Shown here: one piece after another, positions 1 to 39,645 of the stretch | Numbering within the stretch: the first letter of the stretch is position 1 | Layout: the number at the start of each line of letters is the position of its first letter | IMG/VR virus record: IMGVR_UViG_3300034072_002186 | Coordinates: 1-39,645 of that record | DNA from: a virus | Strand: one strand, 5' to 3' | DNA: 39,645 nt | Notes under the pieces: model-generated | What the model was told of the DNA's origin: nothing | Seen by the model: only the letters and a program-made list of their open reading frames with translations | Database searches by the model: none | Made by a program: the position numbers and the translations under genes

Positions 1-1134
1 CTAGGTTTTCTGGGGTTTTGGAGCCCGGTTAGCCAACTTCCGCTTCGAGCGGTTAGCCAAATCCAGTTCGATCACGGGGTTTATCGCACGTTCTGCGAGG
101 GCTTTCCGGTTGGCGGCTTCGGTATAGACCGAAACCTGGCGGTCGCTTGTCCATCCGCCCAGTGCTTTCAGCTCCTGATTGGTCGCGCCGGATTCCGCGC
201 TGCGCCTGGTGGCTGCCTTGCGCAGGCCATGGGCCGAGCAGTGGGGCAGGCCCGCTTCGGAGCACCAGTCGCGCATCTTGTTGCCGAGGCCCGCGGCGGT
301 GAAGGGCTTGCCGTAGTCCGTCACAAGGAAGGTCTCGGTGCCGGTCACGGGCATTTTCGCGATTGCTTCGATCAGCTGGGGCGCGGCCGGGAGCCACACT
401 GTCATGCCCGATGAATTGCTGGTCTTCTCGGGCGTCACCTCGATCTGGCCGTTGACCAGGTGCTTACGCCCGAATCGAGATGCATCCCCGCGGCGCTGCG
501 CCGTCCAGAGGAATATCTCCAGTGCGAGACGCGCCTTCGTGCCGAGCTTCCAGTGTGACCGGTACTGCTCGATCTCATCGTCAGTCCAAGTGTGGAAGCC
601 ACGGCGTGGCACTGCGATGTGTGCGGCCTGGTCGACCGGGTTGGTTCTCTCGATCCGCAGCAGTTTGATGGCATAGTCGAAGAACGACTTGAGCTCGCGC
701 CGTAGGTTGCCGGCGGCGCTGGGTCCGCCGACGACGCGACCCTTTTCGGTTAGGCGCTTTTCTGCAGCCTTCATCAGGACTGCCTCGATGTGATCGAAGC
801 GCCAGTCGGTGATTTTGTACTTGCCGTACTCGGCCACGAACTTGTCGAGGATCAGGCGAGCGGTCCGCTCAGTCTGCGCATTCTTCGCGCCTCGGAAGGT
901 TGCGGATGCGAAGTACAGTCTTGCCGCCCAAGCCACCGATCCGTGAGCTGCAGGTGCGACCTGCACTGAAGGAGCATCGGCAATAAACTGCTCGAGCTCC
1001 ACCTTCCCTTCCGGCGTGTTGGGGTGCGCGACGAAGTAGCGTTGCCGCCCGCCTTTGCGCCAGCGATAGCGCCGCTTGCCGTGTCGATCGACAAAGCTGG
1101 AGACGTTAGCGGGCAGCTTTTCCTTGCGGGGCAT
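1..1134 (-). CDS. int: Phage tyrosine integrase
   Basis: A 377-aa site-specific recombinase that would integrate and excise the prophage. The C-terminal catalytic domain shows the family residues: Arg214 (TAQRRGDA), a likely Lys237, His302-x-x-Arg305 (HGLRKAA), Trp328 in the usual second-His position and the nucleophile Tyr337 (SVYTEA). Residues 65-165 look like a SAM-like core-binding domain, and the basic N-terminus could be an arm-binding segment. It is the last gene of the long minus-strand early operon and overlaps the 71-aa gene upstream by 29 bases. The window ends at its stop codon, so the attachment site, expected next to int, is outside. The function is secure; the integration target cannot be told. 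Confidence 0.95.
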   Translation of the reverse strand: MPRKEKLPANVSSFVDRHGKRRYRWRKGGRQRYFVAHPNTPEGKVELEQFIADAPSVQVAPAAHGSVAWAARLYFASATFRGAKNAQTERTARLILDKFVAEYGKYKITDWRFDHIEAVLMKAAEKRLTEKGRVVGGPSAAGNLRRELKSFFDYAIKLLRIERTNPVDQAAHIAVPRRGFHTWTDDEIEQYRSHWKLGTKARLALEIFLWTAQRRGDASRFGRKHLVNGQIEVTPEKTSNSSGMTVWLPAAPQLIEAIAKMPVTGTETFLVTDYGKPFTAAGLGNKMRDWCSEAGLPHCSAHGLRKAATRRSAESGATNQELKALGGWTSDRQVSVYTEAANRKALAERAINPVIELDLANRSKRKLANRAPKPQKT

Positions 1135-1321
1135 TGAGCAGTACTTCGTCGAGCGGGTTGGATGCAGCGGGAGCTGCCAGCGATTCGGCGTAGGCGGCCG
1201 AGAATATCACGATCTCGCCGTCCGGAGCGATGCGGATGCCGCCGACAGCGAGACCGGCTTTGGTGAAGCCTTTTACAGCTCGGGTTACGTCAGACTGTTG
1301 GAAGCGCGCTTTTGCAGTCAC
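1106..1321 (-). CDS. Small conserved hypothetical protein upstream of int
   Basis: A 71-aa protein starting at GTG. The start is fixed by a strong Shine-Dalgarno GGAGG four bases upstream and by a 4-base GTGA overlap with the stop of the methyltransferase. The first half (FQQSDVTRAVKGFTKAGL, then GIRIAPDGEIVIF) resembles a short helix-plus-strand fold often seen in alphaproteobacterial prophages next to integrase genes. The C-terminus is polar and runs 29 bases into int. Size and position would fit a recombination directionality factor (excisionase), but no winged-helix signature is clear, so that is only a guess. Confidence 0.75.
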   Translation of the reverse strand: MTAKARFQQSDVTRAVKGFTKAGLAVGGIRIAPDGEIVIFSAAYAESLAAPAASNPLDEVLLNAPQGKAAR

Positions 1322-2067
1322 GCGGCCTCCTGCTGGCTGATCTCCCACGCCTCGGTGATGCGGCGCACGGCGGTTTCGAAGTGCTTGAGGTTGTGCTCGA
1401 TGCCGGTGAAGATCCTGCCCGCCTTGATCGCGGCAACGCCGGTGCTGCCTGTGCCCATGTAGGGATCGCAGACGGTGGTACCGGCGACGTTGCGTAGGAT
1501 CTTGTCCATAAGCTGCGCGGGCTTCACCGTCGGGTGATCGAACGCGCTGGTGCGGATGGTGCCACACTGGGTCCACCGGTGCTTATCGTGGTGCTCGCCC
1601 TGGGGATGATAGCCGGGGTTCCATGCATGGATGTAGGGCTCCATGTCGGCGAGGTAGTGCTTGTTCGCCATGGGCGACGGGTTCGGCTTTATCCAGACAC
1701 CGAGCACCGCGCGATGGAAGCGTGGTCGCGCGTAGGCGAACATGTCTGCTACCAGCAGCACATCCTGCTCGCGAGTATCCTCGACCAGTTCGGGGATGAG
1801 GTCGCCCAGTTGATCGTTGTGGCAGAAGACCACCACCGCGCCGCTGCGCGACGCATCGATGATCGAACGGTCGAAGCCGCGATCGAGGCCCTCCTCCACG
1901 ATCCGGTTGGCGCCCTCGCGTGTCTTGCGGAAGGTACCACCGCCGGAATTGTCGAAGGCGTAGGGCGGATCCATGATGTCGGCGTCCATCCAGCCCAGAG
2001 TGGGCCGGATGGCATAGGCATCGCCGAGGTAAAGGCGGTGCGGGCCGATGGAGACGGGGGTGCTCAA
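1318..2067 (-). CDS. Beta-class DNA N-methyltransferase
   Basis: A 249-aa amino-methyltransferase acting on adenine N6 or cytosine N4 in DNA. The catalytic motif IV (DPPY, residues 33-36) comes first. The HPTVKP element (178-183) and the SAM-binding motif DPYMGTGSTG (201-210) come at the C-terminal end. This order defines the beta class, as in CcrM and many phage enzymes. The start is TTG, preceded by AAGGGAG, and overlaps the previous stop as TTGA. There is no restriction endonuclease beside it, so it is an orphan phage enzyme, probably used for self-protection against host restriction or for regulation. The target sequence is unknown. Confidence 0.9.
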   Translation of the reverse strand: MSTPVSIGPHRLYLGDAYAIRPTLGWMDADIMDPPYAFDNSGGGTFRKTREGANRIVEEGLDRGFDRSIIDASRSGAVVVFCHNDQLGDLIPELVEDTREQDVLLVADMFAYARPRFHRAVLGVWIKPNPSPMANKHYLADMEPYIHAWNPGYHPQGEHHDKHRWTQCGTIRTSAFDHPTVKPAQLMDKILRNVAGTTVCDPYMGTGSTGVAAIKAGRIFTGIEHNLKHFETAVRRITEAWEISQQEAA

Positions 2068-2354
2068 AGGATTTCTCCCTTTGCGCGTCGGCGGGTGGCC
2101 TCGATCCGGTCGGACAGCGGGAACATGTGGAAGGGCAGCGCATGCTTAAGCGGTGCGATCGCGCCGGGACCGTGGTGGCGATAGAAGCGCGACAGCGAGG
2201 GCAGCGATCCACCCATCGCCATCCAGAAATCCAGATCGCGCATGCGGGGGCGGAATCGTGCGGTGCGTTTCTTGTGGCCGGGACGGGACTGCTCGATCCG
2301 ACAAAAGAGCCGGTTGTGGCGGACCACTTGCGGATGATCGGGGGTCGGAAACAT
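2064..2354 (-). CDS. Hypothetical protein
   Basis: A 96-aa basic protein with no family I recognise. The start ATG overlaps the stop of the DUF5131 gene as TGATG, and its own stop overlaps the methyltransferase start, so translational coupling supports it on both sides. It is rich in Arg, His and Pro, with an aromatic middle (DLDFWMAMGG, then SRFYRHHG). No membrane segment or metal motif is evident. An in-frame extension upstream would overlap the DUF5131 gene and is less likely. Confidence 0.7.
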   Translation of the reverse strand: MFPTPDHPQVVRHNRLFCRIEQSRPGHKKRTARFRPRMRDLDFWMAMGGSLPSLSRFYRHHGPGAIAPLKHALPFHMFPLSDRIEATRRRAKGEIL

Positions 2355-3424
2355 CAGACTGCCCCTCCCGGAAAGCCGTCGTGCTCTTGACCATGGAGGC
2401 GACGGCCGGCAGCCTTCTTGCCTACTTTGCGGAAAGCGTATCCGGTGCTGACCACACCTTCGGCATGGATCGGCAGGTACTCGCCCCACTGCTTGAAGTG
2501 GAAAGGAACTCCGGCGGCTTCGCATTGGTCGCGCAGGCGGATCAGCCAATCAGGGTGCATCGGGCGGGCACTGGGACCGCTTTCGCCGCCTGCGATTACC
2601 CAGTCGATCGGGCTGTAGTACCCTTTCTCACCGAAGCCGGGGCTTGGCTGCTCTTCGCCGAGCCAACCTTCCCATGTTCCGTCGAGCAAATCCTCGCCCC
2701 AATAATGGCCCGTCAATGAGTTGAGGCTTGAGCGGGTCTCGGTCCAAGTCCGGTCACCCAGTTTGAACGGCGCATCCTTGGTGCTGTGGAAGCACTCCTG
2801 CGCGCCGGCCTCCATGATGCGGGTCAGATCGACCGGCCCGAGCAGCGGCTCGCAGGAGAGGAAGCGGACGACGGCGGGGGTGGCGAGCAGATCGGGGATG
2901 CGCTCGTCGGCGCGGGTCTGGTCCTCGACGCTGACGCCCAGCCAGACGTTGCGCAAAGGCTGGTGAATCTTCACGCTGCCGTCAGTCGGTAGATCGTAGA
3001 ATGCCGCGATGCTGTCGGGCAACCGTGTGCGTGAAGTCACGTACTCGCGCATCCGAGCAGCTCGCTTGGTCAAGATCATGTGCGTGTGCTGCGGGGTCGC
3101 CTTGGCGACGGCGAAGATGCGGTCGATCCACTCGTCGGGGACGTTCTCGTGGAAGGTGTCGCCGTGGGCGTTCCAGAAGATGCGGCGCGGCTTTTTCCAG
3201 GAAAGAGGCTGCAGCAGTGCGGGTTCGTGCAGGCGGACCTCGCCGGTCCAGACGGGACCGGCCTTGCTCTCGATCGTGAGGCCCTTGCGGGTGAGATGGT
3301 TGCGCATGCGGGTGCCTGCCAGCTTCATGGCATAGCAGTTCGTGCAACCGGGGCTGGTGACGGTGCAGCCGTTGATGGCGTTGACCGTGGCATCGGCCCA
3401 TTCGATCTTCGTTTTGTCGGCCAT
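2354..3424 (-). CDS. DUF5131 (phage Gp37/Gp68 family) protein
   Basis: A 356-aa protein of the phage Gp37/Gp68 family (PF07505, DUF5131). The N-terminus shows the family hallmark: KIEWADATVNAINGC followed by Cys20-x6-Cys27-x2-Cys30-Tyr. This three-cysteine cluster has been compared with radical-SAM iron-sulfur sites. Further family features are FWNAHGDTFHE, the MILTKR strand and GGESGPSARPMHPDW near residues 280-300. The biochemical role is unknown. The family often travels in phages and mobile islands beside DNA-modifying enzymes, as here, with methyltransferases on both sides. It is coupled to both neighbours by 1-base TGATG overlaps. Confidence 0.88.
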   Translation of the reverse strand: MADKTKIEWADATVNAINGCTVTSPGCTNCYAMKLAGTRMRNHLTRKGLTIESKAGPVWTGEVRLHEPALLQPLSWKKPRRIFWNAHGDTFHENVPDEWIDRIFAVAKATPQHTHMILTKRAARMREYVTSRTRLPDSIAAFYDLPTDGSVKIHQPLRNVWLGVSVEDQTRADERIPDLLATPAVVRFLSCEPLLGPVDLTRIMEAGAQECFHSTKDAPFKLGDRTWTETRSSLNSLTGHYWGEDLLDGTWEGWLGEEQPSPGFGEKGYYSPIDWVIAGGESGPSARPMHPDWLIRLRDQCEAAGVPFHFKQWGEYLPIHAEGVVSTGYAFRKVGKKAAGRRLHGQEHDGFPGGAV

Positions 3425-3717
3425 CAGCGGCCTCCCTTGGGTTGGCCGTAGCCCATGCCGGTGAGTGCCTTGGCGACGAGGTTCCAGACGTGTTCGCGCA
3501 GGCGGGCGTGGCCGAGGACGCGGCCTTCGCGCTGGGTGCCGGTGCTGCTCATGGTGAGCAGCGCGCGATCGAGCGCTTCTTCGGAGCGACCGCGCAGGGT
3601 GCGGCAGCGATAGTCGCCCGATTGGTTGGTGCCGCCGATGTTGTCGATCACCATGCGGGCGAGTTCGGATTTCTGGCCGCTCACAGCGGACCAGAGTTCG
3701 ACGCGGATAACGATCAT
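3424..3717 (-). CDS. Hypothetical protein
   Basis: A 97-aa protein starting MIVIRVELW. The start is fixed by an ATGA overlap with the C5-methyltransferase-like gene. Visible elements are an N-terminal beta strand, a conserved-looking IDNIGGTNQSGDYRCRTLRG segment and a C-terminal amphipathic helix (HVWNLVAKALTGMG). Proteins like it occur in alphaproteobacterial prophages, but I know no function. The stop overlaps the DUF5131 start codon. Confidence 0.75.
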   Translation of the reverse strand: MIVIRVELWSAVSGQKSELARMVIDNIGGTNQSGDYRCRTLRGRSEEALDRALLTMSSTGTQREGRVLGHARLREHVWNLVAKALTGMGYGQPKGGR

Positions 3718-4376
3718 GCTGCTCGCGCTCCTCGCGCTTGTTCTAGGGTTTGGCCCCACTGCTGGGCGCATGCGGCGGCTAGGCCGGGGAAGGTTTCGCT
3801 GCGCAGGCGGGCGCGCTCGGGGCCGGGGGGCATGCGGTGGACGCGGCTCCATGCCTTGTGCTCGGGGGTGCCTTTTGCCGGCGGTGTGAGGCGGTTGGTG
3901 GGCACAAGCTCCGGCAGGTTGAGCAGCTCGAAGCCGGTGGCCTTGAAGAACGGGTCTCCGAACCACCATGGCTGCACAAACTGGGTCTTGCCGCGTCCGG
4001 TGAGGCGGATTGCCTCGCGGTGCATGACGGGGTTCTCGATCGCTTTGCACTCGATCGGCGCATCACGGCAGGTGCGGTAGAAGTCCGCTGCCTGATCGAG
4101 TTCTAGCCATCGCGCCTCGTCGCGCCCGTTCACCCGCTTGCCCCCGATGTAGAGCCAGCGGACGCCGGAGTTGCAAAGTATCGTGCACGGTGGGTGCATC
4201 ACCGCTAGCAGATCCCAGCCACCGTCGAGGTGATTGCGCAGATCGTCGCGAATATGGCGATTGCTGCCATCGTCAGACGGTTCAAGGTCGCAGGACCAGG
4301 CATCGAAGCCCAGCGCGAGGAACGCTCTGCGCATGATGCCAGAGCGTTCGCAACCGATGAGGACGCGCCCGGTCAT
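3714..4376 (-). CDS. C5 cytosine methyltransferase-like protein
   Basis: A 220-aa Rossmann-type protein related to DNA cytosine-C5 methyltransferases. It has the motif I-like start RVLIGCERSGIMRRAF, an acidic motif II-like CDLEPSD (29-35), the motif IV-like HPPCT with Cys64, and a motif VI-like ENP (114-116). True C5 enzymes use PC and ENV and are usually longer than 300 aa with a target-recognition domain, which is missing here. It may be a minimal methyltransferase, a base-modifying relative or an inactive decoy. It is coupled by ATGA overlaps at both ends. The fold call is good; activity is unproven. Confidence 0.75.
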   Translation of the reverse strand: MTGRVLIGCERSGIMRRAFLALGFDAWSCDLEPSDDGSNRHIRDDLRNHLDGGWDLLAVMHPPCTILCNSGVRWLYIGGKRVNGRDEARWLELDQAADFYRTCRDAPIECKAIENPVMHREAIRLTGRGKTQFVQPWWFGDPFFKATGFELLNLPELVPTNRLTPPAKGTPEHKAWSRVHRMPPGPERARLRSETFPGLAAACAQQWGQTLEQARGARAA

Positions 4377-4618
4377 TGTTCGGCTCCGATCAGTCGGCCA
4401 ATTTCGTCGGCGGCGTCGATCAGGAGAGCAGCGGCGCGGATCGCTTGCTCCCGCACAGTGCGCAGCACTTCGCCTGCCGCCGCGCTCTTGGCGAGATCGG
4501 CCGCGAATTCCAACTTGGCCTCCCAGCCATCAGCAAGGGACCATCCGGCGGCTTCGCGTTCGATCAGATCGAGCACCTCGTGCTGGGTGGGCGTCACGCC
4601 TTGACGAAGCTCGGTCAT
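4373..4618 (-). CDS. Hypothetical small helical protein
   Basis: An 81-aa, mostly alpha-helical acidic protein starting MTELRQGVTPTQHEVLDLIERE. The ATG overlaps the upstream stop (ATGA), and its own stop overlaps the next start. An upstream in-frame extension exists but would run into the previous gene. The Ala-rich helices at residues 33-75 could form a small bundle. No known family was recognised. Confidence 0.68.
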   Translation of the reverse strand: MTELRQGVTPTQHEVLDLIEREAAGWSLADGWEAKLEFAADLAKSAAAGEVLRTVREQAIRAAALLIDAADEIGRLIGAEQ

Positions 4619-5064
4619 TTCGCGCCTCCCAGTGCTTCGAGGGCGTGGATCAGCGACCATCCCGCCCGAGTAAGGCGGACGTACCCGTTATACGGATGCA
4701 GAAGCCCTAGTCCGGTGCCGGGGCGGCGTTGTTCTTCGCCCCGGCGGTGGGATCCGAGACGGCGGTATGCCAGATAGGCGCTACGCGATTTGGGCCAGAA
4801 CAGCCCCGAGCAATACTTGAGTTGCGGGGCGCGCCCGTCACCAGCAGATGCTGCAGCGCGCTCGGCGCGTGCGACGGCCTTGAGGAGATCGATCTCCTGC
4901 ACCGTGAGCGCAGGCTCCTCGAAGCCCTCGTAAAGCTGCGCACAATTGACGGCCCGCACAACGTCCGCGCTGTACGAGTATCCGAGAGCGACCTTGATTT
5001 CCGGATTGCTCTTGCCCTTCCGGAATAGCTTGAGGGCTTTCCGGGCGGTGTCGAGATAGGTCAT
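4615..5064 (-). CDS. Hypothetical protein with HTH-like N-terminus
   Basis: A 149-aa protein. The first 40 residues (ARKALKLFRKGKSNPEIKVALGYSYSADVVRAV) resemble a helix-turn-helix in which a repeated unit is scanned by a recognition helix. The C-terminal part contains RLTRAGWSLIHALEALGG, again winged-helix-like, so the protein could be a small DNA-binding regulator. No named family is certain. It is coupled by 4-base overlaps to the ASCH gene upstream and the 81-aa gene downstream. Confidence 0.7.
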   Translation of the reverse strand: MTYLDTARKALKLFRKGKSNPEIKVALGYSYSADVVRAVNCAQLYEGFEEPALTVQEIDLLKAVARAERAAASAGDGRAPQLKYCSGLFWPKSRSAYLAYRRLGSHRRGEEQRRPGTGLGLLHPYNGYVRLTRAGWSLIHALEALGGAK

Positions 5065-5570
5065 GCCGCGCCTCCGATCAGCTGGTCAGTTTCGGGCCAA
5101 TTCCAGAAGCCTTGGGCGCCACGCATCGGAATAGGGCTGTCCCACGCTTCGATATCGAGCATGGGCCAGCCCCAGTTAGCATGGGTGTCGCGGTCGCTGT
5201 CGTTGGCGCGGGGGACGCCGAATTCCTCGGCGATCTCGGTGCCAAGGCGCGGCTCACCGATCACCGCGGTGCCGATGCCGGCGGACATGGGCAGCTCGCG
5301 CCCGAATGCGCGGTTTAGGACTGGGACTGCCTTTTCGTGGATAAGGCACGTTTCTGCAGCGGCCAGCGCCAAGTCACGAGACTTGTCGCGAAGTGCGAGG
5401 ACGTTGAACAGCAGGGTCAGTTCCTCGCCGTTGATCTTCTTTGCGGCGGCGTGGATGACGATGCGCTGGCCGATCAGCGAGCGCGGCGCGCGCCAGCCCC
5501 GGAACTCGTAGGGCTTTGCTCCGGCGATGATCAGGCTGGCCCATGGCTGCCAGATGGTGAGCGCCTTCAT
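5061..5570 (-). CDS. ASCH domain protein
   Basis: A 169-aa ASCH (ASC-1 homology) protein, a PUA-like beta-barrel thought to bind RNA or modified nucleotides. The start ALTIWQPWASLIIAGAKPYEFRGW is typical: the WQPWA strand followed by the K-x-x-E-x-R pocket at about residues 19-24. RIVIHAAAK at about residues 39-47 continues the fold. Bacterial and phage ASCH proteins include YqfB-type amidohydrolases acting on N4-acetylcytidine, but activity here is unknown. The ATG overlaps the upstream stop by ATGA. The fold assignment is firm. Confidence 0.87.
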   Translation of the reverse strand: MKALTIWQPWASLIIAGAKPYEFRGWRAPRSLIGQRIVIHAAAKKINGEELTLLFNVLALRDKSRDLALAAAETCLIHEKAVPVLNRAFGRELPMSAGIGTAVIGEPRLGTEIAEEFGVPRANDSDRDTHANWGWPMLDIEAWDSPIPMRGAQGFWNWPETDQLIGGAA

Positions 5571-5809
5571 GCCGCACCGCCTTCCTCGGCGGGGGCCGGT
5601 TCGTAGCGGGTGCCGCAAAACGGGCAGAAGGTGTGGGCGAATAGCCGGGGTTGCTTGCTCCGCGTCTCCCGCTTCCCGTTGTCCCTACGTTCGAGCGCAG
5701 TGTACGTTTGAGCCGTCATCGTGTTGTGCTTGCGCGAGAAGCAAATGGTGATGTCGAGCTTATGCTCGGGCAGTTTGCTCTCGATCTCAGTAATGCATTC
5801 GCAGGTCAT
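5567..5809 (-). CDS. Small zinc-ribbon-like protein
   Basis: An 80-aa protein with a Cys pair near the N-terminus (TCEC, residues 2-5) and a CPFCG knuckle near residue 62, which together could bind zinc. The middle is basic and charged. The ATG is set by an ATGA overlap with the upstream HTH gene, and the stop overlaps the ASCH start. Function unknown; a nucleic-acid or protein adaptor role would fit. Confidence 0.7.
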   Translation of the reverse strand: MTCECITEIESKLPEHKLDITICFSRKHNTMTAQTYTALERRDNGKRETRSKQPRLFAHTFCPFCGTRYEPAPAEEGGAA

Positions 5810-6030
5810 GCCACCGCTCCCGTCTGGATGTTTGCGAGGATTGCGCGGCGCAGGAGGGCGGAGCCTTCGGCCATGGCCCTGCAGTGCAGGCGGGTTCCGC
5901 GATCGTGATAGGTCTCGATGATCTGCGAGACGCGGGCGAAGGTGAGGCCGGTGGTCGCGGCGATCTGGCGGGCCGTGGCGCCGCCGTCCCATTGCGCAAG
6001 CACGGTGCTTTCGGTCTTGGTCAGGGCCAT
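5806..6030 (-). CDS. Helix-turn-helix protein
   Basis: A 74-aa protein whose first 45 residues form a convincing helix-turn-helix: ALTKTESTVLAQWDGGATARQIAATTGLTFARVSQIIETY, with the turn at TTGL and SQII in the recognition helix. It resembles sigma-70 region 4-like and LuxR-like DNA-binding modules. It lies directly downstream of a LuxR-type gene, overlapping its stop by TGATG, so the two may be co-produced regulators of phage or host genes. The target is unknown. Confidence 0.78.
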   Translation of the reverse strand: MALTKTESTVLAQWDGGATARQIAATTGLTFARVSQIIETYHDRGTRLHCRAMAEGSALLRRAILANIQTGAVA

Positions 6031-6305
6031 CAGTTGAGCCCTCCGATCGCCACGCAATCGCACTGCCGTGCCTGCGCCTCGGCCAATTGCTGCTCGAGCT
6101 CACGCACCCTCGCTTCCAGGACGATGGTAACGGCATGAATGCTGCTCTTCGCGCCGATGCGGCGCAGCACGTGCATGCGGTGGATTTCGACCGTGCGCGG
6201 GCTGATGCCGAGATCGCGGGCGATCTCCTTGTTGCTGCTGCCGGTGCAGAGCCTTTCGAGAACCTGATGCTCGCGGGTTCCTTCGCGGGGTAGATTGAGA
6301 GACAT
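6030..6305 (-). CDS. LuxR/GerE-type HTH regulator
   Basis: A 91-aa protein made almost only of a LuxR C-terminal helix-turn-helix (GerE family) plus a coiled tail. EHQVLERLCTGSSNKEIA, DLGISPRTVEIH and HRMHVLRRIGAKS carry the usual NKEIA, S-x-R-TV-x-x-H and K-x-G positions. Residues 62-80 (LEARVRELEQQLAEAQ) suggest a short dimerising coiled coil. There is no receiver or ligand-binding domain, so activity is probably set by synthesis alone. A weak AAAGG lies upstream of the ATG. It is one of at least two small DNA-binding proteins in the early operon. Confidence 0.85.
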   Translation of the reverse strand: MSLNLPREGTREHQVLERLCTGSSNKEIARDLGISPRTVEIHRMHVLRRIGAKSSIHAVTIVLEARVRELEQQLAEAQARQCDCVAIGGLN

Positions 6306-6329
6306 TTGCGGGGCCTTTCGTTGGTGAGG

Positions 6330-6581
6330 TCAGTCGCGCTGCCACCAGAGCTCGGGGCTCTGCTGGTCAGCGGCGGGGGTGGCGTGGGAGCGCGCCTGGG
6401 CGCGGCTGTTGATGCGAGCCTGCAAGCGGGCGTTGGTCTCGTTCCAGCGGGCCGAGGCGGCGCGGGAGGCGATGCGAGCGCGGGCTTCGAGGACGCTGCA
6501 GCCTTCGGCGCGGGCGAGTTCCATCTCGGCACGGTGGGCGCGCAGGCGATCTGCAAGCGGCGGTCGCTTGGCGTGGCTCAT
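6330..6581 (-). CDS. Hypothetical Arg/Ala-rich helical protein
   Basis: An 83-aa basic protein starting MSHAKRPPLADRLRAHRAEMEL. It is dominated by Arg, Ala and Glu and is predicted to be almost entirely helical. The start ATG overlaps the stop of a 33-aa membrane peptide as ATGA, which decides it over a longer in-frame extension. A DNA- or RNA-binding role is possible from its charge. No family was recognised. Confidence 0.65.
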   Translation of the reverse strand: MSHAKRPPLADRLRAHRAEMELARAEGCSVLEARARIASRAASARWNETNARLQARINSRAQARSHATPAADQQSPELWWQRD

Positions 6582-6679
6582 CGCGTCACCTGTTCGATCA
6601 GGCCGAGCAGGCAACCTGCGCAGGCCGCGACAGCCAAGCCAAGCGCATCGCGGGCGATGGGGTGAAGGCGCGCCCACAT
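6578..6679 (-). CDS. 33-aa single-span membrane peptide
   Basis: A 33-aa gene overlooked by size cutoffs. Its ATG overlaps the upstream stop (TGATG) and its TGA overlaps the next ATG (ATGA), the same coupling as every other gene of the operon. A basic start (MWARLHPIARD) leads into one hydrophobic span (ALGLAVAACAGCLLGLI) and a short polar tail EQVTR. The GLIEQ ending matches the 30-aa membrane peptide in the lysis cassette at 29200-29292. Possible roles are a small holin, antiholin or exclusion peptide; none is proven. Confidence 0.62.
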   Translation of the reverse strand: MWARLHPIARDALGLAVAACAGCLLGLIEQVTR

Positions 6680-7182
6680 CAGGCGGCTTCCTTCTGCGCT
6701 GGCTCACCCTTGGCCATTTCTGCACGGATTTCGCGGGTCAGGCGGGTGAAGCGGTGGACTGCCGGTGCGCCGTGATCGAGGCGTTCGAGGTGCCAGCGCA
6801 TCGCCTGCAGCAGGTGCGACTGTCGGAACACGGCGTGCTGGCGGTTGCCACGACGCAGCTCGGTGCCGACCCGCTCAAGCGCCAGGTCAATCGCGCCGAG
6901 GCGCTGGTCGAGCGAGCCGACCGGCGGAAGCTCGCCGCTGCCATCGACGATCCAGCGCCACTCGGCCTCGATCAGTTCCCAGGCGGCGATGTCCTCCTCG
7001 GCCTCGGCCTGCGTCATGGCGCCGCGCTCGACCAGCTTGGGATAGCCTTCGCGGCGGCGCTGCAGCGCTCCCTTGGCCTGTTCGAGCAGGGCGTCGTAGT
7101 CCCAAGCGTAAAGCGGGGTTTCGGGCCACAGTTCGAGGATCGAAGGATCGCCGACGATCACGATCTCACCGGAGCGCGACAT
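6679..7182 (-). CDS. Hypothetical protein
   Basis: A 167-aa protein starting MSRSGEIVIVGDPSILELWP. The ATG overlaps the preceding stop as TGATG. The N-terminal third carries a GEIVIVGDPSILELWPETPLY strand-loop segment. The rest is helical and charged, with a likely coiled region (SLDQRLGAIDLALERVGTEL) and a C-terminal RFTRLTREIRAEMAKG helix. No motif points to a catalytic role. It is a conserved type of early prophage gene, but I cannot name it. Confidence 0.72.
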   Translation of the reverse strand: MSRSGEIVIVGDPSILELWPETPLYAWDYDALLEQAKGALQRRREGYPKLVERGAMTQAEAEEDIAAWELIEAEWRWIVDGSGELPPVGSLDQRLGAIDLALERVGTELRRGNRQHAVFRQSHLLQAMRWHLERLDHGAPAVHRFTRLTREIRAEMAKGEPAQKEAA

Positions 7183-7505
7183 CACGCGGCCCTCTGCTGG
7201 GCAGCGATCAGCTGGTTGACGTTGCTGACCCACGCCGCAGTTTCGGGCGTGCCCTTGGGCATCAGCTTCGCGCCTTCGCGCAGCAACTCGAGCACTTCGC
7301 CGCGCAGGCGCACCTTGTCGGTCAGGGGAGCGGTCTTGATCTTGCGGTCGGAGATGCCGAGGCGGGTGCAATCGGCACACCAGACCGCGCCGGGGCGCTG
7401 GGTCCAGCCAACCGGAATCTTGCTGTCGTGGCTCTGGTGGACGGTTTCGCAGCGCGAGCATTCGAAGCTGGCGACTTGCGGGAGAGAGGCAGGTTTACGC
7501 TTCAT
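7182..7505 (-). CDS. Zinc-finger-like hypothetical protein
   Basis: A 107-aa protein with two Cys pairs, Cys16-x2-Cys19 (CSRC) and Cys43-x2-Cys46 (CADC), spaced like a zinc ribbon. A basic N-terminus (MKRKPASLP) precedes them and a helical tail follows. It lies 11 bases after the primase-helicase gene, so it may assist replication or bind DNA, but that is inference from position. Its stop overlaps the next ATG. Confidence 0.75.
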   Translation of the reverse strand: MKRKPASLPQVASFECSRCETVHQSHDSKIPVGWTQRPGAVWCADCTRLGISDRKIKTAPLTDKVRLRGEVLELLREGAKLMPKGTPETAAWVSNVNQLIAAQQRAA

Positions 7506-7516
7506 GGCAGTGCCTT

Positions 7517-10246
7517 TCAGATGATCGAAGTTTCGGAGAGGGGGCGGGTGAAGACCCAGCAGTGGAAGTGCTTCCCGCTGGCCGCGTTGACGGTCTTGCA
7601 AGCCACGAACTTGCGGGCCTTCGAGGTCTTGAGGTGGCGGCGCAGATCGTCCTCGGTCGGCGGGGTCTGGCCATGGGTGCGGCAGCGTTCGAAGAACTGG
7701 GGCAGGCTGACCGCGATCTCGCTCTCGGGCTTGCGGCTGTTGTTGAGCGAGCGCTCGTCGCGCTGGGCGTCGGTCTCGATCTCGACCAGGTAATCGAAGA
7801 TCGCCCAGAACTTCTCGACCACCGGATGCTCGCTCGACACCACGCGCTGGCGGGTGCGGGTCATCTCCGCGATGAAATCCAGCCCTGCGCGGTGCAGGCC
7901 ATCGCTGACCGGCAGGAGCCCACACATAGCCGTCAGCGCGGCGGCAAGCTGCGCGTGGTTGCGAATCAGGCGGATGTTGTTGACGCCCGATGCCTGCTGC
8001 AGCTCGGCCTGGTAGCGGGCGTAGGCCTCGCTCCATGCCTTCATGAAGTTCTCTTCATGGCGCAGGGCGTGGAGCAGAAAGCCGGACAGCTCCTCGGCGG
8101 GCCAGCGTTCCAGTTTCTCGGCTGCTGCCTTGGTCACCTCGGAGAAGCCCGACTTGTCGAAGTGGAGCGACATGATGCGTTCCAGCACCGCCGGGGAGGC
8201 ACTGACCGGATCGTTCTGGGCGATGATGATCGAACCGCGGAACAACGGCTCGAAGGTTTCCATGCCGCCGTTCTTCACACCGCGAGAGCGGGTGGCGCGG
8301 CCGTTGTAGAGGCTCTTGAGTTCCTCCCACTCGAACCGCTTCGAATGGGGCACGCTCTCGTTGCGGTCGCCCTCGATCAGCACGACGGGCAGGTTCGAGA
8401 CCTTGCCGAGGTTGCGCGCGATCGCGGCGGCGGTGGCCTTGGTCGGGTCAAAGCCTTCGTAGTTCTCGCGGCCGGAAACCTTCCAGAGGAATTCCAGCAC
8501 GGTCGACTTGCCGGTGCCGGGAAGGCCCGACATTTCGAGGAAGGCGAGGCTCTTGGTCTGGTGCCGGATCTGTTCGGCAAACAGCGACATGATCCAGTAG
8601 GCGGTAGTGACCAGGCCGTTCATGCCGAACGCATCGATCAGCACCGGAAACCACGAGACCGGCTTGGCCTCGGCATCGTATTCGATTTCGAGCAGGCGTT
8701 CGGACGTGGCGAGCTTCAGGGCGCAGTCGCCGAAGTCGAAGAAGTCCTCGTCATTGAGGCGGTGGACGCGGCCCCGGCGCACGGCGTAATCGCCCAAGAC
8801 ATAGACTTCGCGCTTGCGATCGTAGCCGGTGAATTCGAGCGTCTCGACGGTCTTGATCTTGCGGGTCTGCACGCCGACGAGGCGGTCGAGCTGTTCTCCG
8901 CTGCCCAGCCACAACGCGCCGGGCGCAACCGAGATCAGGCGCTTCTTGAACTCGGCCGAGGCGGACAGCGCCCCGCCCGAAAACGGGGCCTTGATGGCGT
9001 TCCGGTCAGTCGGGAAATCGACCCGGATGTAGTAGTGGCTTTCCTCGGTGGCGGGATTGCGCTGGAAGTAGAGCGTGCGGAAGCTGGCGCTGCAGATCCG
9101 CTTGATCGTGCCGGCCTGCTCTGCCGCTTCCTGCCGGACCTCGCGCGGGTCCTTGTTCTCATAGGCAGGATTTTCGCGCAGCTCCTTGACGACTTCGTCG
9201 ATCTTCTTTGGGCTGAATTCCGCCCAGTAAGTCTCGCTGTTGAAGATGAAGGGGAACTGGCTGACGTTCTGGCCCTTCTGCTGCCAGAGCTTGTAGGCCT
9301 TCTCGAAGGCATCGGCCGCGACGAGGACCTCGCCGTTCGAGCGATATTCCTCGAGGTGCTTCTGGGTCAGCCGATCGCGGACCAGCAGGTTGTTCCAGTC
9401 GAGCTTGTCGTCCTCGCCCTCGGGCCGGGGCTGCGCGGCGCTGGCTTCCCAGCCTTCATCGCGCGCCCGCTTCACATACTTGCGGGTGTAATCGGTGCCG
9501 GCCTTGCCGACGTCGAAGGCGAAGATCAGGCGGGGCTGGTGCGTTGGCGTGGGGCCGTTGGCAATCGCCTTGCGCAGCTCGTCGAGGAACTTCTCGGGCC
9601 AGTTGTTGACCGACATTGCCGAGACAGCGAACAGGCCCTTGTCGGCCAGCTCGGCGCCGGTGAAGGCCTGCCACAGGGCAGACGCATCGAAGATGCCCTC
9701 GGCGATCCAGATTTCCTTCGCGCCCACGAGCTGTTCGATCGAGACATCGCGCGGCAGCCAGACCTGGCCGGAATAGGACTTGCCGGGGGCGAAGCGTGCC
9801 TTCTTGTCGAAGCGCCCCGGTTGATCGATCAGGCGCTCCCACCAGCTGCCGCCGGGAAGATCGAAGCGCACGGTGGCGCTGCCGATGTTGCGCTGCCGAT
9901 CGAAGTAGCTTTCCTGCACGTAAGAACCGCGCAGCAGGCGAAGATCGAGCCCGCGCGCATTGAGCAGGTAGGCATCGGCGGCGGCGTTCGGGTTCTGCTC
10001 GGTGACCTGGTGCCGATTTGACCAGCTGTCGAAGATCTCGGGATAGAGGTCCTTAACCTCGCCTTCCCACCCGCACCGGTTGGCGCGGCTGCAGCGCAGC
10101 ACCCACGGCTTCTTGTAGGAAGTGAACAGTTCCTTCTTGCCGCACTGGGGGCACTTCCCCTTCTGCAGCCACTCACCGCGCGGCTCGGCGAAGCGATAGT
10201 CGCGGGTGATGTTGGCAAGAACCTCTGTGCGGATGTCGTCACGCAT
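7517..10246 (-). CDS. Primase-helicase replication protein
   Basis: A 909-aa multidomain replication protein. Residues 32-58 hold a CPQC...CSRANRC zinc finger of primase type. A TOPRIM-like region follows (IWIAEGIFDASAL near 180-195 and LIFAFDVGKAG near 240-250). The C-terminal half is a helicase ATPase with Walker A GLPGTGKST near residue 575, a Walker B-like VVLIEGDRN and an arginine-rich sensor region. This organisation resembles P4 alpha-like and toprim-helicase phage proteins rather than the rolling-circle gpA of P2, so this phage has probably exchanged its replication module. The start MRDDIRTEV lies downstream of an uncoupled gap of 49 bases. Confidence 0.9.
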   Translation of the reverse strand: MRDDIRTEVLANITRDYRFAEPRGEWLQKGKCPQCGKKELFTSYKKPWVLRCSRANRCGWEGEVKDLYPEIFDSWSNRHQVTEQNPNAAADAYLLNARGLDLRLLRGSYVQESYFDRQRNIGSATVRFDLPGGSWWERLIDQPGRFDKKARFAPGKSYSGQVWLPRDVSIEQLVGAKEIWIAEGIFDASALWQAFTGAELADKGLFAVSAMSVNNWPEKFLDELRKAIANGPTPTHQPRLIFAFDVGKAGTDYTRKYVKRARDEGWEASAAQPRPEGEDDKLDWNNLLVRDRLTQKHLEEYRSNGEVLVAADAFEKAYKLWQQKGQNVSQFPFIFNSETYWAEFSPKKIDEVVKELRENPAYENKDPREVRQEAAEQAGTIKRICSASFRTLYFQRNPATEESHYYIRVDFPTDRNAIKAPFSGGALSASAEFKKRLISVAPGALWLGSGEQLDRLVGVQTRKIKTVETLEFTGYDRKREVYVLGDYAVRRGRVHRLNDEDFFDFGDCALKLATSERLLEIEYDAEAKPVSWFPVLIDAFGMNGLVTTAYWIMSLFAEQIRHQTKSLAFLEMSGLPGTGKSTVLEFLWKVSGRENYEGFDPTKATAAAIARNLGKVSNLPVVLIEGDRNESVPHSKRFEWEELKSLYNGRATRSRGVKNGGMETFEPLFRGSIIIAQNDPVSASPAVLERIMSLHFDKSGFSEVTKAAAEKLERWPAEELSGFLLHALRHEENFMKAWSEAYARYQAELQQASGVNNIRLIRNHAQLAAALTAMCGLLPVSDGLHRAGLDFIAEMTRTRQRVVSSEHPVVEKFWAIFDYLVEIETDAQRDERSLNNSRKPESEIAVSLPQFFERCRTHGQTPPTEDDLRRHLKTSKARKFVACKTVNAASGKHFHCWVFTRPLSETSII

Positions 10247-10295
10247 GGAAATCGGGGACTTTCAGGAGCGGGGAGGAGGCGCAGGAAGCGAAGCT

Positions 10296-10568
10296 TCAGT
10301 TGAAGAGCCAAGGCAGCAGCGCAGGGCCGCATTTGCCGAACATGAAGAGCAGCCCGACGATCGCGGCTGTCACGCCGATCGATCCGGCGCTTTCATCGAG
10401 GCGAGCGCGCCGAACCCGGTTGATCAGCGCTTGCCGCTTGAGCAGGGCGATCTCGTCTTTGCGGATTTCGAAGCGCAGGCCGTGACCAGGTGAAGCGGAG
10501 CTAAATGAACGAGCCTGTGTTTCTGCGTGGGCGAGGCAGGCAGAGCGGGTACGGATGGCAGAAGGCAT
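10296..10568 (-). CDS. Small membrane protein
   Basis: A 90-aa protein whose start ATG is preceded by AAGGA at good spacing. The first 60 residues are basic and soluble. A single hydrophobic segment (GVTAAIVGLLFMFGKCG) near the C-terminus, ending PALLPWLFN, suggests a tail-anchored inner-membrane protein. It sits between the Ogr-like activator and the primase. No family was recognised; the start could be internal. Confidence 0.55.
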   Translation of the reverse strand: MPSAIRTRSACLAHAETQARSFSSASPGHGLRFEIRKDEIALLKRQALINRVRRARLDESAGSIGVTAAIVGLLFMFGKCGPALLPWLFN

Positions 10569-10681
10569 TCGATCAATCCTTCAGGCAAGGCAGGGGCGTC
10601 TCCGGAATCGCGTCCGGAAAAGCGCAGCGGGGACAGGTGAATTCGCTCGTTGGCGTTTGGGGCGACCCGAGGGGCGCTGCG

Positions 10682-11065
10682 TTAGCCGGTGTCTGGATCG
10701 GCGCTCTCTTCAGAGGGCGCGTCGAACATGTCGGGCTGGGAAGGATCGCGCTCGCGCATCAGCTCCATCACCTGCTGACGCGGCATCGGGCGCAGCGGCA
10801 GGGTAACCTTGGGGTTGGGGATGGCGCTGGGCGAAAGCCCGTATTCGTAAGAGACGGTGGCGAGCCAGCTATGGCCGCAAAACACGTTGATGCACTGGTA
10901 ATAGAGCTTGCGGTGTTGCGGCGTTACCATTTCGCTGGAGCGTACGCGGCCTGCACAGTCGCAGTGTGGGCATCGCAAGTTGCCGGCACGATCCTGATGA
11001 GAGGCGCTGGGGCGAGCGGTGGGCATGGCGGGTGCGCCGCTGGTCTGATCGGCCATTGCAATCAT
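10682..11065 (-). CDS. ogr: Ogr/Delta-type late transcription activator
   Basis: A 127-aa zinc-binding activator of the P2 Ogr/P4 Delta family (PF04606). Cys32-x2-Cys35-x22-Cys58-x4-Cys63 reproduces exactly the spacing of the P2 Ogr finger. The surrounding residues (LRCPHC, then YYQCINVFCGHSW, then a VTLPLRP tail like the P2 HPLPSGQ region) also match. Ogr proteins bind a dyad centred near -55 of late promoters and contact RNA polymerase alpha. Here the protein has N- and C-terminal extensions, and the gene lies in the early operon rather than beside D as in P2. The ATG overlaps the upstream stop (ATGA). Candidate operators in this window are the TTGT-N13-ACAA dyads. Confidence 0.9.
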   Translation of the reverse strand: MIAMADQTSGAPAMPTARPSASHQDRAGNLRCPHCDCAGRVRSSEMVTPQHRKLYYQCINVFCGHSWLATVSYEYGLSPSAIPNPKVTLPLRPMPRQQVMELMRERDPSQPDMFDAPSEESADPDTG

Positions 11066-11508
11066 GACCTCGCTTCCTGTTGATCGAGCGCAGCAACGCT
11101 GGATGCAAGGGCCTGCAGCGCTTCTTCGGTTTCCTGCCGCGCACGGCGCCGGACAGCGGGATCACTGGATGATGCAGCTTCGATCAGGGCCGAAACGGCT
11201 TCTCCGCTTTCCTTCGCGGCCTTGGCGGCAGCATGAACGATATCGGCATCGATTTCAGCGGACGCGATATCCAGCAGAGCATTATAAACCTGCTGGAACG
11301 GGCCGTGATCGCCCCCTGCTGCGATGAAGGCCTTGTCGAGCCGGTTGGCATCGAGGATCGAAATCTCGCTGTCAGCGTCCGGATCTGACCAGTTGCGCAC
11401 CTGGCGCTCTGTTCGCCCGGTGATCATGGCGCAGCGATCCCACCCGATACGGGCGGCGACAACGGTAAGCGCGCGGTGGAAGGTGAGAGGGTCGCGCCGC
11501 TTCGTCAT
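11062..11508 (-). CDS. Putative phage regulatory protein
   Basis: A 148-aa protein with an N-terminal helical DNA-binding-like part (FHRALTVVAARIGWDRCAMI, then TGRTERQVRNWSDPDA) in which a turn at TGRT and a VRNW recognition helix resemble a CII- or YdaS-like helix-turn-helix. The remainder is an acidic Ala-rich helical region with coiled-coil character. It is the second gene after the Cro-like regulator and overlaps it and ogr by 4 bases, the position of CII-type lysogeny regulators. The family is not certain. Confidence 0.7.
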   Translation of the reverse strand: MTKRRDPLTFHRALTVVAARIGWDRCAMITGRTERQVRNWSDPDADSEISILDANRLDKAFIAAGGDHGPFQQVYNALLDIASAEIDADIVHAAAKAAKESGEAVSALIEAASSSDPAVRRRARQETEEALQALASSVAALDQQEARS

Positions 11509-11828
11509 GCTGCCGCTCCAAACTTGCCATCACGTTGCAAAACAACCCCATTTTGGAAAGAGACGCGGCAATCGCCGAGGTCTACGCCATGCCAGCGAGG
11601 TGAAGGGCCGAGGTCGGCCGGGTAGATATCGGGGCGCAGATGATGACGGGGAACGCGAGTTGCTGCTTCAACGCGCAGAACGTGCTCTGCGGGTATCCTT
11701 TTGGAACTTTGAAGCCATTTCCAGACGGTGGGTTGCTGAACGCCGCAAATCCGCGCGAGTTCGCTCTGCGAACCGGCAGCTTGCAGCGCTTGCTCAAGTG
11801 CTTCGAAGGGGGTGGGGATCAAGTCCAT
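11505..11828 (-). CDS. Cro/YdaS-like HTH repressor
   Basis: A 107-aa regulator of the YdaS/Cro type. ALEQALQAAGSQSELARICG followed by VQQPTVWKWLQSSKRIPAEH is a clear helix-turn-helix, with QPTVWKW in the recognition helix and the IPAEHVLRVE ending typical of YdaS. ATG 11828 is chosen because AGGTGGGG lies just upstream; a longer frame to 11885 would cover the operator. It is the first gene of the early operon, facing the S24 repressor, so it should be the lytic-side partner of the genetic switch. Confidence 0.88.
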   Translation of the reverse strand: MDLIPTPFEALEQALQAAGSQSELARICGVQQPTVWKWLQSSKRIPAEHVLRVEAATRVPRHHLRPDIYPADLGPSPRWHGVDLGDCRVSFQNGVVLQRDGKFGAAA

Positions 11829-11911
11829 AACCCCACCTATTCCGAAAACTATAGGCCAGTCAATCCCAAAACATATATGGCGCACTATAGCCCCGGCTAT
11901 AGGTAGGCGTC
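11829..11911. promoter_or_regulatory. Immunity operator-promoter region
   Basis: This is the divergent gap between the Cro-like and S24 repressor genes. It is AT-richer than its surroundings. It holds a perfect 18-bp dyad CTATAGCC-CC-GGCTATAG (11885-11902), a second imperfect dyad CCTAT-N10-ATAGG (11836-11855) and the small palindrome CATATATG (11872-11879) between them. The shared half-site CTATAGG/CCTATAG is the likely recognition sequence of one or both regulators. A leftward TTGACT lies at 11858-11863 on the minus strand, but no well-spaced -10 is obvious. That this is the phage operator is inferred from position and symmetry. Confidence 0.8.
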
Positions 11912-12574
11912 ATGGCTGTCGGAGACCGCATTGCCGCGCGCCTAGCTGAGCTGGGGATGTCGCAGTCAGAGCTTGCTCGTAAAGTCGAACTTGCTCAGCC
12001 GACCATCAACAATCTGATTAACCGCAATAAAGTTGGCACAAAGCACCTGCATCGCATCGCCTATGCTTTGCAAACAAGCGCAGCCTATCTGAATGGCGAA
12101 ACAGATGATCCGACGATCGGTGCGCTTCCCGCTCCCACCCCAGAACTGATAGCCGAACAGCTCGGGATGCGTTTGATTCCTGAGATTGATCTGGATTTTG
12201 CGCTTGGCGGCGGAGCTTTCGTCGATGGCGAGATTGGATCAACGTTGGTCCCGTTCAGGCGTGAATGGCTAGATCGGATTGTTCGTTATGGACCATCCGA
12301 CCTGTTTCTCACGCGCGGCGACGGCGATTCGATGATGCCAACTATCTTGGACGAAGACGATGTGATCGTGAATCGAGCCGACAACACGATCACAAAGCAG
12401 GATCGCATCTGGGCGCTTGGATATGGTCAGCTTGCCACCATCAAGCGCGTTCGGCGCATGGCCGATGGCCGTTTTCTGCTGATGAGCGACAATCCCAATG
12501 TCTCGCCGATCGAGGCTGTCGAGGATGAACTGCACGTTGTTGGCCGGGTGGTCTGGATCGGGCGCAGGATGTGA
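11912..12574 (+). CDS. CI-like repressor (XRE HTH + S24 peptidase domain)
   Basis: A 220-aa lysogeny repressor. Residues 5-60 form an XRE helix-turn-helix (MSQSELARKVELAQPTINNL). Residues 90-215 form a LexA/S24 domain with the catalytic Ser140 in GDGDSMMPTI and Lys178 in LATIKRV. In LexA-like repressors these residues drive RecA-stimulated self-cleavage. No classic Ala-Gly cleavage bond is evident in the linker; the GGGA at residues 99-102 is the nearest candidate, so induction by DNA damage is possible but not certain. It starts just after the perfect dyad operator and overlaps the HIRAN gene by GTGA. Confidence 0.93.
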   Translation: MAVGDRIAARLAELGMSQSELARKVELAQPTINNLINRNKVGTKHLHRIAYALQTSAAYLNGETDDPTIGALPAPTPELIAEQLGMRLIPEIDLDFALGGGAFVDGEIGSTLVPFRREWLDRIVRYGPSDLFLTRGDGDSMMPTILDEDDVIVNRADNTITKQDRIWALGYGQLATIKRVRRMADGRFLLMSDNPNVSPIEAVEDELHVVGRVVWIGRRM

Positions 12575-12999
12575 TTGAAGCTACCCCGCTTCCAGCAATG
12601 TCGCTTGCGGTGGTTGGCATTGCCTATCCCAACGCTGATGGCAGCAATCGGCGATTTGAGATCGAGCTTCTGGCCCCGGGCGAGCCGGTCGATCTTGTTC
12701 CAGAACCGAGCAACAAGAAAGACCCTCGCGCAATCGCAGTGTTTGCAACTGGCGGGGGGCAACTGGGCTACCTCACCGCAGAGCGGTGCGGGAGGATTGG
12801 TAGCTTGATGCGAGACGGCGTTGAAATCCGCGCCGTATTTCAAGTGCAGACACCTTGGGGGTGCTGGATCCGGGCAACATTCGACGGTTCAGAACCGATT
12901 GTCGACCTTACCGCGCAAGCAATGAAGCCGCAGGTGCCAATTGGTGAAGGCGTTGATCCTGATACCGACTTCTATCCTGATCCAGAATGGAGCGAGTGA
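12571..12999 (+). CDS. HIRAN domain protein
   Basis: A 142-aa protein whose residues 10-85 form a HIRAN domain. GIAYPNADGSNRRFEIE, then PGEPVDLVPEPSNKKDPRAI, then QLGYLTAERCGRI carry the conserved D-P-x-A-I-x-V and G-Y-L/I positions. HIRAN domains bind single-stranded 3' DNA ends in helicases such as HLTF, and occur alone in bacteria and phages. It starts at GTG within the repressor stop (GTGA), so it should be made with the repressor in the lysogen. The C-terminal tail is acidic. A role in protecting or sensing damaged or invading DNA is inference. Confidence 0.85.
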   Translation: MIEATPLPAMSLAVVGIAYPNADGSNRRFEIELLAPGEPVDLVPEPSNKKDPRAIAVFATGGGQLGYLTAERCGRIGSLMRDGVEIRAVFQVQTPWGCWIRATFDGSEPIVDLTAQAMKPQVPIGEGVDPDTDFYPDPEWSE

Positions 13000-13074
13000 A
13001 ATATTTGTTTTAACGGAAAATGATAAGAACAAGCCCTGTCGAGTCGCACTCATAATTCAAACAGGGGAACGAAA

Positions 13075-13599
13075 TTGACCGAAGAACCGAAGAAGAAGAT
13101 GGGCCTGGGCAAAGGCTGCCTGATTGCGGTGGGCGTGATCGTGGGCCTTGGCGTGATCGGCCAGCTGGCTGGTGGTGGCAGCAACGCCCCGGCGCCACAG
13201 GCTGGCTCATCGGAAAAGGCGGCAGAGGCAGCAGCTCCGGCGGCGCCCGATGCTGTCGAAGTCAGCGCCAAGCAACTCTCCGCCGCGTTTCAGGAGAACG
13301 AGGTCAAGGCCAAGATGGGCTATGATGGCAAGGCCCTGAAGGTGACCGGCGTGGTCAAGGATATCACGCTTGATTTCGCCGATGATCCGGTGGTGCAGCT
13401 GGCCGGCGCGAACGATACGCATGACATGGGCATCAGCCAGAAGGGCAAGGTCACCAATGTCGCGATCAACGGCCTGTCCAAGGAACAGGCTGCCAAGATC
13501 GACAAGGGCAGCTCGATCACTGTCATCTGCCAATCGGTTGACGAGGTGATGGGCGGGGCGCAGCTCAAAGATTGCGCCATGTCGCCGGTGGTCAAGTAA
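13075..13599 (+). CDS. OB-fold (tRNA_anti-like) membrane-anchored protein
   Basis: A 174-aa protein starting at TTG after AGGGGAACGAA. A short cytoplasmic KKK-rich start leads to one transmembrane span (CLIAVGVIVGLGVIGQL, residues about 15-31). A flexible Ala/Pro linker and an OB-fold of the tRNA_anti-like type (residues 65-170, ALKVTGVVKDITLDF to GSSITVICQS) follow. This architecture is found in bacterial envelope proteins of unknown function. It is not a tail or lysis gene and lies in a cargo cassette downstream of the repressor, so superinfection exclusion is a reasonable but untested idea. Confidence 0.8.
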   Translation: MTEEPKKKMGLGKGCLIAVGVIVGLGVIGQLAGGGSNAPAPQAGSSEKAAEAAAPAAPDAVEVSAKQLSAAFQENEVKAKMGYDGKALKVTGVVKDITLDFADDPVVQLAGANDTHDMGISQKGKVTNVAINGLSKEQAAKIDKGSSITVICQSVDEVMGGAQLKDCAMSPVVK

Positions 13600-13603
13600 A
13601 GCC

Positions 13604-13882
13604 GTGAGCGAGCGATCAAGCAGACGCGGCATGCTGCTAGGCCTAATGGCCAGTCTGCTTTGTTTTGACAGCGCAGAAGCTAGAGGGCGCGGGAAAAACC
13701 GTTCGCGGACCAGGCGCAGACGTCGCGGCGTGCAGAATTTTCGTAGCGGGGGTCGTGAAGGCTCGGCCTACTACCCCAACTGCGCATCTGCCCGAGCTGC
13801 TGGTGCCGCCCCGGTCAGATCAGGCGACCCGGGTTACTCCCGCCGCCTCGATCGCGACGGAGACGGTGTGGCGTGTGAGTGA
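13604..13882 (+). CDS. Excalibur calcium-binding domain protein
   Basis: A 92-aa exported protein. The start (GTG) is followed by SSRRGMLLGLMASLLCF, a signal peptide with a twin-Arg-like basic stretch and a likely cleavage after SAEA. A very basic linker (RGKNRSRTRRRRRG) leads to an Excalibur domain: YYPNCASARAAGAAPV to DRDGDGVACE, with the Cys pair and DxDxDG calcium loop of PF05901. The domain often follows nucleases or envelope proteins, but here it stands alone. Its stop overlaps the next GTG. Confidence 0.87.
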   Translation: MSERSSRRGMLLGLMASLLCFDSAEARGRGKNRSRTRRRRRGVQNFRSGGREGSAYYPNCASARAAGAAPVRSGDPGYSRRLDRDGDGVACE

Positions 13883-14322
13883 GGAAGCAATGGAGCAAGG
13901 CAAGCGTGACTGAAGAAGTTGAAACAGGCGCGGACACCGAAGGCCTGCCCAATCGCTTCATTCTGGAAGGCGACCCGCCCTTAGATGTATTCCAGTTCGA
14001 TCCGCGACTCGTAGACGGTTGGTTGGCGATTCCGCCGACAGACCCGATCAACGTGCAAATGCCGAGGGTGATGTTCGACATGCTCTTCGACGGAATTCAT
14101 CGAAGTCTGCTTGCACAGGTCGACATACTGAGCGCTCTTCAACATCTGGGCACAGGCCATAACTATGATGTAAAGTCGTTCAACACCGAGGTTTTGCCAA
14201 GTATTGTGGCCGGATTAAACAGCATCCGCCGCTTCCAGATGGTGCTGATGACAGAAGCTACCGGCCTTGAGCTGGATGCGAACCTTAAGGTGGTTGATGG
14301 TGGAGCCAAAGATGGCGATTGA
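13879..14322 (+). CDS. Hypothetical protein
   Basis: A 147-aa acidic protein. The GTG start overlaps the preceding stop (GTGA), although a later start at the TEEVETGAD region is possible. The segment DVFQFDPRLVDGWLAIPPTDPINVQMP is followed by a long helical domain (MFDMLFDGIHRSLLAQVDIL). No membrane span, metal site or named family is visible. It overlaps the next, coiled-coil membrane protein by 11 bases, so the two may work together. Confidence 0.7.
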   Translation: MRKQWSKASVTEEVETGADTEGLPNRFILEGDPPLDVFQFDPRLVDGWLAIPPTDPINVQMPRVMFDMLFDGIHRSLLAQVDILSALQHLGTGHNYDVKSFNTEVLPSIVAGLNSIRRFQMVLMTEATGLELDANLKVVDGGAKDGD

Positions 14323-14644
14323 TGGTGGCCGCGAAATTTACAGCAATGTCCATCCTATCCGGGCAAACACCAAGCCGGATGAAAATTATCAGCCCGAGTG
14401 GTTGAAAAGCGGCGGTGGCGGTGGCAACTCCGGTGATATGGAACGCCGCCTAACTCTTGTTGAAGATGCCGTAAGGGATCTGCGCCGCGATACCGGCGAG
14501 ATAAAGGTGGACGTTGCCACGCTTAAAGAGCGTATTGCCCATCTCCCGGGCAAAGGCTTTATCGTATCGGTGAGCCTGACATCCTTGATCGTGATCACCG
14601 CACTGATCACTTTCGCCGACAAGATCCAGTCAGCAATTCGCTAA
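14312..14644 (+). CDS. Coiled-coil membrane protein (XhlA-like)
   Basis: A 110-aa protein. ATG 14312 is chosen because GGAG lies six bases upstream. A polar N-terminus with a Gly-rich stretch leads to a heptad-repeat coiled coil (ERRLTLVEDAVRDLRRDTGE, continuing to KERIAHL) and one C-terminal transmembrane span (FIVSVSLTSLIVITALITF). This resembles hemolysin XhlA-like phage proteins. Its stop overlaps the stop of the convergent D gene, with no terminator visible between them. Confidence 0.75.
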   Translation: MAIDGGREIYSNVHPIRANTKPDENYQPEWLKSGGGGGNSGDMERRLTLVEDAVRDLRRDTGEIKVDVATLKERIAHLPGKGFIVSVSLTSLIVITALITFADKIQSAIR

Positions 14645-15651
14645 GCCGCCACTTCCATCTTGAGGCTGGTGCGATAGCCGCCAGTGCCGTCCATTTCGTG
14701 GCTCACTTCGGTCACCAGCCACATTTGGGCATCTATCTCTGATTTGAAGCCCACTGCCGTCACCCGGCCACCGGGGGCGGCAAGGGCGTTGCCCAGGGCG
14801 AGGGTGACGTCAAGGCTGGCGGCGGCGCGCTTGAGGCGGTTGGTTTCAGACGTGGCAGCGGCCTTTGCATCGGTTTCGCTGGCATAGACGCGCTTGAGGC
14901 GGCGGCGGTTCGATCCGCCCTTGGTGGCCTTCTTGCGCTGCGCCTGGTCCTGATCGTGCCACTGCGCCTCAGCCCCATCCTGCCCGCCTTCGCGCGCGGC
15001 GCGGCGATAGGTCACGCGGTCCCCGCTCTGCCGGGTCAGGGCAATGCCGGGGATCGTCTTGCCGGTCGACGTGGTGGCAGCGCCAACCGGGGCGAAGATC
15101 AGGCAGCCATCCTTCACGGTGGCCACGGCATCATAGCGCCGTCCCAGATCGCGCAGGAACTGCATGTCCGACTTGTTGTGCTGTTCCGCCACCGTCACGG
15201 ACTTGCCCGTCAGCTGGCCATGGCACCGCGCAGCAAGGCCATGGGCGCCTGCGATCTTGCTGATGATGTTGCCCAACGTTGTATCCTTCCACACCTTGCT
15301 GGTGCGGGTGCGGAAGCTTTCCTTCAGGTCTGCCGACCGGGCGGTGATCGTCACCAGATCGGGCGGGCCTGACCATGTGATGTCCTGCACCTTGAAGCTG
15401 CCCTTGGATACCAGCCCCACGTCCACGAAGGTACCGCGTTCCCACCCGAGCGCCACGGTGAGCACAGCACCTTCGGGGGGCAGGGCGAGCTGGCCGTCAT
15501 GGTCCTGCAGGGTGATTTCGAGGCTGTCTGCCGATTCCCCGCGCTTTTCGGAAAGGCGGAGCGAGACCAGGCGCGGCTTCATCCGGTCCGTCAGATCCTC
15601 GCCGCCAAGCGTAACGCGCCACGCCGCGCGAGGCTGCACGAAATCAGGCAT
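14641..15651 (-). CDS. D: Tail hub / late control protein gpD
   Basis: A 336-aa homologue of P2 gpD (phage late control D, PF05954-type hub). In the myovirus tail this protein forms the baseplate hub linking the spike gpV to the tube. Typical features are the beta-rich N-terminus (WRVTLGGEDLTDRMKPRLVS), the SLEITLQDHD strand and NKSDMQFLRDLGRRYDAVA near residue 160. The C-terminal half carries a Lys/Arg-rich insert (ATKGGSNRRRLKRV). It is the last gene of the late unit V-W-FI-FII-E-T-U-D. It overlaps U by 8 bases. Confidence 0.93.
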   Translation of the reverse strand: MPDFVQPRAAWRVTLGGEDLTDRMKPRLVSLRLSEKRGESADSLEITLQDHDGQLALPPEGAVLTVALGWERGTFVDVGLVSKGSFKVQDITWSGPPDLVTITARSADLKESFRTRTSKVWKDTTLGNIISKIAGAHGLAARCHGQLTGKSVTVAEQHNKSDMQFLRDLGRRYDAVATVKDGCLIFAPVGAATTSTGKTIPGIALTRQSGDRVTYRRAAREGGQDGAEAQWHDQDQAQRKKATKGGSNRRRLKRVYASETDAKAAATSETNRLKRAAASLDVTLALGNALAAPGGRVTAVGFKSEIDAQMWLVTEVSHEMDGTGGYRTSLKMEVAA

Positions 15652-16024
15652 CGGCCACCCGCTTCAGCGTAATGGAGAAGTCGATCCAGCGCGCCTTGCC
15701 GTTCTCGGTCAGGTAGCGGTGCGTTTCGTCGAGGCCCTCGATCGTGAAGGTGCCGAGCACGTTGCCCGCGCCATCGGTCAGCGGCACGGCCTCGCCGGTC
15801 TCTGCCATGTCGGCGATCTGCTCGATCGAGGAATAGCGGCCCGCAAGGGTTGGTACCAGCGCGCCCGATATCGTCACCTGATCGTCACCGGGACCAAGGA
15901 ACTGGCTGGCTGCGCGCGCACCGAAAACATCGGTGCGGGCGTGCCGCCATTCGCGCCGCCGGGTCAATTCGGCGAACGGGGCCGAGCTGGTTTCAAAAAC
16001 GAACATGCCAAGCGCGGCGAGCAT
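15644..16024 (-). CDS. U: Tail protein gpU
   Basis: A 126-aa homologue of P2 gpU, a tail protein involved in completing the tail. MLAALGMFVFETSSAPFAELTRRREWRH is a typical N-terminus, and FLGPGDDQVTISGALVPTL and FTIEGLDETHRY are characteristic of the family. It is slightly shorter than the P2 protein. The start codon overlaps the tape-measure stop (TGATG), and its stop runs 8 bases into D, the conserved T-U-D order. Confidence 0.92.
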   Translation of the reverse strand: MLAALGMFVFETSSAPFAELTRRREWRHARTDVFGARAASQFLGPGDDQVTISGALVPTLAGRYSSIEQIADMAETGEAVPLTDGAGNVLGTFTIEGLDETHRYLTENGKARWIDFSITLKRVADA

Positions 16025-18930
16025 CAGAAGTCGTCTCCGTAGGAGCCACCGCCACCGGCATTGCGGCGCAGGATCTGTTCGACCTTGCGGGCCAGATCAT
16101 CGGCGCTTTCACCGGGCAGCTGGTGGATGTGGATCTCGATCTTCCTCGGCTCGCTGCGCGCGGCTGCTGCGCCGCGATCCGGCGCAGGTGCAGCTGGCGC
16201 GGGGCGGAATGCAGGCTGGTTGCCAAGGTTCAACAGCGGGCGAGGCGATGCGCCGGGCAAACCAGCGCCGGGGCTGGGCGGTGCCATGCCGGTTCCGGCC
16301 GCAACCGGTGGGCGCGCCAAACGCTGCAGCATCCCGGCCAGTGGCCCCAGCGAGGGAAGCGCAGCGCCTGTGCCGGCATTGATCACGGGGCGCAGCAGCT
16401 GGGCAGCGGGGGCAGGCAGTGCCGATGCCAGATTCCGGGCGGGGCGCAAGGCCTGCGTTATCGGAGCCGGAAGTTCTGGCGCAGCAATCTGGGGCTGTGC
16501 GAACGCCAGCGCGGGCGCGGCCACGGCAGTAGCACCGGCGCCGGCCACGGCCCCTGCCATGCGGCGCACGGACCGAACCGCACCGTCGCGGCCCTTGTCG
16601 ATGCCCACCCGCAGGCCCGAGGCGACGTGGCCGCCCAGCATCATGAACACGCGCGAAGGCGATTTGATGCCCAGCGGCTTCTTGAGCCAGCCCGGGAGAG
16701 AGGTGGCGAGCGACGATACGGTTGACTTGACCGATTCCCAGCCCGCCATGATCCCGCGCTTGATGCCACCGATGATCGCGGTGCCGATGCTGGCCATGGC
16801 TTCGCCCACGCCCATCATGATGCTGACAATGGCCTGCACCCCGCCGGAGAAGATGGTTTTCACAGCGGCCCATGCCGCGGTGAAGTTTCCGGTCAGGATG
16901 GCGGTGATGAAATCGATCAGTCCGCCGATGATGGTGAAGGCCCCGGTCAGCACGCCGACCACGGTGTTGATCGTGGCCATGACAACGCCGCCAAAGATAT
17001 CGGCGATCATCTGGCCCCAGATCATCAGGGCAGGGTCACTGGCCAGCGTGCCGAACGCGGCCATCAGCTTGTCCCAAACCGCGATGATCGCATCGATCAA
17101 AGGCTGGAACTTGGCCTTCAGCATGTCCCAGTTCTGGTAGATCAGGTATCCCGCAGCCGCTGCAACAGCCACCACGGCAAGCACCGGCGCGATCAACGCC
17201 GAAAGCGTGATCCCCGCTGCTGTTGCTGCCGCTGTCACTACGCCGAACGCGCTGATCAGGCCCCCCGCCACAACCAAAATCCCGCCGATGACAACGGCCA
17301 GTCCAGCCAGCACAGCCGTGATTATCACCAGCGCCTTCGCCACGCCGGGATTGGCCTGCGCCCATTCGCGGACGCGCTGGATCACGCCCTTGGCACTTTC
17401 GGCGAAGGCGGTGATCGTGGGGAGCAGCATCTGCCCAAGTTCGATGTTGAGCGCCTTGAAGCCGTTGCCCAGCAGGCCGGTGGCGCCTTCGGTGGTGGCG
17501 ATGCGGGCAAGGAATTCCTTGTTCATCGAACCGGCGTACTGCGCCTTGTCTCCCACCAGGCCGAGATTGCTTTGCAGCTTGTCGAGGTTTGTCAGTAGCG
17601 GTGCGATCGCGCCCACCGATTCCGATCCGAACAGTTCGGTCAGCAGGCCTGCCTGCGCTTCCTTCGGGATCTGCGAGATGCGCGATAGCACATCGGTGAT
17701 TGCCCCCGATGCATCGGTCTGCATCCGCTTGGCCAAAGTGGAGCTTTCGAGGCCCAAGGTTTCCAGAGCGGCCTTCTGAGACTTGGTGGCAGCGGTGCCC
17801 TTGGTCATGGCCAGCATCATGTTCTTGATGCCGGTTGCGGCAACTTCCTCTTCCACGCCCACGCTGTTGAGCAGCTGCGCCATCGCCGCGATCTGGGGCG
17901 CGGTGACACCGGCCACCTTGCCCAATGAGCCGATGCGGGTAACGATCCCGCTTACCGCTGCAGCGTTGCCGCCATAGCGATTGGTAAGCGCGTTGATCTG
18001 GTCTGACAGCGCCACGACCTGAGGTTGGGTCAGGGAGAAGGCAGTCCGCCACTTGGCCATGGTCTGGCCCGCTTCTTCGGCGCTGATATCGAAGGCGATG
18101 CCAAGCTTGGCGGCATCTTCGGCAAAGCCCAGCAGCTCGGCCCGGGCGATGTTGGCGCGGCCCGCCGCTGCAACGATCGAGGCGATACCTTCTGCCGCCA
18201 TCGGCACGCGGGTGCTGAGATCGAGCACATCACGGGACATCTGCTGGAATTGGCGGGGCGTTTCGAAGTTCACCACCTTTCGTACATCGGCCATCGCGGA
18301 TTCGAACGTCATGGCTGCGCGAGCCTGCATCACGATCGGCGCGGCAGCAGCTGCGCCGGCAGCACCGGCGATCGCGCCGGCCCCGGCCAGCTTGCCGCCC
18401 AGTTCCTTCATCTTTTCGGCTCGTTCGCTGGCGCGGCCAAGCCGTTCGAGCCGTTCCTGCTGTTGCTGCAGGCGCCGGTTGGCCGCGTCGATATCGCCGG
18501 TCAGATCGCGCTGATGGCGGGCGAGGTTGCGGGTATCGATCCCGGCAGAGGCAAGGCTGTTGCGGCTTTGATCCAGTGCGCGGCTTTGTTCCGTGAAGCG
18601 GGTTGCCAGCTTCTCGGCTTCCTTGCGCGCCTGTTCGAATTCCCGGCGCATCTTGCGCGAGGGGTTTTCCGTCCTGGCCAGTTCCGCCCCCAGCGTGCTT
18701 GCGCGGGTCTGCGCTTCCTGCATGGCAGTGCGCGTATCGGCGAGGCCCTTCTTCAGCTGGCGAAAGCCCGCAATGGCCTTCTGCTGCTGTTCCATCTTGC
18801 GCAGTTCATCGCGCGCGGCGCGGATGCCGGTGCTCATGCGCTGACTGGCGCCAAGCATGTTCTTCAACCCGCCGGTCAGCTTGTCCATCGCGGTGAACCG
18901 GATCAGGAGATTGAGCGCACCATCAGACAT
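16024..18930 (-). CDS. T: Tail tape measure protein gpT
   Basis: A 968-aa tape measure protein, longer than the P2 one (about 815 aa), implying a somewhat longer tail. The N-terminal 150 residues are coiled coil (RMSTGIRAARDELRKMEQQ). The TP901-type core lies at about 190-480 (FESAMADVRKVVNFETPRQF, then MTKGTAATKSQKAALETLG). Hydrophobic segments occur at about 530-620 (ALVIITAVLAGLAVVIGGIL), as expected for a protein that enters the host membrane. The C-terminal third is Ala/Pro-rich. It lies 3 bases after the E' stop. Confidence 0.95.
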   Translation of the reverse strand: MSDGALNLLIRFTAMDKLTGGLKNMLGASQRMSTGIRAARDELRKMEQQQKAIAGFRQLKKGLADTRTAMQEAQTRASTLGAELARTENPSRKMRREFEQARKEAEKLATRFTEQSRALDQSRNSLASAGIDTRNLARHQRDLTGDIDAANRRLQQQQERLERLGRASERAEKMKELGGKLAGAGAIAGAAGAAAAAPIVMQARAAMTFESAMADVRKVVNFETPRQFQQMSRDVLDLSTRVPMAAEGIASIVAAAGRANIARAELLGFAEDAAKLGIAFDISAEEAGQTMAKWRTAFSLTQPQVVALSDQINALTNRYGGNAAAVSGIVTRIGSLGKVAGVTAPQIAAMAQLLNSVGVEEEVAATGIKNMMLAMTKGTAATKSQKAALETLGLESSTLAKRMQTDASGAITDVLSRISQIPKEAQAGLLTELFGSESVGAIAPLLTNLDKLQSNLGLVGDKAQYAGSMNKEFLARIATTEGATGLLGNGFKALNIELGQMLLPTITAFAESAKGVIQRVREWAQANPGVAKALVIITAVLAGLAVVIGGILVVAGGLISAFGVVTAAATAAGITLSALIAPVLAVVAVAAAAGYLIYQNWDMLKAKFQPLIDAIIAVWDKLMAAFGTLASDPALMIWGQMIADIFGGVVMATINTVVGVLTGAFTIIGGLIDFITAILTGNFTAAWAAVKTIFSGGVQAIVSIMMGVGEAMASIGTAIIGGIKRGIMAGWESVKSTVSSLATSLPGWLKKPLGIKSPSRVFMMLGGHVASGLRVGIDKGRDGAVRSVRRMAGAVAGAGATAVAAPALAFAQPQIAAPELPAPITQALRPARNLASALPAPAAQLLRPVINAGTGAALPSLGPLAGMLQRLARPPVAAGTGMAPPSPGAGLPGASPRPLLNLGNQPAFRPAPAAPAPDRGAAAARSEPRKIEIHIHQLPGESADDLARKVEQILRRNAGGGGSYGDDF

Positions 18931-18933
18931 CGA

Positions 18934-19059
18934 TCATTCCTGCCCCTGCATCCGGTTCCAGCATTCCACGGCGCGGCGGCGCCAATCGATCAGTTCGCGC
19001 AGCGGCATCGCGGACAGTGTTTCCAGAGACCAGTGAAACACCGCCGCAATATCGGCCAT
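18934..19059 (-). CDS. E': Tail chaperone extension gpE' (GpE family)
   Basis: A 41-residue GpE-family segment (PF06528): ADIAAVFHWSLETLSAMPLR followed by an ELIDWRRRAVECW helix. It has an ATG at 19059, but in P2 the equivalent is made as an E+E' fusion by -1 frameshifting. Here the frame is open without stops all the way back to the slippery T7 site in E. The fusion product would be 151 aa: 88 residues of E plus 63 residues ending here. It lies directly before T, as required for a tape-measure chaperone. Confidence 0.88.
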   Translation of the reverse strand: MADIAAVFHWSLETLSAMPLRELIDWRRRAVECWNRMQGQE

Positions 19060-19070
19060 CGCGTCCTCGA

Positions 19071-19388
19071 TCAGTCCATCTGTGCCCGGAGCTTCTCGGC
19101 CTTGGCCTGCTGCGCCGGGGTCAGAAAAAAATCGATCACCTCGGCAGCAACGGCGGCGATATCGGCCACGCAGAACTGCTCAACCTCTTCGGTGATGATG
19201 GCAGGGCTGGCGATGCGCGGCAGCAGCTTGATCAGGGCATCGGTATCGCCCTGCATGAGGTCGAAGATCTTGAGGCCGCGCATTTCACCGGCACCGGGTT
19301 CGCGCAGGGTGAGCTCTTCCACGGCGGGGCCGTTCTGGCGCTGGATCGGGCGGGAAAGGGTGATCTTCTTGGGGGTAGCGGTGGCCAT
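19071..19388 (-). CDS. E: Tail assembly chaperone gpE
   Basis: A 105-aa homologue of P2 gpE (Phage_TAC_7 type), a chaperone for tape-measure assembly. ITLSRPIQRQNGPAVEELTLREP and a helical domain ending AEVIDFFLTP are visible. The codons GAT TTT TTT CTG at residues 86-89 form the slippery heptamer T-TTT-TTT. Terminating in the zero frame gives E; slipping back one base gives E+E'. It lies downstream of two strong hairpins that separate it from the highly expressed FII gene. Confidence 0.9.
   Translation of the reverse strand: MATATPKKITLSRPIQRQNGPAVEELTLREPGAGEMRGLKIFDLMQGDTDALIKLLPRIASPAIITEEVEQFCVADIAAVAAEVIDFFLTPAQQAKAEKLRAQMD
19125..19131 (-). promoter_or_regulatory. Programmed -1 frameshift slippery site
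   Basis: A run of seven T on the minus strand, read as T-TTT-TTT in the E frame, 18 codons before the E stop. The -1 frame after it is open through the gap into E' and stops at 18934. Tail-chaperone -1 frameshifting is established in P2 (E/E') and lambda (G/GT), where P2 uses a similar T-rich heptamer. No obvious downstream pseudoknot was identified by eye, but the following 40 bases are GC-rich. Confidence 0.85.
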
Positions 19389-19419
19389 GGCGGGTTCTCA
19401 TCTTTGCGGGATGCGGGTT

Positions 19420-19458
19420 CCGGGTGGCAGCGTCCCCGCAAAACACGCTGCCACCCGG
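19420..19458. other. 14-bp perfect inverted repeat (hairpin 1, E-FII gap)
   Basis: CCGGGTGGCAGCGT (19420-19433) and its exact complement (19445-19458) flank an 11-base loop. In the minus-strand late mRNA this forms a very stable hairpin just upstream of the E gene and downstream of the major tail tube gene. No T-run follows, so it is better read as an mRNA-stability or attenuation element than a simple terminator. Confidence 0.8.
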
Positions 19459-19465
19459 TCAGGAA

Positions 19466-19491
19466 CCGGAAGGGCGGGGAGGCCCTTCCGG
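19466..19491. other. 10-bp perfect inverted repeat (hairpin 2, E-FII gap)
   Basis: CCGGAAGGGC (19466-19475) and GCCCTTCCGG (19482-19491) flank a 6-base loop. It lies 8 bases after the FII stop on the minus-strand transcript and directly before hairpin 1. A tandem of two strong hairpins after the tube gene could protect the sheath-tube mRNA from 3' decay while lowering expression of the chaperone and tape measure. No U-tract follows. Confidence 0.78.
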
Positions 19492-19499
19492 CAAAGTCA

Positions 19500-20006
19500 T
19501 CAGCCGTCGAGGATGGCGGTCAGCTCGGCGCGGCGATCGACGCCGTCCACGATCAAGGTGCCGGCAACGATATCGATCTCGATCATGTCGACGCCATCGA
19601 TGTTGAGCTTGAAGTACGTGAGGCTGTACTTGAACTTGTGCTCGGTATCGCCGCCGCTCTTGGCGCCGCCCCAGTCAACCTCGGCAAGGCGACCGCGCAT
19701 GGTGACATCGAGCGCCTGGGCGCCGCCACCTTCGGGGCGATAGGCGCCGACGAAGCGCAGCAGCGCGGCATCGTGCGCAATTGCGCCGAACTGCTTGAGC
19801 AGGTTCTTGATCAGGCCACCGGCGGTAAGCTCGGCCTCCATCTTTTCCATGCCCATGTCGATATCGACTTCGCCGATCATTCCGCCGCCGCGCCACGCTT
19901 CGTACTTCGTGGCGATCTTGGGGAGGGTGACCTCGGCGATCTCTCCGGCGTAGCGTTCGCCATCGATGTAGGTGCGGAAATCCTTCAGCTTGTTGGGCAG
20001 GCCCAT
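19500..20006 (-). CDS. FII: Major tail tube protein gpFII
   Basis: A 168-aa homologue of P2 FII (about 172 aa), which forms the inner tail tube. GLPNKLKDFRTYIDGERYAG is a characteristic start. The central IGEVDIDMGMEKMEAELTAGG and the C-terminal strand YFKLNIDGVDMIEIDI are family features. It follows the sheath gene after a 57-base gap, the conserved FI-FII order. It should be one of the most abundant virion proteins. Confidence 0.95.
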   Translation of the reverse strand: MGLPNKLKDFRTYIDGERYAGEIAEVTLPKIATKYEAWRGGGMIGEVDIDMGMEKMEAELTAGGLIKNLLKQFGAIAHDAALLRFVGAYRPEGGGAQALDVTMRGRLAEVDWGGAKSGGDTEHKFKYSLTYFKLNIDGVDMIEIDIVAGTLIVDGVDRRAELTAILDG

Positions 20007-20063
20007 GGGCGTGGCTCCTGTTCGAAAAATCGGGGGTGGGTGGCGAAAGCCTGATCAGGCCGA

Positions 20064-21221
20064 TCAGGCTGCCGCGCGCGAAAGGATGGCGTAGTAGCGG
20101 TCAGTGATCGTCTGGTTGATCGTGAGCGCCTCGAGCGGGGCAGGCGGGGTGAAGTCGTAATCGATCACCAGCTTGCCGGCGGCCAGATCGGTGCCGCTGT
20201 TGTTGGCCGGATCGTACCAGGCGCGCGCGCCGATCAGCTTGCCTTCGGCCACCAACGTGCGCAGGCGCGCGTTCACCGTTTCGATGATATCGCGGATCAG
20301 CGCCCCGGTGATTGGCTTGTCGATGGCCCAGATCAGGCCAGCGGCAATTTCATCCTGCAGGATCTGCGATGCGCGGGCCGCGCTTTCGAAGCGGTATTCC
20401 GGGGCATCCACCCCGGCGCAGGTGGTGTTGCCCCACAGGCGGAAGCCGTTGGCGCGCACCAGCGTGACGATATCGGCGGCGTTGAGCGCGGCGGCATCGG
20501 TGCTTTCGTCCTGGATATCGAAGAAGATGTCCTTCGATGCGCCGGTTACGCCTGCCAGCGGCACGTTGGAAATCGTCTTGTGCCAGCCCTGCTGTTCATC
20601 GATCGCGGCACGCAGGCCAAGGGCGCGCGCCGCAAGGTCGCCCGAGAAGGCGCTGCTGGTGTTCGGCCAGATCAGGGTCAGTTCCGGATCGCCGAAGGTT
20701 TCGCGATAGGTGATCGCAGCGGCCATATCGGCACCGTGGGCAGCGGCATAGACGCGGGCGCGCAGCTTGCGCGCCACGGCCACCAGTGCGGCGGTGACAT
20801 CGGCGGTATCAAGGCCGGGTGCGCCGATAATGCGGGGGCGGAAGCCGGTGCGGGTTTCAGCCGAGAGCAGGGCCTGCACCCCGGTATAGTTCCCGGCAGT
20901 GGTGCCGCCGATGACCAAGTCATCCTGCTCCGAGGAATCCACATCGGTGGCCACGCGCACCACGATCACGGCGGCGCTGGCCTGATCGGCGATGGCTTCA
21001 AGCGTGGGCAGCAGAGTGCCGGTGGTGCCTTCTGCATCGGCAAGGCCCTTGCGGATGTTGGTCACCAGCACCGGCGTATCGAGCGGGAAGGCCGCGTTGA
21101 GCGCCGTGGTGGGCGCGCCCACGGCAGCGGTTGCGGTAACCACCACGCCGATGATGGCACTGGCGAGCGGTGCAATGGCGCGGGCGCCGGAAGTAAGCAG
21201 GTTCGTCTTGATGCCGTGCAT
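20064..21221 (-). CDS. FI: Tail sheath protein gpFI
   Basis: A 385-aa contractile tail sheath protein, close in length to P2 FI (396 aa). FPLDTPVLVTNIRKGLADAE is typical of the N-terminal domain. VDAPEYRFESAARASQILQD and the C-terminal handshake region IDYDFTPPAPLEALTINQTI match the family. ATG 21221 (MHGIKTNLL) is chosen over a longer frame that would overlap W; it lies 15 bases after the W stop. Part of the late unit V-to-D. Confidence 0.95.
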   Translation of the reverse strand: MHGIKTNLLTSGARAIAPLASAIIGVVVTATAAVGAPTTALNAAFPLDTPVLVTNIRKGLADAEGTTGTLLPTLEAIADQASAAVIVVRVATDVDSSEQDDLVIGGTTAGNYTGVQALLSAETRTGFRPRIIGAPGLDTADVTAALVAVARKLRARVYAAAHGADMAAAITYRETFGDPELTLIWPNTSSAFSGDLAARALGLRAAIDEQQGWHKTISNVPLAGVTGASKDIFFDIQDESTDAAALNAADIVTLVRANGFRLWGNTTCAGVDAPEYRFESAARASQILQDEIAAGLIWAIDKPITGALIRDIIETVNARLRTLVAEGKLIGARAWYDPANNSGTDLAAGKLVIDYDFTPPAPLEALTINQTITDRYYAILSRAAA

Positions 21222-21235
21222 GACGGGGCCTTTCT

Positions 21236-21610
21236 TCAGGGAAGGGGGATCGAGAAGCGGGAGAGGGTGTTCTGGCTGGCGCCATCGGTGCGACGGACCA
21301 CGACAGAGAGCACGGCGGTGCCATCGGCATGATTGCCCGACAGCACTGCCTGACGAAGGCGGATGCGCGGTTCCCAGCGGGCAAGGGCAATCGCCACGGC
21401 CTGGACACAAAGCAGCCGGGTGGCAGCGTTCAAGGGCTTGTCGATCAGCTCGAACAGCAGCGAGCCGTAATCCCGGCGCATGGGCCGGGTGCCGATCGGC
21501 GTGGTCAGGATATCGGCAATGGACTGGGCAAGGTGATCGTCACCGGAAATGGCCTTGCCGGTGTTGCGATCCATGCCGGTCAGGCTGGTGCCGATGCCGG
21601 ATTGCGTCAT
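21236..21610 (-). CDS. W: Baseplate wedge protein gpW (gp25-like)
   Basis: A 124-aa gpW/T4 gp25-family baseplate component, about the size of P2 W (115 aa). LAQSIADILTTPIGTRPMRRDYGSLLFELID is the signature, including the E-P-R-like WEPRIRL strand near residue 80. It connects the baseplate to the sheath initiation complex. The ATG overlaps the stop of the small membrane protein upstream (ATGA). Confidence 0.94.
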   Translation of the reverse strand: MTQSGIGTSLTGMDRNTGKAISGDDHLAQSIADILTTPIGTRPMRRDYGSLLFELIDKPLNAATRLLCVQAVAIALARWEPRIRLRQAVLSGNHADGTAVLSVVVRRTDGASQNTLSRFSIPLP

Positions 21611-21855
21611 TGCCGCGTGCCCCGGCGCAGGATCCGCACCAGCACCAGCTGGTACAGGCGAAGCGGTGCCCAGGTGAAGGCGATCCACAGGCGGCGGCGC
21701 AGTGGTTCGGGCGTGGCGGGCAGGGTGGCAAGGGCGCACCAGATCGTGCCCAGCCACAGGCCAAGGATGAGGATCAGCAGCTGGGGCATGCCGGTGGCGT
21801 GCAGCAGCTCTGCCACCCGGCGCAGATCATCCATGGTGGGAAGATAGGGGATCAT
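21607..21855 (-). CDS. Small membrane protein inserted between V and W
   Basis: An 82-aa protein with at least one strong transmembrane span (QLLILILGLWLGTIWCALAT) and a second aromatic hydrophobic stretch (LWIAFTWAPLRLYQLVLV), ending in a basic tail. It overlaps V and W by 4 bases on each side. P2 has no gene here. A membrane protein in the middle of the baseplate cluster is odd; it might be a lysis- or injection-related factor. No family recognised. Confidence 0.75.
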   Translation of the reverse strand: MIPYLPTMDDLRRVAELLHATGMPQLLILILGLWLGTIWCALATLPATPEPLRRRLWIAFTWAPLRLYQLVLVRILRRGTRQ

Positions 21856-22400
21856 ACCGGGGCTCCTGTCTGCGCAGAGCCGGACTGGACGCCGGGGTGC
21901 TTGTGGTTCTTGAGGCTGATGCCACCGGCCACGACGTCACCACTTGCGGTCAGCTTGCCGGTAAGGGTGATGTCCCCGGTGATGGAAATGCCGCCATCGG
22001 CCACGATCATCGCGGTGGCGCCGGATGGCAGCACGGCTTCGAGCTCGTGCGATTCCGGATCATAGGCGATCTCGGCACCATCATCGAAGCGGATCAGTTC
22101 GCGCAGGGCATTGCCGGGGGCCGGGTTGGCCGCACAGACGATACCGCGCAGCACCACCCCGGCAGCGATTTCACCGGCAGGGCACAACACAAGTACCTGC
22201 TCGCCCTCGGTGGGCGGGCTCCATGTGCGGGTGGCACCCATGCGCATTTCGAACCAGCGCAGCGGCGGGCTTTCGACGTCATCATCGTAAGTGACGGTGC
22301 AGCGCGCGTTGCCAAGATCGACAGACGCGACCGTGCCCAGCCTGATCAGGCCATCGGGATCGGTTTCAACATCTTCGGGCGTACGCATGAGGCATGACAT
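21852..22400 (-). CDS. V: Baseplate spike protein gpV
   Basis: A 182-aa homologue of P2 gpV, the membrane-piercing spike under the baseplate. An OB-like domain (LGTVASVDLGNARCTVTY, then TWSPPTEGEQVLVLCPAGE) is followed by a beta-helix (ISITGDITLTGKLTASGDVV). The C-terminal iron-site HxH motif (NHKHPG) follows, the hallmark of the P2 spike tip. ATG 22400 is annotated, but ATG 22388 is also possible: it lies 58 bp from the centre of the upstream TTGT-N13-ACAA dyad, like the starts of P and J. It heads the late unit V-m-W-FI-FII-E-T-U-D. Confidence 0.92.
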   Translation of the reverse strand: MSCLMRTPEDVETDPDGLIRLGTVASVDLGNARCTVTYDDDVESPPLRWFEMRMGATRTWSPPTEGEQVLVLCPAGEIAAGVVLRGIVCAANPAPGNALRELIRFDDGAEIAYDPESHELEAVLPSGATAMIVADGGISITGDITLTGKLTASGDVVAGGISLKNHKHPGVQSGSAQTGAPV

Positions 22401-22435
22401 GCGCCTGCCCCGCGCCTGCGCGCCAGCGCGCGCCA

Positions 22436-22456
22436 TTGTGGCGCGCCGCCTTACAA
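22436..22456 (-). promoter_or_regulatory. Putative Ogr-type late operator, V unit
   Basis: On the minus strand it reads TTGTAAG, nine GC-only bases, then CACAA: a TTGT-N13-ACAA dyad. Its centre (22446) is 46 bp before ATG 22400 and 58 bp before ATG 22388 of V. P2 Ogr binds a TGT/ACA dyad centred near -55, so this is the likely activator site for the V-to-D unit. No clear -10 is visible. Confidence 0.65.
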
Positions 22457-22481
22457 GTCAGCGCAGGGCCGAGGGCGCATT

Positions 22482-22751
22482 TCAGGCCGGTTCGGACGGG
22501 GTTTCCGGCTCGGCCGCAGGTGCCGGCGTTGTGGCAGGCGCGGGGGCCGGCATGGTGATCAGGCCCTGATCGATCTTCTTTTCCACGCCCTGCGCCACTT
22601 CGGCAACGCGCGCCCTGGTGCCCACCGCGTCATAGCTGCCATCGGGCAGGGTGCAGGCGTTGACCGGGCGGCGATGGGTGACATTGCCATGCCGGAAGGT
22701 GACATTGACGGTGCCGGTGGCGGGATCGAACTTGCCGATGGTGGTCTTCAT
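22482..22751 (-). CDS. Hypothetical protein downstream of tail fibre
   Basis: An 89-aa protein. The N-terminal half (TTIGKFDPATGTVNVTFRHG, then VTHRRPVNACTLPDGSYD) is a short beta-rich domain. The C-terminus is Ala/Pro/Thr-rich and low complexity. ATG 22751 is chosen because the longer frame lacks support. It follows the tail fibre gene by 24 bases and is probably the last gene of the J-I-H unit, the place of fibre chaperones such as P2 G, but it is far shorter and not recognisably homologous. Confidence 0.68.
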   Translation of the reverse strand: MKTTIGKFDPATGTVNVTFRHGNVTHRRPVNACTLPDGSYDAVGTRARVAEVAQGVEKKIDQGLITMPAPAPATTPAPAAEPETPSEPA

Positions 22752-22774
22752 CGCGGGTATCCTTCGCTGCTGGA

Positions 22775-24349
22775 TCAGTAATGGGTGGCGATGCAACGCC
22801 ACGTGAAGCCCGCCCCGGCGGTGCCCGAACCGAGGCCAGAGACAAGCACGGAAAAGCCGTTGTTGGTTACAGAGGACTTGATGAGCTTCACCTCGAAATT
22901 GTCAGTCCCGCTGGAATTGTCGATCGTGGGCGTTACCTGAATATCCGCCGCGCTGACCGCCACCGATGCCAGCTGGCCGGTGGTACTGTAGGGCGTGGGG
23001 AAAGAGACGTTGTGCACGCCGTTGCTGGGCGATGACTGATAGCCCTGCTGGATGCGCATCTGCGAGCCATCGGTTAGCAGCAGGCGGAAGAAGCGCCACG
23101 CGGCAGGGCTTGAACTCTGCACCCCGTTCCACATCGCGTCGGCCCGCTTGAGGAACGCGGTGGAATCGAGCCCGTCGAGCAGATCGGCATCGAGGCCCGA
23201 GCCGGAACCATCGACCGTGATGATCTTGGCGATAAGCGCGGCAGCAGTGACCAGCCCATCGACATAGGCCTTGGTTGCGGCGTGCAGGTTGGCCGTGGGC
23301 GCACCGGAAAGGGTGAGAAGCCCGGTCATCGTGTCACCGGCCTTGTTCACCGGGGTATAGCCGAGGCGGGCGGCGATATCGGTGTAGAACGTGCCCTGTT
23401 GCCCATCGAGCAGATCGGCATCGAGGCCGGAGCCGGAGCCATCGACCGTGATGATCTTGGCCAGCAGCGCGGCAGCGGTGACCAGGCCATCGACATAGGC
23501 CTTTGTTGCGGCGTGAAGCGTGGCGGTGGGAGCGCCGGACAGCGTGAGCAGCCCGGTCATCGTGTCACCGGCGCGGTTCACCGGGGTATAGCCGATGGTG
23601 GCGGCGAACGCGGCATCGTCGACATACTTCTTGGTGGCGGCATGCAGGTTGGCCGTAGGCGCGCCGGACAGGGTCAGCAGCCCGGTCATCGTGTCACCGC
23701 CCTTGTTCACCGGGGTGAAGCCAAGGCGGGCCGCGATATCGGCGTAGTACGATCCGTTCTGCCCATCGAGCAGATCCGCATCGAGGCCCGAGCCGGAGCC
23801 ATCCTGTGTCAGCAACCATGAAAGCACCGCTGCCTTGGCGATCGCCGTGGTCAGGATCCGGGCGGCGTCGGTTCCGGCCAGCGCTTCGGCCAGCGTGGCG
23901 AGCTCGGCCACGCCTGCAGTATCGACCGTGGCAGGGGGATAGAAGAAATTGGTGTTACCGAATGAAAGGCTGGCGGCAGAGATATCGGCGAAGATCGCGT
24001 CAATCGCGAGCAGGGCCGTGCTCGATGCCGACTTTTCGATGATCGGGGTTGGCTGGCCATAAATGCCGAACAGGGTGCCATCGGCAAGGTAGAGGGCAAA
24101 GCTGCGCGCGGTCCACACATCGGCGCTTTCATCGGTCACGCCGATGTGGATCGTGTCATCCGCCACGGCGGCGCCCGATACCCCGGCAATGCGCTTGAAC
24201 TCTCCGGCAAGTGCAGTGGCGGTGGCAACCGGCGTGATCGCGGTGGCCGAAAGGCCGACTTCGGAAATGGTGACAGGCGCGGTGCCGGTGTTCTCGGCAT
24301 TGACGATCGCAGCGCGGCCCGCGTTGGTGACGACGATATTGAGCGGCAT
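22775..24349 (-). CDS. H: Tail fibre protein (gpH-like) with internal repeats
   Basis: A 524-aa tail fibre. The N-terminus (PLNIVVTNAGRAAIVNAENT) resembles the P2 H baseplate-attachment domain. Residues about 185-395 are repeats combining GDTMTGLLTLSGAPTA, LHAATKAYVDG and GSGSGLDADLLDG, typical of trimeric fibre shafts. The C-terminal 120 residues are a distinct beta-rich head, probably the receptor-binding tip. It follows I by 26 bases with GGAG upstream. It is shorter than P2 H (669 aa), and no invertase is present. Confidence 0.9.
   Translation of the reverse strand: MPLNIVVTNAGRAAIVNAENTGTAPVTISEVGLSATAITPVATATALAGEFKRIAGVSGAAVADDTIHIGVTDESADVWTARSFALYLADGTLFGIYGQPTPIIEKSASSTALLAIDAIFADISAASLSFGNTNFFYPPATVDTAGVAELATLAEALAGTDAARILTTAIAKAAVLSWLLTQDGSGSGLDADLLDGQNGSYYADIAARLGFTPVNKGGDTMTGLLTLSGAPTANLHAATKKYVDDAAFAATIGYTPVNRAGDTMTGLLTLSGAPTATLHAATKAYVDGLVTAAALLAKIITVDGSGSGLDADLLDGQQGTFYTDIAARLGYTPVNKAGDTMTGLLTLSGAPTANLHAATKAYVDGLVTAAALIAKIITVDGSGSGLDADLLDGLDSTAFLKRADAMWNGVQSSSPAAWRFFRLLLTDGSQMRIQQGYQSSPSNGVHNVSFPTPYSTTGQLASVAVSAADIQVTPTIDNSSGTDNFEVKLIKSSVTNNGFSVLVSGLGSGTAGAGFTWRCIATHY
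23166..23795 (-). repeat. Coding repeats in the tail fibre shaft
   Basis: GDTMTGLLTLSGAP-coding DNA occurs three times (around 23290-23330, 23530-23570 and 23660-23700), and GSGSGLDADLLDG-coding DNA three times (around 23175-23215, 23405-23445 and 23765-23800). Copies are nearly identical at nucleotide level, with spacings of roughly 230-240 bp for the complete module and 130 bp for a shortened one. Such repeats allow fibre-length change by recombination. Confidence 0.8.
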
Positions 24350-24375
24350 GGCTTATGGCTCCTGCGCGGACGGGA

Positions 24376-24921
24376 TCAGGTTGCGGGGGCAGTGATGCGG
24401 GCGAACACGGCGGGACGCGCCACGGCGCGAAGGCCGATGCGGGCCGTGGCGTTCACTCCCACCACGAAGGTGAAGTGCGATCGGGCGGGCTTGGTGCGCG
24501 CCACTTCGGAAATCACCGCATCGATGAAGGCGGAACTGGGCGCTTCATCGCCCAAGGTTCCGAGCGTTACGGTGAGCTTGAAGGTGTAGGGATCGGCGGG
24601 GGGCGATTCCTGAAACCATTCGCGCAGCACGATGTTGCCGCCGAAGCTGCGCACCACGTCTTCCACGGATTGCGCCGTGCCCTTGATCCGCTGGATCGCG
24701 ATGGCCGAGGCCACGCGGGCACGGCGGATGTGCAGTGGCCAATCGGCATCCCAGCTGTCGATCGACAGGCCCCAGGCGAGCCACGGCAGCAGTTCTTCGG
24801 GGCAGTTCTCGGCAGACCACAGCGCGCGCAGCGGGCTTTCGATCGCATCGATCCGCATCGCCGCCAGCAGATCGGCGGCGCGCTCCATGGGGGTGCTGGC
24901 GAAGGGCAGCAGGCCCATCAT
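24376..24921 (-). CDS. I: Baseplate protein gpI
   Basis: A 181-aa homologue of P2 gpI (about 176 aa), a baseplate component holding the fibre. TPMERAADLLAAMRIDAIESPL followed by NCPEELLPWLAWGLSIDSWD is the family signature. IRRARVASAIAIQRIKGTAQSVEDV is the conserved helical repeat. The ATG overlaps the J stop (ATGA), and H follows, the conserved J-I-H order. Confidence 0.94.
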   Translation of the reverse strand: MMGLLPFASTPMERAADLLAAMRIDAIESPLRALWSAENCPEELLPWLAWGLSIDSWDADWPLHIRRARVASAIAIQRIKGTAQSVEDVVRSFGGNIVLREWFQESPPADPYTFKLTVTLGTLGDEAPSSAFIDAVISEVARTKPARSHFTFVVGVNATARIGLRAVARPAVFARITAPAT

Positions 24922-25820
24922 TCACCCACGCCGCCGTCCGTCAGGGTGACGGCGGTGCAATAGCCGGCCTGAAGGCGCGTGATGGCGACATCGGCAGCAG
25001 GCGCGGTCAGCACCACATTGTGCACCCCATCGGGGGCCAGTGCGGCAATGATCCCGGCCCGCGTGATATCGCGCCCCAGGCGGCGCAGATCGGCAAGATG
25101 GGCAGCAAGGCGCTGCTGTGCCGTGGCCATGACAACGGCGCGATCCGGCCCGGGCAGGAAGGTGAGCGTGGCCGTGACGGCAAAGTTGACGATCGCGGCG
25201 GACTGCACCGTTACCTGATCGGTCAGGGGGCGCACCGATGCGGAATTGAGGCGGGCGTTGACGGTGGCCAGCAAGGGCGCGGCTGCCGTACCATCGCCGC
25301 TGCGCGCCAGAACGGCCACCACCACTTCGCCGGGATCGGGGCTGGTGGCCGATGCATCGAGCACTTCGGACGAGGCCGAGATGGCGTGGAAGATATAGGC
25401 CCCTTCCGGACCCGCCACGGAATAGCCTTCGGGGGCAAGGGTCAGGCGGCGGCGGAAATCATCATCGCTTTCCAGCACTTCGGGCGTGCCGGTGAGCGGG
25501 TTGGCCGGGGTGACGATGAACCGTTCGATGCCGAACAGCGCGGCAAGGTGATCCAGATCGGCACCGGTGGCAAAGGCGGGCATCACGGCCTTCGCCGCAT
25601 CGTTCACGCGCTGGCGCAACACGATCTCGCGATAGGCGAACAGTTCGATCAGCTTGACGATCGGATCGCTTTCCAGATCGGCGGTCCAACCCGGAAACAG
25701 CGAGGCGAACTGGGCCTTGGCCTGCGCCACGATGGTTTCGAAATCGAGCTGCTCGATCACGTTCGGCGCGGGAAGGCGCGACAGGTCGACCCCGGTGAAG
25801 CTGTCGGATGCAATTGCCAT
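24918..25820 (-). CDS. J: Baseplate wedge protein gpJ
   Basis: A 300-aa homologue of P2 gpJ (302 aa, T4 gp6-like wedge). VDLSRLPAPNVIEQLDFETIVAQ is the typical start. ESDPIVKLIELFAYREIVLRQRVNDAAKAVMPAFATG and GADLDHLAALFGIER follow in the expected order. ATG 25820 is chosen by homology length. No Shine-Dalgarno is visible before it (ATCACCGGGCC), and a TTGT-N13-ACAA dyad is centred 56 bp upstream, which could give a leaderless mRNA. It heads the unit J-I-H plus an 89-aa gene. Confidence 0.94.
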   Translation of the reverse strand: MAIASDSFTGVDLSRLPAPNVIEQLDFETIVAQAKAQFASLFPGWTADLESDPIVKLIELFAYREIVLRQRVNDAAKAVMPAFATGADLDHLAALFGIERFIVTPANPLTGTPEVLESDDDFRRRLTLAPEGYSVAGPEGAYIFHAISASSEVLDASATSPDPGEVVVAVLARSGDGTAAAPLLATVNARLNSASVRPLTDQVTVQSAAIVNFAVTATLTFLPGPDRAVVMATAQQRLAAHLADLRRLGRDITRAGIIAALAPDGVHNVVLTAPAADVAITRLQAGYCTAVTLTDGGVGE

Positions 25821-25865
25821 GGCCCGGTGATCGTGCGGGCGGGGCAATGCCTCAACGCCCGCGCG

Positions 25866-25886
25866 TTGTGCCACGCTGTCTTACAA
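25866..25886. promoter_or_regulatory. Putative Ogr-type late operator, J / fibre divergent region
   Basis: A TTGT-N13-ACAA dyad centred at 25876 in the divergent gap. Read toward J it shows TTGTAAG, the same extended half as the P and V sites. From the centre, 55 bp reaches 25821 (one base before the J ATG) and 25931 (26 bases before the plus-strand fibre gene, whose leader includes a GGAG). One site may serve both directions. Confidence 0.65.
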
Positions 25887-25956
25887 GGTGCGCGGCTCGA
25901 AAGGCGGGGGCCGGGGCGGCAGGGTCCGCCTGCACATCCCCAGCCCCGGAGCCTTC

Positions 25957-26325
25957 ATGTCCGTGCCGCCGATCTACCGTTTCCAGCGTGGCGAACCGAT
26001 CGTGATCGGGCGCGAAGTGGTTTCGGGCGATCCGGAAGGCTACTCCGTTGACGCGGTGCTGAAGCGGACCAGCGGGCAGGTGGTGCCCAAGGCCAGCACC
26101 GAAGCCAGCGCCACGTTCGATGTGGCCTTCGAACCGGCACAGGGCAGCGGGCCGGGCGCAATCAAGGCGCGCTGGCTGCTGACCATCCCGGCCACGGTAA
26201 CCGCCAATCTTTCCCCGGGGCAGTACGCCGCCGACGCGCGATTCCTGCTGGACGGCGAGGTGGTGCAGATCACGGACCCGGTGTTCATCACCCTTGCTGA
26301 AAGCATCAGCGGGGCCAGTGGCTGA
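25957..26325 (+). CDS. Fibre-cassette hypothetical protein
   Basis: A 122-aa beta-rich protein. ATG 25957 follows GGAG by 5 bases. YRFQRGEPIVIGREVVSGDP and the closing DARFLLDGEVVQITDPVFIT resemble small phage proteins that accompany tail fibres and form immunoglobulin-like folds. It is the first gene of the plus-strand cassette facing J. Its stop overlaps the next ATG (TGATG). Probably a virion or fibre-accessory component; the exact role is unknown. Confidence 0.72.
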   Translation: MSVPPIYRFQRGEPIVIGREVVSGDPEGYSVDAVLKRTSGQVVPKASTEASATFDVAFEPAQGSGPGAIKARWLLTIPATVTANLSPGQYAADARFLLDGEVVQITDPVFITLAESISGASG

Positions 26326-26675
26326 TGCTGGTCACCCGTTGGATACAGCCCGCACCCGCGCTGCAAACGGCGTGGTTCGGCCCGGATGGGCGGATCGAGG
26401 CAGCAGCGCTGCAGCGCCCCGATGCGGCGGCAGTGCCGGTGGTGATCGGTCCGCGCGGGCCGGAAGGCGCAGCGGGCGGGGCAAACAGCATCACGTGGCG
26501 CCCACCCAGTGCGCTCGAGACGTGGATCATCCCGCACAACCTGGGCCACTACCCCACGGTGCAGATCTTCGATGTCGACGGCGCGGAAGTGGGCCCCGCC
26601 ATCACCCAGCTTGACGTGAACACCCTATCCATCAGCTTCGGCGTGCCTTTCGCAGGCATTGCCGTGCTGATCTGA
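26325..26675 (+). CDS. Small tail-tip protein with collagen-like stretch
   Basis: A 116-aa protein. Residues 38-52 include GPRGPEGAAGG, a short collagen-like G-x-y run that would trimerise. The C-terminal 50 residues (WIIPHNLGHYPTVQIFDVDG followed by SISFGVPFAGIAVLI) form a small domain also found at the end of the next protein: H-N-L-G, then a strand pair, then a T/S-F-G ending. This suggests a short trimeric receptor-binding tip. It is coupled to the upstream gene by a 1-base overlap. Confidence 0.75.
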   Translation: MLVTRWIQPAPALQTAWFGPDGRIEAAALQRPDAAAVPVVIGPRGPEGAAGGANSITWRPPSALETWIIPHNLGHYPTVQIFDVDGAEVGPAITQLDVNTLSISFGVPFAGIAVLI

Positions 26676-26691
26676 CCGAAAGGCAGCAGCC

Positions 26692-27777
26692 ATGAAGATC
26701 TTCGTCCCTTACGATTTCCAGGGCAACGCAATCCGCGGTGCCTCGCTCGATGCCCGCGCCTCGGCACCGGCAAGCCCGGTGGCGGGGCAAGTCTATTTCG
26801 ATACCACGCTGGGCCGCCTGCAGATTTATCAGAACAGCGCATGGGGCCACACCGCCGACAATTCGCTGTCCTTCAACGGCCAGAACGCCGCGTTCTACCT
26901 TTCCCGGGCGAACCACACCGGCACGCAGACCGCCGCGACGATCAGCGATCTGGCCACCACGGTGCAAGCCTATCGCCTTGATCAGTTCGCCGCGCCCACA
27001 GCGGCGGTCTCGCTCAATTCCCAGCGCATCACCAACCTTGCCGATCCCACTTCGGCGCAGGACGCGGCAACGCGCGGATGGGTGCAGGCCCAAGTGGCCA
27101 ACGCGGCGGCAGGGATCGACAGCAAGGCATCGGTGCGCGCCGTGGCCAACGCCAACATCACGTTGTCAGGCACCCAGACCATCGACGGCGTGGCCGTGGT
27201 GGCGGGTGACCGCGTGCTGGCCCGAGGGCAATCCACCGGCAGCCAGAACGGCGTTTACGTGGTCGCCGCCGGCGCATGGAGCCGCGCCGCCGATGCGGAC
27301 GAAAACTTCGAGCTGACGCCGGGTGCGTTCTGGTTTGTCGAGGAAGGCACCACTTACGGCAAATCGCAGTGGCGCATCGAGAACACCGGGACGATCACGG
27401 TTGGCACCACCAGCATCTCGATCAACCAGTTCGGCGCATCGACCAGCTATACCGCTGGCAACGGCGTGGATATCACCGGATCTGTCATCAGCGCCAAGAT
27501 CGTAGCCAGCGGTGGCCTTACCAACGGCGGCACCGGGCTGGCAATCGACACCGCGATCGTGGCGCGCAAGGCATCGGCCACCATCGGCAATGGTTCGCTT
27601 ACCTCTATACCGTTTGCCCACAACCTCGGCACGAAGGACGTGATCGTGCAGCTGCGCCTAGTGGCGACCGACGAAGTGATCATCGCTGACGTGGTTTGTA
27701 CCGATACCAACACCGTGACGGTCACCTTCGGCACGGCACCTGCGGCCAACTCTGTGCGGATCACGGTGCTGGGCTGA
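26692..27777 (+). CDS. Second tail fibre protein
   Basis: A 361-aa fibre-like protein. KIFVPYDFQGNAIRGASLDA and VAGQVYFDTTLGRLQIYQNS form a phage-fibre N-terminal unit. RITNLADPTSAQDAATRGWV is a common shaft attachment repeat. The middle contains an adhesin-like GDRVLARGQSTGSQNGVYVV domain known from many fibres. The C-terminus (AHNLGTKDVIVQL to VTVTFGTAPAANSV) repeats the tip domain of the preceding small protein. With H on the opposite strand, the phage carries two distinct fibres. Confidence 0.87.
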   Translation: MKIFVPYDFQGNAIRGASLDARASAPASPVAGQVYFDTTLGRLQIYQNSAWGHTADNSLSFNGQNAAFYLSRANHTGTQTAATISDLATTVQAYRLDQFAAPTAAVSLNSQRITNLADPTSAQDAATRGWVQAQVANAAAGIDSKASVRAVANANITLSGTQTIDGVAVVAGDRVLARGQSTGSQNGVYVVAAGAWSRAADADENFELTPGAFWFVEEGTTYGKSQWRIENTGTITVGTTSISINQFGASTSYTAGNGVDITGSVISAKIVASGGLTNGGTGLAIDTAIVARKASATIGNGSLTSIPFAHNLGTKDVIVQLRLVATDEVIIADVVCTDTNTVTVTFGTAPAANSVRITVLG

Positions 27778-27778
27778 T

Positions 27779-28555
27779 ATGGGCCTTAGCCTTGTTGGCA
27801 CCGCTTCTGCGATAAAGAGCACAAGCGGATCGACGTACACCGTCGATCTGGCTGCGCTCGGCGTCGCGGTGGGCGATATAGTCGTTGTTGCGGCGGGTCA
27901 GGGCGGGGGGACGGCTTCTGATGCGCCGACGGTTACGGGCAACAACAGCGGGGCCTACACCGTTGCAGGCTCAACCGTGTATGCGGATGACACGTGGGAC
28001 ACCAACTTTGGTCTGTTCTACAAGGTACAGGGGGCCACGCCCGACAGCGCCCTGACCATCACGCGCCTGTCCAGCACGATCTATGGCGGCGCAGCTGCTG
28101 TGCAAGTCTGGCGCGGCGTTGACACCACAAACCCGATTGACGTTGTTGGCACTGCTGTGGCGACCACCAACGCTTCGCGCGGCAATCCGCCCACCATCAC
28201 ACCAGTAACGCCCGGGGCTATTGTGATTGCGGCAGGGGCGGGCGTGCAGGGCACTGGCGGTTCCGCCTTTACAGTGCCCAGCGGCATGTCCAACGGGGTC
28301 AGCGTCAAGGCGGATGGCACTACCAGGGATATCGGGGTGTGGATCGCTTCCGCGACCTGGACAAGCGGCGCATATGACCCGCCAGCGTGGACCGGGGGCG
28401 CGACTTCGACCAGCTCGTCTGCTGCTGCACAGACCATCGCCCTGCGTCCACTGCTGATCCCCCGCTATCGCGGCGCCAAGACTCGAGCGCAAGCCTACCT
28501 CGGTGCAAAGTCCGACGCGCAGATCTACTTCGGCAAGGAAAAGCTGTTCCCCTGA
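27779..28555 (+). CDS. Putative adhesin/tail-tip protein
   Basis: A 258-aa Gly/Ala/Thr-rich beta protein starting one base after the fibre stop. It consists of repeated strands of the kind seen in phage head-decoration or fibre-tip sandwich domains (VAVGDIVVVAAGQGGGTAS, GAAAVQVWRG, TPGAIVIAAGAG). The last 30 residues contain a degenerate repeat (GAKTRAQAYLGAKSDAQIYF) unlike the rest, perhaps an assembly or anchoring tag. Probably part of the receptor-recognition complex; function inferred from position only. Confidence 0.72.
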   Translation: MGLSLVGTASAIKSTSGSTYTVDLAALGVAVGDIVVVAAGQGGGTASDAPTVTGNNSGAYTVAGSTVYADDTWDTNFGLFYKVQGATPDSALTITRLSSTIYGGAAAVQVWRGVDTTNPIDVVGTAVATTNASRGNPPTITPVTPGAIVIAAGAGVQGTGGSAFTVPSGMSNGVSVKADGTTRDIGVWIASATWTSGAYDPPAWTGGATSTSSSAAAQTIALRPLLIPRYRGAKTRAQAYLGAKSDAQIYFGKEKLFP

Positions 28556-28557
28556 TC

Positions 28558-28578
28558 TTGTAGCGCGGCGCGGAACAA
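28558..28578 (+). promoter_or_regulatory. Putative Ogr-type late operator, lysis unit
   Basis: A TTGT-N13-ACAA dyad, starting 3 bases after the stop of the preceding gene and centred at 28568. Counting 55 bp from the centre reaches 28623, which leaves a 21-base leader with AAGGAG (28631-28636) before the endolysin ATG. The interval is almost pure GC. This would give the lysis genes their own late promoter. Confidence 0.6.
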
Positions 28579-28643
28579 GGGCGGCGGGGCGCATCGCGCG
28601 CGCGGGAGGGGCACGGTGGGGCAACCGTTGAAGGAGCCCCCGC

Positions 28644-29198
28644 ATGACTGCCGCAACTTTCCCCAAGGGCTATGACTGGCTCGGCACCGTGGGCACGCTG
28701 CCCCGCACGATCACCGAAGGCCTGAAACTGCACGGCGTGGCCGAAGTGGTGGGCAAGGGATCGAATGCCACGATCATGAGCTGGCGCGATGAGCTCAATT
28801 CTGCAGGCGTGAAGATCGCCGGCTATTCCGATGATGACATTCCGTGGTGCGGCCTGTTCGCCGCGATCGTGGCGCATCGTGCGGGCAAGGCCGTGCCGCA
28901 AAATCCGCTGTGGGCGCGCAACTGGGCCAAGTTCGGCACGCCACAGGTGCGGGGCGGGCTGGGCGACGTGCTGGTGTTCGAACGGCCCGGGGGCGGCGGG
29001 CATGTGGGCTTCTACATCGCCGAGGACCGGACGGCGTTTCACGTCCTGGGCGGCAACCAGAGCAATGCCGTTTCAATCACGCGCATTCGCAAGGAACGCT
29101 GCATCGCAGTGCGCCGGCCGGAATATGCCGCGCCGCCGGCCAGCGCGCGCCGGTTCGAGCTGGCCGCATCGGGCGCCATTTCCACCAACGAGGCCTGA
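28644..29198 (+). CDS. Endolysin (TIGR02594-type, CHAP/NlpC-like)
   Basis: A 184-aa peptidoglycan hydrolase of the TIGR02594 family, a CHAP/NlpC-P60-like cysteine peptidase. The catalytic Cys69 lies in DDDIPWCGLFAA and His120 in GGGGHVGFYI. LGDVLVFERPG and HVLGGNQSNAVSITRI complete the fold. AAGGAG precedes the ATG. No signal peptide is present, so release needs a holin; candidates are the 30-aa peptide downstream and the 63-aa protein at 31397-31588. It begins the lysis cassette with nested spanins. Confidence 0.9.
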   Translation: MTAATFPKGYDWLGTVGTLPRTITEGLKLHGVAEVVGKGSNATIMSWRDELNSAGVKIAGYSDDDIPWCGLFAAIVAHRAGKAVPQNPLWARNWAKFGTPQVRGGLGDVLVFERPGGGGHVGFYIAEDRTAFHVLGGNQSNAVSITRIRKERCIAVRRPEYAAPPASARRFELAASGAISTNEA

Positions 29199-29199
29199 C

Positions 29200-29292
29200 A
29201 TGGGCGAACGCACGCTTTGTGCCGTCATCGTGGCCCTTGGGGGCCTGTCCCTGTTCGGCCTGATCGAGCAGCTGCTGGAGACTTGCCAATGA
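29200..29292 (+). CDS. 30-aa membrane peptide in lysis cassette
   Basis: A 30-aa gene between the endolysin and Rz. A charged start MGERTL leads to one hydrophobic span (CAVIVALGGLSLFGLI) and the polar tail EQLLETCQ. It follows the endolysin stop by one base, and its TGA overlaps the Rz ATG (ATGA), which supports translation. The GLIEQ junction equals that of the 33-aa early peptide at 6578-6679. Its position suggests a small holin or holin regulator. Confidence 0.65.
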   Translation: MGERTLCAVIVALGGLSLFGLIEQLLETCQ

Positions 29293-29879
29293 TCGAGAAG
29301 TGGGTCCGCGCCAATTGGCATTGGCTGGCGATTGGCGTGCTGGCCGTGCTGCTGGCGTTCCAGACCTTGCGCATCGAAGGGTTGCGCATGGGCCACGTGA
29401 AGATGTTCGGCGCGGATTTCTGGGCCGTCGATATCGATGGGTTCAAGCCCGCACTGGCGCAGTGCGAGGCGGACCGCGCCGCCATCATTACGGCGCAGGA
29501 CGAAGCCGCCGCGCTGCAAGCCGCTGCCAACGAAGACGAGGAGCGGCGCACCGCCGCCAATGCAGAAAGGAGCGATATCGCCCATGCGCAGGATCTGGAA
29601 CGCGCGGTGGCTGCTGGCCGCAGCTTTGCTGACCGCAATAGCATCGCCGCTGGCGGGGTGCGGCCCCAAGGTGATCGAGGCGCACCCGGCCAAGCCGCTG
29701 CCCCCGCCCAAAGTGGCAGTGCCGGACTTTCTTCAGAAGTGCCCGCCGATTCCTTCGTGGCTGTCGCAAGTGCTGATGTGCAGGCCTGCACCACCGCCGT
29801 GACTTATGCCGTGGGTGCCTTCAACTGGGCCCAGACACTACCCGCAGAGGCAGCGCCGGAACCACCGCCAGCGCAGTGA
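29289..29879 (+). CDS. Rz: i-spanin Rz-like
   Basis: A 196-aa inner-membrane spanin. One N-terminal transmembrane helix (WLAIGVLAVLLAFQTLRI) is followed by a long periplasmic helical region (CEADRAAIITAQDEAAALQA, continuing AANEDEERRTAAN) of coiled-coil type, as in lambda Rz. The o-spanin Rz1 lies entirely inside its coding sequence in another frame. The C-terminal third, which overlaps Rz1, is low complexity and Ala/Pro-rich, as expected for constrained overlapping genes. It fuses the envelope in the last step of lysis. Confidence 0.85.
   Translation: MIEKWVRANWHWLAIGVLAVLLAFQTLRIEGLRMGHVKMFGADFWAVDIDGFKPALAQCEADRAAIITAQDEAAALQAAANEDEERRTAANAERSDIAHAQDLERAVAAGRSFADRNSIAAGGVRPQGDRGAPGQAAAPAQSGSAGLSSEVPADSFVAVASADVQACTTAVTYAVGAFNWAQTLPAEAAPEPPPAQ
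29584..29802 (+). CDS. Rz1: o-spanin Rz1-like lipoprotein (nested in Rz)
   Basis: A 72-aa outer-membrane lipoprotein in the +1 frame within Rz. The signal peptide RRIWNARWLLAAALLTAIAS ends in the lipobox PLAGC with Cys26. The mature part is short and Pro-rich (HPAKPLPPPKVAVPDF), the hallmark of Rz1. ATG 29584 is preceded by AAAGGAG with 11 bases spacing. The completely nested arrangement resembles lambda Rz/Rz1. Confidence 0.88.
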   Translation: MRRIWNARWLLAAALLTAIASPLAGCGPKVIEAHPAKPLPPPKVAVPDFLQKCPPIPSWLSQVLMCRPAPPP

Positions 29880-29897
29880 CATTTCTGCCTGAATAGC

Positions 29898-29927
29898 AAG
29901 GCGCGCCGGGTTGCCCTGGCGCGCCTT
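29898..29927. terminator. Intrinsic terminator between convergent units
   Basis: AAGGCGCGCC (29898-29907) and its exact complement (29918-29927) flank a 10-base loop. Rightward it is followed by TAGCTTT, leftward by GCTATT, so it is a moderate bidirectional terminator. It lies 19 bases after the Rz stop, closing the plus-strand fibre-lysis unit. Confidence 0.8.
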
Positions 29928-29990
29928 TAGCTTTGCGTAACCGGTGACGGTCTGCGTACACCAGTGGGAGACCGGGCAAACCGCCACCGG

Positions 29991-30020
29991 GGCGGGCGGG
30001 GAGGCAAAGACCCGCCCGCC
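29991..30020. terminator. GC-rich hairpin after the minus-strand S-R region
   Basis: GGCGGGCGGG (29991-30000) pairs with CCCGCCCGCC (30011-30020) around a 10-base loop. It lies 14 bases after the stop of the 62-aa gene, the last gene of the minus-strand O-to-S unit, and probably ends that transcript. No U-tract follows, so termination could be factor-assisted. Confidence 0.62.
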
Positions 30021-30034
30021 GGGGGACGGCTCGC

Positions 30035-30223
30035 TTAGTGGGAAAGATCGCCGGTGCCAAGATCGTTGAGGTGGCACAACGCCTGATCGAGATCGATGCC
30101 GACCAGCATGAGGCCCGCTTCATCGGCAATGGCCAGCGCGGCCTCGATGTGGCTGCGCAGGCGCATGGGCCAATCGGGCTTGATGACTGGGGTTGCGGCG
30201 TGGTCGATCTGTACGGCTTGCAT
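30035..30223 (-). CDS. Hypothetical protein
   Basis: A 62-aa acidic, helical protein. A strong Shine-Dalgarno AAGGAGG lies 6 bases before the ATG. The sequence (MRLRSHIEAALAIADEAGLM followed by LVGIDLDQALCHLNDLGTG) looks like a compact helical domain. It is the last gene of the minus-strand unit after S, between two hairpins. Function unknown. Confidence 0.75.
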   Translation of the reverse strand: MQAVQIDHAATPVIKPDWPMRLRSHIEAALAIADEAGLMLVGIDLDQALCHLNDLGTGDLSH

Positions 30224-30259
30224 GCGGGGCCTCCTTATCGGTTGAGGGTGCGGGTGATG

Positions 30260-30739
30260 TCAGGAGCCTTCGACCATCCGGATCGCGGTATCGAGGATGG
30301 CCTGCCTATCCTCTGGCGAGAAGCCCAAGAGGCGGCGCGCGGCGTAACGTGTTTGCACTACTTGACCACGCCTGGTGCGGCCCACGGAATCGACCTGACC
30401 GTACTGGTGCACTGATGCGATGCGTGAATCCGTGCCAGCCTTGAAACCGACCTCGGTCTGATCCTCGCTGGCCTGCACCCGCAGGAAGCGGGCGAGCCTG
30501 ATCTTGGCGAACATCTTGGCCGTGCGGCGCACCTTGCCGTGGCGATCGGCGAGGCGCTTCTTTTGCTTTCTTGGCGCCATGGCGGCACCATCGGGTTCAA
30601 CGTTTGCCGCGATGCGCAGTGCGTTGGCGCGGCGGGCCTGCTGGCCGATGGCCTGCGCGGCCTTGCGGCGCTGTGCCGGCGCGAGGCGATCGAGATAACC
30701 CTGCAGCCATGGTTCCAGCGCTTCGAGATCTTCGGCCAC
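30260..30739 (-). CDS. S: Tail completion protein gpS
   Basis: A 159-aa homologue of P2 gpS (phage virion morphogenesis, PF05069), needed to finish the tail for joining to the head. The GTG start gives AEDLEALEPWLQGYLDRLAP. RRKAAQAIGQQARRANALRI and the C-terminal YAARRLLGFSPEDRQAILD are family signatures. R and S are adjacent as in P2. Confidence 0.92.
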   Translation of the reverse strand: MAEDLEALEPWLQGYLDRLAPAQRRKAAQAIGQQARRANALRIAANVEPDGAAMAPRKQKKRLADRHGKVRRTAKMFAKIRLARFLRVQASEDQTEVGFKAGTDSRIASVHQYGQVDSVGRTRRGQVVQTRYAARRLLGFSPEDRQAILDTAIRMVEGS

Positions 30740-30750
30740 GCGCGCGCCCT

Positions 30751-31230
30751 TCAGGTTTCGATCGGCAGGATGGGTTCATCGGGATCGGCGTTGCGCCAGA
30801 TCTCGCGCAGGTTGCCGCCGATCTCGTCTTCATCATCGAACAGCTTTGGCTCTTCGAGGTATTCCAGCACCACGCCGCCATCGGGCTGGGGATGGGCCAG
30901 CACGGCTTCGGACAGGCGCAGGGTGAACTGCACGTCCACTTCCTTGTCATTCAGCACATCGGCTTCGAAGGTGTATCCCGTCTTTGCCGTGAGCAGATCG
31001 GGCTGATTGCGCTGCAGCCACAGGTTGATCGCAAGGGAAAGGATTGCCGGATCCTTGGCGAAGCCGGAAACCACCACGTTGAGGGTGTATTCCCATTCGA
31101 AATGCGCCGCGCCGCCGCCGATCGAGCGCACCTTGCCGGTTTCGAGCCAGATCAGCAGGCGATCCGGCGAGGCCGCAAGATCGGGATCGCGGGCCACGAT
31201 GGCGGCGCGAAGCGAGGCGGGCTTGCGCAT
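30751..31230 (-). CDS. R: Tail completion protein gpR
   Basis: A 159-aa homologue of P2 gpR (155 aa, PF06891), which acts with S in tail completion. MRKPASLRAAIVARDPDLAA and the strand-rich FEWEYTLNVVVSGF, then QRNQPDLLTA are typical. The ATG overlaps the stop of the 55-aa gene upstream (TGATG), and S starts 11 bases after its stop. Confidence 0.92.
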   Translation of the reverse strand: MRKPASLRAAIVARDPDLAASPDRLLIWLETGKVRSIGGGAAHFEWEYTLNVVVSGFAKDPAILSLAINLWLQRNQPDLLTAKTGYTFEADVLNDKEVDVQFTLRLSEAVLAHPQPDGGVVLEYLEEPKLFDDEDEIGGNLREIWRNADPDEPILPIET

Positions 31231-31397
31231 CAGGCCACCGATACGGTGCGGCGGCGCGCGGGGCGTGCTGCGCGGGCCTTGGGCTGGCGCGGGGCCGGGG
31301 CATCATCGGGCAGGGCAGGGGCAAAACTGGCCACGGCCAGCGTGAGACCGGCCACGGCGTTGCGGATCGCCCTTCCGCTTTCGGCGCGTTCGCACAT
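31230..31397 (-). CDS. 55-aa small protein between holin-like gene and R
   Basis: A 55-aa gene supported by TGATG overlaps with both neighbours. A moderately hydrophobic segment (AIRNAVAGLTLAVASFAPAL, residues 10-29) is followed by a Pro/Arg/Ala-rich basic tail. It occupies the place of P2 lysA-lysC. It might be a secreted or membrane-associated accessory lysis protein, but there is no lipobox and no recognised family. Confidence 0.65.
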   Translation of the reverse strand: MCERAESGRAIRNAVAGLTLAVASFAPALPDDAPAPRQPKARAARPARRRTVSVA

Positions 31398-31588
31398 CAG
31401 CGCGGCCCCCGGCTGTTGTTGTTGATCGCGTTGGTGAGGTTGGCCAACGCGGTGGCCAGTTCCTTGTCGGTCTCGACCCGCTCCTGGTCGATCTTGTCGC
31501 GCCGCATCTGCTGCCAGATGAGGTATCCGACAAACGACCCGGCGGGGCCGAAGCTGGTGATGATCTGGGAAAGGACAGTCTGATCCAT
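31397..31588 (-). CDS. Holin-like small membrane protein
   Basis: A 63-aa protein with a short hydrophobic N-terminal helix (SFGPAGSFVGYLIWQQM) followed by a charged helical tail (KIDQERVETDKELATALANL). This layout resembles BhlA/UviB-type holin-like proteins. It lies just after X, the position of the P2 holin Y. ATG 31588 is two bases after the X stop. Holin function is inferred from size and position. Confidence 0.68.
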   Translation of the reverse strand: MDQTVLSQIITSFGPAGSFVGYLIWQQMRRDKIDQERVETDKELATALANLTNAINNNSRGPR

Positions 31589-31590
31589 GA

Positions 31591-31806
31591 TCAATCCCAC
31601 AGGTTCACGGTTTCGCGCAGCGCGGCGGTTGCGGCAGGGGGATCGGGCAGGATCACCACGGTTCCTTCGGCCAGAAGCGGGCCTGCATCGGCAAGCCCGC
31701 GGTTCAATGCATAGGCCTGTTCCAGCAGACCCGAGGTTGCACCCAGCTCGCGCCAGCAAAGCAGATCGAGCGTATCGTCCTGCTGGGCCGTTACGGTGCG
31801 GGGCAT
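31591..31806 (-). CDS. X: Tail protein gpX (LysM-like)
   Basis: A 71-aa homologue of P2 gpX (67 aa, PF05489). RTVTAQQDDTLDLLCWRELG followed by VILPDP is the LysM-like fold of this essential tail protein. It begins 16 bases inside the gene for the 70-aa membrane protein upstream, an overlap larger than elsewhere in this unit. Confidence 0.92.
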   Translation of the reverse strand: MPRTVTAQQDDTLDLLCWRELGATSGLLEQAYALNRGLADAGPLLAEGTVVILPDPPAATAALRETVNLWD

Positions 31807-32003
31807 GGCGTCGCCCTCGGCGGGTTAAAGGCATCCCATGAAAGGCGGTATGGCCAGTACAGCGGCCAACCTAGCCCTGCCATGAAGGCTGGTACGCCCG
31901 GGAAATGATCACATTCACGAGTAAAACGAGCTCCTTGGTGGCCGAATGTGAGCACCGAACCGAGCAGGTAGATCGTGGCGAAGATAGCGGCAGCCTTCTT
32001 CAT
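31791..32003 (-). CDS. Small membrane/secreted protein between L and X
   Basis: A 70-aa protein starting with a signal-like segment (KKAAAIFATIYLLGSVLTFG) and continuing with an aromatic stretch (PAFMAGLGWPLYWPYRLSW) that could form a second span. The ATG overlaps the L stop (TGATG). P2 has no equivalent between L and X. No family recognised; a virion, lysis or exclusion role cannot be told apart. Confidence 0.7.
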   Translation of the reverse strand: MKKAAAIFATIYLLGSVLTFGHQGARFTRECDHFPGVPAFMAGLGWPLYWPYRLSWDAFNPPRATPCPAP

Positions 32004-32479
32004 CAGATCAGCTCCACCGTGGTGCGTGGCACGCCGAGGATATCGCGCACGGCTTGGGTGGCGAGCTTGCGATAGTCACCGGCGGTGCACAGTTCGGCAT
32101 CGGCGCGCACGATCATCTCATTCGTGGCCGAAGTATCGCGGTGGCCTTCGAGCAGTTCGGCAGCGGCGTGGAACCGGACCGCGCGGATCCACAGCAGCTC
32201 CAACCGGGTGAAGCCATCGATCATCTCGTCCGGGGCGACGGCGGAAAGGGTTTCCACCCCGGCGGCGCGCTGCGTGGCGGTCCAATCGCGCAGTTCGGCC
32301 TGCACCGTGATGATCGCGCCCCGCACCGCTTCGACCAGGCGCACATGGGTGACCGCATCGCCGAGGCGCAGCGCTTCGCGCATCGCGCCGCAATCAATCT
32401 CGGGCCACCAGTCACCGGCAGTCACCGTGGCATTGACCGGGCTTTGCGGTGCGGGAGGGACGGCGACGAAGGCGGACAT
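32003..32479 (-). CDS. L: Head completion protein gpL
   Basis: A 158-aa homologue of P2 gpL (169 aa, PF05926), which stabilises the filled head and prepares the neck. WWPEIDCGAMREALRLGDAVTH and the C-terminal DYRKLATQAVRDILGVPRTTVELI are family signatures. ATG 32479 is preferred to an upstream TTG at 32494. A 99-base stretch upstream, before the 46-aa gene, shows no gene. Confidence 0.9.
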   Translation of the reverse strand: MSAFVAVPPAPQSPVNATVTAGDWWPEIDCGAMREALRLGDAVTHVRLVEAVRGAIITVQAELRDWTATQRAAGVETLSAVAPDEMIDGFTRLELLWIRAVRFHAAAELLEGHRDTSATNEMIVRADAELCTAGDYRKLATQAVRDILGVPRTTVELI

Positions 32480-32578
32480 CACGGCGACTTTCAAACGGGT
32501 GGGGGGTGAGGTTGCGGCCTTTGGTTCGCTTGCGCTGCCGCGGTCGCTTCCGCCCCCCGGCTCGGGTGGAGCAGCTCG

Positions 32579-32719
32579 TTATCGGCAGCGGCGGGGGCTG
32601 CGCGGATGACCGGTGATCAGGTGTCGATGTCCATGCATCCGAAAGCTCGAAAGGATGGGGAAGTCGAACAGCACCAAGGCGAGGATGAGGGCAAAGCCGA
32701 TCAGGGATTGAAAGATCAT
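32579..32719 (-). CDS. 46-aa membrane peptide between M and L
   Basis: A 46-aa gene. Its ATG overlaps the terminase small-subunit stop (ATGA) and GGAG lies 7 bases upstream, inside M. A hydrophobic helix (IFQSLIGFALILALVLFDFP) is followed by a basic His/Arg-rich tail (HGHRHLITGHPRSPRR). It is another short membrane protein placed between conserved head genes with no P2 counterpart. Confidence 0.65.
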   Translation of the reverse strand: MIFQSLIGFALILALVLFDFPILSSFRMHGHRHLITGHPRSPRRCR

Positions 32720-33456
32720 TGTGCTTCTCCGGTCTGGGCCTTCTTCAGTTCGCGGTCGAGGGCCTCGATCAGCTTCTTCACGCCTGCGCCCTTGTCGAGC
32801 GTCAGCGCGGACTGGAAGCAATCGCGGGCGTTCTGCAACAGAGAGGATTTGCCCCCGGCCACGGCGTTGTCAGCCGTGGGGTCGAAGGCATCGGCGGCGC
32901 GCTGGAAAGCGAGGCCGAGCGCCTTGTAGAGCTTGGATTCGACCTGGTCGAACATGTCGCGGCCCAGCAGCAGCTCGTCGAACTTCTGCAGCGTCACGAG
33001 GTCGATCGAGGGAGCAGGGGCGAGACCGGCCTCGGCCACCTGTTCGGCGATCAGGGTGGCGGGCTGGCGCTTGTAGCGCTCGGGCAGGGCAAGGCCGTGC
33101 TTGAGGAAGTGTTGGGCGAGGGCGTAAGCCAGATCCCAGTCGGCGATGTCGAGGGACCAGATCAGCATGTTGCCGACGATCTCGTCCTGGGCGGGCTGCT
33201 CGGCGGCAAGCGCGCCTTCCACCCACGGCAGGTACTGGCCGATCATGCCGCGCTTGGCTTCGATCTTCTTGTCGGTCGACTGGATCTGGCGCAGCCGGTT
33301 CATGTCGATCTGCAGGGCGGCGAGGAGCTGCTGGTACTCGCTGGCGACGGGGCCGGTGGTTGGCATAGGTGCGGCAGCGCCTTCGCGCGAGACGGCGCCG
33401 CTGGCGAGACCGGCGAGTTTGCGTTGAAAGCTGGCTTTGGCGGGGGACAGGGCCAT
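32716..33456 (-). CDS. M: Terminase small (endonuclease) subunit gpM
   Basis: A 246-aa homologue of P2 gpM (247 aa, PF05944), the terminase subunit that cuts cos DNA. ALSPAKASFQRKLAGLASGA, DWDLAYALAQHFLKHGLALP and RYKRQPATLIAEQVAEAGL are characteristic. ATG 33456 is chosen by family length; the frame remains open further upstream toward N but that is not used. It follows a T-tailed hairpin after the capsid gene. Confidence 0.93.
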   Translation of the reverse strand: MALSPAKASFQRKLAGLASGAVSREGAAAPMPTTGPVASEYQQLLAALQIDMNRLRQIQSTDKKIEAKRGMIGQYLPWVEGALAAEQPAQDEIVGNMLIWSLDIADWDLAYALAQHFLKHGLALPERYKRQPATLIAEQVAEAGLAPAPSIDLVTLQKFDELLLGRDMFDQVESKLYKALGLAFQRAADAFDPTADNAVAGGKSSLLQNARDCFQSALTLDKGAGVKKLIEALDRELKKAQTGEAQ

Positions 33457-33470
33457 CGGGATCACTTTCA

Positions 33471-33514
33471 AAAACGCCCCTCCGGATGTCCGGACGGGTC
33501 CGGTCCGGAGGGGC
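33471..33514 (-). terminator. Rho-independent terminator/attenuator after the capsid gene
   Basis: GCCCCTCCGGA (33476-33486) pairs exactly with TCCGGAGGGGC (33504-33514), with a secondary CCGG pairing inside. On the minus-strand transcript the stem is followed by GTTTTTG, a classic intrinsic terminator. Its place between N and M would make capsid mRNA more abundant than the downstream M-to-S part. Confidence 0.85.
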
Positions 33515-33557
33515 AGTTGTCGCCCGGAGCTGGTCGAAGGCTCCGGCAGGGTCAGGG

Positions 33558-34592
33558 TCAGGCGGCGGCGTGCTCTTCGATGTTCTCGATGAGGCAGGCG
33601 TATTCGAGGTTCTCGATCACGTAGGCCTCGTTCGAGGACTGGTAGTCGGTCACGCGATCGTACTCCGGCTCGTCCTTGATCAGGCGGCGGCGCTTGCCGT
33701 CCTGGTAGTAGATCGAGAGGTTGTCGAGGCGGGTGATGAACACCGTGCCGTTCGGGAAACCGGGCACGCGCATGGCGGGCAGGCCACCGAGACGCTTGGT
33801 GCTCATGATCACGTCGCGGGCGAGCTGCTCGGTCGGTGCTTCGTCCGAATTGACCATCGGGAAGTACTTGTCGTGCAACAGGTCGGAGCCGACGATCGCA
33901 ACCAGTTCGGTGTCGTTCTTCGCCCATTCGGCGAGGAGCGTTTCCTTGGCGTCCCAGACCAGCGCGTCGAGTGTCTTGTAGTCTGCGCTGGCATGAGTGC
34001 CGTAGGTCACCTTGCCGACAACGTCGCTGCCTTCGTCGAGCACGCGCGCTGCGTTCTCGAGGCGCATCTTCTCGAGCCAACCGATGTTGACGTCTTCGAG
34101 CGACGGATTGGCGCCGCGATCGGTGGCGGCAGCGGCGCTGGTGCCGTTGAAGCCGATCAGGATGCGGTCAAGCGCGATGCGCTGCACGATGTTGTCGCGC
34201 CACTTCGTCTCGAAGTCCGGGAACTTCGCCCAGAGATCGAGCTTGGCATAGCGCATCGCGACGTCGAAGTTGGTCTGCACGCAGGTGTACGTGCGGTTGT
34301 CCATCGCCGAGGGGTCGATGCCGTTGCGGCGGTTGCCACCGGCGGTGTTGGTGCGGCTTGCGATCGTGCTGCCGATGCCGAGGCCGATCAGCTCGCCCTG
34401 CATTTCATCGACCGGCGCGACGTTGATCATGCCGAGGAATTCGCTGCTGTCCTGCATGCGCTGTTCGAGCGTCTGCTGCACCGACGGCGCGACAGTGAAC
34501 TTGGCGGTCTGCGCGGTGGCCGCGTCGATGTCGTTGAGCAGCGCGATGTGGCTGACCATCGCAAAGAACTTGGCCCGGGTTTCATTCTTCAT
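33558..34592 (-). CDS. N: Major capsid protein gpN
   Basis: A 344-aa homologue of P2 gpN (357 aa, PF05125), the HK97-fold shell protein. MKNETRAKFFAMVSHIALLN and the conserved VDEMQGELIGLGIGSTIASRT, then NFDVAMRYAKLDLWAKFPDF are diagnostic. GAGGA lies upstream of the ATG. It is processed in P2 by the protease of gpO, which is also present here. The C-terminus is normal. Confidence 0.96.
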   Translation of the reverse strand: MKNETRAKFFAMVSHIALLNDIDAATAQTAKFTVAPSVQQTLEQRMQDSSEFLGMINVAPVDEMQGELIGLGIGSTIASRTNTAGGNRRNGIDPSAMDNRTYTCVQTNFDVAMRYAKLDLWAKFPDFETKWRDNIVQRIALDRILIGFNGTSAAAATDRGANPSLEDVNIGWLEKMRLENAARVLDEGSDVVGKVTYGTHASADYKTLDALVWDAKETLLAEWAKNDTELVAIVGSDLLHDKYFPMVNSDEAPTEQLARDVIMSTKRLGGLPAMRVPGFPNGTVFITRLDNLSIYYQDGKRRRLIKDEPEYDRVTDYQSSNEAYVIENLEYACLIENIEEHAAA

Positions 34593-34652
34593 GGATCGGT
34601 CCTCAAAGTTGGGGAGGCAGTAGGGCGCGGGCGAGGTTTCGGGGTGGCTGGC

Positions 34653-35558
34653 TCAGCAGTCCGTGCGGGCTGCGTTGACGTTCCCACCGGTCGCGAGGGA
34701 GCGCTGGGTGAAGCCCTGCGGGTTCGAGCCGGGGGTGAGCGCCGGGGTGGCTTCGAGCTTGTCGCTGACCGACTTCACGTCCGTCGTCAGCTTGTCGATC
34801 GAGGCCTTGGTGGTGGCGGCGAGTTCGGTGACCGTGGTCGCCATCTGGGTGATGATCGCGCCGAACGCAGCCATGGCGGTGCCGTCGATCTCGGGTGCGG
34901 CCGGAGCGGGAGGCGTGACCGGTTCCGCTTGAGATTCCTGCTGCTGGCCTGCGTTCTGGCCACCATTGATGAAGCGGTCGAAGAAGGCCTTGGCCGAGGC
35001 GAGGACGCCGGTCGGATCGGGGTTTGCGACGGGAGCTTCTTCGATCACCAACTCGGCCTCGATAGCTGCGGTGAACAGGTTGGCCGGATCCTGCTTGCGG
35101 GCGAGCAGCGGGTTCTTGTCACCCTGCGAGGCTGCGAACTGCAGCATTTCGGTGCCGAGGCTGGCGGGGCTGTCGGTCACGGCGAGGCCGACCAGGTAAG
35201 CCTTGCCGCTGTTGGCGAAGTTCGGGCTGATCTCGATCGAGGTGTAGAGCTTCTGGCGATCGTTGTTGATCGCGACCAGCTCGTCGGTCACGTCGAGCTC
35301 GGCGAAGAGGGCGAGCTTTTTTTCCTTCTTGCCGGCGAGTTCGATCTCGACCTCTTCGGTCTTGAGTGAGAGCACATCGCCATAGGACTTGAAGGGCTTG
35401 TCCGCGGTGATGCCGCGAATGTGCTCCATGTTCACCCGGGCCGCGTAGGTTTCGCGGTTATAGGTCGCAGCGGCATCGGCCAGCCACTGCCGCTCGATCG
35501 TGCGGCCATCGGTGGTGGCACCTTCGACAGCCACTCGGAAAAATCGCGTCTTCGCCAT
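34653..35558 (-). CDS. O: Capsid scaffold-protease gpO
   Basis: A 301-aa homologue of P2 gpO (284 aa, PF05929), an internal scaffold with an N-terminal serine protease. Asp17 (TTDGR), His46 (NMEHIRG) and Ser107 (LYTSIEI) fit the catalytic triad described for P2 gpO. The C-terminal half, with a Gln/Pro-rich linker and a coiled region (KASIDKLTTDVKSVSDKLEA), is the scaffold. GGAG precedes ATG 35558. It heads the late unit O-N-M-L-X-R-S. Confidence 0.93.
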   Translation of the reverse strand: MAKTRFFRVAVEGATTDGRTIERQWLADAAATYNRETYAARVNMEHIRGITADKPFKSYGDVLSLKTEEVEIELAGKKEKKLALFAELDVTDELVAINNDRQKLYTSIEISPNFANSGKAYLVGLAVTDSPASLGTEMLQFAASQGDKNPLLARKQDPANLFTAAIEAELVIEEAPVANPDPTGVLASAKAFFDRFINGGQNAGQQQESQAEPVTPPAPAAPEIDGTAMAAFGAIITQMATTVTELAATTKASIDKLTTDVKSVSDKLEATPALTPGSNPQGFTQRSLATGGNVNAARTDC

Positions 35559-35663
35559 GGGTTCGGCTCCGGTTCTCGGTTGGTGCCGTTCCCCTGGCGG
35601 GTGGGAACGGCTGATCTGACAGTCGCCAAAGGACAGTTGCCGGGGCATCTTCGCAACGCGGGC

Positions 35664-35690
35664 GCGTTGTAAGCCGCGCCGTCACAACGC
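35664..35690. promoter_or_regulatory. Putative Ogr-type late operator in the O/P divergent region
   Basis: A dyad GCGTTGT-N13-ACAACGC, the most symmetric of the four, centred at 35677. In the plus direction the half reads TTGTAAG and lies 58 bp before ATG of P; in the minus direction 55 bp reaches 35622, a 64-base leader before O. P2 also has divergent late promoters between O and P. CATAGC at 35720-35725 could be a weak -10 for P. Confidence 0.68.
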
Positions 35691-35734
35691 AGCGGGGGCG
35701 AAAGGGCTGGAACAAGCGCCATAGCTTGCCCGCT

Positions 35735-37618
35735 ATGGAGCCATCTGATCACGATCAGGGCGACGAGGAACCGACCGGCGGGGGCGGCGACTCCAACGTC
35801 ATCAAGTTTCCGGGTGAGCTGACCCGGCTGAAGGCGCGCGCGCTCTATTGGCGCCACTGGACCATGCAGCAAATCAGCGAAGAGCTGCAGGTTCCCTACT
35901 CAACGGTCGCCAGCTGGAAGACGCGGCACAAGTGGGACGAAGCTCCGCCGATCGTGCGGGCGCAGGAAGGCACGCTAGAGCGCTACCTCGCCCTGATCGA
36001 CAAGGAGAAGAAAACCGGCGGCGATTACAAGGAGATCGACCTGCTGGGGCGCCAGCTCGAGCGGCTTGCCCGCATCGAGCGCTATCGCGAAGGCGGGAAC
36101 GAGGCCGACCTCAATCCGAATCGCAGCAATGGCGCGAAGGCGGCGAACGCGAAGAAGCAGGAGGTGAAGAACCTCATTACGCCCGACATGACGGCGAAGC
36201 TGCGCGCCGACATGGAGGGCCAGCTGCACGGGCGGCAGAAGGGCTGGCTGCTGACCAGCACAACCTTACGCACCCGCATGATCCTGAAATCGCGGCAGAT
36301 CGGCGCGACCTGGTACTTTGCCCGCGAGCGATTCCTTGTGGGGATGGAGACCGGCAAGAACCAGATCTTCATCTCGGCAAGCCGCGCCCAGGCAAACATC
36401 TTCCGCAACTACATCGTCCAGTGGGTGCAGAAGGTTTGCGGAGTGACCCTGAAGGGTGATCCGATCGTTGTGCAGCGGGGATCTGATCCCGAGGACGACG
36501 AGGCCGAAGCGCTCGAACCGTTCGAACTGCACTTCCTCGGCACCAATTATCGCACCGCGCAGGGCTATCACGGCGATGTCATCATCGACGAGTGCTTCTG
36601 GATCTACGGCTTCGAGGAGCTGTTCAAGGTCGCCTCGGCGATGGCGACGCAGAAGCAATACACCATTACCCTGTTCTCGACGCCCAGCACGCTGGCGCAC
36701 GAAGCCTATCCGATGTGGTGCGGCGATCGCTACAACCGCAAGCGGCCCAAGGCCGACAAGGTGCAGATCGACATCAGCCACGAGGCGCTGCAGGACGGCC
36801 AGCTGGGGCCCGATGGCATCTGGCGACAGATCGTCACGATCTACGACGCGATCGACGGCGGCTTTGACCTGGTCGACCCCGAGCAGCTGCAGCAGCAGTA
36901 TTCGCTCGAGGAGTTCGACAACCTCTTCCGCTGCATCTTCCTCGATGACAGCCAGAGCATGTTTCCCTTCGCGATCATGCGCCGTTGCATGGTCGACAGC
37001 TGGGATGCCTGGGCGAAGGACTTCCAGCCCTATGCCTTGCGCCCCTACGCGGGCGAGGTCTGGCTCGGCTACGATCCCAATGCCAGCGAGAACGGCACCG
37101 GCGACGATGCCGCGCTGGTGGCGGTGGCAGCGCCGACGAAGATCGGGGGCAAGTTCCGGGTGCTCGAGAAGAAGCGCCTGAAGGGCCTCGACTTCGCTGC
37201 GCAGGCCGAGGCGGTGCGCGAGTTCTACGACAAGTACAACGTCACCAAGATCGGGATCGACATCACCGGCGCGGGCAAGGCCGTGCACCAGCTGGTGAGC
37301 AAGTGGTTCCCGATGGCCCAGGCGATCACCTACTCGGTCGCGACGAAGACGCAGATGGTCCTCAAGGCGAAGAACGTCATCACCAGCAACCGCCTCGAGT
37401 TCGATGCCGGGTGGCTCGATCTCATGCAGGCCTTCATGGCGATCCGCCCCGAGATCACCAAGGGCGGCACGCAGGTGACCTACGTTGCCGATCGTGCCGG
37501 CGGCACCGGCCACGCCGATCTCGCCTGGGCAGTGATGCACGCCCTGGCGTTCGAACCCCTCGATATCACCGAGCCCGCCAGCGGCACCACCACAGTGGAG
37601 GTTTACGAAGATGCCTGA
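35735..37618 (+). CDS. P: Terminase large (ATPase) subunit gpP
   Basis: A 627-aa homologue of P2 gpP (590 aa), the packaging motor. An N-terminal helix-turn-helix (TMQQISEELQVPYSTVASWK) is followed by the ATPase with SRQIGATWYFARERF as Walker A-like site near residue 190 and VIIDECFW as Walker B near 283. The RNase H-like nuclease region is marked by WLGYDPNASENGTGDDAALV near 445 and IGIDITGAGKAVH. ATG 35735 is preferred to TTG 35726. No Shine-Dalgarno is visible. It overlaps Q by 8 bases. Confidence 0.95.
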   Translation: MEPSDHDQGDEEPTGGGGDSNVIKFPGELTRLKARALYWRHWTMQQISEELQVPYSTVASWKTRHKWDEAPPIVRAQEGTLERYLALIDKEKKTGGDYKEIDLLGRQLERLARIERYREGGNEADLNPNRSNGAKAANAKKQEVKNLITPDMTAKLRADMEGQLHGRQKGWLLTSTTLRTRMILKSRQIGATWYFARERFLVGMETGKNQIFISASRAQANIFRNYIVQWVQKVCGVTLKGDPIVVQRGSDPEDDEAEALEPFELHFLGTNYRTAQGYHGDVIIDECFWIYGFEELFKVASAMATQKQYTITLFSTPSTLAHEAYPMWCGDRYNRKRPKADKVQIDISHEALQDGQLGPDGIWRQIVTIYDAIDGGFDLVDPEQLQQQYSLEEFDNLFRCIFLDDSQSMFPFAIMRRCMVDSWDAWAKDFQPYALRPYAGEVWLGYDPNASENGTGDDAALVAVAAPTKIGGKFRVLEKKRLKGLDFAAQAEAVREFYDKYNVTKIGIDITGAGKAVHQLVSKWFPMAQAITYSVATKTQMVLKAKNVITSNRLEFDAGWLDLMQAFMAIRPEITKGGTQVTYVADRAGGTGHADLAWAVMHALAFEPLDITEPASGTTTVEVYEDA

Positions 37619-38663
37619 CCAGACTTTGCCGGCGGTGGCCGACCAGACCAATCCGCCGATCGCCTTCACCTTCGGGGATCCGGAGAGCGTGATCGACCGG
37701 CGCGAAATCTTCGACATGTTCGAGGTGGCGCATAACAACCGCTGGTACGAGCCGCCGATCAGCCTGATCGGGCTGGGCCGCGCCTATCGCATGGCACCGC
37801 ACCACCAGAGCGCCATCCTGCTCAAGCGCAACCTGCTGACCGCGAGCTTCGTGCCCTCGCGCTGGCTGTCGATGGCAGAGTTCGAGAAGTGGGCGCTCGA
37901 CTTCCTCGTGATGGGCAACGGCTATGTCGAGCGGGTGGACAATCTTTCCGGCAGGCCGCTTTCGCTGCGCACTTCCCCGGCGGCCTGGACGCGCGTCGGC
38001 CTGCAGCCTGATCAGTTCTTCTGGGCGCCGCGCACCGGGTGGATCTCCGACGCGATCGAATATCGCGCCGGGTCCATCTTCCACATGATGGAGCCCGACC
38101 CGATGCAGGAAATCTACGGCATGCCGGAATATCTCTCGGCGCTGCAGTCCGGCCTGCTCAACGAAGCGGCGACGATCTTCCGCCGCCGCTACTACCTCAA
38201 CGGCAGTCACGCGGGCTTCATCCTCTACCTGGCCGACGAGGGCATGAGCAACGAGAGTGTCGACGCTGTGCGCAAGGCGCTGCGCGGGGCCAAGGGCATG
38301 GGCAACTTCAAGAACCTGTTCATCCACTCGGCCAAGGGCAAGCCCGATGGCATCAAGCTGCTGCCGATCGCCGAGGTGGGATCGAAGGACGAGTTCCTCA
38401 ACATCAAGAGTGTCACGTCCGAGGACCTGCTCGCCGCGCACCGCACGCCGCCCCAGCTGCTCGGCATCGTGCCCAAGAACACCGGCGGCTTCGGCAACGT
38501 GAACGACGCCGCGGCAGTGTTCTACGAGATGGAGATCATGCCGATCCAGCGGCGCATGCTGGCGCTCAACGACTGGCTCGGCGTGCCGGCAGTGGCGTTC
38601 GAGCGGCCTGCGATTGCGCTGCCAGTGGGGCAGGGCGTGGCAGGGGCGACGGGAAGGGCGTGA
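37611..38663 (+). CDS. Q: Portal protein gpQ
   Basis: A 350-aa portal protein of the P2 Q/PBSX family (P2 Q 344 aa), forming the dodecameric ring at the head vertex. FTFGDPESVIDRREIFDMFE and YEPPISLIGLGRAYRMAPHH are the typical start. FEKWALDFLVMGNGYVERVD and PEYLSALQSGLLNEAATIFR are central signatures. It begins inside the end of P and shares its late promoter. In P2 the cos site follows the 3' end of Q. Confidence 0.95.
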   Translation: MPDQTLPAVADQTNPPIAFTFGDPESVIDRREIFDMFEVAHNNRWYEPPISLIGLGRAYRMAPHHQSAILLKRNLLTASFVPSRWLSMAEFEKWALDFLVMGNGYVERVDNLSGRPLSLRTSPAAWTRVGLQPDQFFWAPRTGWISDAIEYRAGSIFHMMEPDPMQEIYGMPEYLSALQSGLLNEAATIFRRRYYLNGSHAGFILYLADEGMSNESVDAVRKALRGAKGMGNFKNLFIHSAKGKPDGIKLLPIAEVGSKDEFLNIKSVTSEDLLAAHRTPPQLLGIVPKNTGGFGNVNDAAAVFYEMEIMPIQRRMLALNDWLGVPAVAFERPAIALPVGQGVAGATGRA

Positions 38664-38835
38664 TGGAGTTTCCTCGCCGGTTGGCGGGGGCAGGGCTGTT
38701 GGCGCAGCCCTAACCGGCGGACTGGACTCCGCCACGAACCGAACGGTCCGGACGCGTCTTGCGGCCGAATCGGTCCGTCCCGCCTCTCGGCCGAGAGTGG
38801 AACGGATAGAGAACAGAAGATCGGAGTCCAGTGCC
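38664..38835. other. Structured gap between Q and dam, candidate cos region / leader
   Basis: A 172-base gap without a gene and full of dyads: an outer CGCCGGTT/AACCGGCG stem (38675-38682 and 38712-38719) enclosing GGGCTG/CAGCCC (38693-38698 and 38705-38710), and a perfect palindrome CTCTCGGCCGAGAG (38784-38797). A long-range 11-bp pair ACTGGACTCCG/CGGAGTCCAGT (38721-38731 and 38822-38832) also occurs; its right arm contains the only Shine-Dalgarno-like CGGAG of the next gene. By P2 synteny cos should lie here. Confidence 0.6.
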
Positions 38836-39645
38836 ATGTTGAAAGAATTTGAAGCCCTTGTGCCGGTCGAGCCGGTAAAGCCTCTGGCGCCCTACATTGG
38901 CGGCAAGCGCAACCTTGCGAAGCGTCTGGTGCAGCGGATCAACGCTGTTCCGCATGATACTTATGCGGAAGTCTTCGTCGGCATGGGCGGCGTGTTCCTG
39001 CGCCGGGACAGCAGGCCGAAGGGTGAGGTGATCAACGACTGGTCAGAGGACGTGTCGACGTTCTTCCGGGTGGTTCAGCACCACTATGTGCCGTTCCTCG
39101 ACATGCTGCGCTTCCAGATCACGAGCCGCGCCGGGTTCGAAAAGCTGCTGGCGATGGCGCCCAGCTCGTTGACGGATCTGCAGCGTTCGGCGCGCTTCCT
39201 CTACCTGCAGCGCCTTGCGTTCGGCGGGAAGGTGAAGGGGCGTGGGTTCGGCGTGGTGCTCGGCGCTGGCGGGCGCTTCGACATCTCGAAGGTAGGGCCG
39301 ATGATCGAGGCGGTTCACGAACGGCTTGCTGGTGTGATCGTGGAGCGGTTGCCCTGGTCGGACTTCATCACGCGCTATGACCGCCCCGGCACGTTGTTTT
39401 ACCTCGATCCGCCCTACTACGGGTGCGAGACCGACTATGGCCGGGACATGTTCCGGCGCGAGGAGTTCGAGGCCATGGCCGAGCAGCTGCGCGGCATCCG
39501 GGGCCGGTTCATCCTGTCGCTCAACGATCATCCCGAGGTACGCCGGATCTTCGACGGCTTCTCGATCGATGGCGAACAGGTCCGCTATTCGGTCGGCGGC
39601 ATGGCGAACTCGAAGGTGTTCGGCGAGGTTATCATCTCCAACTAG
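38836..39645 (+). CDS. dam: D12-class DNA adenine N6-methyltransferase
   Basis: A 269-aa Dam-like methyltransferase (alpha class, D12). APYIGGKRNLAKRL (residues 18-31) and EVFVGMGGVFL (45-55) form the SAM site, and INDW (66-69) follows. Motif IV is FYLDPPYYG with DPPY at 191-194. The recognition domain between them is compact. ATG 38836 is chosen because CGGAG lies 9 bases upstream; a longer frame would overlap Q. It is the third DNA methyltransferase-like gene of this phage and stands alone at the right end. The window stops at its stop codon. Confidence 0.92.
   Translation: MLKEFEALVPVEPVKPLAPYIGGKRNLAKRLVQRINAVPHDTYAEVFVGMGGVFLRRDSRPKGEVINDWSEDVSTFFRVVQHHYVPFLDMLRFQITSRAGFEKLLAMAPSSLTDLQRSARFLYLQRLAFGGKVKGRGFGVVLGAGGRFDISKVGPMIEAVHERLAGVIVERLPWSDFITRYDRPGTLFYLDPPYYGCETDYGRDMFRREEFEAMAEQLRGIRGRFILSLNDHPEVRRIFDGFSIDGEQVRYSVGGMANSKVFGEVIISN

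Follow-up and report, generated by a model that had tools for sequence, protein, structure and literature searches.

Are four TTGT-N13-ACAA dyads that recur in a P2-like phage the operators from which its late genes are activated? The DNA analysed here (the window), a virus record of IMG/VR, is 39,645 bp long, has 64% G+C and shows the gene content of a P2-like phage; the nearest cellular relatives of its terminase come from Novosphingobium and other sphingomonads. The early side is arranged in the order integrase, methylase, DUF5131 protein, primase, Ogr, CII-like, Cro-like and CI-like repressor. The late side runs through D, U, T, FII, FI, V, H, I, J, fibre-like genes and an endolysin-like gene to S, R, L, M, N and O, followed by the divergent P and Q.

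The pattern has exactly four matches in the window (Table 1), a number that was never reached in dinucleotide shuffles of the same DNA (mean 0.10, maximum 2). In a scan of 256 four-base half-sites at 31 spacings (7,936 combinations), TTGT-N13-ACAA was the top enriched dyad, with 4 copies observed and 0.15 expected; the runner-up was enriched 9-fold. TTGT/ACAA at spacings of 0-12 and 15-19 gave no match in the window, and a search for additional sites (one mismatch; spacings of 0-40) found none over background. Since one-mismatch versions stayed at background (7 observed versus 4.5 expected), no further site was overlooked.

Using the true gene starts, all four dyads lie in non-coding gaps before late genes, as had been proposed, and the early control region of the window contains none. 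The original prediction spoke of identical 21-bp dyads that would be expected about 0.6 times by chance. Their four positions are correct, but identity is confined to the outer 8 bases, the inner 13 being different at each site, and the chance figure was too high for DNA of this G+C content. The dyads at 25866 and 35667 sit between divergent genes, so that four sites can serve six late transcripts. The dyad at 28558 begins 3 bp past a stop codon (28555). For V, starts at 22436 or 22400 were considered and dropped, as the start at 22388 (MRTPED) matches both the conserved N-terminus and a 56-58 bp phase relative to the dyad.

Table 1. Genes, predicted operators and predicted promoter boxes of the late control system, in positions of the window.
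Feature	Position	Strand	Remarks
DNA primase	7517..10246	-	same orientation as ogr, downstream
Ogr/Delta-family activator	10682..11065	-	127 aa; C4 finger residues 32-63; QPDMF residues 111-115 in disordered tail
CII-like regulator	11062..11508	-	early operon, upstream of ogr
Cro/YdaS-like regulator	11505..11885	-	first gene of early operon
CI-like repressor (HTH + S24)	11912..12574	+	divergent to early operon
V (baseplate spike)	21852..22388	-	ATG 22388; predicted leaderless
V promoter, predicted -10 (CATGTC)	22396..22401	-	
Ogr operator (predicted) ahead of V; V-FI-FII-T-U-D unit (minus)	22436..22456	.	centre 22446; V ATG 58 bp off
J (baseplate)	24918..25820	-	ATG 25820; predicted leaderless
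J promoter, predicted -10 (CGATCA)	25828..25833	-	
J promoter, predicted -35 (TTGAGG)	25850..25855	-	
Ogr operator (predicted) between divergent J (minus) and tail-fibre-like genes (plus)	25866..25886	.	centre 25876; J ATG 56 bp off
Plus-strand fibre promoter, predicted -10 (CAGGGT)	25920..25925	+	
Ogr operator (predicted) ahead of lysis genes (plus)	28558..28578	.	centre 28568; CHAP/lysozyme ATG 76 bp off
Lysis promoter, predicted -10 (CACGGT)	28612..28617	+	
Lysozyme/CHAP endolysin-like gene	28644..29198	+	ATG 28644; GAAGGAG ahead of ATG
O (scaffold/protease)	34653..35558	-	ATG 35558; predicted 5' leader ~60 nt
O promoter, predicted -35 (TTGCGA)	35651..35656	-	kept in relatives
Ogr operator (predicted) common to divergent P (plus) and O (minus)	35667..35687	.	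centre 35677; P ATG 58 bp off
P promoter, predicted -10 (CATAGC)	35720..35725	+	CATAGCGTG found again in relatives
P (terminase large subunit)	35735..37618	+	ATG 35735; predicted leaderless

The same arrangement was found in related phages. Among 43 relatives gathered via the terminase, 41 carry an exact TTGT-N13/N14-ACAA dyad in the P/O gap, and the pattern is rare elsewhere. When the window was combined with 38 whole or near-whole relatives, every phage except G005 and G018 had a dyad or longer palindrome ahead of V, J or P/O, and in these two inspection by eye gave tentative sites only. The inner bases of the dyad vary freely across the relatives. In several phages the flanking genes have been inverted or moved with the dyad still at the junction, including genomes in which J faces V over one dyad (G008, G028, G029, G030, G032, G033, G035, G039, G041-G044), which is what is predicted for an activator site working in two directions. 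In the 29 phages with TTGT half-sites, exact copies at the phage's own spacing numbered 69 at V, J or P (six copies of G012, G013, G014 and G036 included) and 14 elsewhere, versus 2.7 per other spacing. Several of these 14 may mark further late units.

Cellular prophages outside the discovery set gave a similar picture: in 15 of 18 P gaps there was an exact dyad of spacing N13 or N14 whose centre lay 56-59 bp from an in-frame start, and in one further case this distance was 62 bp. In 22 prophages, mostly an even sample of the family, a palindrome centre was located 55.5-60 bp before the V or J start, in a search that was confined to centres 54-62 bp before the start and thus tests the presence of a palindrome there and not its phase.

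The distance between dyad and gene is constant for V, J and P. In the window and its relatives, the dyad centre lies 56-61 bp from the start codon in all 103 cases (V 36/36, J 35/35, P 32/32). Three other late genes of the window have their start codons farther away, at 119 bp for O, 76 bp for the lysis gene and 81 bp for the plus-strand fibre gene. Measured from the centre, a -10-like box (CATGGT, CATAGC) occurs at 43-49 bp and a -35-like box at 21-26 bp, its TTG being at 21-23 bp, with 17 bp between the two boxes. Both boxes are weak and differ among promoters, and the V box of the window is displaced by 1-2 bp.

The annotated phages offer a reference for this geometry. In P2 (NC_001895), the activator site of pV spans 10239-10266 with the dyad centre at 10251, and transcription starts at 10308, which is the V start codon. 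In 186 (NC_001317), the B site at 14091-14110 and the pJ start at 14159 give a centre-to-start distance of 58.5 bp. If transcription starts about 55-58 bp from the centre, as in P2, the V, J and P messages would have their 5' ends at the start codon, and we consider them to be probably leaderless. The scarcity of Shine-Dalgarno sequences agrees with this reading: SD-like tetramers precede 2 of 101 V, J and P starts versus 88-100% of the O, N, FII and H starts. There is space for a leader ahead of O, the lysis gene and the plus-strand fibre genes, and these genes possess Shine-Dalgarno sequences.

The candidate activator is encoded in the early operon. As stated in the original prediction, the product is an Ogr homologue with a C-X2-C-X22-C-X4-C finger; it matches Pfam PF04606 (Ogr_Delta) with 44.8 bits (curated cut-off 26.3; E=1.2e-11) and phrog_603, a transcriptional regulator, and its cysteines C32, C35, C58 and C63 are invariant across the alignment. 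The structure model consists of a confident core (residues 31-75) of three strands with pLDDT >90 and disordered ends, the tail being of low confidence. A search by sequence found no solved structure resembling Ogr, and Foldseek with the model returned no significant match (top: NrdR, E=0.085).

The link between site and protein becomes visible when the operators of different phages are compared. Spacing is uniform within each phage, either 13 or 14, in 29 of 29 TTGT phages. Where TTGT is missing, relatives have a different palindrome in the corresponding places, of one type per phage: CATTTGGA-TCCAAATG in G010, G019 and G025, CATCGGGCGAGA-TCTCACCCGATG in G009 and G011, GTGTCGGG-CCCGACAC in G015, CATATGGAGAGG-CCTCTCCATATG in G022, CTGTATAA-TTATACAG in G021, and CCCTCGTT-AACGAGGG, GCGTCGGGG-CCCCGACGC and ATTGTCAG-CTGACAAT in further genomes. 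The more two Ogr proteins differ, the more their operators differ (r=0.74 between the two distances). Controlling in turn for each of ten other phage proteins left partial correlations of 0.30-0.72, which may still retain some shared ancestry, while none of the ten kept a correlation with the operator once Ogr was controlled for (-0.11 to 0.16). A replicate with 22 separate prophages, whose operators were picked partly by position, gave r=0.49 and a partial correlation of 0.34 (0 of 2000 permutations). The pair G009 and G010 illustrates the trend: P is 86% and J 82% shared, Ogr only 42%, and the operators are unrelated. As the operator co-varies better with Ogr than with any of these ten proteins, the site is linked to Ogr itself rather than just to the late genes. 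Across relatives the operator keeps its place, and its spacing (13/14) and half-site change along with Ogr.

A rival view is that the dyads are targets of a different regulator from phage or host (CI, CII, a Cro-like or a host protein), with Ogr working elsewhere or without dyads. The window does encode three other putative DNA-binding regulators, and the long perfect palindromes of some relatives resemble repressor operators. We nevertheless regard this as improbable, because the dyads occur at late genes only, because the operator tracks Ogr after control for other proteins, a set of ten that excludes the early DNA-binding proteins CI, CII and Cro, and because activator sites of the same family are annotated at the same places in P2 and 186. 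Even less probable is that the dyads act as RNA or DNA structures separating late units (terminators, attenuators or processing sites). Intergenic inverted repeats, one of them just behind a stop codon, would fit such a role, but the arms in the window are just 4 bp long with loops of 13 bases and no T-run, the inner sequence is free to vary, and the fixed distance upstream of start codons extends to divergent gaps in which no transcript ends. We discarded these structures on position and conservation, and on the same grounds a chance or composition effect of a G+C-rich genome, which the shortness of the pattern (8 fixed bases) might invite, is refuted by a position conserved in dozens of independent records, besides the 4 copies versus 0.10 expected. 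A search for a satellite exploiting the same operators found no recognisable one: the extra Ogr copies were part of either another P2-like prophage (G053) or an orphan pair of repressor and Ogr (G052, G086).

Taken together, the four dyads are very probably DNA-binding sites of an Ogr-family late activator that drives six late transcripts, which is the best overall explanation of the computed sites, positions, conservation and co-variation. From these we infer that Ogr would be produced from the early operon (Cro-like, CII-like, Ogr, primase), bind each dyad symmetrically as a dimer, some 56 bp ahead of the transcription start, and bring the host sigma-70-type polymerase to promoters with weak -35-like and -10-like boxes. 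Two of the dyads would fire both ways, and transcription of V, J and P would start at the start codon and be followed by leaderless translation.

This system resembles those of P2 and 186 in having one dyad per late unit, a single dyad common to the divergent P and O at the position annotated as activator site in both phages, and a C4-finger activator. Two further likenesses are predicted for the window, namely about 55-58 bp between the dyad centre and the transcription start and, as annotated in P2, a V transcript that begins at the V start codon. The late-promoter consensus of P2 is TGT-N12-ACA (PMC3931495). A TGT/ACA half-site dyad is present at all four sites before the late units of the window, but here the spacing is 13 instead of 12 and the half-sites are the fuller TTGT/ACAA. 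The units differ as well: J is separate from V, V is joined to the FI-D genes, the lysis genes have a site of their own, and ogr belongs to the early operon instead of following D. For K139-like phages, it has been suggested that an early position of ogr may shift late timing (PMC8537503).

The spacing of 13 had been assigned to the Ogr branch of this phage. The co-variation and the late gaps of the relatives support the dyads as Ogr operators, but the spacing had been proposed before and is not peculiar to this branch. TGTTGT-N13-ACAACA has been proposed for the Ralstonia phages phiRSA1 and phiRSY1 (PMC5694545), in which TTGT-N13-ACAA likewise precedes four late units, 50-90 bp from the start codons, together with an Ogr homologue. 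In contrast to our data, this was an in-silico proposal for one phage group from another host class, without co-variation or start-codon phasing. TTGT-N13-ACAA also occurs in Pseudomonas phage Dobby. For Stenotrophomonas phage Smp131, PP', PO', PJ' and PV' were proposed (PMC3931495), a division into units as in the window; the published sites, however, merely resemble TGT-N12-ACA, and upstream of P, O, J and V of Smp131 we found no exact TGT/ACA dyad (10-15 bp apart).

The disordered C-terminus of Ogr carries a motif resembling those of beta-clamp-binding proteins. The protein ends in ...RDPSQPDMFDAP, and relatives carry QPELF, QPGLF, QPDLF, QLNLF, QINLF, QLSMF, QMSIF or QTSIF. More distant Ogr tails contain QLDLL (Dobby), QLSML (K139, extreme end), QMDIF, QLDML, QLTLNL and QMRLGF. 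Clamp-binding motifs follow the pattern Q-aliphatic-x-[LM]-[FL], optionally one residue longer and with a tolerant position 2, and natural examples are QLNLF (Pol V) and QADMF (Pol III alpha) (PMC11139829). The strict motif was present in 12 of 81 dereplicated Ogr tails versus 1.05 in shuffles (maximum 6 in 1000) and in 5 of 371 other phage proteins; the broad motif in 26 of 81 tails versus 2.25 (maximum 8) and in 15 of 371. QPDMF of the window deviates from the strict motif by a proline at position 2, as in the whole group of the window. Mapped on a tree of Ogr, the motif groups by lineage, yet 12 changes are needed, at least 8 of them forced by well-supported branches, so the tail motif recurs across the family. 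It is short and missing in about half or more of the Ogr homologues; another class ends with ANDD repeats, the tails of P2 (QQIMWM) and 186 (QRPLWL) are non-canonical, and P4 Delta has no tail motif.

The QPDMF tail suggests that Ogr may contact the host beta clamp and so tie late transcription to replication. More tentatively, and as a possibility rather than a probability, the Ogr family may consist of clamp-tethered, operator-specific late switches, in which a fast-diverging zinc finger would read a phage-specific palindrome at a fixed distance and the C-terminal clamp motif would require a replicating template. P2 late transcription is normally replication-dependent. P4 Delta switches on the P2 late genes without P2 replication (PMC12239096, after Halling and Calendar 1990). 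If true, clamp tethering would account for both the replication requirement of the P2 late genes and the independence of P4 Delta, which is devoid of the motif. It would also be the bacterial-clamp counterpart of gp45-driven late transcription in T4, where the sliding clamp gp45 acts with gp55/gp33 as a clamp-coupled precedent (PMC2988020, PMC7892883). The shared idea is that a clamp-binding motif at the C-terminus of a late transcription factor links late genes to replication; Ogr differs in being a zinc-finger operator-binding activator that would use the host beta clamp. The open-licence literature, with subscription papers mostly outside the search, yielded no earlier report of operators that change class while staying in place, of the start-codon phase, of the tail motif or of an Ogr-beta clamp link in this sense.

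Hosts with two P2-like prophages (G053, G172, G250) contain two different operator classes each, which would stop the prophages from activating each other, although three cases are no proof of selection. A motif once noted in single phages becomes a testable system: dozens of natural activator/operator pairs share one fixed geometry, and the code by which the Ogr zinc finger recognises DNA could be read from them, swapped and applied to orthogonal promoters. The geometry predicts leaderless late messages throughout a phage group, and a clamp-binding tail is a candidate mechanism for the long-known replication dependence of P2 late transcription.

In the window, the early operon runs Cro-like gene, CII-like gene and ogr (together 10682-11885) and then primase. 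P2 differs in this respect, whereas KL3 and Dobby have ogr in the same early-operon position. The single TTGT-N14-ACAA of the window lies away from any late gene and is likely a chance match.

Positions of the orphan repressor-Ogr pairs and of the single N14 dyad
Feature	Location	Setting
Orphan pair L273	G052:C9, about 113788-115150	Novosphingobium-group genome
Orphan pair L292	G086:C7, about 143509-144870	Novosphingobium-group genome
TTGT-N14-ACAA	window, 12695-12716	inside gene 12571-12999, downstream of CI

In these two Novosphingobium-group genomes the orphan pair adjoins housekeeping genes, namely rpsB-tsf-pyrH and genes for phospholipid synthesis, and a TTGT-N13-ACAA dyad lies at a distance of about 1 kb. 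In both, the ogr gene is short and the repressor is divergent from it. The short Ogr, whose tail lacks the clamp-like QxxMF motif, shares about 61% identity with that of the window in G052. These pairs are possibly domesticated or satellite-like remnants. Among Ogr homologues that lack a clamp-like motif, including those of genomes G009-G025, G015, G016 and others, the tail often closes with ANDD/ANDR..P repeats, of which AANDRAANDDGPPSEP is one example.

Sphingomonas sp. IC081 (G053) harbours two P2-like prophages on a single chromosome (loci L254/L285 and L276-L277), each with its own Ogr and with different operator classes, TTGT-N14-ACAA versus CATTTGG-CCAAATG. Genomes G172 and G250 are similar. 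In a Hyphomonadaceae MAG (L260), a perfect 26-bp palindrome, GCAGCGAGTTAAGCTTAACTCGCTGC, lies upstream of P, its centre 54 bp from the start codon. The P/O gap of Vibrio phage K139 (L243) holds a different palindrome, TTCGGATATGGGGTTATATCCGAA, which suggests that operator class-switching extends past alphaproteobacterial phages.
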